Virus record (IMG/VR): IMGVR_UViG_3300025151_000103
Coordinates: 1 to 40,079 of that record
Source of the DNA: a virus
DNA: 40,079 nt
Direction: 5' to 3' (one strand)
Below the pieces are notes generated by a model. It did no database searches, was not told the DNA's origin, and saw only the letters and a program-made list of their open reading frames with translations. Numbering within the stretch: the first letter of the stretch is position 1; each line of letters opens with the position of its first letter. Shown piece by piece: positions 1 through 40,079 of this stretch. A program made the translations under genes and the position numbers.

Positions 1-1
1 T

Positions 2-70
2 GCCATTCACCCTGAAAAAATGGAAGAATTTGCAGAGTACCTAGTTCAGAAGGCTAGGACACAAGAATAA
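2..70 (+). CDS. C-terminal fragment of an unidentified protein
   Basis: The window opens inside an open frame that runs to a TAA at 68-70 and encodes 22 residues, ending in KARTQE. It is rich in charged residues and looks helical. A terminator-like hairpin follows at once (80-103), which supports this being the true end of a gene. The fragment is too short to name the family. Confidence 0.55.
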   Translation, partial: AIHPEKMEEFAEYLVQKARTQE

Positions 71-79
71 GTGGCACAG

Positions 80-103
80 GGGGGGTTTCGGACCCTCCTT
101 TTT
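80..103 (+). terminator. Rho-independent terminator
   Basis: A GC-rich hairpin with arms 80-86 (GGGGGGT) and 92-98 (ACCCTCC), one G-T wobble and a five-base loop, is followed directly by five T residues (99-103). It sits 10 bases after the stop codon of the partial gene at the window edge. This is the most canonical terminator in the window. Confidence 0.7.
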
Positions 104-195
104 CATGTATATTAGGAACAGTTGCACAAATCAATGACTGCAAAGGAAAAACTACTGTTCATTTCTTCGTTCATCTGGTTCTTACATTGGGGCAC

Positions 196-678
196 ATGTC
201 TTACATCTTCACTTCTGGATACGGTTATCCTAAAAACGTCTGTCAGGATGTTACCTCTTGGTTTATAGAGAAGTATTTCCCACGCCATAAACTTGAGGTG
301 GACATTGTTCATCGTGGTATGAAACGTGAGGGTGTATTTGGTTGGTGTGATATATCATCCAATAATACATCACGACCACGCAAGTTCCTGGTAGAACTTC
401 AAACAGGAATGGACCGCAAAACATATATCAAGACACTTTTGCATGAATTAACTCACGTTGCACAATGGATTCGTGGTGACCTCAAATTAAAACATGGAAA
501 ATTGTGTTATTCACATGAACCTGTAGAGAATTATGATTATGAAGACCAACCACATGAGATTGAAGCACGAGAGCAGGAAGAAATCCTGTATAACCTATAT
601 CTGAAGGAGCAACTAGGTATGCCAGTCACCGAAGTGACACACTGGTTCCCCAATCGACTCATGAGGGATGCATACTAG
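196..678 (+). CDS. SprT/Wss1-like zinc metallopeptidase-like protein
   Basis: A 160-residue protein with a zincin motif HELTH at residues 83-87, set in the helix LLHELTHVAQW. A downstream Glu-rich stretch (residues 121-128, EIEAREQE after a QPHE segment) probably supplies the third zinc ligand and resembles the QP-E-EA pattern of small phage metallopeptidases. There is no signal peptide or membrane segment, so a cytoplasmic role is expected; the substrate is unknown. The ATG at 196 is preferred over an in-frame TTG at 187, which lacks a ribosome site. A terminator lies upstream, and the stop codon overlaps the next gene's promoter region. The metal-binding motif is seen directly; proteolysis is inferred from it. 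Confidence 0.75.
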   Translation: MSYIFTSGYGYPKNVCQDVTSWFIEKYFPRHKLEVDIVHRGMKREGVFGWCDISSNNTSRPRKFLVELQTGMDRKTYIKTLLHELTHVAQWIRGDLKLKHGKLCYSHEPVENYDYEDQPHEIEAREQEEILYNLYLKEQLGMPVTEVTHWFPNRLMRDAY

Positions 679-697
679 GTTCAGTTCAAACAAAGCA
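671..697 (+). promoter_or_regulatory. -10-like hexamer plus conserved leader, copy 1
   Basis: CATACT (671-676) overlaps the end of the metallopeptidase gene and is followed by GG and TTCAGTTCAAACAAAG, then the ATG at 699. The same arrangement recurs before the genes at 2783, 3068 and 5230, so it is read as a promoter with a conserved 5' untranslated leader. No good -35 box was found. Confidence 0.5.
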
Positions 698-698
698 C

Positions 699-878
699 AT
701 GACCACTGGTTCCTACCTCGTTGCCTGTCCCGAACTCGGTGAACGAGAGATTGTCTACGGTTCTGAGCGTGCAGCAGATATATGCTACAGTATGCACTGT
801 GAGTCCGAAGGTGCCTATGCTTTCGTCGAAGACTGGTTAGGTCACACCTTTATGGAATATGGCGAACCCTCCAACTGA
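699..878 (+). CDS. Small protein of unknown function (59 aa)
   Basis: A short acidic protein beginning MTTGSYLVACPELGE, with four scattered cysteines or aromatic clusters but no motif I recognise. The start is fixed by the conserved leader ending a few bases before the ATG at 699, as in three other genes of this region. Its tail overlaps a possible upstream start (859) of the next gene. Probably an early accessory protein; the function is unknown. Confidence 0.6.
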   Translation: MTTGSYLVACPELGEREIVYGSERAADICYSMHCESEGAYAFVEDWLGHTFMEYGEPSN

Positions 879-885
879 AATCATC

Positions 886-1056
886 ATGACACAAGAACAA
901 CTCACCAAGTTTCTAACAATGTCTGAGAACATTCAGGAACAGATTCAAATTGCTGGTGAACTTTGGGAACTCAGCAACTTTGAGATTGAAGCACTCTGTG
1001 GTATCGTCTCTGATGAATTTGAAGCAAATGGTATCACCATGGGAGCACTAATCTGA
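886..1056 (+). CDS. Small acidic protein of unknown function (56 aa)
   Basis: A 56-residue acidic, helical protein starting MTQEQLTKFLTMSEN. An earlier in-frame ATG at 859 would add MANPPTEII, but that stretch overlaps the end of the preceding gene in another frame, so 886 is preferred; neither start has a clear Shine-Dalgarno sequence. The stop TGA overlaps the ATG of the next gene (TGATG), suggesting translational coupling. I recall similar small proteins in cyanophages, without known function. Confidence 0.6.
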   Translation: MTQEQLTKFLTMSENIQEQIQIAGELWELSNFEIEALCGIVSDEFEANGITMGALI

Positions 1057-1334
1057 TGAACTACAATCTCGGACAACTTCAAAAACTTGTCAACAACATG
1101 GTCAAGATTCAGGGTGAAAATGCACCTTGTGCGGCATGGATTTACACTGCTGAGGATTGCATGATCTATGATGAAAATGGCGATCCAGAATATCCTTGTG
1201 ACAAACATCCTGAACTTGCTGAACGCATCTTCGATGAGATTGGCAACATTGATCACATCTACACTGTGATTCAGGAATGTGTGGATGAAGTCACAGAAGA
1301 ACAACTTATGCAACAACAGCAGGAGATGGTCTGA
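1056..1334 (+). CDS. Conserved cyanophage hypothetical protein (92 aa)
   Basis: A 92-residue protein starting MNYNLGQLQKLVNNM and containing the segment APCAAWIYTAEDC. It ends in a Gln/Glu-rich tail. It resembles a small protein family I remember from many T4-like cyanophages, with no assigned function. The ATG overlaps the preceding stop codon by one base, so it is probably translated from the same message. Three cysteines (near residues 26, 36 and 50) are spaced loosely, not as a clear zinc site. Confidence 0.75.
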   Translation: MNYNLGQLQKLVNNMVKIQGENAPCAAWIYTAEDCMIYDENGDPEYPCDKHPELAERIFDEIGNIDHIYTVIQECVDEVTEEQLMQQQQEMV

Positions 1335-1389
1335 TAATCTATTTAATTACTGCTCTCTCCATCATCGTCATCATTATTTCTGTTTCCTC

Positions 1390-1623
1390 ATGAACCGTCA
1401 AGAACTAATGGAATCCTACATCGAAGAAATTATCGATGGTATGGATCACAAAACAATGTATCAGTATGTGTATGATAACCTCTATGATCATCTGAACAAG
1501 TATGATGAGGAGGAATTGAAAGCAGAGGTTGAGGATTATTATCCACACCTTTTGGAAGAAGATTCACTCGCAAACATTAGCGAGTTGGAAGCAACTGCAC
1601 CTGATTATGGAGTCGGAAAGTGA
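1390..1623 (+). CDS. Small acidic protein of unknown function (77 aa)
   Basis: A very acidic, Tyr-rich helical protein starting MNRQELMESYIEEIID, with a YxYVYDNLYDHL segment in the middle. The open frame extends upstream, but the extension overlaps the previous gene out of frame, so the ATG at 1390 is chosen. The following gene starts with GTG overlapping this stop codon. No domain is recognised; acidity is typical of small cyanophage early proteins. Confidence 0.65.
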   Translation: MNRQELMESYIEEIIDGMDHKTMYQYVYDNLYDHLNKYDEEELKAEVEDYYPHLLEEDSLANISELEATAPDYGVGK

Positions 1624-1820
1624 AGTTCAAAGTTTTTGACATTGACTTTGCTTTTGATGATGGTATCGGACTGTTCCCAATCGAAGACCAGCAAGAGATT
1701 GTTGATGAAGTAATGGGAACAGTATGGGATGCTGCTGATGAAGATGACCTCATCGAAGAGATTACATCTGCCACAGGTTGGTGCATCAATTCGATAGACT
1801 ACCGCCACATTCTCTCCTGA
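1620..1820 (+). CDS. Conserved cyanophage hypothetical protein, GTG start (66 aa)
   Basis: A 66-residue acidic protein starting at GTG 1620 within a GTGA overlap with the preceding stop. A GGAG ribosome-binding sequence lies a few bases upstream (near 1608), which supports the unusual start codon. The C-terminal part (EEITSATGWCINSIDYRH) resembles a small family I recall from several cyanophages. Its function is unknown. It is part of the coupled run that starts at 886. Confidence 0.7.
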   Translation: MKFKVFDIDFAFDDGIGLFPIEDQQEIVDEVMGTVWDAADEDDLIEEITSATGWCINSIDYRHILS

Positions 1821-1823
1821 ACC

Positions 1824-1955
1824 ATGACCACTACCATCACCACACCGGACCCCGACGACTTCAACATCGATGAACTGTTCGATGCTGCCCTGGAGCACAT
1901 GGCGGCAGAGAAAGAAGTCACTGTTGACTACTACATGGAGGAGTTCCTCATCTAG
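1824..1955 (+). CDS. Conserved small cyanophage protein (43 aa)
   Basis: A 43-residue acidic protein, MTTTITTPDPDDFNIDELF through VTVDYYMEEFLI. The segment FNIDELFDAALEHMA and the VDYYMEEF end are typical of a small family I remember from T4-like cyanophages. It begins three bases after the preceding stop. The stop codon TAG is the first part of a repeated intergenic block (TAGGACAATC). The function is unknown. Confidence 0.7.
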   Translation: MTTTITTPDPDDFNIDELFDAALEHMAAEKEVTVDYYMEEFLI

Positions 1956-2010
1956 GACAATCGACACAGTGGCACAGTTCGTGGTCACTGGCATCTGATT
2001 CGTGTATTGT
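1953..2010 (+). promoter_or_regulatory. GTGGCACA-type intergenic element with promoter
   Basis: This block starts TAGGACAATC at the previous stop codon and contains GTGGCACA (1969-1976). It then has a promoter-like pair: TGGTCA (1982-1987), 17 bases, TATTGT (2005-2010). The block at 2703-2760 has the same elements in the same order with identical 17-base spacing. It probably drives the gene at 2035. The repetition is seen directly; promoter activity is inferred. Confidence 0.55.
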
Positions 2011-2034
2011 ATTCACAAGTTCAGGGATTTACCC

Positions 2035-2220
2035 ATGATTTTCTCCCAAGCATCCTGCCTCACCACTCGCCAGCGCATGTGGGTTGGTCGCAAGACTGAC
2101 CTGGGTCCGCAGTTCGGGTACGGTGACCAACCCACTCAGATTGAGACTTCGTGGATTGCTGGCGTCCATTCTGAAAAGTGGGCACAAGAAGCACTGAACA
2201 AGATTCCTTCCTTTGAGTGA
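2035..2220 (+). CDS. Small protein of unknown function (61 aa)
   Basis: A 61-residue protein starting MIFSQASCLTTRQRMWVGRK, with a Gly/Gln-rich middle and a Trp-containing C-terminal helix. An upstream in-frame GTG at 2002 would lie inside the -10 region of the promoter, so the ATG at 2035 is chosen. Its stop overlaps a possible ATG of the next gene at 2220. No family is recognised. Confidence 0.6.
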   Translation: MIFSQASCLTTRQRMWVGRKTDLGPQFGYGDQPTQIETSWIAGVHSEKWAQEALNKIPSFE

Positions 2221-2264
2221 TGTCCTACGCCTTCGTCGAATCTTCACAAATCGAATCCATCATC

Positions 2265-2705
2265 ATGAACAACACTACTGTGCCCGAACTGGTCTACAAA
2301 TGGTCAGAGATGTACTGTGAAGCATTGAAGCACAGTTACATTCAACACAGCATCAAGATGCACAATCGTTCAATTTATTATGCTGATGCTGGTGACATAG
2401 CATCTGTCCGCTATCATGAACAATGTATTGACAAACTGAAGAATGGTGAGAGTGACTATTCTTATGAAATTGAAAAAGGTAAAAAATATCTAAAAATTAT
2501 GATGGTGATTGACAATGGACCGAATCGCCTGGGTGCATCCCGTAGCGTCCATGCCTTCATCGACAAGAACACCGGAGAGGTTTACAAGGCGGCATCATGG
2601 CGTGGTCCTGCCCGCAATGGCGTCCGGTTTGACCTGAGACTCATCGAATCCCGTGAGCGTCTCTATGAGTGTTGCGACTGGGCAGGAGGTCACCTCTACA
2701 AGTAG
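2265..2705 (+). CDS. Conserved cyanophage hypothetical protein (146 aa)
   Basis: A protein of 146 residues from the ATG at 2265 (MNNTTVPELVYKWSEMY). An alternative ATG at 2220 overlaps the previous stop (TGATG) and would add 15 residues; I prefer 2265 because family members I remember begin close to the VYKWSEMY helix. The C-terminal half has RSVHAFIDKNTGEVYKAASW and ends DWAGGHLYK, a pattern I recall as strongly conserved in cyanophages and without known function. The protein is soluble with no membrane segment. The choice of start is uncertain; the gene itself is not. Confidence 0.75.
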   Translation: MNNTTVPELVYKWSEMYCEALKHSYIQHSIKMHNRSIYYADAGDIASVRYHEQCIDKLKNGESDYSYEIEKGKKYLKIMMVIDNGPNRLGASRSVHAFIDKNTGEVYKAASWRGPARNGVRFDLRLIESRERLYECCDWAGGHLYK

Positions 2706-2779
2706 GACAATCTGATGAGTGGCACACCATCTGGTCACTGCCACTCAGAACCCTTATATTGGATTCAGTTCAAACCAAG
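2703..2779 (+). promoter_or_regulatory. GTGGCACA-type element, promoter and conserved leader, copy 2
   Basis: TAGGACAATC at the previous stop is followed by GTGGCACA (2719-2726), TGGTCA (2732-2737), 17 bases, TATATT (2755-2760), and then the leader TTCAGTTCAAACCAAG before the ATG at 2783. It combines both repeated elements of this region, so it is the best example of the presumed promoter architecture. Confidence 0.6.
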
Positions 2780-2782
2780 GCA

Positions 2783-2992
2783 ATGCATCCCTATCCCACT
2801 GCTGACGCTCACGGCACCATCTCGATGACCGAAGCGATTCTGTTCGCCACCACCAGTGCAGAAGGGTTCCTGGACCACTTCATGAGCACCTACAAGCACT
2901 TCACCCTAAGTGAGCGTGTGGACCTGGGCGAACTGGAGCAGGAGCACACCGACTGGTGCCTGAATCGTATCGCTGCATTGGTCTTCGACTGA
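2783..2992 (+). CDS. Small protein of unknown function (69 aa)
   Basis: A 69-residue acidic helical protein starting MHPYPTADAHGTISMTEA and ending with a Trp-containing helix (EQEHTDWCLNRIAALVFD). The start is fixed by the conserved leader immediately upstream; longer versions of the frame would run through the promoter and the previous gene. I do not recognise the family. A short hairpin lies just after the stop. Confidence 0.65.
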   Translation: MHPYPTADAHGTISMTEAILFATTSAEGFLDHFMSTYKHFTLSERVDLGELEQEHTDWCLNRIAALVFD

Positions 2993-3010
2993 TTGTTTCG
3001 ATTCTTTAAC

Positions 3011-3031
3011 AGGGGTTCTCACCCGACCCCT
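3011..3031 (+). terminator. Small hairpin, possible terminator
   Basis: AGGGGT (3011-3016) and ACCCCT (3026-3031) form a perfect 6-bp stem with a nine-base loop shortly after the stop at 2992. It lacks a T run and lies directly before the next -10-like hexamer, so it could be an attenuating or insulating element instead of a terminator. Confidence 0.35.
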
Positions 3032-3040
3032 TCTGACCCT

Positions 3041-3065
3041 TATACTAAGTTCAGTTCAATCAAAC
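3041..3065 (+). promoter_or_regulatory. -10-like hexamer plus conserved leader, copy 3
   Basis: TATACT (3041-3046) is followed by AAG and TTCAGTTCAATCAAACC before the ATG at 3068. It matches the other three leader copies base for base over the TTCAGTTCAA core. No convincing -35 box is seen. Confidence 0.5.
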
Positions 3066-3067
3066 CA

Positions 3068-3289
3068 ATGAACACTATCACCCGTCCCTTTCACCTTGAG
3101 TTCACCGAGGATGAACTGGAGACGATCGCATCAGCAATGGAGGAGTACATCCTGCACGATGATCCTGACGCCGACCCAACTTTCGATACATTTGATGACC
3201 TGATTGGTGGCATCCCTGTTGCTGACCGTTGCAACAGCATCCAGCGTAAAATCACCCAGGCGTTCTGGGTTCGGGACATGACCGACTGA
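3068..3289 (+). CDS. Small acidic protein of unknown function (73 aa)
   Basis: A 73-residue protein, MNTITRPFHLEFTEDELE and onwards, with an acidic Asp-rich middle (HDDPDADPTFDTFDD) and a basic C-terminal helix. The ATG at 3068 follows the conserved leader; the frame is open further upstream but only across the promoter. No domain is recognised. A strong hairpin follows at 3310-3333. Confidence 0.65.
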   Translation: MNTITRPFHLEFTEDELETIASAMEEYILHDDPDADPTFDTFDDLIGGIPVADRCNSIQRKITQAFWVRDMTD

Positions 3290-3309
3290 TGTAACCGATT
3301 GTGAAGAAA

Positions 3310-3333
3310 GGGTGAAGACCTCACACTTCACCC
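3310..3333 (+). terminator. Strong hairpin after the gene ending at 3289
   Basis: GGGTGAAG (3310-3317) and CTTCACCC (3326-3333) form a perfect 8-bp stem with an eight-base loop, 20 bases after a stop codon. No T run follows, so intrinsic termination is uncertain. A TACAAT hexamer at 3345-3350 lies just downstream and may start the next message. Confidence 0.45.
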
Positions 3334-3344
3334 CTTCTACCCAC

Positions 3345-3350
3345 TACAAT
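3345..3350 (+). promoter_or_regulatory. Possible -10 element (TACAAT)
   Basis: TACAAT lies 26 bases before the ATG at 3376, followed by a leader (AAGGACATCAACAAGG) that is similar in style, but not in sequence, to the repeated TTCAGTTCAA leaders. It would serve the run of overlapping genes 3376-4384. No -35 box is evident. Confidence 0.35.
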
Positions 3351-3375
3351 AAGGACATCAACAAGGGACATCACC

Positions 3376-3582
3376 ATGACTCACCTCGCACACGCTCATC
3401 AAATCGGCACCGAGATTCCCCGTGAGGGTCTCTCCTACTGCGAGGATGACAACACCTACACGCCTTACACCTATACCATGAAGGCATGGGCGTGTCCTGT
3501 TGCTCTCTGCTCCCGTCTGACCTCTGCCCGACCACTGACCACTGAAGAACTGTTCACCGAAATGTTCGGAGACGAATCATGA
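3376..3582 (+). CDS. Small protein of unknown function (68 aa)
   Basis: A 68-residue protein starting MTHLAHAHQIGTEIPRE, Thr/Tyr-rich in the middle and ending ELFTEMFGDES. It is the first gene of a run of five joined by overlapping stop and start codons (3376 to 4384). No family is recognised. Base composition here is visibly more G+C-rich than in the virion genes to the right. Confidence 0.65.
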   Translation: MTHLAHAHQIGTEIPREGLSYCEDDNTYTPYTYTMKAWACPVALCSRLTSARPLTTEELFTEMFGDES

Positions 3583-3767
3583 CCCTGACCAACATTCTCA
3601 ACATTGACAAGGAGATTGAACTCATTCAAGAGGAACGAAACCGAGCAATGATTCAGTATCAGAACTGCACCAACTGTCTCGTCGAACTTCAAAAACTCAA
3701 GGACAATGAAAGTCACACCAATCAGTCCAAAAGCAAAGAATCGGTTACACAATCTCATGGACAATAA
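3579..3767 (+). CDS. Small coiled-coil-like protein (62 aa)
   Basis: The gene starts in an ATGA overlap with the previous stop. Residues 5-45 are a charged helix likely to form a coiled coil (NIDKEIELIQEERNRAMIQ and onwards) with a pair of cysteines spaced C-x2-C near residues 30-33. The last 20 residues are read from DNA that also encodes the start of the next gene in another frame, and look like low-complexity read-through. The function is unknown. Confidence 0.55.
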   Translation: MTLTNILNIDKEIELIQEERNRAMIQYQNCTNCLVELQKLKDNESHTNQSKSKESVTQSHGQ

Positions 3768-3882
3768 TCCTGAAGTGATTGTTGAACAAGAGACTGAAAC
3801 ACAGTTCTTTGTTGCATCTCTCAACCAGAAACATTTCTTCTGGATGAACAAAACCAACGACACACATTGGAGGGTATCATGA
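3706..3882 (+). CDS. Conserved small cyanophage protein (58 aa)
   Basis: A 58-residue protein starting MKVTPISPKAKNRLHNLMD and ending HFFWMNKTNDTHWRVS. The start (KVTPISPKAKNR), the EVIVEQ segment and the FFW-N-ND-HW end are features I recall from a family found in many T4-like cyanophages, without known function. It overlaps the preceding gene by 62 bases in a different frame and the following one by four bases (ATGA). Confidence 0.7.
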   Translation: MKVTPISPKAKNRLHNLMDNNPEVIVEQETETQFFVASLNQKHFFWMNKTNDTHWRVS

Positions 3883-4193
3883 CACTGTTTCGACAAGGTT
3901 GGCACGCTGATGATTACTTCGGTGATGATGTTGTTGCTCATCACATGAACACAAGGTCAGTCTATCGTTTCAAACAGGACACCAACTATTCAATCACACA
4001 CACTGCACCATATGAACATGGTGACCAATTTGCACTCACTCACACTGAAGTCACTGCATATCATAGCAGTGGCAATGTACTCTCATCAGTGACAAAAACA
4101 CTCGGAGTTTATGACACATGGTTGGACGCTTACTATCACGCGATTGATTTAATTCTTCAAGCAAACAAAACAATCACTGCACCAGTCTCATGA
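3879..4193 (+). CDS. Hypothetical protein (104 aa)
   Basis: A 104-residue protein starting MTLFRQGWHADDYFGDD, with a His/Thr-rich beta-like middle. The ATG at 3879 overlaps the previous stop (ATGA) and is preceded by a good ribosome-binding sequence (GGAGGG, 3869-3874). The frame is open slightly further upstream but without a better start. No motif is recognised. Confidence 0.65.
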   Translation: MTLFRQGWHADDYFGDDVVAHHMNTRSVYRFKQDTNYSITHTAPYEHGDQFALTHTEVTAYHSSGNVLSSVTKTLGVYDTWLDAYYHAIDLILQANKTITAPVS

Positions 4194-4384
4194 ACACTAA
4201 CACACAGACCTATCTTGTTCGTCTCTACGATGAGTTCACAATGATGCAAATCACTCGAACAATGCCTACAACACCAACAACAAGTAAAGGGATTAAGGCA
4301 CAACAGAATCGTGTACTTAAGTGGGCAGAGAAGACTTATCCTAATCAGATTCGTTATGAAGTAGAACCTCTTAAGTCTAAGTAA
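4190..4384 (+). CDS. Small basic protein of unknown function (64 aa)
   Basis: A 64-residue basic protein (MNTNTQTYLVRLYDEFTMM) with a central KGIKAQQNRVLKWAEKTYP helix. It starts in an ATGA overlap with the previous gene and is the last of the coupled run. The net positive charge contrasts with its acidic neighbours and could fit nucleic-acid contact, but that is only a guess. Confidence 0.6.
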   Translation: MNTNTQTYLVRLYDEFTMMQITRTMPTTPTTSKGIKAQQNRVLKWAEKTYPNQIRYEVEPLKSK

Positions 4385-4389
4385 AAACT

Positions 4390-4415
4390 ATTCACTTCGT
4401 CCATTCACTTCGTCC
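4390..4415. repeat. Perfect 13-bp tandem duplication
   Basis: ATTCACTTCGTCC occurs twice in direct tandem (4390-4402 and 4403-4415), immediately before the ATG at 4421. It occupies the position where a ribosome-binding site would be expected and is probably a slippage duplication. Confidence 0.85.
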
Positions 4416-4420
4416 TTATT

Positions 4421-4621
4421 ATGAACACTTCTCACACCTACACAGACATGTATTCAGCAGAAGAAATGTATGATGGAGACTGGGATGATTTACTTCGTCC
4501 TGATGAGTATGAAGAGGTATTAGATAGGAAACGTTTCAATCAATCTATGGGACGCAATGCTTGGCACAATATAAGAACAAATACCTACAAAAACAATCAA
4601 AAACGTTCAAAAAACAATTAA
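4421..4621 (+). CDS. Small protein of unknown function (66 aa)
   Basis: A 66-residue protein with an acidic N-terminal half (SAEEMYDGDWDDLLRPDEYEE) and a strongly basic, Asn/Lys-rich C-terminal end. The ATG follows a 13-bp tandem duplication, and no Shine-Dalgarno sequence is visible. No family is recognised. It is the last gene before a 580-base gap. Confidence 0.6.
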   Translation: MNTSHTYTDMYSAEEMYDGDWDDLLRPDEYEEVLDRKRFNQSMGRNAWHNIRTNTYKNNQKRSKNN

Positions 4622-4630
4622 AAATGCCTT

Positions 4631-4638
4631 TATAAATA
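4631..4638 (+). promoter_or_regulatory. T4-type late promoter motif (orphan)
   Basis: A perfect TATAAATA, the T4 late promoter consensus, lies 10 bases after the preceding stop codon. No gene follows, and a hairpin begins 23 bases downstream. In this A/T-rich spot it may be coincidental. Confidence 0.35.
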
Positions 4639-4660
4639 TACTTTCGTTTTTTATGCCATG

Positions 4661-4700
4661 AGTGACCCCGAAGGTACTGGGTAGTGTCTCCGGGGTTACT
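4661..4700 (+). terminator. Long hairpin, probable terminator or structured RNA
   Basis: AGTGACCCCG (4661-4670) pairs with CGGGGTTACT (4691-4700) with one wobble. Inside it GGTACT and AGTGTC extend the stem around a GGGT loop. A run of six T lies nearby (4709-4714) but not immediately adjacent. It closes the transcription unit that ends at 4621. Confidence 0.55.
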
Positions 4701-4829
4701 TTCATCGATTTTTTGGTTGTTTATGTCTTCTGAAATGTGTCAGGGTCTTGTGGTCTTAGCGCACAAGGTATCAGAAGTCAAGAAATATCAGAAAACCAAA
4801 ATTTTCAAAAATTTATTATATTTTTTCTC

Positions 4830-4858
4830 TTGAAATTCTCGGAGGTTTATGATATAAT
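4830..4858 (+). promoter_or_regulatory. Near-consensus sigma-70 promoter
   Basis: TTGAAA (4830-4835), a spacer of exactly 17 bases and TATAAT (4853-4858) make this one of the two best vegetative promoters in the window. It sits in A/T-rich DNA and would start a transcript near 4865. The next gene starts 365 bases further on and has its own leader. Confidence 0.7.
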
Positions 4859-4966
4859 ATCTCTGTACTTATGACACTTAACAAACTGGCACTGTGACAC
4901 CTCATAGACTGGTATAAGGTCTCACATTCCATCCTAGAACATACAGGGGACAGTCTGTCAAGCGGT

Positions 4967-4990
4967 CCTGTGCCACTTTATAAACTGTCC
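4967..4990 (-). repeat. Inverted copy of the GTGGCACA element
   Basis: Read on the minus strand this gives GGACA, then GTGGCACA (4969-4976 complement), matching the blocks at 1956 and 2706, where GGACA precedes GTGGCACA with a similar gap. No minus-strand gene follows it, so it may be a relic of rearrangement. Confidence 0.5.
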
Positions 4991-5201
4991 TTGATACCAT
5001 TGACAGCGGTTTGTCAAGCACCTGTAACGGATTGAAATAATTATCGCAAGGCAGGTTCGGTGGCGATGTATTGTCGTCCGCACGGTTACCCCACCGCTCT
5101 TCTGATTTCTTATAGTCTACAGGGTCAGCAGCAGAAAACCACCACCAGTGGACAGTTCATCAAACCGGTACAGTTGCTGTGGAATCTGCCCGAATCTGAC
5201 T

Positions 5202-5226
5202 CATTATGGGTTCAGTTCAAACAAAG
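5202..5226 (+). promoter_or_regulatory. -10-like hexamer plus conserved leader, copy 4
   Basis: CATTAT (5202-5207), then GGG and TTCAGTTCAAACAAAG, precede the ATG at 5230. It aligns with the other copies at 671, 2755 and 3041. The alignment places the in-frame ATG at 5206 inside the promoter and leader, so it argues for translation from 5230. Confidence 0.5.
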
Positions 5227-5229
5227 GAC

Positions 5230-5829
5230 ATGACCGCCGACAACATTGCAGCAGTGTTCACACTTGCCACCGCTTCCGAGCGTGCCATCCATGCTACTTG
5301 GTACGATGACGCTCGGGGTGCTGCCATCGCCATCGCTGACGCTACCGGATTGGGTCTGGACACCGTTGTGGGCGTCATTGCTGCGCTGTCACCTAATAAC
5401 CGCTGGCAGCGCAACCTAGTGGACGCTGAGAACCTCTGCCGGACCTTTGTTGCTGACCCTGAGTCTGCTGAGACCGTTAAAGTCTGCACCTATAAAAAGA
5501 TGCTGGCGAAAGCGATTCAGGTGCTTAAGTGTGAAGAACCCGAACAGATCCCCGGTATCTTAAACGGTCGTAAAATCACTTCGTTCTTTCACTGCATTAT
5601 GGGCGATCAGTCTGACGTTTGTGTTGATGGGCACGCTTATTGCATCTGGATTGGTGACAGAATGTCGATGCAGAATGTCCCCAGTATTGGTAAGAAATTG
5701 TACCAAACTATCACTAACGATTACATTCAGGCATGTAAGATTATCAATGCTCGTTATCACCTGAACCTGAAACCTTATCAGATTCAGTCTATCACTTGGA
5801 ACACTTGGAAGCGTATTCATGGCGTGTGA
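5230..5829 (+). CDS. HhH-GPD (endonuclease III)-like protein, putative DNA glycosylase
   Basis: A 199-residue protein. Residues 106-115 (QIPGILNGRK) and 132-135 (VDGH) resemble the helix-hairpin-helix and the catalytic loop of endonuclease III-type DNA glycosylases, LPGVGRK and VDTH. The spacing from K115 to D133 is 18 residues, the same as K120 to D138 in E. coli endonuclease III as I recall it. The N-terminal helix GVIAALSPNNRWQRNLVDAENL also matches the family's first conserved helix (LLSAQT-type). The iron-sulphur cysteine cluster is absent. A role in base excision or in attacking modified or host DNA is inferred. The start at 5230 is fixed by the conserved leader. The gene is G+C-rich compared with the virion genes, hinting at a separate origin. 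Confidence 0.65.
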   Translation: MTADNIAAVFTLATASERAIHATWYDDARGAAIAIADATGLGLDTVVGVIAALSPNNRWQRNLVDAENLCRTFVADPESAETVKVCTYKKMLAKAIQVLKCEEPEQIPGILNGRKITSFFHCIMGDQSDVCVDGHAYCIWIGDRMSMQNVPSIGKKLYQTITNDYIQACKIINARYHLNLKPYQIQSITWNTWKRIHGV

Positions 5830-5839
5830 GGTTCGTGTT

Positions 5840-5868
5840 ACTTAGGGGGACACTTCTTCCCCCTAAGT
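5840..5868 (+). terminator. Strong hairpin after the HhH-like gene
   Basis: ACTTAGGGGG (5840-5849) and CCCCCTAAGT (5859-5868) form a perfect 10-bp stem with a nine-base loop, 11 bases after the stop codon. It is followed by A-rich rather than T-rich DNA, so it may stabilise or process the RNA end rather than act as a classic intrinsic terminator. Confidence 0.6.
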
Positions 5869-6280
5869 GATACTCAAAAACCAAAAAAGTGAATCTTTAC
5901 TTTTTTTCAAAAAAAATCTAAGACCTTAAATCTTTTTTCTTATGAACGATTAGGGGTCTTAAATGTTATCAAGTCTGAATGTTCGTCCTTGATTGTTACT
6001 TAGTGCGACGATCTTCGCCTATCGTTCTTATCTTACCGCACAGAATTGCCGTGTCCATTAAAAGAATCTTAAGATCGGTAGATCCCTTGCGCCGCAGTGG
6101 ATCTCAGCGAGACTCAGGGCGTCAACCTTATGTTAACAACACTTAACAGCAGTTATTTGCGTTTCCTGATATTTCCCCGCCGCCCCCTTAGCGGGTTAAA
6201 AACGGACCGGGAACCTAACCTACAACGAACCAAAAACGCTCGATAGATATCAAAAGAAAAAAAAATTCCTGAGGCCAAAA
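5869..6280. other. Gene-poor interval with hairpins
   Basis: No convincing gene is seen. The DNA is A/T-rich to about 5990 and then mixed. It contains TAAGACC/GGTCTTA arms (from 5920 and 5954) and a possible stem CCCGC/GCGGG (6176-6180 and 6191-6195). A 38-codon frame at 6130-6246 lacks supporting signals. The interval may hold the promoter of the next genes, but no good -35/-10 pair was found. Confidence 0.5.
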
Positions 6281-6448
6281 ATGACTTCCGAAACCCTTGA
6301 AGAGAAAAAAAATTCCAGGCCAGAAAATCCCACTGTACCTCTTGTGCTAAGTCTCGTAGCGTGTCTATGTTTTGCGCTTTCGATAATTGCAGCGGGGTAT
6401 ATTCATGGGCACATGAGTATTGCCGCCGTCTGGAAAAGCCTTCATTGA
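6281..6448 (+). CDS. Small single-pass membrane protein (55 aa)
   Basis: A 55-residue protein with a charged N-terminus (MTSETLEEKKNSRPENP), one hydrophobic segment at residues 19-41 (VPLVLSLVACLCFALSII and onwards) and a short tail ending VWKSLH. It probably sits in the inner or thylakoid membrane with its N-terminus in the cytoplasm. A ribosome-binding sequence GAGG (6271-6274) lies six bases before the ATG. A competing frame from 6361 overlaps it but uses a poorer start. Small membrane proteins are common in cyanophages; the function is unknown. Confidence 0.6.
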   Translation: MTSETLEEKKNSRPENPTVPLVLSLVACLCFALSIIAAGYIHGHMSIAAVWKSLH

Positions 6449-6477
6449 TATATAAGAACAAAGAGATTTTTAGCGAG

Positions 6478-6627
6478 ATGAAAGTTGTTCTTGATAATTA
6501 CGAAAAAGAGATACTGATAGAAACGATTGAATTTCGTTTAGAGAATGACGATAGATTGGTATTAGATGATAGAATGAGAGATGACATCAAAGACATCTTG
6601 GAGAAAGTAGAAGATGAATACTTATAA
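6478..6627 (+). CDS. Small acidic protein (49 aa)
   Basis: A 49-residue, highly charged helical protein, MKVVLDNYEKEILIETIE through LEKVEDEYL. The open frame extends back to 6361, but that part overlaps the membrane-protein gene, so the ATG at 6478 is chosen. A weak GCGAG sequence lies upstream. The sequence resembles a small family I recall from cyanophages. It overlaps the next gene by 14 bases. Confidence 0.6.
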   Translation: MKVVLDNYEKEILIETIEFRLENDDRLVLDDRMRDDIKDILEKVEDEYL

Positions 6628-6778
6628 CATCGCCTATAATGGTGTAACAGTGTTAGAGAGAATCCCGGAGTATGCTCTGAGGAAACACACAGAGATGGTG
6701 AAGGGGTATTTGTATATGAGTGGGAGTATGACGTTGAAGGATATTGAGCAAGGAATCAAGGTTACGATGAATGCATAA
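6614..6778 (+). CDS. Small basic protein (54 aa)
   Basis: A 54-residue protein starting MNTYNIAYNGVTVLERIPE and ending in a helix (MTLKDIEQGIKVTMNA). The ATG lies inside the end of the previous gene in another frame, a typical arrangement here. No family is recognised. A strong promoter follows after the stop, so this is probably the last gene of its unit. Confidence 0.5.
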   Translation: MNTYNIAYNGVTVLERIPEYALRKHTEMVKGYLYMSGSMTLKDIEQGIKVTMNA

Positions 6779-6813
6779 CTAGAGTGTACCCTGTACGGAA
6801 ACGTGCAGTTCAG

Positions 6814-6842
6814 TTGCATGATTTGAGTGTCAGTGGTATAAT
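6814..6842 (+). promoter_or_regulatory. Sigma-70-type promoter for the glycosyltransferase gene
   Basis: TTGCAT (6814-6819), 17 bases, TATAAT (6837-6842), located 24 bases before the ATG at 6866. The spacing and -10 are consensus; the -35 matches four of six positions. Vegetative-type transcription of this gene, separately from the late cluster, is inferred. Confidence 0.65.
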
Positions 6843-6865
6843 AGTAATGTAACCGTTTCATTTTT

Positions 6866-7618
6866 ATGGCTAAAGGATTCACAGTAAAAGCAGCATCACC
6901 ATCAACGAAGAAGAAAGAAGATGAGTTTGATATTGCTGCAGCAAGAGAGATGATCAAAGGTAAGGCAATTGTTTTTTGTCTTCCTGGACGAGGAGTATCT
7001 TACACTTATCTGAAGAACTTTGTACAACTGTGCTTTGACTTAGTGCAGAACGGTGCAAGTATTCAGATTTCACAAGATTATAGTTCCATGGTGAACTTCG
7101 CACGATGTAAGTGTCTTGGTGCGAATGTTCTTCGTGGTCCTGATCAGAAACCTTGGGATGGTAAACTTCATTATGATTACCAACTCTGGATTGATAGTGA
7201 CATTGTTTTCAACTTGGAAGCATTCTATCGTTTGGTTGCAATGGACAAGGATATTGCAGCAGGATGGTATTGCACTGAGGATGGTCGAACGACAAGTGTC
7301 GCCCACTGGTTAGATGAAGATAATTTCCGCTCTAATGGCGGTGTGATGAATCATGAGACGTTGGAGTCGATGAGCAAGCGTCGAAAGCCTTTCACTGTTG
7401 ATTACACAGGATTCGGATGGTTGCTGATTAAGAAGGGAGTATTTGAGAGTTTGCCTTATCCCTGGTTTGCCCCGAAGATGCAAGTCTTTGAGTCTGGTGA
7501 AGTGCAGGATATGTGTGGTGAGGACGTTTCGTTCTGTCTCGATGCGATTGAGAAAGGATACGAGATTTGGTGTGACCCGCAAATTCGTGTCGGTCATGAG
7601 AAGACTCGGATTATCTGA
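6866..7618 (+). CDS. Glycosyltransferase-like protein (GT-A fold)
   Basis: A 250-residue protein. The segment YQLWIDSDIVF (about residues 105-115) has the metal-binding DxD motif (D110-S-D112) after a beta strand, as in GT-A glycosyltransferases that use nucleotide sugars. Later parts (TGFGWLLIKKGVF, CGEDVSFCLDAIEKGY, VGHEK) match the acceptor and ED-type catalytic pattern of the fold, where the GEDVSF aspartate or glutamate would be the base. There is no signal peptide. The first 20 residues are basic and low-complexity. It may modify phage or host cell-surface structures; substrate and product are unknown. It has its own vegetative-type promoter. Confidence 0.75.
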   Translation: MAKGFTVKAASPSTKKKEDEFDIAAAREMIKGKAIVFCLPGRGVSYTYLKNFVQLCFDLVQNGASIQISQDYSSMVNFARCKCLGANVLRGPDQKPWDGKLHYDYQLWIDSDIVFNLEAFYRLVAMDKDIAAGWYCTEDGRTTSVAHWLDEDNFRSNGGVMNHETLESMSKRRKPFTVDYTGFGWLLIKKGVFESLPYPWFAPKMQVFESGEVQDMCGEDVSFCLDAIEKGYEIWCDPQIRVGHEKTRII

Positions 7619-7631
7619 TGTCCGGGTATGT

Positions 7632-7637
7632 TATAAT
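7632..7637 (+). promoter_or_regulatory. Extended -10 promoter (TGTTATAAT)
   Basis: TATAAT preceded by TGT gives an extended -10 element just after the glycosyltransferase stop codon. No good -35 box is present at 17 bases, which is acceptable for extended -10 promoters. It would transcribe the small basic gene at 7710. Confidence 0.5.
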
Positions 7638-7709
7638 GCTGTGGTGGTCTGAGTCTTATGGCCGCCGCGTGGAAAAAACCCCGAAAAAAACCCGCTCTGA
7701 ATTGAAATT

Positions 7710-7856
7710 ATGGCAAAACTTAAAAAATCTCTGACTGGTGACAACATGATCGAGTCTCGCCCCAAGAAGACTCGTCAAGGTGCAGGACAACATACGAAGT
7801 ATGCTGCATCTTCAAGTAACAAAGCAAAGAAGCGTTATCGTGGGCAAGGTCGTTGA
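7710..7856 (+). CDS. Small basic conserved cyanophage protein (48 aa)
   Basis: A 48-residue, Lys/Arg-rich protein starting MAKLKKSLTGDNMIESRPK and ending KKRYRGQGR. The pattern KTRQGAGQHTKYAASS followed by KAKKRYRGQG is one I remember from small proteins shared by most T4-like cyanophages. The high positive charge suggests nucleic-acid binding, but no function is established to my knowledge. Confidence 0.75.
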   Translation: MAKLKKSLTGDNMIESRPKKTRQGAGQHTKYAASSSNKAKKRYRGQGR

Positions 7857-7886
7857 TACATAGTTTAGTTTATAAACTTTTGTATT

Positions 7887-8561
7887 ATGCCTTGTCTGAT
7901 TGCGAACCTACCTTCCTATGAGGTATGGGTAAGAAAAGAATATCTTACAGACCATCAAAGTGGACATGGCGAATTTGTCAAAGGCGTCTGGGTATCAGTT
8001 AAATCGATACCTGGACGTGCTTTTTATTTTGAGACATACTTACCAGAGTATGCTGCGATGTATGACAAATTGCCTATCAGTGCCTTTGTATCGTCTCCAG
8101 AGATCCCTTCACCTGATATGACGCTTCATAACCTACAGTTTTGGAATTGTATGGACTATGGAGTCACTGTGGTGCAGAAGCAATTTATTGGTTCAATGCA
8201 TTATGAGGTCTACACTCGTGATTTTGGGTCACAAACTGGTACGTATATCTGTACAATCGATAATTATCATCAAGATCCTGATGCAGTTGATTATGCAACC
8301 AGTGAAAATCCATCAGAACATAAGTCACATAATCTAATTGAGTTGGATAATGGGCAGTTCTGCCTCTATCCAAACAATCGAACACGTATTTTTGATAATA
8401 GTTTGACACCAATTGAACCAAAAGTACCCGATTTCAAGGTCTCAACTGTTTATTATCAAGTTGAGAATGGTCATGACCGTGATGGATTGGGAAATGACGA
8501 GAATTATTTCTGGAAAACCGCTAAGGAACAAGAACAAAATGAAGAATCAACCGAGTCATGA
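7887..8561 (+). CDS. Conserved hypothetical protein (224 aa)
   Basis: A 224-residue protein starting MPCLIANLPSYEVWVRKEYL. It is rich in aromatic residues and beta-like, with a charged, Glu-rich C-terminal tail. I recall similar proteins just ahead of the baseplate genes in cyanophages, without function. The position suggests a link to virion assembly, but nothing in the sequence proves it. It does not look like T4 gp53. A TTTATAAAC sequence lies upstream but is not a clean late promoter. Confidence 0.7.
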   Translation: MPCLIANLPSYEVWVRKEYLTDHQSGHGEFVKGVWVSVKSIPGRAFYFETYLPEYAAMYDKLPISAFVSSPEIPSPDMTLHNLQFWNCMDYGVTVVQKQFIGSMHYEVYTRDFGSQTGTYICTIDNYHQDPDAVDYATSENPSEHKSHNLIELDNGQFCLYPNNRTRIFDNSLTPIEPKVPDFKVSTVYYQVENGHDRDGLGNDENYFWKTAKEQEQNEESTES

Positions 8562-8679
8562 TTTCCTAGATCATCTAGCGAATGATTTGTGGCAAAAAAT
8601 AAATAATCAAAGGGATGGAACCCCCTCAAAAAGTTCTGATTCAACCGAAAAGGAGAAGCATGGCGAAGTATCACGTTGA
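8539..8679 (+). CDS. Small hydrophilic protein (46 aa)
   Basis: A 46-residue protein with a short helix (HDFLDHLANDLWQKINNQ) and a polar Ser/Lys/Glu tail. The ATG lies inside the end of the preceding gene and the end overlaps the next start. The frame is open back to 8413, but that stretch is the shadow of the preceding gene. The helix pattern resembles small cyanophage proteins I remember. Confidence is moderate because of the overlaps. Confidence 0.5.
   Translation: MKNQPSHDFLDHLANDLWQKINNQRDGTPSKSSDSTEKEKHGEVSR
8598..8605 (+). promoter_or_regulatory. Late-promoter-like motif (AATAAATA)
   Basis: AATAAATA, one base off the T4 late consensus, lies 55 bases before the ATG at 8660 and inside the small gene 8539-8679. 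The bases that follow (ATCAAA) are the same as after the motif at 21653. Confidence 0.4.
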
Positions 8680-8881
8680 TAGGGACAAAGAATACATGAG
8701 AGAAATGTGGGGGACAACATCTTTGATTACAGATTACTGGAATGGACCAACAAAAAATAATGATCCAGAAGAAATGGACTTAAATGAAGTGATGTATCAT
8801 AAGGCAAAACCGAAAAAAGACCTGAATGAACAGGAAATTTTTGATCCAGAGGAATATAATGACATTCCAAATCGCTATTGA
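8660..8881 (+). CDS. Hypothetical acidic protein (73 aa)
   Basis: A 73-residue protein starting MAKYHVDRDKEYMREMWG, acidic and hydrophilic, ending DPEEYNDIPNRY. The ATG at 8660 is chosen over 8615 because a strong ribosome-binding sequence (AAGGAG, 8650-8655) precedes it at good spacing. It is the last gene before gp25. A late-type promoter motif upstream suggests late expression. No family is recognised with confidence. Confidence 0.65.
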   Translation: MAKYHVDRDKEYMREMWGTTSLITDYWNGPTKNNDPEEMDLNEVMYHKAKPKKDLNEQEIFDPEEYNDIPNRY

Positions 8882-8886
8882 ACCTC

Positions 8887-8894
8887 AATAAATA
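8887..8894 (+). promoter_or_regulatory. Late promoter motif for the gp25 operon
   Basis: AATAAATA in the gap before gp25, followed by A/T-rich DNA, 42 bases upstream of the ATG at 8936. It differs from the T4 late consensus TATAAATA at the first base only. Its place at the head of the baseplate genes supports its use. Confidence 0.6.
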
Positions 8895-8935
8895 CTAAAA
8901 ACTATTATAGATATAGTACAGTATATCAAGGTTGG

Positions 8936-9337
8936 ATGGCTGCTCAGATTTCCAGAGGTTTCAGAGATATAAGTTTGTCTTTTGTAAGGCATCCTGTGAC
9001 AAATGACATCACTGTGCTGAAAAATGAAGATGCGATTAAGAAATCTGTCATTAATTTGGTGAGAACCGTAATCAATGAGAGATTTTTTAATCCATTATTA
9101 GGCACAACCATAGGTAGTTCTCTGTTTGAATTGGTAGATGATGACTCTTTTGACTTTTTAGAGGATGAAATTGAGGTTTTACTCCGAAATTTTGAACCTA
9201 GAGTCGAAGTCACAAGAGTTTTTACACAAAGTCAGGTTGATAATAACGGTGTTTTCGTTCAAATCGAGTATGACATTATTGGTTTACCACTTCCAACCCA
9301 AGAAATCGAGTTTCTATTACAACCCACTAGAGTATAA
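8936..9337 (+). CDS. 25: gp25 baseplate wedge protein (GPW/gp25 family)
   Basis: A 133-residue protein, almost the same length as T4 gp25 (132). It shows the family pattern: an N-terminal region with a variable loop, the helix AIKKSVINLVRTVINERFFNP, the turn LGTTIGSSLFEL, and a C-terminal beta part ending in EIEFLLQP. gp25 sits at the core of the baseplate wedge next to gp6 and helps start sheath assembly. The stop overlaps the ATG of gp6 (TAATG), as expected for coupled baseplate genes. Identification is from family pattern and synteny. Confidence 0.92.
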   Translation: MAAQISRGFRDISLSFVRHPVTNDITVLKNEDAIKKSVINLVRTVINERFFNPLLGTTIGSSLFELVDDDSFDFLEDEIEVLLRNFEPRVEVTRVFTQSQVDNNGVFVQIEYDIIGLPLPTQEIEFLLQPTRV

Positions 9338-11223
9338 TGTCATTTAATCAGTTTACAAACCTAGATTTTGAAGATTTGCGTGTCCAGATAAAGGAATATC
9401 TGCGGGCAAACTCAAATTTTTCTGATTTTGACTTTGAAGGTTCTAATTTTTCGATCCTGATTGACACTTTAGCATATAATTCTTACATTAATGCCTACAA
9501 TACTAACATGGCAGTCAATGAGTCGTTCATTGACAGTGCAACTTTACGTGAAAATGTAGTTTCTTTAGCGAGAAACATTGGTTATGTTCCTAGATCAACG
9601 AGAGCATCCATTGCAAGAATCAGTTTTACTGTAAATGTAGCGAATATGAACGCTAGAACAGTCAAATTGAAGGCAGGTGTTGCCGTATTAGGTGCAATTG
9701 AGAATGGAAACTACATTTTCTCTGTTCCTGAAGACATTACAGTGACTCCAAACAGCAGCGGAATCGCTGCATTTACAGATATTCCAGTTTATGAAGGAAA
9801 TTTACTCAAAAAAACCTTCACAATTGATGATTCTCAAGTAGCACCAAAATATATCTTACCAAATCAAAATATTGACACTTCAACTATCCGTGTAGAGACT
9901 GTTGGGTCTGGTATTGAAAATTATATTCCATACCAAAACATATTTGATGTCGATTCTACGTCTAGATTGTTCCTCACACAAGAGGTTGAAGATGAAAAAT
10001 ACCAAATTTTGTTCGGTGATGGAATTTTAGGTAAAAAACCTGAAAATGGATCAACTCTTAACATCACATATATCGTAACAAACGGAAGTGCAGCAAACGG
10101 AGCAAATAATTTTAATTTTGCTGGTCATTTAGTCTATTCTCAAGGTTCAACAGAAACAACTGTTACTTCCGGAGTATCTGCTATAACGACCGTAGAACAG
10201 GCAGTAAACGGAGATGAGATAGAACCTATCGATAGTGTTAAATACCTTGCTCCTAGGGTCTATTCGTCCCAATACAGAGCAGTTACGTCGAACGATTACA
10301 CTGCTCTCATCCCCTTTCTCTATCCAAACGTGGAATCGGTCACTGCATATGGTGGTGAAGAACTAGATCCTCCACAATTTGGTAAAGTCTTTATTACAGT
10401 AAAACCAAAAAATGGAGAATTCATTTCGGATGTAACTAAAGATGCAATTAAGAGAGATTTAAAGAAATATACTGTTGCTGGAATCCGACAAGAGTTTATA
10501 GATTTACATTACTTGTATGTTGAATATGATTCAACAGTTTCGTATGATCCAAGTTTTGTTGCAAACGCTTCTGACTTAAAATCGAGAATTTTGAGTTCAT
10601 TATCAGCATATGCAAAATCTGCAGATATCAATTCTTTTGGTGGAAGAGTAAAATATAGTAAATTGTTGAATATAATTGATAAGGTAGATACAGGAATCAC
10701 TTCAAATATCACAAACTTGATTATGAGAAGAAATATGGTTCCTCTAACGAATCAACTTGCTAACTATGAGATTTGTTATGGCAATAGATTCCATGCTGAC
10801 ACAGAGGGATTTAATATCAGATCATCTGCATTCCAAATTGAAGGTGTTGAAGGAGATGTATATCTTACTGATATTCCTGATGGAGGTTCAACCAATATGG
10901 GAACAGTGAGGTTCTTTACGTATGTTGGAAATGTAGTCAAATACATTAATACAAATGCAGGGAGAGTTTATTATGATAAAGGAGAAATTCTTATATATCC
11001 CGTAAATATCGTTTCGACAACTCTTTTAAATAGAATTGAGATTGAAGTTGTTCCAGAGTCTAATGACATTCTGGCAAAGGAGAACATGTATATTGTACTA
11101 GATACTACAGGAAATAGTATACTAACTCTCAAGGAAGATCTTATGGCATCTGGATCAAACAGATCCGGAACAAATTACATACCACCATCAAGTTTCTCTA
11201 GTTACAAAAAATATACAAGATAA
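9337..11223 (+). CDS. 6: gp6 baseplate wedge protein
   Basis: A 628-residue protein, close to T4 gp6 (660). The N-terminus (FNQFTNLDFEDLRVQIKEYL), followed by the DFDFEGSNFSILIDTLAYNSYINAYN-type region (split here for length) and SATLRENVVSLARNIGYVPRS, is characteristic of the gp6/gpJ baseplate family. gp6 dimers join neighbouring wedges into the ring of the baseplate. The gene lies between gp25 and gp7, as in other T4-like cyanophages, and gp7 starts three bases after its stop. No frameshift or insertion is seen. Confidence 0.92.
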   Translation: MSFNQFTNLDFEDLRVQIKEYLRANSNFSDFDFEGSNFSILIDTLAYNSYINAYNTNMAVNESFIDSATLRENVVSLARNIGYVPRSTRASIARISFTVNVANMNARTVKLKAGVAVLGAIENGNYIFSVPEDITVTPNSSGIAAFTDIPVYEGNLLKKTFTIDDSQVAPKYILPNQNIDTSTIRVETVGSGIENYIPYQNIFDVDSTSRLFLTQEVEDEKYQILFGDGILGKKPENGSTLNITYIVTNGSAANGANNFNFAGHLVYSQGSTETTVTSGVSAITTVEQAVNGDEIEPIDSVKYLAPRVYSSQYRAVTSNDYTALIPFLYPNVESVTAYGGEELDPPQFGKVFITVKPKNGEFISDVTKDAIKRDLKKYTVAGIRQEFIDLHYLYVEYDSTVSYDPSFVANASDLKSRILSSLSAYAKSADINSFGGRVKYSKLLNIIDKVDTGITSNITNLIMRRNMVPLTNQLANYEICYGNRFHADTEGFNIRSSAFQIEGVEGDVYLTDIPDGGSTNMGTVRFFTYVGNVVKYINTNAGRVYYDKGEILIYPVNIVSTTLLNRIEIEVVPESNDILAKENMYIVLDTTGNSILTLKEDLMASGSNRSGTNYIPPSSFSSYKKYTR

Positions 11224-11226
11224 AAA

Positions 11227-14200
11227 ATGGCAGATAAAAAGGTAAAAATTGGTAATATTCTGGACAACCTACTGCCAGAATTTGTCAGAACAGATAATCC
11301 ACTTTTTCTTGATTTCCTCAAGCAGTATTATGTTTCTGAGGAGCATGATTATGGATCAATTTATCTTATAGATAATCTTCCTGACTTAAAAAACGTTCAA
11401 TCATTTGCCGAATTAATTATTGGGACAACTAATCCGGCAACTGGTTTGCCTTTTGTTCCAATTGTACTTACTAAGGCATGTCTTCACCTGGATGAAACTA
11501 TTCATGTTAACACTACTATTGGATTTCCCAATCAGTATGGTTTGCTTAGAATTGAAAATGAAGTAATTACATATACTGGAAAAACTGCAACTTCATTTAC
11601 TGGTTGTGTTCGTGGTTTTAGTGGTGTTACGGCTATTGAAACTGCTGGAGACCAAGAATACCTTCAATTTAGCAGAACAGATGTTGATGATCACCCAAAA
11701 GATGCTCTCGTATCAAATTTAAATTTTGTATACCTTCAAGAGTTCTACAGAAAGCACAAAAATCAATTTCTTCCCGGATTTGAAGAAAGAGAGTTTCAAA
11801 ATGTTTCTATTGAAAATATTCTGTCCAGATCAAAAGATTTTTTCAGTTCAAAGGGTACAGAAACAGCATTAAAAATTCTTTTCAACGTTTTATTTGCAAA
11901 ACAAGTTGAAATTGGAAAACCATTTGATCAAACTATAGCGGCATCATCCGCACAATGGGTAAGAACGAATGATATTATTGTTGAAGCAATTACTGGCAAT
12001 CCAAAGAAGTTATTAGCAACTACATTACAACAAGATTCCATATCAAATCCAACAGCATCCGGAGCAGTAGCTGCTGTTGATGAAGTTTTCCTGGGAAGGA
12101 AGAGATATTTTAGAATTTCCTTTTCTGAGGGTTCTATTACCGATAAATTCATAATTAGCAAAAAAACTAAAGTTATTCAAGAAACTGATTCTCTTGAAGT
12201 TGTAACTGTAGACTCCACAATGGGGTTCCCAGAAGCAGGAATGTTTTATTACAATGATGGAGTTGGTACTGTTGATGTTTCATATGCATCAAAGAACTAT
12301 AATCAATTTTTAGGTTGTGTAGGCGTTGGTCTTCCGTTGCAACCTGATCAAGAGATTAGTGATGCAATGTTTGTATATGGATTTGAAAATGGAGATCCTT
12401 CTAAACCGGTAACAATGAGGACTGTCGGAACAGTTCCTGATATTGACAATAAAAACTTAACCAAATTTTTTAAAGAAGGGGATATAATTGGATTAAAATC
12501 ATTTGGTGAAAGATATGAGGAAGATAATCATTTATTTACTAAATGGTTATATAATAATGTTTCCTATATTGATGTTGAAAGTGTAGACACGGGTTCTCTA
12601 CAATTCACTACTAAAGCAAAACACTATATTAATGAATTTGATTCGGTAGATATTCTACTGAAAGATAGTCTGGCAGTTATTGATGAAGATGTTCAAATTT
12701 CTTCTGTTATTGACCCTAAAAGTGTTAGGATTTCCTCTACCACCGGATCACTTAGTGCATCTAACAAGTATGTGCTCAGAAAAAGAATAGCATATGCTTC
12801 TTCAGAATTTGGCGTTGATAGTGGATTTGCTAATATCCAAAACTCATTTGTAGATAATGAAGGTAATGCATACGTTGCATTTAATAGTTTACCATCATAT
12901 CCAGATATACAAGTTTCAAATAGATCAATAGAAGTAAATCCGAGTGATATTGATATCAGTGGCACTGGAAATATAACAATTACTAATCATGGATTTGAAA
13001 ATGGAGAAAGAGTTTATTATAACCCAGCAGCTGATACAAAAGAGAGTTTTAGAGGTGGAACAGATGTTTTTGATGGAACGTATGTAATAAAAAAAGTAGA
13101 CGATAATACAATTAAACTTGGGTTGACATATCCTGCTGTAGAAAACGATAGTTTCATCTCTTTTACAGGAGTAGGAACTGAAAGTCACATCATTACTGCA
13201 GTAGACCTTTATTCATTTGAAAATGACAGAGTAAAAAATCTGGCACCACAGAGTTATTTTAAGAGATTTTTAAAAACTCCAAAAAACCAAATCGAAAATA
13301 ATGACATTGAGGGACCAATTGGAGTTGGATTGAACGGAGTAGAGTTTTACTCTCCTGTTGGAAATGACAGATATTATTTTGGACAAATCGATGAAGTAAA
13401 TGTAATTTCATCTGGAAGTGGTTATAATGTTTTAGCAGTTCCAGAATTTTCTGTATCTGGAGGGGTTGGGTTAACTGCTTTTGCTAATTGTTCAGGAAAT
13501 ATCGATTCTATTAATCTAACATCTGCAGGATTTGATTATGTTGGAACTCCTTCGGTTAAAATTTCAGGAGGGAATGTTTCCGGAACTGTCCTCAAAGCAC
13601 AAATGCGTGGACTGACACATAGTGTGTCAGTTAATGACTTCTCTGTAGATCTTTCTAATAATTTAATTACATTAGCGGATCACAAGTTTTTAAATGCAGA
13701 ACCGGTTACTTACATTGCTACTGGAACACCTATTGGAATCAATAGCACCAACTCATTTGTAGGTTTTGAAACAAATAGACTTTCCTCTGGTTCTACTTAC
13801 TATATTGTAAAAATTGATGAAAATAGATTTTCATTGACATCAACTAAGAATGATGCTGAGAATAAAACAAAATTAATTGACTTCAATAATTTTGGAACAA
13901 AAGATCATACGTTTAGATCTAAAAAAATTAGACGTATAATCGATAGAATTAATGTAATAGAACAAGGAGGAAATATATCTACGAGAAAAGTTGAAATTGA
14001 TTCTCAAGCATATCCTCCTGAGTTTGTGAAAGATGAATTTAAAACTTTTACAGGAATCAATACTCATCAAGATTATATCTTTGCAAAAAATCATGGATTT
14101 TCTGATGGTGAAGTAGTTTCATATAAAACAACTGGTGCAATTAGTGGACTTGATGTCAATTCTGTCTATAAGGTAAAGGTATTAGACATCAATAAATTTA

Positions 14201-17200
14201 AACTGTCTCATGCGGGAACGGCTACGACAATTTCTTCTACAAATTATGATAATGAAGTATATGTTGATATAACCAGTATTGGTTCTGGTATTCATACAGT
14301 TGGTTATCCAGATATTGCAATCACTATTGATGGAATTGTATCAGTTGGTAATACTGATGTAATACCATCATACTACAATGCTAGTGCAACTCCTGTAATT
14401 ACTGGAGGAGTTGATAGTATTTTTATAAAAAATGGTGGAAACTCATTTGGAAATGATGAGTTACTGAATTACAAGAAGAATTTAAATACAAGACTTCTTA
14501 CAGGAAAAGAAGCAGTATTAAAACCACTTATCAACGATTCTGGACAAATTGAAGCAGTATTTGTTTTAGATGGAGGTTCTGAATATACGACTCCACCAAA
14601 AATAGAAGTGATTGGAGATGGTGATTTTGCAGAGGTAGTGGCAACTATCTCCAATGGTAAAATAATATCAGCAACCATCATAAATGGAGGTAAAAACTAT
14701 AAAAGTTCCGATACATTTATTACTGTTACACCTACTGGAGACGGAGCAAAATTTATAACAAATATCCATGAATGGAAAGTTAATAATGTAGAAAGATATA
14801 AACAATTTTTGTCAGGTATAAATGATGACTTTAAATCTAAATCAAGAGATTATATCAGAGTAAAGTCACAGAGATCTGACGATTCAACTACTCTTGCTGG
14901 ATACTATCCAGGAAAATTCTATAGGGAATTGTTAAAGGATAATGTTGACGGTAACTTAGATGAAGAGTCTAATACTGATAATTTAGTTCATTCACCCATT
15001 GTTGGATGGTCATACGATGGAAATCCAATTTATGGTCCATATTCGACTACAAATGCGTTACCAATAGAAGGATCACTTGGTGATGTTAAAAGAATGCAAT
15101 CAAGTTATCTAAAAGATATCATAAATGATGTGAACCTCAGACCAAATAAACCAGAAGGTTTCTTTGATCAAGATTTTATTTACAATTTGAATAGTGGAGA
15201 TCTAGACGAATACAATGGAAGATTCTGCATTACTCCAGAATTTCCAGATGGAAGATATTGTTATTTTTCTACTTTAGATCAATCTTCAGATGTTCCATCA
15301 TACCCTTACATAACTAAAAGACATTACAATTTAAGTGATTTATTTAATTATAATTATTTTTCAGATCAATCTGATAAAAATTTAAACACGGGTGATTATA
15401 GTCGAATGGTAACCCACCTGGGTATTAATGATTCTAATAGAGATTATCCATTTTTGTCTGAGTTTGCAAAATCGAGTCCAGAAATTACTGTTACTTCAAC
15501 AATTGGTTCAAATATAACTGGAATTGATATACTTAAACGTGGGGATAATTACAAAGTTGGAGAAAAAATAAATGTATCTGCAGAAGAAATTGATACAAAT
15601 ATCAGAGAGATTAGAGGTAAAGAAGTTATCTCTATTGTTACATCCGAAACAGAAAAGAATAATTTAAACCTTGCTGTTCTAGATGGAACAGTAACTGCAT
15701 CTTCTTCAACTGCTCATACTTATTCGGATGGAGATGTAATTGAAATTACCGGTGTCTCTACTGGAACATACAAGAATATTGAAGGTTTCTATAAAGTAGG
15801 AGTTTCTTCTGTAACTAGTGTTTTAACAGTTGCGATTGGTGCTACTTCTGCAACTGGAATTGTTACTACAATTACATTACGTGATACACCAGCAAAGAAT
15901 AAATTTGATATTGATGATACAATTGTTATTGGCACTGAAAAAATGAAGATTATTGGTATTGATAGAGTCAATTCCAATTATAGAGTTTCTAGAAAAGAAA
16001 ACGGAATAGAAACTTCACATTCAGCGAGTGCCAATGTGCATAGGGAAGAAGTTTCTTTCACTTTTGATGTAAACAAAAAACTAGATAATGTCAACTATGA
16101 AGTTGGCACTACAGAGTATATTGTCCCTGGAGAATCTCTTGGAATTGGATCTCAATATTCTAATGTGATTGTTGGAACTGCAGGAAGTTTCAATATTACA
16201 AAATCGATTCCACCACAAGCAATTTATATAAGAAATCATGGATTTAAAACTGGAGATGAATTAGAATATGTTTCATTTGCAGGAACAATTACTGGTTCTC
16301 ATCTTGAAGGAGCAGTTGGAATTGGAACTACCGATCCATCTGATTTTGCTAGGTTTGATATTTCAACTTACGATAATCTTTTTGCTGTAAAACTTGGAAC
16401 TGATTATTTGGGTATTACAACAGTAAGAGCAGGAATTGCTACTAACTATCTTCTCTATTGGATTGGACATACTGCAGATGATGCTAAATTTACTAAAAAA
16501 GTTGATAGAATAACAGCTGATTCAAAACGAAGAAATGCCACAGTAACAACTTCGGGTGCTCATGGATTAATTCCTAAAGATAAAGTTACCATAGATGTAA
16601 CTCCAAATATCACTAATAATGTAACATTCAAATATAATGAAAATATGAGGAGACTTATTGTAGATCCTCTTACAATTAATGTTACTGGGGTATCTACCTC
16701 TGGAATAACAACAGATGTTACTTCAGCAATTACAATACAGGATCATGAGTTCAATACTGGTGATGCAGTTTCCTATGTCGCAGGTTCTACAATAATAGGA
16801 GGTTTAGCAACTAATGGTCGTGTTTACTATGCGATCAAATATTCAGATGATAAAATCAGAATTGCTGAAAATTATTCTCAGGCGACTTCATATCCAGCAC
16901 AATATATTGACTTTCCAACAGTTGCAGGATCAGGAACATTTGAACTTGGAAAAGTAGATCCAAAGATTAATATTACAAAAGGAACAAATGTTGCTATTGC
17001 TGTTTCTGACGCATCTTTGTTGAGTTATAATATTAATTTTTATACTGACAAAAATTATAAATCAAGATATGATTCTGCACTCATAAACCGAAATGCAGAT
17101 CCTGGTTCAACTGGGGCAGAGATTAACGTTTCAGTTGCAAGTTCTTTGCCAAAAGTTTTATATTACAAAGTTGAGGGAACTAGCACAAATGCATATAAAA

Positions 17201-20200
17201 CAAAAGATCTTTTTGTTGTAGGTGAATCTAGTTTTAATGTATTCGACTCCAAGTATAATGGTTCTTATGATGTAGTTGGTTCTTCTAGTACTACTTTTAC
17301 TATTAATCTTTCAACCAAAGTAGAAAATTTATCCTACACCAGTTCTGGATTGACAACTGCATATTATCATACTAGTGCCAGTGGTGCTTTTGGTGGAATA
17401 CACTCTTTGAATATTTACAATAAAGGTGAAAACTTAAAATCTCTTCCAGTCGTTACCTCTGTTGCATCATCAACTGGTTCAGGAGCGGAGTTTAAGGTAA
17501 CTTCTGATAATATTGGAACTATACTAGATACCAAGATTATGTTCTCTGGAATTGAAATTCCAGAAGATAAAACTTTAGCACCAAAAGCAGAATCTCAAGT
17601 ACTTCTTACATTAGAAAATAATTTAAAAATATCCACTGTTGGAATTATTACTGGAGGAAAGAATTATAATCAACCACCAAAAATTATAGTTCCAGGTCAT
17701 CCTGACGCAGTATTTGACGTTGAAGTTTTAGGTAATGCTGTGAATAAAGTTATTGTTGTATCTGGTTCTAGTGGTTTAAATGAAACCACTAGGGCAATAC
17801 CGATTAACAATTCAAATGGTCTCCAAGTAACTGGTGCAGTTTCTATTGGAGGAACTGAAAATAGACTGTCAATTAAGTCACCACCTACAACGGGATTTAC
17901 AACTGCAAATCCATTCCCATTCGAGATTGGTGATGAAGTTTTTGTTGAAAATATAGTAATTGATGCAGGTAGTGGTCAGGGATATAATTCTAGCGATTAT
18001 AATTATCGAAATTTCACTATCACTGGAATTAATACCACAAATGGTGCTGAGAGCATTACATACTCGATTGTTGGTATTGCCGTAACTGGTGGAACATTTA
18101 ACAATGCAAGTTCTTTTGGTTCAGTAGTTAAGGTAAGTGATTTAGTATCACTTCAACCACAATTTGAAAAAGCAATTTATAAAAAAGGAGAATTTGTAAC
18201 TAGTCAATCTGGTTCTTCAGCAAAAGTAGTGGAGTTTGATAGTTCAAATGACACCTTAAAGGTAATTGATATTGACGGAAAATTCAAAAGAAATGATGTC
18301 ATTGATGGAAATGCAAGTAACTTTAAATCAACTATAGAATCATTAGTAGAATATGATTTCAATCTTCAAGTTGATAGTACATTTGTAGATGGAAACACAT
18401 GGAGTAATGATACTGGCAAGTTAAACAATAATGATCAAAGATTACACGATAATGATTTCTATCAAAGATTCTCATATGTAATAAGAGGTCCAATTCCATA
18501 TGAAACATGGAGTGAACCAGTAAATAGTCTCGCGCACGTTTCTGGATACAAAAACTTTTCTGAATATGAAATAAGCAACGTATCAATTCCAAAAGTTTCA
18601 GTTGCATCAACTACTTCTGAACTTGCATTAAACTTGGAATTATTAAATTTAGCGTCAGTTCACGAAAGAAACTTTTATGATTTTGTTTCTGAGGTTACAG
18701 ATAATCCAAATTTCTCAAAAGTAGTTAAATTTAATACTAAAGTAATTGCAGATTATAACGAATCAATCTCAAATAAAGTTCTATTGATTGATGATATTAG
18801 TTCTCAATTTAATGGGGTTAGTACAAGCGTTGGTGGTGGAATTACTGGTCTTAGCACTTTTACATTATTAAATGGTGGTAGCAGTATGCTTCATCATGTA
18901 TTTGATCCTTCATCTTCTATTAATACAACAACCAATTTAATCACAATTACCGATCACAATTTCAATACAGGGGAAGAATTACATTATACTCCAAGCACAG
19001 GTAATATTGGTATTGCTGCTACTCACTCAATAGGAATAGGAATTAACACTACCGTTAATCTTCCATCAAAAGTTTATGTGGTTAAAGTAACTGATGATAC
19101 ATTTAGAGTTGCGATGGGATTATCTGAAACTAAATTATCACCACCGCATACAATTGGTTTTACAACTGTTACTGGGGTTGGAGCAACACACAGTCTATCA
19201 GTTGATAATACACTCGCGTTAACTAGGGGAATAATTGCGATTGATAACGTAATTCAGAGTCCTCTTTCACGAAAAGACATATCTGTCTCTCTTTCAAATG
19301 CAGTTGGAATCGGATCAACTGAACTCTTTGTGAATGATCCATCAAAATTTGTTGGAAATGATTTAGTAAAAATTGATGAAGAAATCTTTAGAATTTCTTC
19401 TGTAGGAATTGGTTCTACTAATTCTATGAATGTAGAGCGTGGATATATGGGTACTACCCCTGCTGCTCACTTAGTTGGAGCAGCATTTACCGCACTTTCT
19501 GGAGACTATAGAATTCAAAAAGGAAAAATACACTTTAAAGACGCTCCATATTCATCTAGCACATTTAATGGAAGAATATTCTACAGATTAGATTATGAAA
19601 AGAATAAAGTACTTGATGATATTTCTGAACAGTTTAATGGCACTCAAGATAAATTTGATCTGAAGACAAATGGTGTAGATGCTACCGGAATTAATACCAG
19701 TTTTGGTGCGATCTTAGTCAATAATATCTTCCAGAGACCATTTTACGATGATGTTGGATCACCATTAGCATCTGACTACACATTGCTTGGTGGTAATGTT
19801 GGCGCTGCATCAACAATTGATTTTAGTGGTATTCTTCCAGATGATATACCGAAAGGAGGAATTGTCGATGAAATTTCCCCAGTCACTACAAATCCTGGAT
19901 TAAATTATCAAGTTCCAAGAGCAGGGGCAGCATCAACTGTATTCATTAACAATTCTGGTGCCATAACTGCTGTCGGTATTGCTAGTGATGGCGGTGGTGC
20001 AGGTTACTTAATTCCTCCAAAAATTTCAATTGCATCTACAACTGGAGTTGGTGCAGCAGTAACTGCCATTATAACTGACGGTCTCATAACTTCATTTGAT
20101 GTGGTTTCCGCAGGTAGTGGTTATACTGCTACTTCTCCGCCAACAGTAATTATAACACCTCCAGGACCATATAAAAATTTACCACTTACAGGTGGAAATG

Positions 20201-21657
20201 GATCTGGAGCAACTATAGATGTTACTATAGGAATAGGTGGAACTGTAACTGAATTTGAGATAGCAGACAATGGTAAGGGTTATGAAGTTGGTGACGTTCT
20301 TGAACTTACTGGACTGGAATTCACTGCAGGTGTTTCTACTTCTCCGTTTAAAGTTACAGTTGAATCAAAACATCAAGATAAGTTTGCTGGATGGACATTT
20401 GGTCAACTCTTAGAACTTGATGATTTTAGTAATCAATTCAATGGAATACGAAGAGACTTCTATATAACAAGAACTGAAACTAGCACAGAGTTTTATAGTA
20501 TTATCGCTAGAGATGGATCTGGCATTATACTTCAAAATAATTTGTTAATTTTTATCAACGATGTTCTTCAGAAACCAGGTATTGATTACATATTTAATGG
20601 TGGCACCAAAATTACTTTTACAACTCCTCCTATAGCAAATACTAAATTTAAGGTATATTTCTATACTGGTTCTAGTGCTGATTTTACCAATGAAGATGTA
20701 GATGAATCCATCAAGGTGGGTGATATTTTAAGATTGCAGAAATGGACTAATGGAGTTCCCTCTCAAACAAATAGAACAATTTATGAATTATCTGCTTCTG
20801 ATACTGTAGAAACGGAAACCTATGGTGGAGGTGGTATTGTTGTTGATGGCAATTACTTAAGACCAACTATATGGAGAAAGCAAACCACTGATATGTTTGT
20901 CAATGGTGTAAAAATTTCAAAAGCAAGGAATTACTTAGAACCTGCTATCTTCCCGACTACTAATGCAATCACAAATTTAGAAAATGATGGTACTGAAGTA
21001 TATGTAAAAGATGCTTGGTCTTTTAGTAAAATTGATGATACTCAAGGTACTTTGGATGATATTGTTATTGTTGGAGTTGGAACGACTGGAAACTCTATAA
21101 CTGAAAACATAAATGGTGTTACATTTGCAGGTGACTACGGCATAATTACTGGGATTGTAACATCTACCACTGGAATCAATACAACATCTCCAATGATTGT
21201 GTTTGATGTAATTCCGGATCCAAATATTTTTGAACTTGGGTCTGTCGATCCTAGAAAAATTGCCAGGTCTGGCATTTCTACGGGTGATAAATTTGTTATA
21301 AGTAAAACACTCATAGGTAGCGGAGTCACTGCTCTAGTTGATTCTGTACTAAATCCCTTTGCTGGAGAATCTACCGATTTTATTGATTGTGTATATCATG
21401 CACACAGTGTTGTTCCTATTGGAAATGATACTGTTAGAATTTCGACTAATGTTCAGTCTATAAGTGGAATCAATACTTTGGGTCTCTCAACATATAGTAC
21501 CAGTCATGGTTGCTTTAGTTGGGGTAAAATGAGTTTCTCCAGAGATGCTGGAGTAGCAAAGACATTTACTGCACAAACTGCAAATGGTGAAGCAGGATTA
21601 ACAACTTCTACACACATTAGAAGACGGACTCAAATAAGACTGGCGAATACAGTATAA
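11227..21657 (+). CDS. 7: gp7 giant baseplate wedge protein
   Basis: An uninterrupted frame of 3476 codons, compared with 1032 in T4 gp7. The N-terminus (KIGNILDNLLPEFVR, then NPLFLDFLKQYY) and the place between gp6 and gp8 identify it. Most of the length is beta-rich repeats. Six clear HGF-TG modules lie near residues 587, 818, 955, 1670, 1839 and 2576. Several GSGY/PP modules lie near 723-795, 1108-1178, 2138 and 2908-3028. RG-GT-H modules lie near 90-135 and 2684-2763. Three QFNG modules start near 2519, 2796 and 3064. A YHYH-like stretch YDGNPIYGPY sits at 1263-1272. gp7 probably forms the outer arm of the wedge and may contact receptors or fibres. A late promoter overlaps its stop codon. 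Confidence 0.88.
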   Translation: MADKKVKIGNILDNLLPEFVRTDNPLFLDFLKQYYVSEEHDYGSIYLIDNLPDLKNVQSFAELIIGTTNPATGLPFVPIVLTKACLHLDETIHVNTTIGFPNQYGLLRIENEVITYTGKTATSFTGCVRGFSGVTAIETAGDQEYLQFSRTDVDDHPKDALVSNLNFVYLQEFYRKHKNQFLPGFEEREFQNVSIENILSRSKDFFSSKGTETALKILFNVLFAKQVEIGKPFDQTIAASSAQWVRTNDIIVEAITGNPKKLLATTLQQDSISNPTASGAVAAVDEVFLGRKRYFRISFSEGSITDKFIISKKTKVIQETDSLEVVTVDSTMGFPEAGMFYYNDGVGTVDVSYASKNYNQFLGCVGVGLPLQPDQEISDAMFVYGFENGDPSKPVTMRTVGTVPDIDNKNLTKFFKEGDIIGLKSFGERYEEDNHLFTKWLYNNVSYIDVESVDTGSLQFTTKAKHYINEFDSVDILLKDSLAVIDEDVQISSVIDPKSVRISSTTGSLSASNKYVLRKRIAYASSEFGVDSGFANIQNSFVDNEGNAYVAFNSLPSYPDIQVSNRSIEVNPSDIDISGTGNITITNHGFENGERVYYNPAADTKESFRGGTDVFDGTYVIKKVDDNTIKLGLTYPAVENDSFISFTGVGTESHIITAVDLYSFENDRVKNLAPQSYFKRFLKTPKNQIENNDIEGPIGVGLNGVEFYSPVGNDRYYFGQIDEVNVISSGSGYNVLAVPEFSVSGGVGLTAFANCSGNIDSINLTSAGFDYVGTPSVKISGGNVSGTVLKAQMRGLTHSVSVNDFSVDLSNNLITLADHKFLNAEPVTYIATGTPIGINSTNSFVGFETNRLSSGSTYYIVKIDENRFSLTSTKNDAENKTKLIDFNNFGTKDHTFRSKKIRRIIDRINVIEQGGNISTRKVEIDSQAYPPEFVKDEFKTFTGINTHQDYIFAKNHGFSDGEVVSYKTTGAISGLDVNSVYKVKVLDINKFKLSHAGTATTISSTNYDNEVYVDITSIGSGIHTVGYPDIAITIDGIVSVGNTDVIPSYYNASATPVITGGVDSIFIKNGGNSFGNDELLNYKKNLNTRLLTGKEAVLKPLINDSGQIEAVFVLDGGSEYTTPPKIEVIGDGDFAEVVATISNGKIISATIINGGKNYKSSDTFITVTPTGDGAKFITNIHEWKVNNVERYKQFLSGINDDFKSKSRDYIRVKSQRSDDSTTLAGYYPGKFYRELLKDNVDGNLDEESNTDNLVHSPIVGWSYDGNPIYGPYSTTNALPIEGSLGDVKRMQSSYLKDIINDVNLRPNKPEGFFDQDFIYNLNSGDLDEYNGRFCITPEFPDGRYCYFSTLDQSSDVPSYPYITKRHYNLSDLFNYNYFSDQSDKNLNTGDYSRMVTHLGINDSNRDYPFLSEFAKSSPEITVTSTIGSNITGIDILKRGDNYKVGEKINVSAEEIDTNIREIRGKEVISIVTSETEKNNLNLAVLDGTVTASSSTAHTYSDGDVIEITGVSTGTYKNIEGFYKVGVSSVTSVLTVAIGATSATGIVTTITLRDTPAKNKFDIDDTIVIGTEKMKIIGIDRVNSNYRVSRKENGIETSHSASANVHREEVSFTFDVNKKLDNVNYEVGTTEYIVPGESLGIGSQYSNVIVGTAGSFNITKSIPPQAIYIRNHGFKTGDELEYVSFAGTITGSHLEGAVGIGTTDPSDFARFDISTYDNLFAVKLGTDYLGITTVRAGIATNYLLYWIGHTADDAKFTKKVDRITADSKRRNATVTTSGAHGLIPKDKVTIDVTPNITNNVTFKYNENMRRLIVDPLTINVTGVSTSGITTDVTSAITIQDHEFNTGDAVSYVAGSTIIGGLATNGRVYYAIKYSDDKIRIAENYSQATSYPAQYIDFPTVAGSGTFELGKVDPKINITKGTNVAIAVSDASLLSYNINFYTDKNYKSRYDSALINRNADPGSTGAEINVSVASSLPKVLYYKVEGTSTNAYKTKDLFVVGESSFNVFDSKYNGSYDVVGSSSTTFTINLSTKVENLSYTSSGLTTAYYHTSASGAFGGIHSLNIYNKGENLKSLPVVTSVASSTGSGAEFKVTSDNIGTILDTKIMFSGIEIPEDKTLAPKAESQVLLTLENNLKISTVGIITGGKNYNQPPKIIVPGHPDAVFDVEVLGNAVNKVIVVSGSSGLNETTRAIPINNSNGLQVTGAVSIGGTENRLSIKSPPTTGFTTANPFPFEIGDEVFVENIVIDAGSGQGYNSSDYNYRNFTITGINTTNGAESITYSIVGIAVTGGTFNNASSFGSVVKVSDLVSLQPQFEKAIYKKGEFVTSQSGSSAKVVEFDSSNDTLKVIDIDGKFKRNDVIDGNASNFKSTIESLVEYDFNLQVDSTFVDGNTWSNDTGKLNNNDQRLHDNDFYQRFSYVIRGPIPYETWSEPVNSLAHVSGYKNFSEYEISNVSIPKVSVASTTSELALNLELLNLASVHERNFYDFVSEVTDNPNFSKVVKFNTKVIADYNESISNKVLLIDDISSQFNGVSTSVGGGITGLSTFTLLNGGSSMLHHVFDPSSSINTTTNLITITDHNFNTGEELHYTPSTGNIGIAATHSIGIGINTTVNLPSKVYVVKVTDDTFRVAMGLSETKLSPPHTIGFTTVTGVGATHSLSVDNTLALTRGIIAIDNVIQSPLSRKDISVSLSNAVGIGSTELFVNDPSKFVGNDLVKIDEEIFRISSVGIGSTNSMNVERGYMGTTPAAHLVGAAFTALSGDYRIQKGKIHFKDAPYSSSTFNGRIFYRLDYEKNKVLDDISEQFNGTQDKFDLKTNGVDATGINTSFGAILVNNIFQRPFYDDVGSPLASDYTLLGGNVGAASTIDFSGILPDDIPKGGIVDEISPVTTNPGLNYQVPRAGAASTVFINNSGAITAVGIASDGGGAGYLIPPKISIASTTGVGAAVTAIITDGLITSFDVVSAGSGYTATSPPTVIITPPGPYKNLPLTGGNGSGATIDVTIGIGGTVTEFEIADNGKGYEVGDVLELTGLEFTAGVSTSPFKVTVESKHQDKFAGWTFGQLLELDDFSNQFNGIRRDFYITRTETSTEFYSIIARDGSGIILQNNLLIFINDVLQKPGIDYIFNGGTKITFTTPPIANTKFKVYFYTGSSADFTNEDVDESIKVGDILRLQKWTNGVPSQTNRTIYELSASDTVETETYGGGGIVVDGNYLRPTIWRKQTTDMFVNGVKISKARNYLEPAIFPTTNAITNLENDGTEVYVKDAWSFSKIDDTQGTLDDIVIVGVGTTGNSITENINGVTFAGDYGIITGIVTSTTGINTTSPMIVFDVIPDPNIFELGSVDPRKIARSGISTGDKFVISKTLIGSGVTALVDSVLNPFAGESTDFIDCVYHAHSVVPIGNDTVRISTNVQSISGINTLGLSTYSTSHGCFSWGKMSFSRDAGVAKTFTAQTANGEAGLTTSTHIRRRTQIRLANTV

Positions 21658-21660
21658 ATA
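21653..21660 (+). promoter_or_regulatory. T4-type late promoter for gp8, overlapping the gp7 stop
   Basis: A perfect TATAAATA whose central TAA is the stop codon of gp7. It lies 30 bases before the gp8 ATG at 21690, the usual distance for T4 late promoters, so gp8 and downstream genes can be expressed independently of the very long gp7 message. Confidence 0.7.
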
Positions 21661-21689
21661 ATCAAAATTGTCAAAGATCTTTTCTCGAC

Positions 21690-23258
21690 ATGTCAGCTAT
21701 AATTACTGATCAATTCAGAATATTGAACGCTGAAACTTTTATTAAAAGTTTCACAGGTATTGGTACTACTGCCAATAATTACTATACATTTTTAGGACAC
21801 CCGAATCCAACAGATGATGCTGTTGAAAATTATGGTGCTTCAGATTGGGCAACAAATCCCCCAGACCCTAAAGATTCTTTTAGGCAGGAAAATCTGTATC
21901 ACGACAGTATGATGTTCCTTAAAAAAGTAACATCCAGTGATGTTGCGAGGGTTGTTCGTAGAATAAATTGGACGGTAGGAACCACATATGATGTTTATAA
22001 AAGTGATGTTGAAATTACAAATGCGTCTTTGGTTACTGATGCAAAGACACTTTACGAATCAAATTATTATGTAATTAATTCTGAATATAAAGTATATGTT
22101 TGTATAAGTAATGGAGCTAATCCAGAAAGACCAAAGGGAGAAAAATCCCTCTATGAACCAAACTTCGTAGCAACTTCTGTAAGTCAAGCAGGTGCTATTG
22201 ATGATGGATATCGTTGGAAATATCTGTATACACTGACTCCTTCTGAAATTATTAAATTTACTACGGAATCATTCATGCCAGTTCCTCAAAATTGGGGTTC
22301 TGGTGAATCTGCAGCGGTGAGAGATGCTGCTGTTGATGGAAAAATTGAGCATGTAATTATTAAATCAAGAGGGTCTGGATATCAAAGAACTGGAGGTAGT
22401 TCTACTGCAACAATTACTGGGGTTCCTGTTCTTGGAAATGGAAGCGGAGCAACGGTTACTATTCAAATTTCTGGAGGGGAAGTTTCCACCGTTGTAGTAG
22501 AAAATGGTGGAAGTGGATACACTAAAGGACTCATACGATTTGACTCTCAAACTATTGCTGATCTTGCTGGAGGTGGAGCAGGTGCTGAGTTTGAAGTTTT
22601 AATTCCACCAAAAGGCGGACATGGAGCTGATGTTTATCGAGAACTTGGAGCATTCCGAGTCATGCTTTACTCTAAATATGATAATGAATCGGATTATATT
22701 ACTGGAAATACTTTCTCTAGAGTTGGAGTCATAAAAAATCCAGTACAATTTACTGGCGATGAATTATATTCTGAGCAAACTGCAACCGCTTTAGGAGCGT
22801 TGAAATTAAAGTCTGCTACTGGAACTGGAACAACTGCAGGAACAAATTACGTACTCAATAGTCAGATAAGTCAAACAGTTGCTGTCGGACAAACTGCGAT
22901 TGGTCGTGTTGCTTCTTGGAATCCAAATACTGGTGTCTTAAGATACTATCAACCAGTGGGTTTCGTAACTTCCACATATGAAGGAACTGCAGGAAATAGA
23001 TTATATGATTTTGCTGGTGTTGAAGCGGAAATCGTTGGTGGCGTGGGTAGCAATTTGATACCTGATATAACTATGGATAACGTAAGTGCATTGACAGTCG
23101 GTGGATCTGTTGTCCAATTGGGTCAAACATTTAATGATGGAAAGGCAAATCCAGAAATTAAAAAATACTCTGGAGAAATAATCTATATAGACAATAGGGC
23201 ACCGATCACTAGATCTGCATCGCAAAAAGAAGAAGTAAAAGTTGTAGTAGAGTTCTAA
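21690..23258 (+). CDS. 8: gp8 baseplate wedge protein
   Basis: A 522-residue protein with the N-terminal gp8 pattern (ITDQFRILNAETFI, then YYTFLGHP) and the NPPDPKDS and W-Y-T-P segments seen in cyanophage gp8. T4 gp8 has 334 residues. About 90 of the extra residues are a GSGY/PP module pair (around 215-303: GSGYQRTGG, GNGSGATVTI, GGSGYTKG) like those in gp7. gp8 is a wedge component that binds gp7 and gp10 in T4. It has its own late promoter, and the next gene starts four bases after its stop. Confidence 0.88.
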   Translation: MSAIITDQFRILNAETFIKSFTGIGTTANNYYTFLGHPNPTDDAVENYGASDWATNPPDPKDSFRQENLYHDSMMFLKKVTSSDVARVVRRINWTVGTTYDVYKSDVEITNASLVTDAKTLYESNYYVINSEYKVYVCISNGANPERPKGEKSLYEPNFVATSVSQAGAIDDGYRWKYLYTLTPSEIIKFTTESFMPVPQNWGSGESAAVRDAAVDGKIEHVIIKSRGSGYQRTGGSSTATITGVPVLGNGSGATVTIQISGGEVSTVVVENGGSGYTKGLIRFDSQTIADLAGGGAGAEFEVLIPPKGGHGADVYRELGAFRVMLYSKYDNESDYITGNTFSRVGVIKNPVQFTGDELYSEQTATALGALKLKSATGTGTTAGTNYVLNSQISQTVAVGQTAIGRVASWNPNTGVLRYYQPVGFVTSTYEGTAGNRLYDFAGVEAEIVGGVGSNLIPDITMDNVSALTVGGSVVQLGQTFNDGKANPEIKKYSGEIIYIDNRAPITRSASQKEEVKVVVEF

Positions 23259-23262
23259 ACAA

Positions 23263-26200
23263 ATGACCCAGAATACCAATCTAAATGTTTCCCCATATTT
23301 TGATGATTTTAGTGAAAGTAACAACTACAATAAGGTTCTCTTTAAACCTGGATTTCCAGTTCAGTCTAGAGAACTAACGACTCTACAATCAATCTTACAG
23401 AATCAGATTGAGAGATTTGGACAATACTTCTTTAAAGAAGGGTCCATGGTTATTCCTGGTGGAAACTTTTTAGATACTTCGTATTTTGCTGTTCGGATAG
23501 ATCCGCAATTTTTAAATATTCCAGTAAAAGAATATACAAAATATCTTGCGGATAATGAAATTGAAATTGAGGGAGAAACTTCAGGGGTCACTGCTAATGT
23601 GGTCAATAGACTTACTGATGTAGAGTCTGTTGATGGATACGACACTCTTTATATCAAGTATAAAAAATCTGGTCCAGATGGTACAACTAGAGAATTTATT
23701 GATGGAGAAAATCTGATAACAAGATCAGATATCGAATATTCAAATACAAGAATTGTATCTGGTGGTTTATTTGCGAGAACTATCGCATCAGAATCAACTA
23801 AAACTGGTTCTTCTGCATCAATTAGTGAAGGTATTTTCTTTATTAGAGGTTTCTTTGTAAAAGTACCATCTAGTTCAATCATTCTTGATCAATATTCAAA
23901 TAGACCAAGTTATAGAGTTGGTTTGTCCGTAACAGAAGAGATTGTAAGTGCATCATCAGTAAATCAAGATCTCTATGATAATGCTAGAGGATTTTCAAAT
24001 GAATCTGCTCCTGGTGCCGATAGATTTAGACTTTCAGTTGTCCTCACTAAAAAAGAATTAACTGACGCTGAAGACTTAAGTTTCGTCGAGTTAATGAGAG
24101 TTGAGAATGGAAAGAGAGAAGAGTTTGTAGAAAGAACAGAATTTGCTACGTTCAAAGAAGAATTAGCAAGAAGAACATTTGAAGAGTCTGGAAATTATTA
24201 TATAAAACCATTCAAGGTTGAAGTTAGAGAATCTCTGAATGATAGGTTGGGGAACAGAGGATTATACTTTAGTAATCAAGTAACAAAGAATGGAAATACT
24301 CCATCAGACGATATTTACACCATTCAAGTTTCCCCTGGAAAGGCATATGTAAGGGGACATGAAATTGAAACACAATCAACAGTTTCGATTGATGCTGTAA
24401 AACCAAGAACAGTTCGCAGTAAAGAAAATGCGTCTCTTCCAATTAAGATTGGAAATATTGCAAAGGTAGAAAACGTATATGGATCTCCCACTATTGGATT
24501 TGAAAATTATGTAATTAATCTAAAAGATCAAAGATTGGGTTTAGGTAGAACTGAAACAGGCGCTACTATTGGTCACGCAAGAGTATTTGACTACAATGAA
24601 AATAGTCCTGTTGGAGCAGCAACTGCTAGATATGACACTAGACTATATGATGTTGAAACATTTACGAATGTTACCGTTGGCACTGCACTCACTGCCGCCG
24701 AGAGTGCTTACGTAAAGGGCGTTTACAGCGGTTCTAGCGGTTTCTTAGTCAGTGCGGCATCCAATGCCACCATATTGTCATTATCAGGCGTTAGAGGCGA
24801 ATTTCAGTTAAATGAACCATTAGAAATTAATGGCAACTCTGTAGGAAGAAATATTACTGCAGTAAGAAAATTTGATTTTTCTGATGTCAAATCATTACAT
24901 AGAACCGTAGGTGTATCCACGTTTGCTGGAGACGTGGTTTTATCTAGACCAAAACAAGCATTTACAGAAAGATCTAATTTCAGAATTAATCATTCAACTA
25001 AAAAAGTTACATCTACAAGTGTTGCTGACTTTAGATCTCTAGTCAAAGTCGGTGATATTGTTAGATATCCAAAGCAAGCAGGAACTGTTCCAACATTTAA
25101 CAGAGTAACTGCTGTAGCAGCAGGTGAATTGAGTATTGATGCAATTCCATCTGTTACCGGAATTTGCGATGGTACTCTCTCGGAGACTGTAGTTACAAAT
25201 GATTTTGATGTCATTACTGGTGCATTACAACAGTCCGATAAACCTGGTTATAGGATACCCCTTCCAAACAGATATATTTCTTCAATCAATCTTTTAGATA
25301 GTACTTATATTGTAAGAAAGCAGATATCTAAAAACATAACCAGTGCAGTAGAATTTACCTTTAATATTTCCGACCTTGGAGATAATGATTTAAAATTTGA
25401 ACCATATACAAGTTCTACTTACACTCTGACTTGGGAAGAGGGACAAATTGAAGTTTTACAAGATGCTCAAGTTACTCTAAACAACGATCTAACAACAGTA
25501 ACATTTAGAGGATTATCTAGAACAGGAAATGGAACATTAACATTTACTGCGAAAAGAACAAAACTTCTTTCTAAAACAAAATCAATCAAAAGATGTGAAG
25601 AAGTTATCATAAACAGATCTAAGTTATCAGGAGCAGGCATAGGGGCAACTACGTTTAATAACGGACTTAACGGTCCAAATCAAAATGGTGGTGCAGACTT
25701 CCCATATGGAACTAGAGTAGAAGATCAAGAAATTTGTTTAAACTTTCCAGAGATTTATAGAGTTCTTGGTGTTTTCCAATCAAGTGGAGTCGGTGAGGCA
25801 ACACTTCCTTCATTCACTTCTTCAAGTCAATCCTCCGTATTTACCAATAATGTTGTAGTTGGAGAACAAATAATAGGTGCATCCTCTGGATCTGTAGCAA
25901 GGGTTGTCGAAGTTACTAATTCTTCAAAAGTGGAGTTTGTCTATGAAAATGAGAAAGCATTTGAAATAGATGAATCATTTACTATGATGACTTCTGGAAT
26001 TGTTGGAACAATAGGTTCCATTGTCATTGGCGATCCTAATATTGGAGATTCATATACTTTAGACAAAGGACATAGAGAAGATCATGTAGATTTTGGTAGA
26101 ATTATTAGAAAAGATGGCATACAAGAACCTACACGACAACTTAAAATTATTCTCGACAGGTATGAAACAAATGAAAGTGTTGGAACTGTTGAAAGTGTAA

Positions 26201-29200
26201 ACAGTTATAATGGATTAAATTACACTAAAGAAATTCTAAATGTTATTGATATGTCAGCAAATGATTTTATCGATATTCGTCCAAGAGTTTCTCCATATTC
26301 TACATCAAGCACGAAGTCACCATTTGATTTTGATTCAAGATCATTTGTAGCGTCTTCTTCAGAAACAATTGTTTCAAATAAAACTGTTGTTCTTGATTAT
26401 AGTTACTATCTTGGAAGAACAGATAGATTATATTTGCTGAGAGATGGTACGTTTGAATTAATTAAAGGAGTTCCATCTGAAAATCCAAAAGCTCCAGTCA
26501 AAAATGATGAAGCAATGGAAGTTGGCATCCTTTATATGGATCCATATATTTTTGATGCCAAAGAAAATTCCAGATTAAAATTGACCCCACACAAACGATA
26601 TACCATGAAGGATATCGGTGTGTTAGAAAGTAGAATTAAAAATCTTGAAGAATACACCACTCTTTCTCTATTAGAGACAGACACAAAAAATTTACAAATT
26701 AAAGATTCAAATACAGGATTAGATAAATTTAAATCTGGATTCTTTGTTGACAATTTTAAAGGACACTTGAATCACAATCTTCGTGGGGATTCATTCTTTG
26801 ATATAGACAGAACAAAGAGAGAATGTAGACCAAGGTCAACTGAGAGAAATGTTTCACTGGGATTTGAAACAGTAACTACTATTGCAGATCCAGTAAATGC
26901 TGACTATGCTTGGGCAGAAGATTTTGAAGATTCAAACATTACCAGAAGTGGCCCTGGTCTTACTCTTAATTATGAAGAAGTGGAATACATCGATCAACCA
27001 CTTGCAACAAGGACAGAGAACCTCAATCCATTCCACATTACTCTCTTCACTGGAGTAGTAACTTTAACTCCAGAATCTGATTTCTGGGTAGAAGAAAATG
27101 TTCTTGATGTTTCAAATTCAACAGAAATTGATAGTGCTTTCCAAGCGATTGCAGATTTGCTTGGCGTTGATGATCGTGAAAATGGTGGAATGGCATCAAG
27201 TATTTGGAACACAAGTGATATTTCTTGGAATGGGCAAGAATTAATTTCTGAGGAAACTGTTCGTGATGAGGTTATCCGTCAAGAAAACAATACTTGGTTA
27301 GCAAGTGGAGGAGGTAGAAGACCATGGTGGACAACTACCACGACCACAAGAAGTACAGATGTTCTCCAAACATTTGAAACTACTGGTTTAGAAACTATCA
27401 CTGGACTAGAATTAACTTCTACAGATCAGTTAACTAGTCTTGGCAACACAGTTGTAAGCACAGAAACTATATTTACTGTTAGGTCTAGAAATATTGAATT
27501 AAATGCAACTAATTTGAAACCGAATACAAGATATTATGTTTTCATGGAAAACGTGGACATGAATGCGTATGCGGTTCCTAAGAGATTGCCAATTACAATG
27601 ACTACTGGATCATTTGTTTCGGGAGAAATTATTGAGTCCGTAGACTTCTTCTCTGGAGTAGCCAGGTCTTTACCATCAGCAGATTCCGCAAGAATTATTG
27701 CTAGAGTTGCACAAGCAGATCATAAAATTGGTCCGTTTAATGCTCCAACACAAACTTATGGTGACTTATCCTCTACTTATTCTAATACGAGTAGTGTATT
27801 GAATATTGATACTGCCGATCTTGCTCTATTAACAAGACCAGATCGTTTAGGTTGGGTAAGACCAGGACAAGTGCTTGCTTCCCGTAGTGGACAATGTGTT
27901 GTCAATAACATCGAATTGATGACTGATGACACCGGAACACTTATTTTCTCATTACATATTCCAGATCCAACTAATCGTTCCAATCCTCGTTTCTCAACTG
28001 GGTCGAATAATATAACAATTACGACAAGTCCAACGAATGCATCAATTCTTGATCCAGGAGAAAGTAAAGTCAATGTTACATATCAATCAAGTGGAATCAG
28101 ACAAAATTTAGAAGAACAAATTCTTTCTATCAGACAACCACAAGTTCAAGAGCAAATTATTCTTGAAGATCAACCGGTCTCACAAATTACTGAAAGTCTT
28201 GAAGAAAATATTATTGTACAAGACACAAATACAGCAGTCTCTGGATGGTTTGACCCGTTAGCACAATCATTCTTTGTGAATACAGAACAAGGAAGCGATG
28301 GTGTCTTCATTACAAGTGGAGATGTTTATTTTAGGTCTAAAGATCCAGATATTCCTGTGACTGTTCAAATTAGAACTATGAGAGATGGTTCTCCAACAAA
28401 TACTGTCGTTCCCTTTGGAGAAACTCAATTGCAACCTGATGAGGTGCTTCTTTCTCAAGATGGTTCTGTTGCTACTAGATTTACGTTTAGTACACCAGTC
28501 TATTTGCAGAGTGGAACTGAATATGCTCTTGTGCTCATATCTCCAACTTCCAAGTATCTGACATATATTACTAGAATGGGTGAAGTTGATTTGCTTCTTA
28601 ACTCTGTTTACAACAGACAACCATATCTTGGTTCTCTGTTCAAATCACAAAATAATACAACTTGGGATGCTTCTCAGTTAGAAGATTTGAAATTTAAGTT
28701 ATTCAAAGCAAAATTCCCTGTTAATACTCCATCTACGGTTATATTCTATAATAATGAACTGCCTATGGGCAAAATTAGAAAGAGTGATCCATTAACAGTA
28801 TATTCTAAGAGACAAACTATTTCAATTGCTGCAACTACATCAGAATTTGCACAAGGAACCACAATGATTCAGGGATCTTCTTCTAGAAGTGGCAATGTAT
28901 TCTCTTCTGGTGGTCCTGTTGATATGGTCAATGCCACAACTTCTCTGACATTAACTGGTGCTGGAATTGGTATTCCTGAAGGAACATTTACTGGTATTGG
29001 ATTTACTACACTTTCAGGAAATGGTTCTGGTCTCGAAGTAACTCTCAATACCACTGTTGCAACTGGAGTTGGAACCATAACTGTTACCAATGGTGGAAGT
29101 GGTTATCAAGTCGGTGATTTACTTCTTAGTAATAAAATTGGCGACAGTGGAAGTGGAGCAAGAGTAACAGTTGGTATAGTTACTATGACAAATAAAATTA

Positions 29201-30555
29201 CATTAGATGATGTAACTGAAAGTTTTGTTGTCGGAACTGCATTAACACATACCGATGGGGGAGGAACTGATGCAGATATTACTGCACCTACTGCTGTAGA
29301 TTCTGACATTGTTAGAGATGGATTTACGTTCAAAGTAGATCATAGAAATCATGGAATGCACGCTGGAGGAAACGTAGTTAAAATTGAAAATGTTATTGGT
29401 GATGTTCTTCCTACCTCATTGACATCAAAAGTTGATGATGATTCGACAACTATTGATGTAGTTGATGGAACCAACTTTGCATCATTTGAAGGTGTTGCTG
29501 TAAGTGGAATTCATACTGGTTATGTTAAAATTGATAAAGAAATTATTTCTTACAATTCAATTAATGGTAATGAAATTACCATTGCTGCTAGAGAAATTGA
29601 TGATTCACTTAAGTCCGATCATGGAGAGGGGTCAATTGTAAATAAGTATGAATTTAATGGAGTATCTCTTCTGAAAATTAATAAAGAACATACACTGGAC
29701 AACAGAGACAAAACTTTTAATTCTTATCTTGTTAAGATTAATAATGAGAGTAAGGCATTCAATACCACCATACAAGGTGGAGGTGCCCAGGTTAACGCTT
29801 CTCAAAATATTCCTTTTGAATATGTAAGACCAGATTTAAATGCAATTACACCTTCTGGAACATCAATCAATGCAAGGGTTAAAACTACTTCTGGAACAAG
29901 TATAAGTGGTTCTGAAATATCATTCCAGGATAAAGGGTATGAAAATATTGCAATTAATAAATTGAATAATTTTGATGATCCAAGAATTGTAGCATCTAAG
30001 ACAAATGAATTTAATATTTTAGGTAATCAAAAGTCTTTTGCATTGGAACTGACATTACAAACTAGAAATGAGAATGTATCCCCTATCATTGATTTGGAAA
30101 GTGCAAACATAATTGTAATGAGCAATTTGGTTAATGATGAAGTTTCAGATTATGAAACTGATAGTAGAGCAAGACTTACTGGTCTTGATCCTAATGCTGG
30201 AATTTATGAAACTCAAAGAATCAATTTGGAGTTTGCATCCAATTCACTTTATGTTCAATTCGATGGACACAGAGAAGCAGAAGCAGATTTCCATGTATTC
30301 TACAAGTTGTTTAATAGTGGAAGTTCTGATGGAGATCAGGTATATATTCCATTCAATGGAAATGGATCGCCAGATAAGGTTATAAATCCAAATGACGGAT
30401 ATAACAAATTCAGTGATTATAAGTTCACTGCAGACAATGTTCCACAGTTTAATAGTTTCATGATTAAAGTTGTAATGACATCTACAAATCAGGCAAAAGC
30501 ACCTAGATTTAAAAACTTTAGAGCGATAGCATTGAGATCTTTTGAAGATGAGTGA
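23263..30555 (+). CDS. Giant DUF4815-type virion structural protein
   Basis: A 2430-residue protein. The first part (NVSPYFDDFSESNNYNKVLF, then PGFPVQSRELTTLQSILQNQ) is the signature I associate with DUF4815 proteins of cyanophage virions. Later landmarks are a helical stretch VLESRIKNLEEYTTLSLLE near residue 1120, a WFDPLAQSFFV segment near 1663, and a GSGY/PP module near 1900-1972. An HGM-GG variant of the HGF-TG module lies near 2026 and an RG-GT-H-like module near 2047-2129. Position after gp8 corresponds to the gp9/gp10 region of T4, so it may be a peripheral baseplate or fibre-attachment protein. That role is inferred; virion location is likely from synteny and late promoter. Confidence 0.8.
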   Translation: MTQNTNLNVSPYFDDFSESNNYNKVLFKPGFPVQSRELTTLQSILQNQIERFGQYFFKEGSMVIPGGNFLDTSYFAVRIDPQFLNIPVKEYTKYLADNEIEIEGETSGVTANVVNRLTDVESVDGYDTLYIKYKKSGPDGTTREFIDGENLITRSDIEYSNTRIVSGGLFARTIASESTKTGSSASISEGIFFIRGFFVKVPSSSIILDQYSNRPSYRVGLSVTEEIVSASSVNQDLYDNARGFSNESAPGADRFRLSVVLTKKELTDAEDLSFVELMRVENGKREEFVERTEFATFKEELARRTFEESGNYYIKPFKVEVRESLNDRLGNRGLYFSNQVTKNGNTPSDDIYTIQVSPGKAYVRGHEIETQSTVSIDAVKPRTVRSKENASLPIKIGNIAKVENVYGSPTIGFENYVINLKDQRLGLGRTETGATIGHARVFDYNENSPVGAATARYDTRLYDVETFTNVTVGTALTAAESAYVKGVYSGSSGFLVSAASNATILSLSGVRGEFQLNEPLEINGNSVGRNITAVRKFDFSDVKSLHRTVGVSTFAGDVVLSRPKQAFTERSNFRINHSTKKVTSTSVADFRSLVKVGDIVRYPKQAGTVPTFNRVTAVAAGELSIDAIPSVTGICDGTLSETVVTNDFDVITGALQQSDKPGYRIPLPNRYISSINLLDSTYIVRKQISKNITSAVEFTFNISDLGDNDLKFEPYTSSTYTLTWEEGQIEVLQDAQVTLNNDLTTVTFRGLSRTGNGTLTFTAKRTKLLSKTKSIKRCEEVIINRSKLSGAGIGATTFNNGLNGPNQNGGADFPYGTRVEDQEICLNFPEIYRVLGVFQSSGVGEATLPSFTSSSQSSVFTNNVVVGEQIIGASSGSVARVVEVTNSSKVEFVYENEKAFEIDESFTMMTSGIVGTIGSIVIGDPNIGDSYTLDKGHREDHVDFGRIIRKDGIQEPTRQLKIILDRYETNESVGTVESVNSYNGLNYTKEILNVIDMSANDFIDIRPRVSPYSTSSTKSPFDFDSRSFVASSSETIVSNKTVVLDYSYYLGRTDRLYLLRDGTFELIKGVPSENPKAPVKNDEAMEVGILYMDPYIFDAKENSRLKLTPHKRYTMKDIGVLESRIKNLEEYTTLSLLETDTKNLQIKDSNTGLDKFKSGFFVDNFKGHLNHNLRGDSFFDIDRTKRECRPRSTERNVSLGFETVTTIADPVNADYAWAEDFEDSNITRSGPGLTLNYEEVEYIDQPLATRTENLNPFHITLFTGVVTLTPESDFWVEENVLDVSNSTEIDSAFQAIADLLGVDDRENGGMASSIWNTSDISWNGQELISEETVRDEVIRQENNTWLASGGGRRPWWTTTTTTRSTDVLQTFETTGLETITGLELTSTDQLTSLGNTVVSTETIFTVRSRNIELNATNLKPNTRYYVFMENVDMNAYAVPKRLPITMTTGSFVSGEIIESVDFFSGVARSLPSADSARIIARVAQADHKIGPFNAPTQTYGDLSSTYSNTSSVLNIDTADLALLTRPDRLGWVRPGQVLASRSGQCVVNNIELMTDDTGTLIFSLHIPDPTNRSNPRFSTGSNNITITTSPTNASILDPGESKVNVTYQSSGIRQNLEEQILSIRQPQVQEQIILEDQPVSQITESLEENIIVQDTNTAVSGWFDPLAQSFFVNTEQGSDGVFITSGDVYFRSKDPDIPVTVQIRTMRDGSPTNTVVPFGETQLQPDEVLLSQDGSVATRFTFSTPVYLQSGTEYALVLISPTSKYLTYITRMGEVDLLLNSVYNRQPYLGSLFKSQNNTTWDASQLEDLKFKLFKAKFPVNTPSTVIFYNNELPMGKIRKSDPLTVYSKRQTISIAATTSEFAQGTTMIQGSSSRSGNVFSSGGPVDMVNATTSLTLTGAGIGIPEGTFTGIGFTTLSGNGSGLEVTLNTTVATGVGTITVTNGGSGYQVGDLLLSNKIGDSGSGARVTVGIVTMTNKITLDDVTESFVVGTALTHTDGGGTDADITAPTAVDSDIVRDGFTFKVDHRNHGMHAGGNVVKIENVIGDVLPTSLTSKVDDDSTTIDVVDGTNFASFEGVAVSGIHTGYVKIDKEIISYNSINGNEITIAAREIDDSLKSDHGEGSIVNKYEFNGVSLLKINKEHTLDNRDKTFNSYLVKINNESKAFNTTIQGGGAQVNASQNIPFEYVRPDLNAITPSGTSINARVKTTSGTSISGSEISFQDKGYENIAINKLNNFDDPRIVASKTNEFNILGNQKSFALELTLQTRNENVSPIIDLESANIIVMSNLVNDEVSDYETDSRARLTGLDPNAGIYETQRINLEFASNSLYVQFDGHREAEADFHVFYKLFNSGSSDGDQVYIPFNGNGSPDKVINPNDGYNKFSDYKFTADNVPQFNSFMIKVVMTSTNQAKAPRFKNFRAIALRSFEDE

Positions 30556-30772
30556 TTATTTAAAAGTCGAAAATGAAAACTCTCTAGTTAGAGAGATTGA
30601 TTCAAATGCAATTATCAATACAAATAAAAGTGACTATGAAAAATTCTTGAATCTTTCTAGAAAAAAGTATCAAGAAAAGAAAGAATATGAAGATTTGAAG
30701 TCTGATGTGAAGTCTCTGAAAGATGATATGAGTGAGATTAAATCACTCTTGAAAAGTATTGTGGATAAATGA
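30548..30772 (+). CDS. Small coiled-coil protein (74 aa)
   Basis: A 74-residue protein from the ATG at 30548 (MSDYLKVENENSLVREID), overlapping the end of the giant structural gene by eight bases. A TTG at 30542 would add two residues and is less likely. Residues 35-74 form a Lys/Glu-rich helix with heptad spacing (KSDVKSLKDDMSEIKSLLK), probably a coiled coil. It is perhaps a small virion linker or chaperone, but the function is unknown. Confidence 0.65.
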   Translation: MSDYLKVENENSLVREIDSNAIINTNKSDYEKFLNLSRKKYQEKKEYEDLKSDVKSLKDDMSEIKSLLKSIVDK

Positions 30773-30774
30773 AT

Positions 30775-30782
30775 TATAAATA
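30775..30782 (+). promoter_or_regulatory. T4-type late promoter
   Basis: A perfect TATAAATA lying 28 bases before the ATG at 30810, at the standard T4 late spacing. It heads the group of small virion proteins that leads into the neck genes. Confidence 0.7.
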
Positions 30783-30809
30783 TGTAAAGATAGACCCTAA
30801 CTGACAGTA

Positions 30810-31151
30810 ATGGCAGCATATGTTAGTAACATTGTAATCGATGTGGGCGCTGATTTTAATCAGACGTTCAACCTTGAAGATATTGCAAATGCACCTTTGG
30901 ATCTTACTGGTTATACCGGTGCATCTAAGATGAAAAAACATCATTCATCTTTGACAACTGCTGCTACCTTTACCGTATCATTTCCCAATAGAGGTCAAGG
31001 TATTATGAAAATTGCCTTACCAGCATCCACAACTAATGGATTGAAACCAGGAAGATACGTTTATGACGTTCTATTGAACGACGGATCAGAAAAGACCAGG
31101 GTTATTGAAGGTAGTGCGATTGTTACTGCTGGAATTACCACGACTAGTTAA
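30810..31151 (+). CDS. Small beta-sandwich virion protein (113 aa)
   Basis: A 113-residue protein starting MAAYVSNIVIDVGADFNQTF. It has alternating strands, the motif PLDLTGYTGASKMKK, and GLKPGRYVYDVLL near the end. This resembles immunoglobulin-like small baseplate or decoration proteins that I recall from cyanophages and other myoviruses. It is probably a virion component because of its late promoter and position; the exact site is unknown. Confidence 0.7.
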   Translation: MAAYVSNIVIDVGADFNQTFNLEDIANAPLDLTGYTGASKMKKHHSSLTTAATFTVSFPNRGQGIMKIALPASTTNGLKPGRYVYDVLLNDGSEKTRVIEGSAIVTAGITTTS

Positions 31152-31156
31152 ACTCT

Positions 31157-31387
31157 ATGGCAGACATTAAAGTCAGACTTGGATCACAAAATGCCGTAAA
31201 GGTTCTGTCATCATTCAAGGGTGGTGGAGGTTCTACCTTAACTGGTTTAAGTGACGTTGACATTGGTTCAGGTCTCCAAAACGGCATGGTTTTAGTATAC
31301 AACACAACAACATCTAGATGGGAAGCAACTTTAGAGTTGACACCAGGAAACACCCAGAATTTGGACATTAATGGAGGAAATTTCTAA
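31157..31387 (+). CDS. Small virion-associated protein (76 aa)
   Basis: A 76-residue protein starting MADIKVRLGSQNAVKVLSSF, with a Gly-rich hinge (KGGGGSTLTGLSDVDI) and a strand pattern NGMVLVYNTTTSRWEAT that is common in phage fibre and collar proteins. It lies six bases after the preceding gene and four bases before the fibre-like gene. It may be an adaptor or fibre-base protein, but this is inferred from context. Confidence 0.65.
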   Translation: MADIKVRLGSQNAVKVLSSFKGGGGSTLTGLSDVDIGSGLQNGMVLVYNTTTSRWEATLELTPGNTQNLDINGGNF

Positions 31388-31390
31388 GCC

Positions 31391-33100
31391 ATGGCAAGTA
31401 TTATAAGGGTAAAACGATCTACAGGAACTACCGCTCCGGCGAGTCTAAACTATGGTGAACTTGCGATTACCATTGGAACTGGTACGCAAGCAAATAAAGG
31501 TGGCAGACTGTTCGCTGGAGATAACAATCAAGACGATCAGGTAGTCGGTGGTCGTTATTATACCGACTTGATGGCACATGGTCCTGGTTTGGTTGCTGCA
31601 ACTACAAACCCAACCACTGCATCAAATGGATTTGTTGCTATTGTTGATCAAAACCGAAAGGTCGATCAATGGAACGTAGATAATTTAACTTTAGATGGAA
31701 ATACGTTATCATCCACAAATACTGATGGAGATATTGTCTTAGACCCTAATGGGTCTGGTGAAATAAACATTCCAGACGATACTTTTTTAAGTTTTGGTGC
31801 CGGAAAGGATTCCAAGATAGAGTATGATGAAAATGGCAATGATAGACTCAAGGTAAGTGGTGCTGATTGGGAATATGTTGATGGTGTTGCACTTATTTTA
31901 TCAGATACAACAAATGCAACTAGTAAAGATACTGGTTCACTCATAACTGAGGGTGGAGTTGGAATTGAGAAGGATCTTCATGTTGGTGGTGGTGCAGTTA
32001 TTGCTGGTGTTGTCACATTTACTGGTGAATTCCAGGCTGATGCTATTGGTATTTCATCCAACGTAATCTCAACTCTTCCAGGGACAGGAAATATCCTTTA
32101 CATTGACCCATATCCCGATGGATTAAGCAATGAAGGTCAGGTTGTTATTAAAGGTGACCTGCAAGTTGATGGTACAACAACTGTTGTTAACTCAACTGCT
32201 GTTTCTGTTAATGATCCCATCTATCACGTTGGTGATGTAACAAGTAATAGAACTGTTACAATTCCGGTTGTCGCTGGCGTATCTACAATCGCGTTAGATT
32301 CCGTAACGGGAATCAACACAGGCGATCAAATTGCAGCGACAGGAATTGCTGTGGGTGGAATTGGTACAGTAACTGCTATCGATATATCCAATAAAACTGT
32401 AACATATAATGGAACTTCGCAAGCTCCAGGTATTACTACAACATCTCAGGTTGTCATAACTCATGGTTACGACTCTAATACTGACAGAGGTATTTCTTTC
32501 AACTATAATATTTCATCTGGTGTAGCAAATAATAAAACTGGATTCTTTGGATTTGATGATAGTGAACTTTCTAATAGTTCAGTAACTGCAACTAATCATG
32601 GAACTCATGGTGATGGAAGTAGAAAGTGGACTTATATCCCAGATGCAACTGTATCGAGTAGTGTTGTCTCAGGAACCAAAGGTTTCTTAGATATTAAAGG
32701 TATTTACTATCAGTCTGGTAACTTCAGCAGTGGTGGTGCTGTCTACTTTGACAGCGATGGTCTGCAAAGATCAACTAATGCTCCAACTGATGCAGGTAAT
32801 ACACTAACATCTACACAGATTCTGACCGCTGTAAGTGAAATTGTACTTACAGTATCATCAAGTAGTTATACACAAGGTGCTCAAATTACTCAGCAGAATA
32901 ATAGTTCTGCTTATGGTGTAGTTAAAACCACTGTAAATAGTGGTACAGCAGTAACGTTGATTGGTGTTCAGGGAACATTCAACACAACTGATGATTTGGT
33001 TGTAAATGGAACATCCAATTCTATTACTCCAAGTGATGTAGCGACTACATATACTAACAAGCCAACTTGGACTGACACTATAGACGGAGGAACGTTCTAG
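31391..33100 (+). CDS. Tail-fibre-like structural protein (569 aa)
   Basis: A 569-residue protein. The N-terminus (IRVKRSTGTTAPASLNYGEL, residues 4-23) is the KRG-LxxGELA pattern found at the start of many phage fibre and tropism proteins. The remainder is beta-rich, Gly/Thr/Ser/Asn-rich and low in charge, with fibre-type segments such as GDIVLDPNGSGEINIP and GDLQVDGTTTVVNST, and a C-terminus without a recognised chaperone domain. It may form a short fibre or whisker near the collar or baseplate and contact the host surface. The receptor is unknown. Confidence 0.7.
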   Translation: MASIIRVKRSTGTTAPASLNYGELAITIGTGTQANKGGRLFAGDNNQDDQVVGGRYYTDLMAHGPGLVAATTNPTTASNGFVAIVDQNRKVDQWNVDNLTLDGNTLSSTNTDGDIVLDPNGSGEINIPDDTFLSFGAGKDSKIEYDENGNDRLKVSGADWEYVDGVALILSDTTNATSKDTGSLITEGGVGIEKDLHVGGGAVIAGVVTFTGEFQADAIGISSNVISTLPGTGNILYIDPYPDGLSNEGQVVIKGDLQVDGTTTVVNSTAVSVNDPIYHVGDVTSNRTVTIPVVAGVSTIALDSVTGINTGDQIAATGIAVGGIGTVTAIDISNKTVTYNGTSQAPGITTTSQVVITHGYDSNTDRGISFNYNISSGVANNKTGFFGFDDSELSNSSVTATNHGTHGDGSRKWTYIPDATVSSSVVSGTKGFLDIKGIYYQSGNFSSGGAVYFDSDGLQRSTNAPTDAGNTLTSTQILTAVSEIVLTVSSSSYTQGAQITQQNNSSAYGVVKTTVNSGTAVTLIGVQGTFNTTDDLVVNGTSNSITPSDVATTYTNKPTWTDTIDGGTF

Positions 33101-33104
33101 CCTT

Positions 33105-33278
33105 ATGAATAAAGAAGTTGATGTGAATATTTTGATTAAAAATTATCATGCAAAAATATCTTCATTAATGAATCAGAATATTCTCTTAGAAGCAAAACTT
33201 GAGTCTCTAACTCAAGACTATATTGAACTACAAAAACAGGCACAGACAGAAGATTTTCAAGAACAAGGTATCGAATAA
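33105..33278 (+). CDS. Small helical protein before gp13 (57 aa)
   Basis: A 57-residue acidic helical protein, MNKEVDVNILIKNYHAKISS through TEDFQEQGIE, probably a coiled coil in the centre (NQNILLEAKLESLTQDYIEL). The stop overlaps the gp13 ATG (TAATG), which supports its being real. Short helical proteins sit here in cyanophages I remember. The function is unknown. Confidence 0.65.
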   Translation: MNKEVDVNILIKNYHAKISSLMNQNILLEAKLESLTQDYIELQKQAQTEDFQEQGIE

Positions 33279-34093
33279 TGAGTCAACCATCGACCAGACA
33301 AGAATTGATCGATTATTCTCTTAGGAGACTCGGATATCCTGTTCTTGAAATTAATGTAGATGATGACCAAATTGAAGACCTTGTAGATGATGCTATTCAA
33401 CACTTTCAAGACTATCATTATGATGGTGTTGAGAGAATGTTTTTGAAACATAAAGTTACAGAAGCAGAAAAAACAACATTAAAAACCGGTGTCACTACTA
33501 CTACAGCAACCTCTGGAATTGGTGTTACTTCTGTAAATTGGGATGAAGGTCAGAACTTTCTCCAACTCCCTGATCATGTAATTGGTGTTGAAAAAGTATT
33601 TAAGTTAGATAATAGCACTATTTCAAGTGGGATGTTTAGCATTAAATATCAAATTTTCCTAAATGATTTATATTACTATGGAGCACTTGATCTTTTAAAT
33701 TATTCGATGACCAAAACATATTTGGAAGATCTTAGTAGACTAATTACTCCAGATGTTCAAATAAGGTTTAATAGAAAAAGAGGCAGATTATATCTAGACA
33801 TTGATTTAAGTGATTTAACCGATGATGATTATATCATTCTCGATTGTTATAGATTAGTCGATCCAGCGGATGCTAGTAAAATTTACAATGATTGGTGGTT
33901 AAAAAAATATACTACTGCTCTAATAAAGAAACAGTGGGGACAAAATCTAATCAAATTCCAAGGAGTGATGCTTCCTGGTGGAGTGTCTTTGAATGGAAGA
34001 CAAATTTATGATGATGCTGTAAGAGAAATTGAAGAATTAGATAGAGAGTTAAGAGAGACATACGAACAACCACCGCTTGATTTAATAGGTTGA
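33278..34093 (+). CDS. 13: gp13 neck protein
   Basis: A 271-residue protein (T4 gp13 has 309). The start (RQELIDYSLRRLGYPVLEIN, then VDDDQIEDLVDDAIQHFQDY) is the characteristic N-terminal pattern of gp13. The C-terminal part contains NDWWLKKYTTALIKKQWGQN and an acidic helix. gp13 forms the head-completion ring on the portal that, with gp14, closes the filled head and accepts the tail. It is followed six bases later by gp14. Confidence 0.9.
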   Translation: MSQPSTRQELIDYSLRRLGYPVLEINVDDDQIEDLVDDAIQHFQDYHYDGVERMFLKHKVTEAEKTTLKTGVTTTTATSGIGVTSVNWDEGQNFLQLPDHVIGVEKVFKLDNSTISSGMFSIKYQIFLNDLYYYGALDLLNYSMTKTYLEDLSRLITPDVQIRFNRKRGRLYLDIDLSDLTDDDYIILDCYRLVDPADASKIYNDWWLKKYTTALIKKQWGQNLIKFQGVMLPGGVSLNGRQIYDDAVREIEELDRELRETYEQPPLDLIG

Positions 34094-34099
34094 TGTATC

Positions 34100-35533
34100 A
34101 TGCCATTAAACTCTTACTTTTTACAGGGATCACCAACTGAGCAAAGACTTGTTCAAGATTTAATCAATGAACAGTTGAAGATGTATGGGCAAGATATTGT
34201 ATATCTTCCAAGAAATGTAATAAACAAAAATACAATTTTAAGAGAAATCACTGCTTCCGGTTTTGATGATTCATTTAGATTAGAAGCGTATCTCTTAAAC
34301 TATCAAGGATTTGAGGGGTCTGGAGATATCCTTTCTAAATTTGGTGTTCAAAGCACAGATGCAGTTACATTTATAATTTCTAAGGAAAGATATGAAGATT
34401 TTATATCTCCGATGCTTGCAGACAGAAATGAAATTGTATTATCAACGAGACCTCAGGAAGGAGATTTAATTTATTTTCCTCTTGATAATACAATGTTTGA
34501 AATTAAGTACGTAGAGGGAAAGAAACCATTTTACCAACTTAACAATCTTTATGTTTATCAACTAAGTTGTGAGGTAGCAGATCTTGCTGCAGATGATGAA
34601 ATTTCAACAGGTATAGAAGCAGTTGATCAATCTGTTACAGATTTTGTATTTACTACTACCATGACAATGGTTGGGGTTGCGGCATCTTCTGCGACAACTA
34701 CCATACAATTGGCAAAGGATGTTGCTGCTACGAATACTGGAAATTCTGTAGGTCTTATTGATTTAATCAATGATGGAACTGGTTATACTGCACCACCACT
34801 CATTAGAATTTCTAAAGCACCTTCAGAGGGTTTAGATGCCACCGCTGTGGCAATTATGACTAGTAGAACTGGTCAAGTTGGACAATCAATTGATAGTATT
34901 CAAGTAACCAATCCAGGATTTGGATATACAGTCCCACCAGTTATCACTATCAGAAGTCAAAATGCAGTTGGTGGCGGTGGAATTGCAACAGCAGTTTTAT
35001 CTTCTGGTTCACTTGCTGCACCGACTGTGACTGACGGTGGTGATGGATATATAGTGTCGGAACCTCCAGTAGTCGCTATTGGAACCGCTCCTGTAGGGGG
35101 CACCAATGCTACCGCAGTCGCAATTGTTAACACAAATGGGGAAGTTGCAAGTATCCGTTATACAAACGCTGGTGCAGGTTATACAGTAGCACCATCAATC
35201 ACTATCAATCCACCAGATACAGGAGAAGTCGAGGAAAATTATATCTTTAAAGAAGTTGTGAGGGGAGTTTCTACAGGGACTACCGCTATTGTTTCTGATT
35301 GGGATAGAGATACTAGAATTCTTGAAGTAAGTAGAATTACTTCGCCTGGATTTACTATTGGAGAATTTGTTGTTGGAATTGGAACAACATTAAATGGTTC
35401 GGATGCTAAATATCGAGTATCTACAGTATCAAAGCAAGACGATGATGATACCTTTGCAGATAACGAACCATTTGAAACTCAAGCAAATTCAATTTTAGAT
35501 TTTACAGAATCTAATCCCTTCGGAGAGTACTAA
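34100..35533 (+). CDS. 14: gp14 neck protein with inserted beta repeats
   Basis: A 477-residue protein, compared with 256 in T4 gp14. The N-terminus (PLNSYFLQGSPTEQRLVQDL, then YGQDIVYLPR) and the place between gp13 and gp15 identify it. Residues from about 215 to 375 hold repeated GSGY/PP-type modules (GTGYTAPP, GFGYTVPP, GDGYIVSEPP, GAGYTVAP) like those in gp7 and gp8; the C-terminal region returns to gp14-like sequence ending ILDFTESNPFGEY. gp14 completes the neck ring with gp13. The insertion may project from the neck as a decoration. The stop overlaps the start of gp15 (TAATG). Confidence 0.88.
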   Translation: MPLNSYFLQGSPTEQRLVQDLINEQLKMYGQDIVYLPRNVINKNTILREITASGFDDSFRLEAYLLNYQGFEGSGDILSKFGVQSTDAVTFIISKERYEDFISPMLADRNEIVLSTRPQEGDLIYFPLDNTMFEIKYVEGKKPFYQLNNLYVYQLSCEVADLAADDEISTGIEAVDQSVTDFVFTTTMTMVGVAASSATTTIQLAKDVAATNTGNSVGLIDLINDGTGYTAPPLIRISKAPSEGLDATAVAIMTSRTGQVGQSIDSIQVTNPGFGYTVPPVITIRSQNAVGGGGIATAVLSSGSLAAPTVTDGGDGYIVSEPPVVAIGTAPVGGTNATAVAIVNTNGEVASIRYTNAGAGYTVAPSITINPPDTGEVEENYIFKEVVRGVSTGTTAIVSDWDRDTRILEVSRITSPGFTIGEFVVGIGTTLNGSDAKYRVSTVSKQDDDDTFADNEPFETQANSILDFTESNPFGEY

Positions 35534-36585
35534 TGTTAGGAACTTATTATTATCACGAAATTATACGAAAGACAATCATATCTTTTGGAACTTTGTTTAA
35601 TACAATTGACATTAAGCATAAGACTCAAGATGGAAAAAATTATTCCACAGTGAGAATTCCTGTTGCTTACGGTCCTGCAGAGAAGTTCTTGGCAAGATTA
35701 GAACAGAAACCAGATGTAAGAAAAAGAGTGGCGATTACTCTGCCCAGAATTGCATTTGAATTATCATCGATTACATATGACAACTCTAGAAAGGTTTCGA
35801 CAATGCAAACCTTTAAGGCATTCACTAAAGATGGATCAAAATTAGCAAGAAAAGTTTTCATGCCTGTTCCGTATAATTTGGGATTTAGACTTTCGATTAT
35901 GTCTCAGTATAATGAAGATGCCCTGCAGATATTAGAGCAGATTCTTCCATACTTTCAACCATCTTTTAATATCACAGTTGATTTAGTTGCTGCGATTGGA
36001 GAAAAAAGAGATATCCCTATGGTATTAGATAATATATCTTTTGATGATAACTACACTTCAGGGTACGACGAGAAGAGAGTTATTATTCATACATTAGACT
36101 TTACTGCTAAGACGTATCTGTTTGGTCCAGTTGCAGATAACAGTGAAGGTCTCATCAAGAGGGTTCAGGTGGATTATGCAACTAATACAAACAGAAAGGA
36201 AACAACTAGATCACTCAGATATGTTGCAACACCTAGAGCACTTAAAGACTATAATGATGATAACATCACAACACTTGCAGAGGATATAACGGAAACCAAA
36301 ACCCAGTTTACTGTGGCCAATGCTTCCAATTTGGTTGAACAAAGTTACATTGCAATTGGTGGGGAGTTAATGTTTATTAGAAAAATTGATAATGAAACGC
36401 TCCTTGTAAATAGAGGAGTAGATGGAACTAGAACAGATGCACACCTTACAGGAGCATCTGTTGATGTTGTAAATAATGATGATAATGCATTAGTTGAAGT
36501 TGGTGACGATTTCGGATTCAGTGAAGAACGATTTGACTTTGCTGATGGTAGAACATTTAGTCCAAGTAAAGGTATTGACTTATGA
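35533..36585 (+). CDS. 15: gp15 tail terminator with C-terminal add-on
   Basis: A 350-residue protein (T4 gp15 has 272). The N-terminal region (GTYYYHEIIRKTIISFGTLF) and the central IPVAYGPAEKFLARL and MPVPYNLGF segments match the tail-completion family, which caps the sheath and tube and joins the tail to the neck. Residues from about 240 form an additional module (FTVANASNL, GGELMFIRKI, LLVNRGVDGTRTDAHLTGA) like modules in gp7 and the giant DUF4815-type protein. The stop overlaps gp16 by four bases (ATGA). Confidence 0.9.
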   Translation: MLGTYYYHEIIRKTIISFGTLFNTIDIKHKTQDGKNYSTVRIPVAYGPAEKFLARLEQKPDVRKRVAITLPRIAFELSSITYDNSRKVSTMQTFKAFTKDGSKLARKVFMPVPYNLGFRLSIMSQYNEDALQILEQILPYFQPSFNITVDLVAAIGEKRDIPMVLDNISFDDNYTSGYDEKRVIIHTLDFTAKTYLFGPVADNSEGLIKRVQVDYATNTNRKETTRSLRYVATPRALKDYNDDNITTLAEDITETKTQFTVANASNLVEQSYIAIGGELMFIRKIDNETLLVNRGVDGTRTDAHLTGASVDVVNNDDNALVEVGDDFGFSEERFDFADGRTFSPSKGIDL

Positions 36586-36998
36586 ATGAGAATTTTGACA
36601 AGATAAGTGATTCTCTAGATATTGAAGTTCAGGCAGGAGAAATAGTAAAAGAGACTAAACAGAAACTCAGAGATATTAACAAGAAAGATGATCCTACAGC
36701 GGATTATGAATATACCCGTGGTAATTTGTATTCTTTGATTGAAAAAGGTCAGGAAGCAATCAACGGTATTCTTGAACTAGCACAAGAAGGGCAGCAACCT
36801 AGATCATACGAAGTTGTTGGACAACTTATCAAAAGTGTTGGAGATGTATCAGATAAGTTGATTGACTTGCAGCAAAAGATGAAGGATCTAAATAAAGAAG
36901 ATGCTAAATCATCTCCTACTACTGTAAACAATGCGTTGTTCGTTGGTTCAACAGCAGAGTTACAAAAATTATTAAAAGACGGATTCAAGCAAGAATAA
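36582..36998 (+). CDS. 16: gp16 small terminase subunit
   Basis: A 138-residue acidic helical protein (T4 gp16 has 164). The central part (DYEYTRGNLYSLIEKGQEAI and the following helix with the VGQLIKSVGDVSDKLIDLQ pattern) is typical of gp16, whose coiled-coil core forms rings that recognise DNA and regulate the gp17 motor. It overlaps gp15 by four bases and the next gene by one (TAATG). Identification is by pattern and place. Confidence 0.85.
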   Translation: MNENFDKISDSLDIEVQAGEIVKETKQKLRDINKKDDPTADYEYTRGNLYSLIEKGQEAINGILELAQEGQQPRSYEVVGQLIKSVGDVSDKLIDLQQKMKDLNKEDAKSSPTTVNNALFVGSTAELQKLLKDGFKQE

Positions 36999-37990
36999 TG
37001 CCAGCAGTATCTAGAGCACAACAAAAGTTCATGGGTATGGTACGTGCCGCCCAAAAAGGTGATATGGAAAATCCATCACCAGAGGTTGCTGCGGTTGCTG
37101 CCTCGATGAAGAAGAAAGATGTAAAGGATTTTGCTTCAACTAAACATAAGGGTTTGCCCGAAAAGAAAGAAGTTAAAGAAGAAGATAATTATAGTCAAAA
37201 AAAGAAAGAGTTGAAAAAAACTGCACCACCAAGAAATAAAAGATTTAAAGAAATTCACTCTGGTACAAACACTGCAGGAAATATTGATGTTAATGAAATG
37301 AAGGGATATGGAGAAGAGAGATTCTGCGAACTTTGTGGTAAGAAAGAATATCGTGAGGAGTGTAGTTATGGTCCCAAAATGTGGGATATGTTTACAGTAA
37401 AAAACTTCAGTAAGTCTGTTGTTGTTCCGGGAAAGGCAACATATGAAGAAACTGATCATTCAGACTGGAGACAAGAATTTAAAGAAGAAGGACTTCGTGA
37501 TTGGTTTGGTAAATCAAAATCAAAAGGTGGAAAACCAGGTTGGGTACAAGTAGTATCAGGAAAACCTTGTGCTCGTCAACCAGGTCAAAAGTCAACACCC
37601 AAGTGTGTTTCTTCTGCTAAGAGAGCATCTATGACAGAGAAAGAGCGTAAATCCGCTCAAAGAAGAAAGAGAGCAGCAGATCCAAATCAACCACAAAAGA
37701 CTGGTGCGGCAGCACCAACATATGTCTCTACTGACAAGAAAAAAGATGTAAACGAAACGTATCTGCGAATACAGGAAAGAGGTAGAACTTATACTATAGT
37801 TTTAAATTGGAGAGGAAAGACTATTACAACCCAAATGTTTTTCGCTAATTTTAACAGACCAGCGAAATCGGAAGTAGTTAAAGAAATCAGGAAAATTTAT
37901 CCTAATGCCATGGTTCTTTACTATAATCCTGTCAGGAGAGATCCTACTCTACCACTGTTGTTTGCAGGAGAACCTAATGAATCCAGATGA
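36998..37990 (+). CDS. Multi-domain protein with DUF3008-like N-terminus and DUF5872-like centre
   Basis: A 330-residue basic protein. Residues 1-55 (SRAQQKFMGMVRAAQKG, SPEVAAVAASM, DFASTKHKGLPEK) match DUF3008-type phage proteins. Residues 110-122 carry C-x2-C-x8-C, a possible half zinc site. Residues from about 165 to 245 (DWFGKSKSKGGKPGWVQV, GKPCARQPGQKSTPKC, RKRAADPNQPQKTGAA) match the DUF5872-like pattern of aquatic viruses. The last 75 residues form a separate globular-looking domain (RGRTYTIVLNWRGKTITTQM). It lies between small and large terminase genes, so a packaging or capsid role is possible, but none of these parts has a function I can state. It overlaps the next gene by 14 bases. 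Confidence 0.7.
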   Translation: MPAVSRAQQKFMGMVRAAQKGDMENPSPEVAAVAASMKKKDVKDFASTKHKGLPEKKEVKEEDNYSQKKKELKKTAPPRNKRFKEIHSGTNTAGNIDVNEMKGYGEERFCELCGKKEYREECSYGPKMWDMFTVKNFSKSVVVPGKATYEETDHSDWRQEFKEEGLRDWFGKSKSKGGKPGWVQVVSGKPCARQPGQKSTPKCVSSAKRASMTEKERKSAQRRKRAADPNQPQKTGAAAPTYVSTDKKKDVNETYLRIQERGRTYTIVLNWRGKTITTQMFFANFNRPAKSEVVKEIRKIYPNAMVLYYNPVRRDPTLPLLFAGEPNESR

Positions 37991-38150
37991 CATTCAGTTA
38001 CAAAACTTGAGCAAGAGTTTTGAATATACAAAACTAGCTAGAGAAATTGATACGTGTAACAATGTAGAAGAACTTAAGAACATAGCAAAGTGTTATGTCA
38101 AACTTTACTTAAGAACACAAGAAACAGTAGCGTCTATAGGAAATATTTAA
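37977..38150 (+). CDS. Small helical protein before gp17 (57 aa)
   Basis: A 57-residue helical protein (MNPDDIQLQNLSKSFEYTKL, then REIDTC and ELKNIAKCYVKLYLRTQETV). The AREID-C and LKNIAK-YVKLYL patterns resemble a small protein that I recall next to the terminase in many cyanophages. The ATG at 37977 lies inside the end of the previous gene; the ORF can also be opened further upstream, but that part is the preceding gene's shadow. The function is unknown. Confidence 0.7.
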   Translation: MNPDDIQLQNLSKSFEYTKLAREIDTCNNVEELKNIAKCYVKLYLRTQETVASIGNI

Positions 38151-38153
38151 ATT

Positions 38154-39800
38154 ATGTCTGACAATATCTATTTGGGGAATCCTAACCTTAAAAAGGCAAA
38201 CACCCCAATTGAATTTACCCAAGAACAGATTGCCGAGTTTATTAAGTGTAAGCAAGATCCTGTTTACTTTGCAAAAAAATATGTCAAGATTGTGAGTTTG
38301 GATGAAGGTCTTGTACCATTCATTCCATATGATTTTCAAGAAAAACTCATTAAAAACTTTCATGAAAACAGATTCAATATCTGTAAGATGCCACGTCAGA
38401 CTGGTAAATCTACAACATGCGTATCATACCTTTTACATTACGCTGTTTTCAATGATAGTGTCAACATTGGTATCCTAGCAAACAAAGCAGCAACTGCTAG
38501 GGAATTACTTGGTAGGTTACAAACTGCTTACGAAAACTTGCCAAAATGGATGCAACAAGGTATCATAGCATGGAACAAAGGATCTCTGGAACTAGAAAAT
38601 GGCAGTAAAATTTTGGCAGCATCTACATCTGCATCTGCTGTCCGAGGTATGTCATTTAACATCCTCTTTCTCGACGAGTTCGCGTTCGTCCCGAATCACG
38701 TTGCTGACTCGTTCTTTGCCTCTGTTTATCCTACTATTACTTCTGGTAAAAGCACGAAGGTAATCATTGTTTCTACTCCACACGGTATGAATCACTTCTA
38801 CCGTTTGTGGCACGACGCAGAAAAAAGAAAGAACGAATATATTCCAACTGATGTTCACTGGTCTGAAGTTCCAGGTAGAGATGCAAAGTGGAAAGCAACC
38901 ACAATTGCCAATACATCAGAACAACAGTTCAAAATCGAGTTTGAGTGTGAATTCCTTGGTTCTATTGATACTCTGATATCTCCTGCTAAACTAAGAGCAT
39001 TGGTATATGAAAATCCAATGACCAGGAATGCAGGATTGGACTTATATGAAAATCCAATAGAAGGTCATGATTATGTTTGTACAGTTGACGTTGCGAGAGG
39101 AGTCAGTGAAGATTACTCTGCATTTGTTGTCGTAGATATTACAGAATTTCCTCACAGAGTGGTGGCAAAGTATCGGAATAATGAAATCAAACCGATGCTA
39201 TTTCCAAATATCATCTATGAAGTAGTAAAAAATTATAATAATGCATTTGTTCTCTGTGAAGTAAATGACATTGGAGATCAAGTTGCATCAATCTTAAACT
39301 ATGATTTAGAGTATCAAAATCTACTCCAATGCTCCATGAGAGGTAGAGCGGGTCAGATTGTTGGTCAGGGATTCTCTGGTAAAAAAACACAACTTGGCGT
39401 TAAGATGAGCAAAACTGTGAAGCAGGTCGGTTCACTAAACCTCAAAACAATGATTGAAGAGGATAAGGTTCTCTTCAAAGATTATGAAATTATCTCCGAG
39501 TTGACTACCTTTATCCAAAAACGTAATTCATTTGAAGCAGAGGAAGGTTGCAATGATGACCTGGCAATGTGCCTGGTAATTTATGCGTGGTTGGTCCAAC
39601 AGGATTATTTTAAAGAATTGACTGACCAGGATGTCCGTAAGAGATTATACGAAGAACAAAAAAATCAAATTGAACAGGATATGGCACCATTTGGTTTCAT
39701 GTCAGATGGATTAGATGATGATAGTTTTGTGGATGCAGAAGGCGATAGATGGTATACTGATGAGTATGGTGATAGATCATATATGTGGGAGTATCACTGA
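38154..39800 (+). CDS. 17: gp17 large terminase subunit
   Basis: A 548-residue protein (T4 gp17 has 610). The N-terminal ATPase has Walker A MPRQTGKST (residues 79-87, K85), Walker B ILFLDEF (170-176, D174 and E175) and the coupling motif VSTPHG (206-211). The C-terminal RNase H-like nuclease has a likely metal-binding triad D312 (TVDVARG), E369 (CEVND) and D468 or D469 (NDDLAM); the 57-residue gap between the first two equals that of the T4 triad as I recall it. gp17 pumps DNA into the prohead and cuts the concatemer. There is no intein or intron. The stop overlaps the next start (TGATG). Confidence 0.95.
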   Translation: MSDNIYLGNPNLKKANTPIEFTQEQIAEFIKCKQDPVYFAKKYVKIVSLDEGLVPFIPYDFQEKLIKNFHENRFNICKMPRQTGKSTTCVSYLLHYAVFNDSVNIGILANKAATARELLGRLQTAYENLPKWMQQGIIAWNKGSLELENGSKILAASTSASAVRGMSFNILFLDEFAFVPNHVADSFFASVYPTITSGKSTKVIIVSTPHGMNHFYRLWHDAEKRKNEYIPTDVHWSEVPGRDAKWKATTIANTSEQQFKIEFECEFLGSIDTLISPAKLRALVYENPMTRNAGLDLYENPIEGHDYVCTVDVARGVSEDYSAFVVVDITEFPHRVVAKYRNNEIKPMLFPNIIYEVVKNYNNAFVLCEVNDIGDQVASILNYDLEYQNLLQCSMRGRAGQIVGQGFSGKKTQLGVKMSKTVKQVGSLNLKTMIEEDKVLFKDYEIISELTTFIQKRNSFEAEEGCNDDLAMCLVIYAWLVQQDYFKELTDQDVRKRLYEEQKNQIEQDMAPFGFMSDGLDDDSFVDAEGDRWYTDEYGDRSYMWEYH

Positions 39801-40024
39801 TGAATATAGAAGAACAGTTTGGATTAGAACACTTACTGTTTAAAGAAAGAAAATGTAGAATATGTGGAGTCACTAAAGACTTAATTGATGGATTTTATTT
39901 AATCCGAAAAAATAGAGGTATGTTTCCATCATCATATTCTTATGAATGCAAAGAGTGTACAAAAAAGAGAATAATTAAAAATAGAAAGATAGATACAGGT
40001 AGTTGGGAATATCCAGACTGGTAG
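39800..40024 (+). CDS. Small zinc-binding protein after gp17 (74 aa)
   Basis: A 74-residue basic protein with two C-x2-C pairs (KCRICG near residues 18-22 and ECKECTKK near 49-55), a likely zinc ribbon. The ATG at 39800 overlaps the gp17 stop; an in-frame upstream start at 39785 is inside gp17. The layout CRICG-x3-K-L-F-x-C-KECxKKR is that of the N-terminal part of phage HNH endonucleases, but no HNH core follows. It may be a stand-alone DNA-binding protein or a remnant of a homing endonuclease. Confidence 0.7.
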   Translation: MNIEEQFGLEHLLFKERKCRICGVTKDLIDGFYLIRKNRGMFPSSYSYECKECTKKRIIKNRKIDTGSWEYPDW

Positions 40025-40060
40025 TTCATGCATTGTTTCCCCGGTGAAAAGGTTAGTTTT

Positions 40061-40068
40061 TCTAAATA
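40061..40068 (+). promoter_or_regulatory. Late-promoter-like motif at the right edge
   Basis: TCTAAATA, with the CTAAATA core used by several cyanophage late promoters, lies 12 bases from the end of the window. By T4-like order the next gene should be the tail sheath gp18, which this promoter would serve. Confidence 0.45.
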
Positions 40069-40079
40069 GTTTTAGTAAA

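Follow-up and report, generated by a model that had tools for sequence, protein, structure and literature searches.

The window analysed here, the complete 40,079-nucleotide stretch of IMG/VR virus record IMGVR_UViG_3300025151_000103, derives from a T4-like cyanomyovirus that encodes gp25, gp6, gp8, neck, gp15 and terminase genes and is closest to S-SSM7-type phages, and it raises the question of what is encoded by an isolated gene of the variable region that precedes the gp25-gp6 block. A preliminary description had proposed a helix-hairpin-helix (HhH) DNA glycosylase resembling endonuclease III. Our analysis supports and sharpens this interpretation, with structure predictions pointing to a virus-specific OGG-type HhH-GPD protein of the family DUF7178. 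Neither of the two outcomes that the description had named as refuting it, a predicted fold of another architecture or free variation of the two putative catalytic residues, was obtained. Related uncultured contigs keep a DUF7178 gene at the same place, and S-SSM7 has small ORFs there instead.

The sequences flanking the gene (4622-5205 and 5830-6360, approximately 580 and 530 bp) contain no ORF of 60 aa or more. Such long ORF-free stretches are unusual in a compact phage, and a similar-sized gap follows the gene in the related locus L001 (1087-1644). Directly 3' of the gene lies a plus-strand inverted repeat (5835..5873; 16-nt arms, 7-nt loop), a candidate 3' hairpin of the transcript that is not followed by a T-run; one of its arms (TGTTACTTAG) recurs at 5994. 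Scans of the surrounding sequence for Rfam families, tRNAs, promoters and terminators returned nothing of note and no clear terminator, and a scan against a defence library was negative. Further downstream, 6866-7618 encodes phrog_1574 ('unknown function'), which is kept in approximately 100 cyanophage records, some naming it 'glycosyltransferase', and lies near gp25/gp6 in the compared loci, while 7887-8561 encodes phrog_3704, labelled ferredoxin and categorized as auxiliary metabolic or host takeover gene. The tail/baseplate region contains ORFs of 3476 aa (YHYH domain; 11227-21657) and 2430 aa (DUF4815; 23263-30555).

The ORF itself (5206..5829, plus strand) is open, ends in a stop codon and translates into 207 aa. 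The gene had been placed at 5230-5829; the ORF opens at 5206 and position 5230 is an internal ATG (M9) that would yield a protein of 199 aa. This ATG may be the true start, because the relatives in L002 and L024 start at the position corresponding to M9. Since residues had been counted from 5230, the previously described K115 and D133 are K123 and D141 of the 207-aa ORF. Relatives with the same synteny (L001-L003 and L039-L041) are 72-88% identical to the window protein, and strong purifying selection acts on the gene, with dN/dS values of 0.08-0.15 when the window copy is paired with each of five close relatives and of 0.07-0.16 across all pairs, from which it follows that the protein is real and constrained.

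The window protein belongs to DUF7178 (PF23802; E 1.4e-44, with residues 6-202 scoring 152.8 bits where the curated cut-off is 27) and also matches phrog_3842 (1.1e-57), both of which are filed as 'unknown function'. Relatives are present in 124 phage records, most of them named 'hypothetical'. Some records label members of the family 'glycosylase', 'N-glycosylase' or 'N-glycosylase/DNA lyase' (S-CRES3 gp63, Cece 22 and Kumao 115), and the glycosylase idea is thus not wholly new, nor is the protein 'cryptic' as originally described. A literature search found no paper naming DUF7178 and no characterization of any member. The family is virus-restricted: it occurs on at least 583 viral contigs, in 2 of 84,980 cellular genomes (a lower bound from a pattern search), above the cut-off in 1 of 386 cyanobacterial genomes and on none of the plasmids searched. 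The named cyanophage relatives among the matches are not T4-like myoviruses, and the window copy represents an uncultured T4-like cyanomyovirus lineage. The homologue in Cyanophage NATL2A-133 (GU071104.1, 41663-42255) may be interrupted by a frameshift or sequencing error, because it matches in two pieces on two annotated ORFs. Gp111 of Tunturiibacter phage Tunturi_3 (L151:4953-5549), named 'portal protein' in its record, was considered as a fusion and rejected; it is a solo DUF7178 protein of 198 aa that has the characteristic K, D and Q-x3-W, and the preceding gene is annotated as an ATP-dependent DNA ligase.

Judging by its AlphaFold2 model (pLDDT 94.2, pTM 0.88; 53 aligned sequences), the window protein very probably adopts the two-domain HhH-GPD fold, its best PDB matches in Foldseek being HhH-GPD glycosylases. 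The top matches are the 8-oxoguanine glycosylases MjaOgg (3knt; prob 1.00, TM 0.51) and TmOgg (3n0u; prob 0.98-1.00, TM 0.48-0.52), followed at lower probability by Deinococcus EndoIII-3 (DR EndoIII-3), AGOG and mouse OGG1. A second model, led by a Nostoc homologue with 30% identity (pLDDT 92.7), has AGOG with 8-oxoguanosine (1xqp) as its best PDB match (prob 1.00), although the second alignment has most rows in common with the first, which makes the models partly dependent on each other. The convergence of both model queries on 8-oxoguanine glycosylases carries the weight of this predicted assignment. From these matches it follows that the nearest relatives would be OGG enzymes and not endonuclease III, so that of the proposed likeness to the latter the predicted fold stands and the particular enzyme does not. 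The relation to OGG enzymes is remote, since the Foldseek E-values are weak (0.02-0.04 within an overall range of 0.02-0.3) and TM is approximately 0.5.

Profile-profile comparison with hhalign gave a score of 27.7 against Ogg2 and 31.6 against Nth, compared with maxima of 18.6 and 22.4, respectively, among 60 column-shuffled controls each, and reversed controls also scored lower; absolute probabilities were low (7-27%). In these alignments K and D are in register with Nth, and D and W with Ogg2. The MjaOgg sequence used agrees over its full length with PDB 3fhf, and the Nth set contains a provisional E. coli row. No match was obtained to MutY-type proteins, and a closer alignment (A3) matched none of the sets. 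Sequence-profile searches found no match to PF00730, Ogg-HhH (PF22175) or any HhH-GPD structure, and a profile search with the window protein returned only DUF7178 at E up to 1; as a positive control, MjaOgg itself scores 236.6 bits on PF22175.

Conservation was counted over 105 distinct homologous domain copies, and both residues put forward as catalytic are invariant. K123 (5572..5574; 105/105), the predicted Schiff-base nucleophile, sits in predicted helix 122-131 and is paired by hhalign with the catalytic lysine of Nth. D141 (5626-5628; 105/105), the predicted catalytic aspartate, opens predicted helix 142-149 after the HhH and is followed at D+2 by H143 (5626..5634 for the pair), which is His in 100 copies and Trp in five. 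Equally invariant are A144, F127 (K+4; 5584..5586), which would form a base-stacking face, and Q194 and W198 on the last helix (5785..5799), a predicted base-recognition pair with a spacing of four residues in every copy. The mapping of F127, Q194 and W198 onto OGG pockets is a prediction from position and spacing. An N-terminal pair, W32-Y33 (5299..5304; W in 103 and Y in 104 of 104 copies), possibly contributes to the pocket wall. In the loop S62-P63-N64-N65-R66-W67...N70 (5389..5415), S62, P63, W67 and N70 are invariant; by position, this loop may be the equivalent of the DNA-wedge loops S-A-Q41 of EndoIII, SNNN of hOGG1 and T-A-N of MjaOgg.

The individual motifs of the preliminary description were located where it had put them, with IAALSPNNRW at residues 58-67, K123 within GRK and D141 within VDGH. 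The 18-residue K-D gap is true of the window copy, but the family ranges from 17 to 21. The comparison of QIPGILNGRK with LPGVGRK fails at its PG, which sits at K-7/K-6 and not at K-5/K-4 and is therefore out of register; P116 and G117 are also unconserved (P in 7/105 copies, G outside the six commonest residues). The predicted HhH (5539..5598; helices 112-119 and 122-131, turn N120-G121) is degenerate: its conserved pattern is I-L-x-G-x-K, and relative to the canonical G-h-G hairpin it keeps L119-x-G121 and lacks the first glycine. The translation lacks a four-cysteine [4Fe-4S] cluster, consistent with the earlier reading. The C-terminal lysine that serves Ogg2 as its 8-oxoguanine sensor is present in just 11/105 copies, and the window protein ends in Val; 56/105 copies end nine residues past the Trp, like MjaOgg. 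Several members, the window protein among them (charge +1, pI 7.6), carry a net charge close to zero. Six-frame translation of the window contains a single motif of the type G.K, 15-19 residues, [VIL]D.[HW], compared with a mean of 0.04 in 100 base shuffles.

Across the family, the gene tends to lie close to genome ends. It is located within 7% of a record end in 26 of 35 sampled records, which include related phages and so are not 35 independent cases; of the remaining records, several are circular, permuted or partial. It is one of the first few genes in ICBM1, P12053L, CRP-1 and A-4L, and cyanopodoviruses have it upstream of the phage RNA polymerase gene. Microbacterium phage Cece and Rhodococcus phage Francesca carry it within identical direct terminal repeats of at least 12.4 kb and at least 4.6 kb, respectively. 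Genes for Lsr2-like DNA-bridging proteins adjoin or lie near it in L029, L035, L157 and L158; these neighbours occur in terminal repeats of two unrelated actinophage groups, and a SprT-like protease gene is also close by in Cece. Virus Rctr197k encodes a protein over 1,900 residues long that combines InPase, two DUF7178 copies, both with intact catalytic residues, and a 2H phosphoesterase domain. InPase and 2H domains have been named among phage-type polyvalent proteins, which are injected early effectors, and glycosylases are not mentioned there (PMC5512222). A search from the Rctr197k domain found no other contig with such a fusion, and other large phage proteins gave weaker structural matches to the DUF7178 fold.

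These contexts suggest that DUF7178 proteins act in the entry phase of infection. A minimal OGG-type protein would flip a base, most likely oxidized guanine, out of DNA, sandwich it between F127 and W198 and read its edge with Q194; K123, assisted by D141, would attack C1', and the strand would then be nicked by beta-elimination (AP lyase). At the start of infection, such an enzyme would most simply rid the incoming phage genome of 8-oxoguanine-type lesions ahead of replication, with gap filling left to host repair enzymes. DUF7178 proteins are probably active glycosylases/lyases, and the chances are about even that their target is a base of the oxidized-guanine type. The complete account, an entry-phase OGG-type glycosylase/AP lyase that repairs the entering genome, is at best slightly favoured, its purpose being the weakest step. 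Early action and expression are proposed because of gene position, and the window gene lies in no obviously early cluster, which counts against this account, as do the profile misses, the weak Foldseek and hhalign values, the degenerate hairpin, the absent Ogg2 lysine and the near-zero charge.

The same fold and chemistry could instead serve host takeover or counter-defence early in infection, by excising a host-specific modified or lesion base from host DNA or the DNA of competing elements or by removing a mark used in defence. This unlikely alternative draws on the position of DUF7178 among the first genes of linear genomes, the terminal repeats of two unrelated actinophage groups with adjoining or nearby Lsr2-like genes, and its presence next to InPase and 2H phosphoesterase domains in a polyvalent-type protein, polyvalent proteins being effectors that are injected and act early (PMC5512222). 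However, early repair of the entering genome accounts for the gene position equally well, and the strictly conserved pocket residues agree with 8-oxoguanine enzymes. Furthermore, the hosts comprise cyanobacteria, roseobacters, actinobacteria and flavobacteria, for which no common host modification is known, and a broad-specificity lyase would harm phage DNA too. It is likewise rather doubtful that DUF7178 constitutes a fourth, virus-only OGG-like subfamily for takeover or counter-defence at DNA entry, whose target would be a guanine-type base, either of host DNA or within a signal used in defence.

Reuse of the HhH-GPD scaffold as an N-glycosidase of free or signalling nucleotides, as in the queuosine salvage enzyme DUF2419, would fit the degenerate hairpin, the near-neutral charge of several members, a weak structural match to DUF2419 (7u07/7u5a; prob 0.16-0.23) and the fusion with InPase and 2H domains. 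We consider it quite improbable, since an invariant lysine is the defining mark of DNA glycosylases of the lyase type, the S-P-N-N loop looks like a DNA wedge, and AGOG, which also has a non-canonical hairpin, nonetheless acts on DNA (PMC3397491). Base hypermodification of phage DNA by an HhH-derived, pyrophosphorylase-like enzyme acting without excision is very improbable. HhH-derived phage modification enzymes have been proposed, but no hypermodification genes are annotated beside the DUF7178 gene in the loci inspected, and in most phages the gene stands alone. A chance motif match in an unrelated all-helical phage protein, for which the missing sequence-profile match to HhH-GPD families would speak, is just as improbable and already largely refuted by OGG enzymes topping the matches of both models, profile scores above all shuffles and the invariant catalytic pair.

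Under the preferred reading of an entry-phase OGG-type glycosylase, a family on at least 583 viral contigs and in 124 phage records would move from 'unknown function' to a concrete chemistry assigned to individual residues. Its occurrence among first-entering genes, in terminal repeats and in a polyvalent-type protein raises the question of why an oxidized-guanine-type glycosylase should be present at entry across such different hosts. If the repair purpose is true, oxidation of the packaged genome would be a real selective pressure; if not, DUF7178 would represent a novel type of enzyme for takeover or counter-defence by phages.

Regarding known systems, the T4 endonuclease V-type pyrimidine dimer glycosylases presumably form a different family from DUF7178. 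Such enzymes are carried by cyanophages (PMC9964418, PMC11288001). The anti-phage glycosylases Brig1 and Brig3 were set aside as kin, as they belong to the uracil-DNA-glycosylase superfamily (PMC13160076). With Nth, the window protein shares the K-D spacing of 18, the position of the S-A/P-Q/N wedge loop and the top hhalign score among the three sets; it differs in lacking [4Fe-4S] cysteines, and the structural match is weaker than that to OGG enzymes. AGOG (Pa-AGOG, 1xqp), the best match of the second model, likewise has a non-canonical hairpin, but its K-D spacing is 32 compared with 17-21 in DUF7178.

Further close parallels are found in Ogg2 (MjaOgg 3fhf/3knt, TmOgg 3n0u, PF22175) and OGG1. 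In MjaOgg, catalysis is carried out by K129 and D147, and 8-oxoguanine is sandwiched by H133 (K+4) and W198 (PMC3397491, PMC5069365), with D194 four residues ahead of W198 (PMC3397491); the same roles are played by Q315 and F319 in hOGG1 and by D218 and W222 in AGOG (PMC3397491, PMC5069365). K123 is the predicted equivalent of K129 of MjaOgg, K249 of hOGG1 and K120 of EndoIII, and F127 corresponds by position to H133 of MjaOgg and C253 of hOGG1. Likeness to Ogg2 extends to length (207 aa), the predicted two-domain helical fold, the lack of an Fe-S cluster, the K-D spacing of 18 in the window copy, D-x-H, a K+4 residue toward the base and a Trp four residues past Q/D194 on the last helix. In contrast, identity in the structural match is approximately 14% without an HMM match, Q194 and F127 replace D194 and H133, the C-terminal lysine sensor is absent from the window protein, the hairpin reads L-x-G-x-K instead of G-I-G-x-K, and DUF7178 is virus-restricted. 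The D+2 histidine of hOGG1, H270, has a Trp counterpart, W243, in CacOGG1 (PMC3397491), and DUF7178 shows the same His/Trp alternative; Q-x3-aromatic is also common to OGG1 and DUF7178, which lacks the OGG1 A-domain. Within the family, the DUF7178 proteins of phages, S-CRES3 gp63, Cece 22 and Kumao 115 among them, have all catalytic and pocket residues in common with the window copy.
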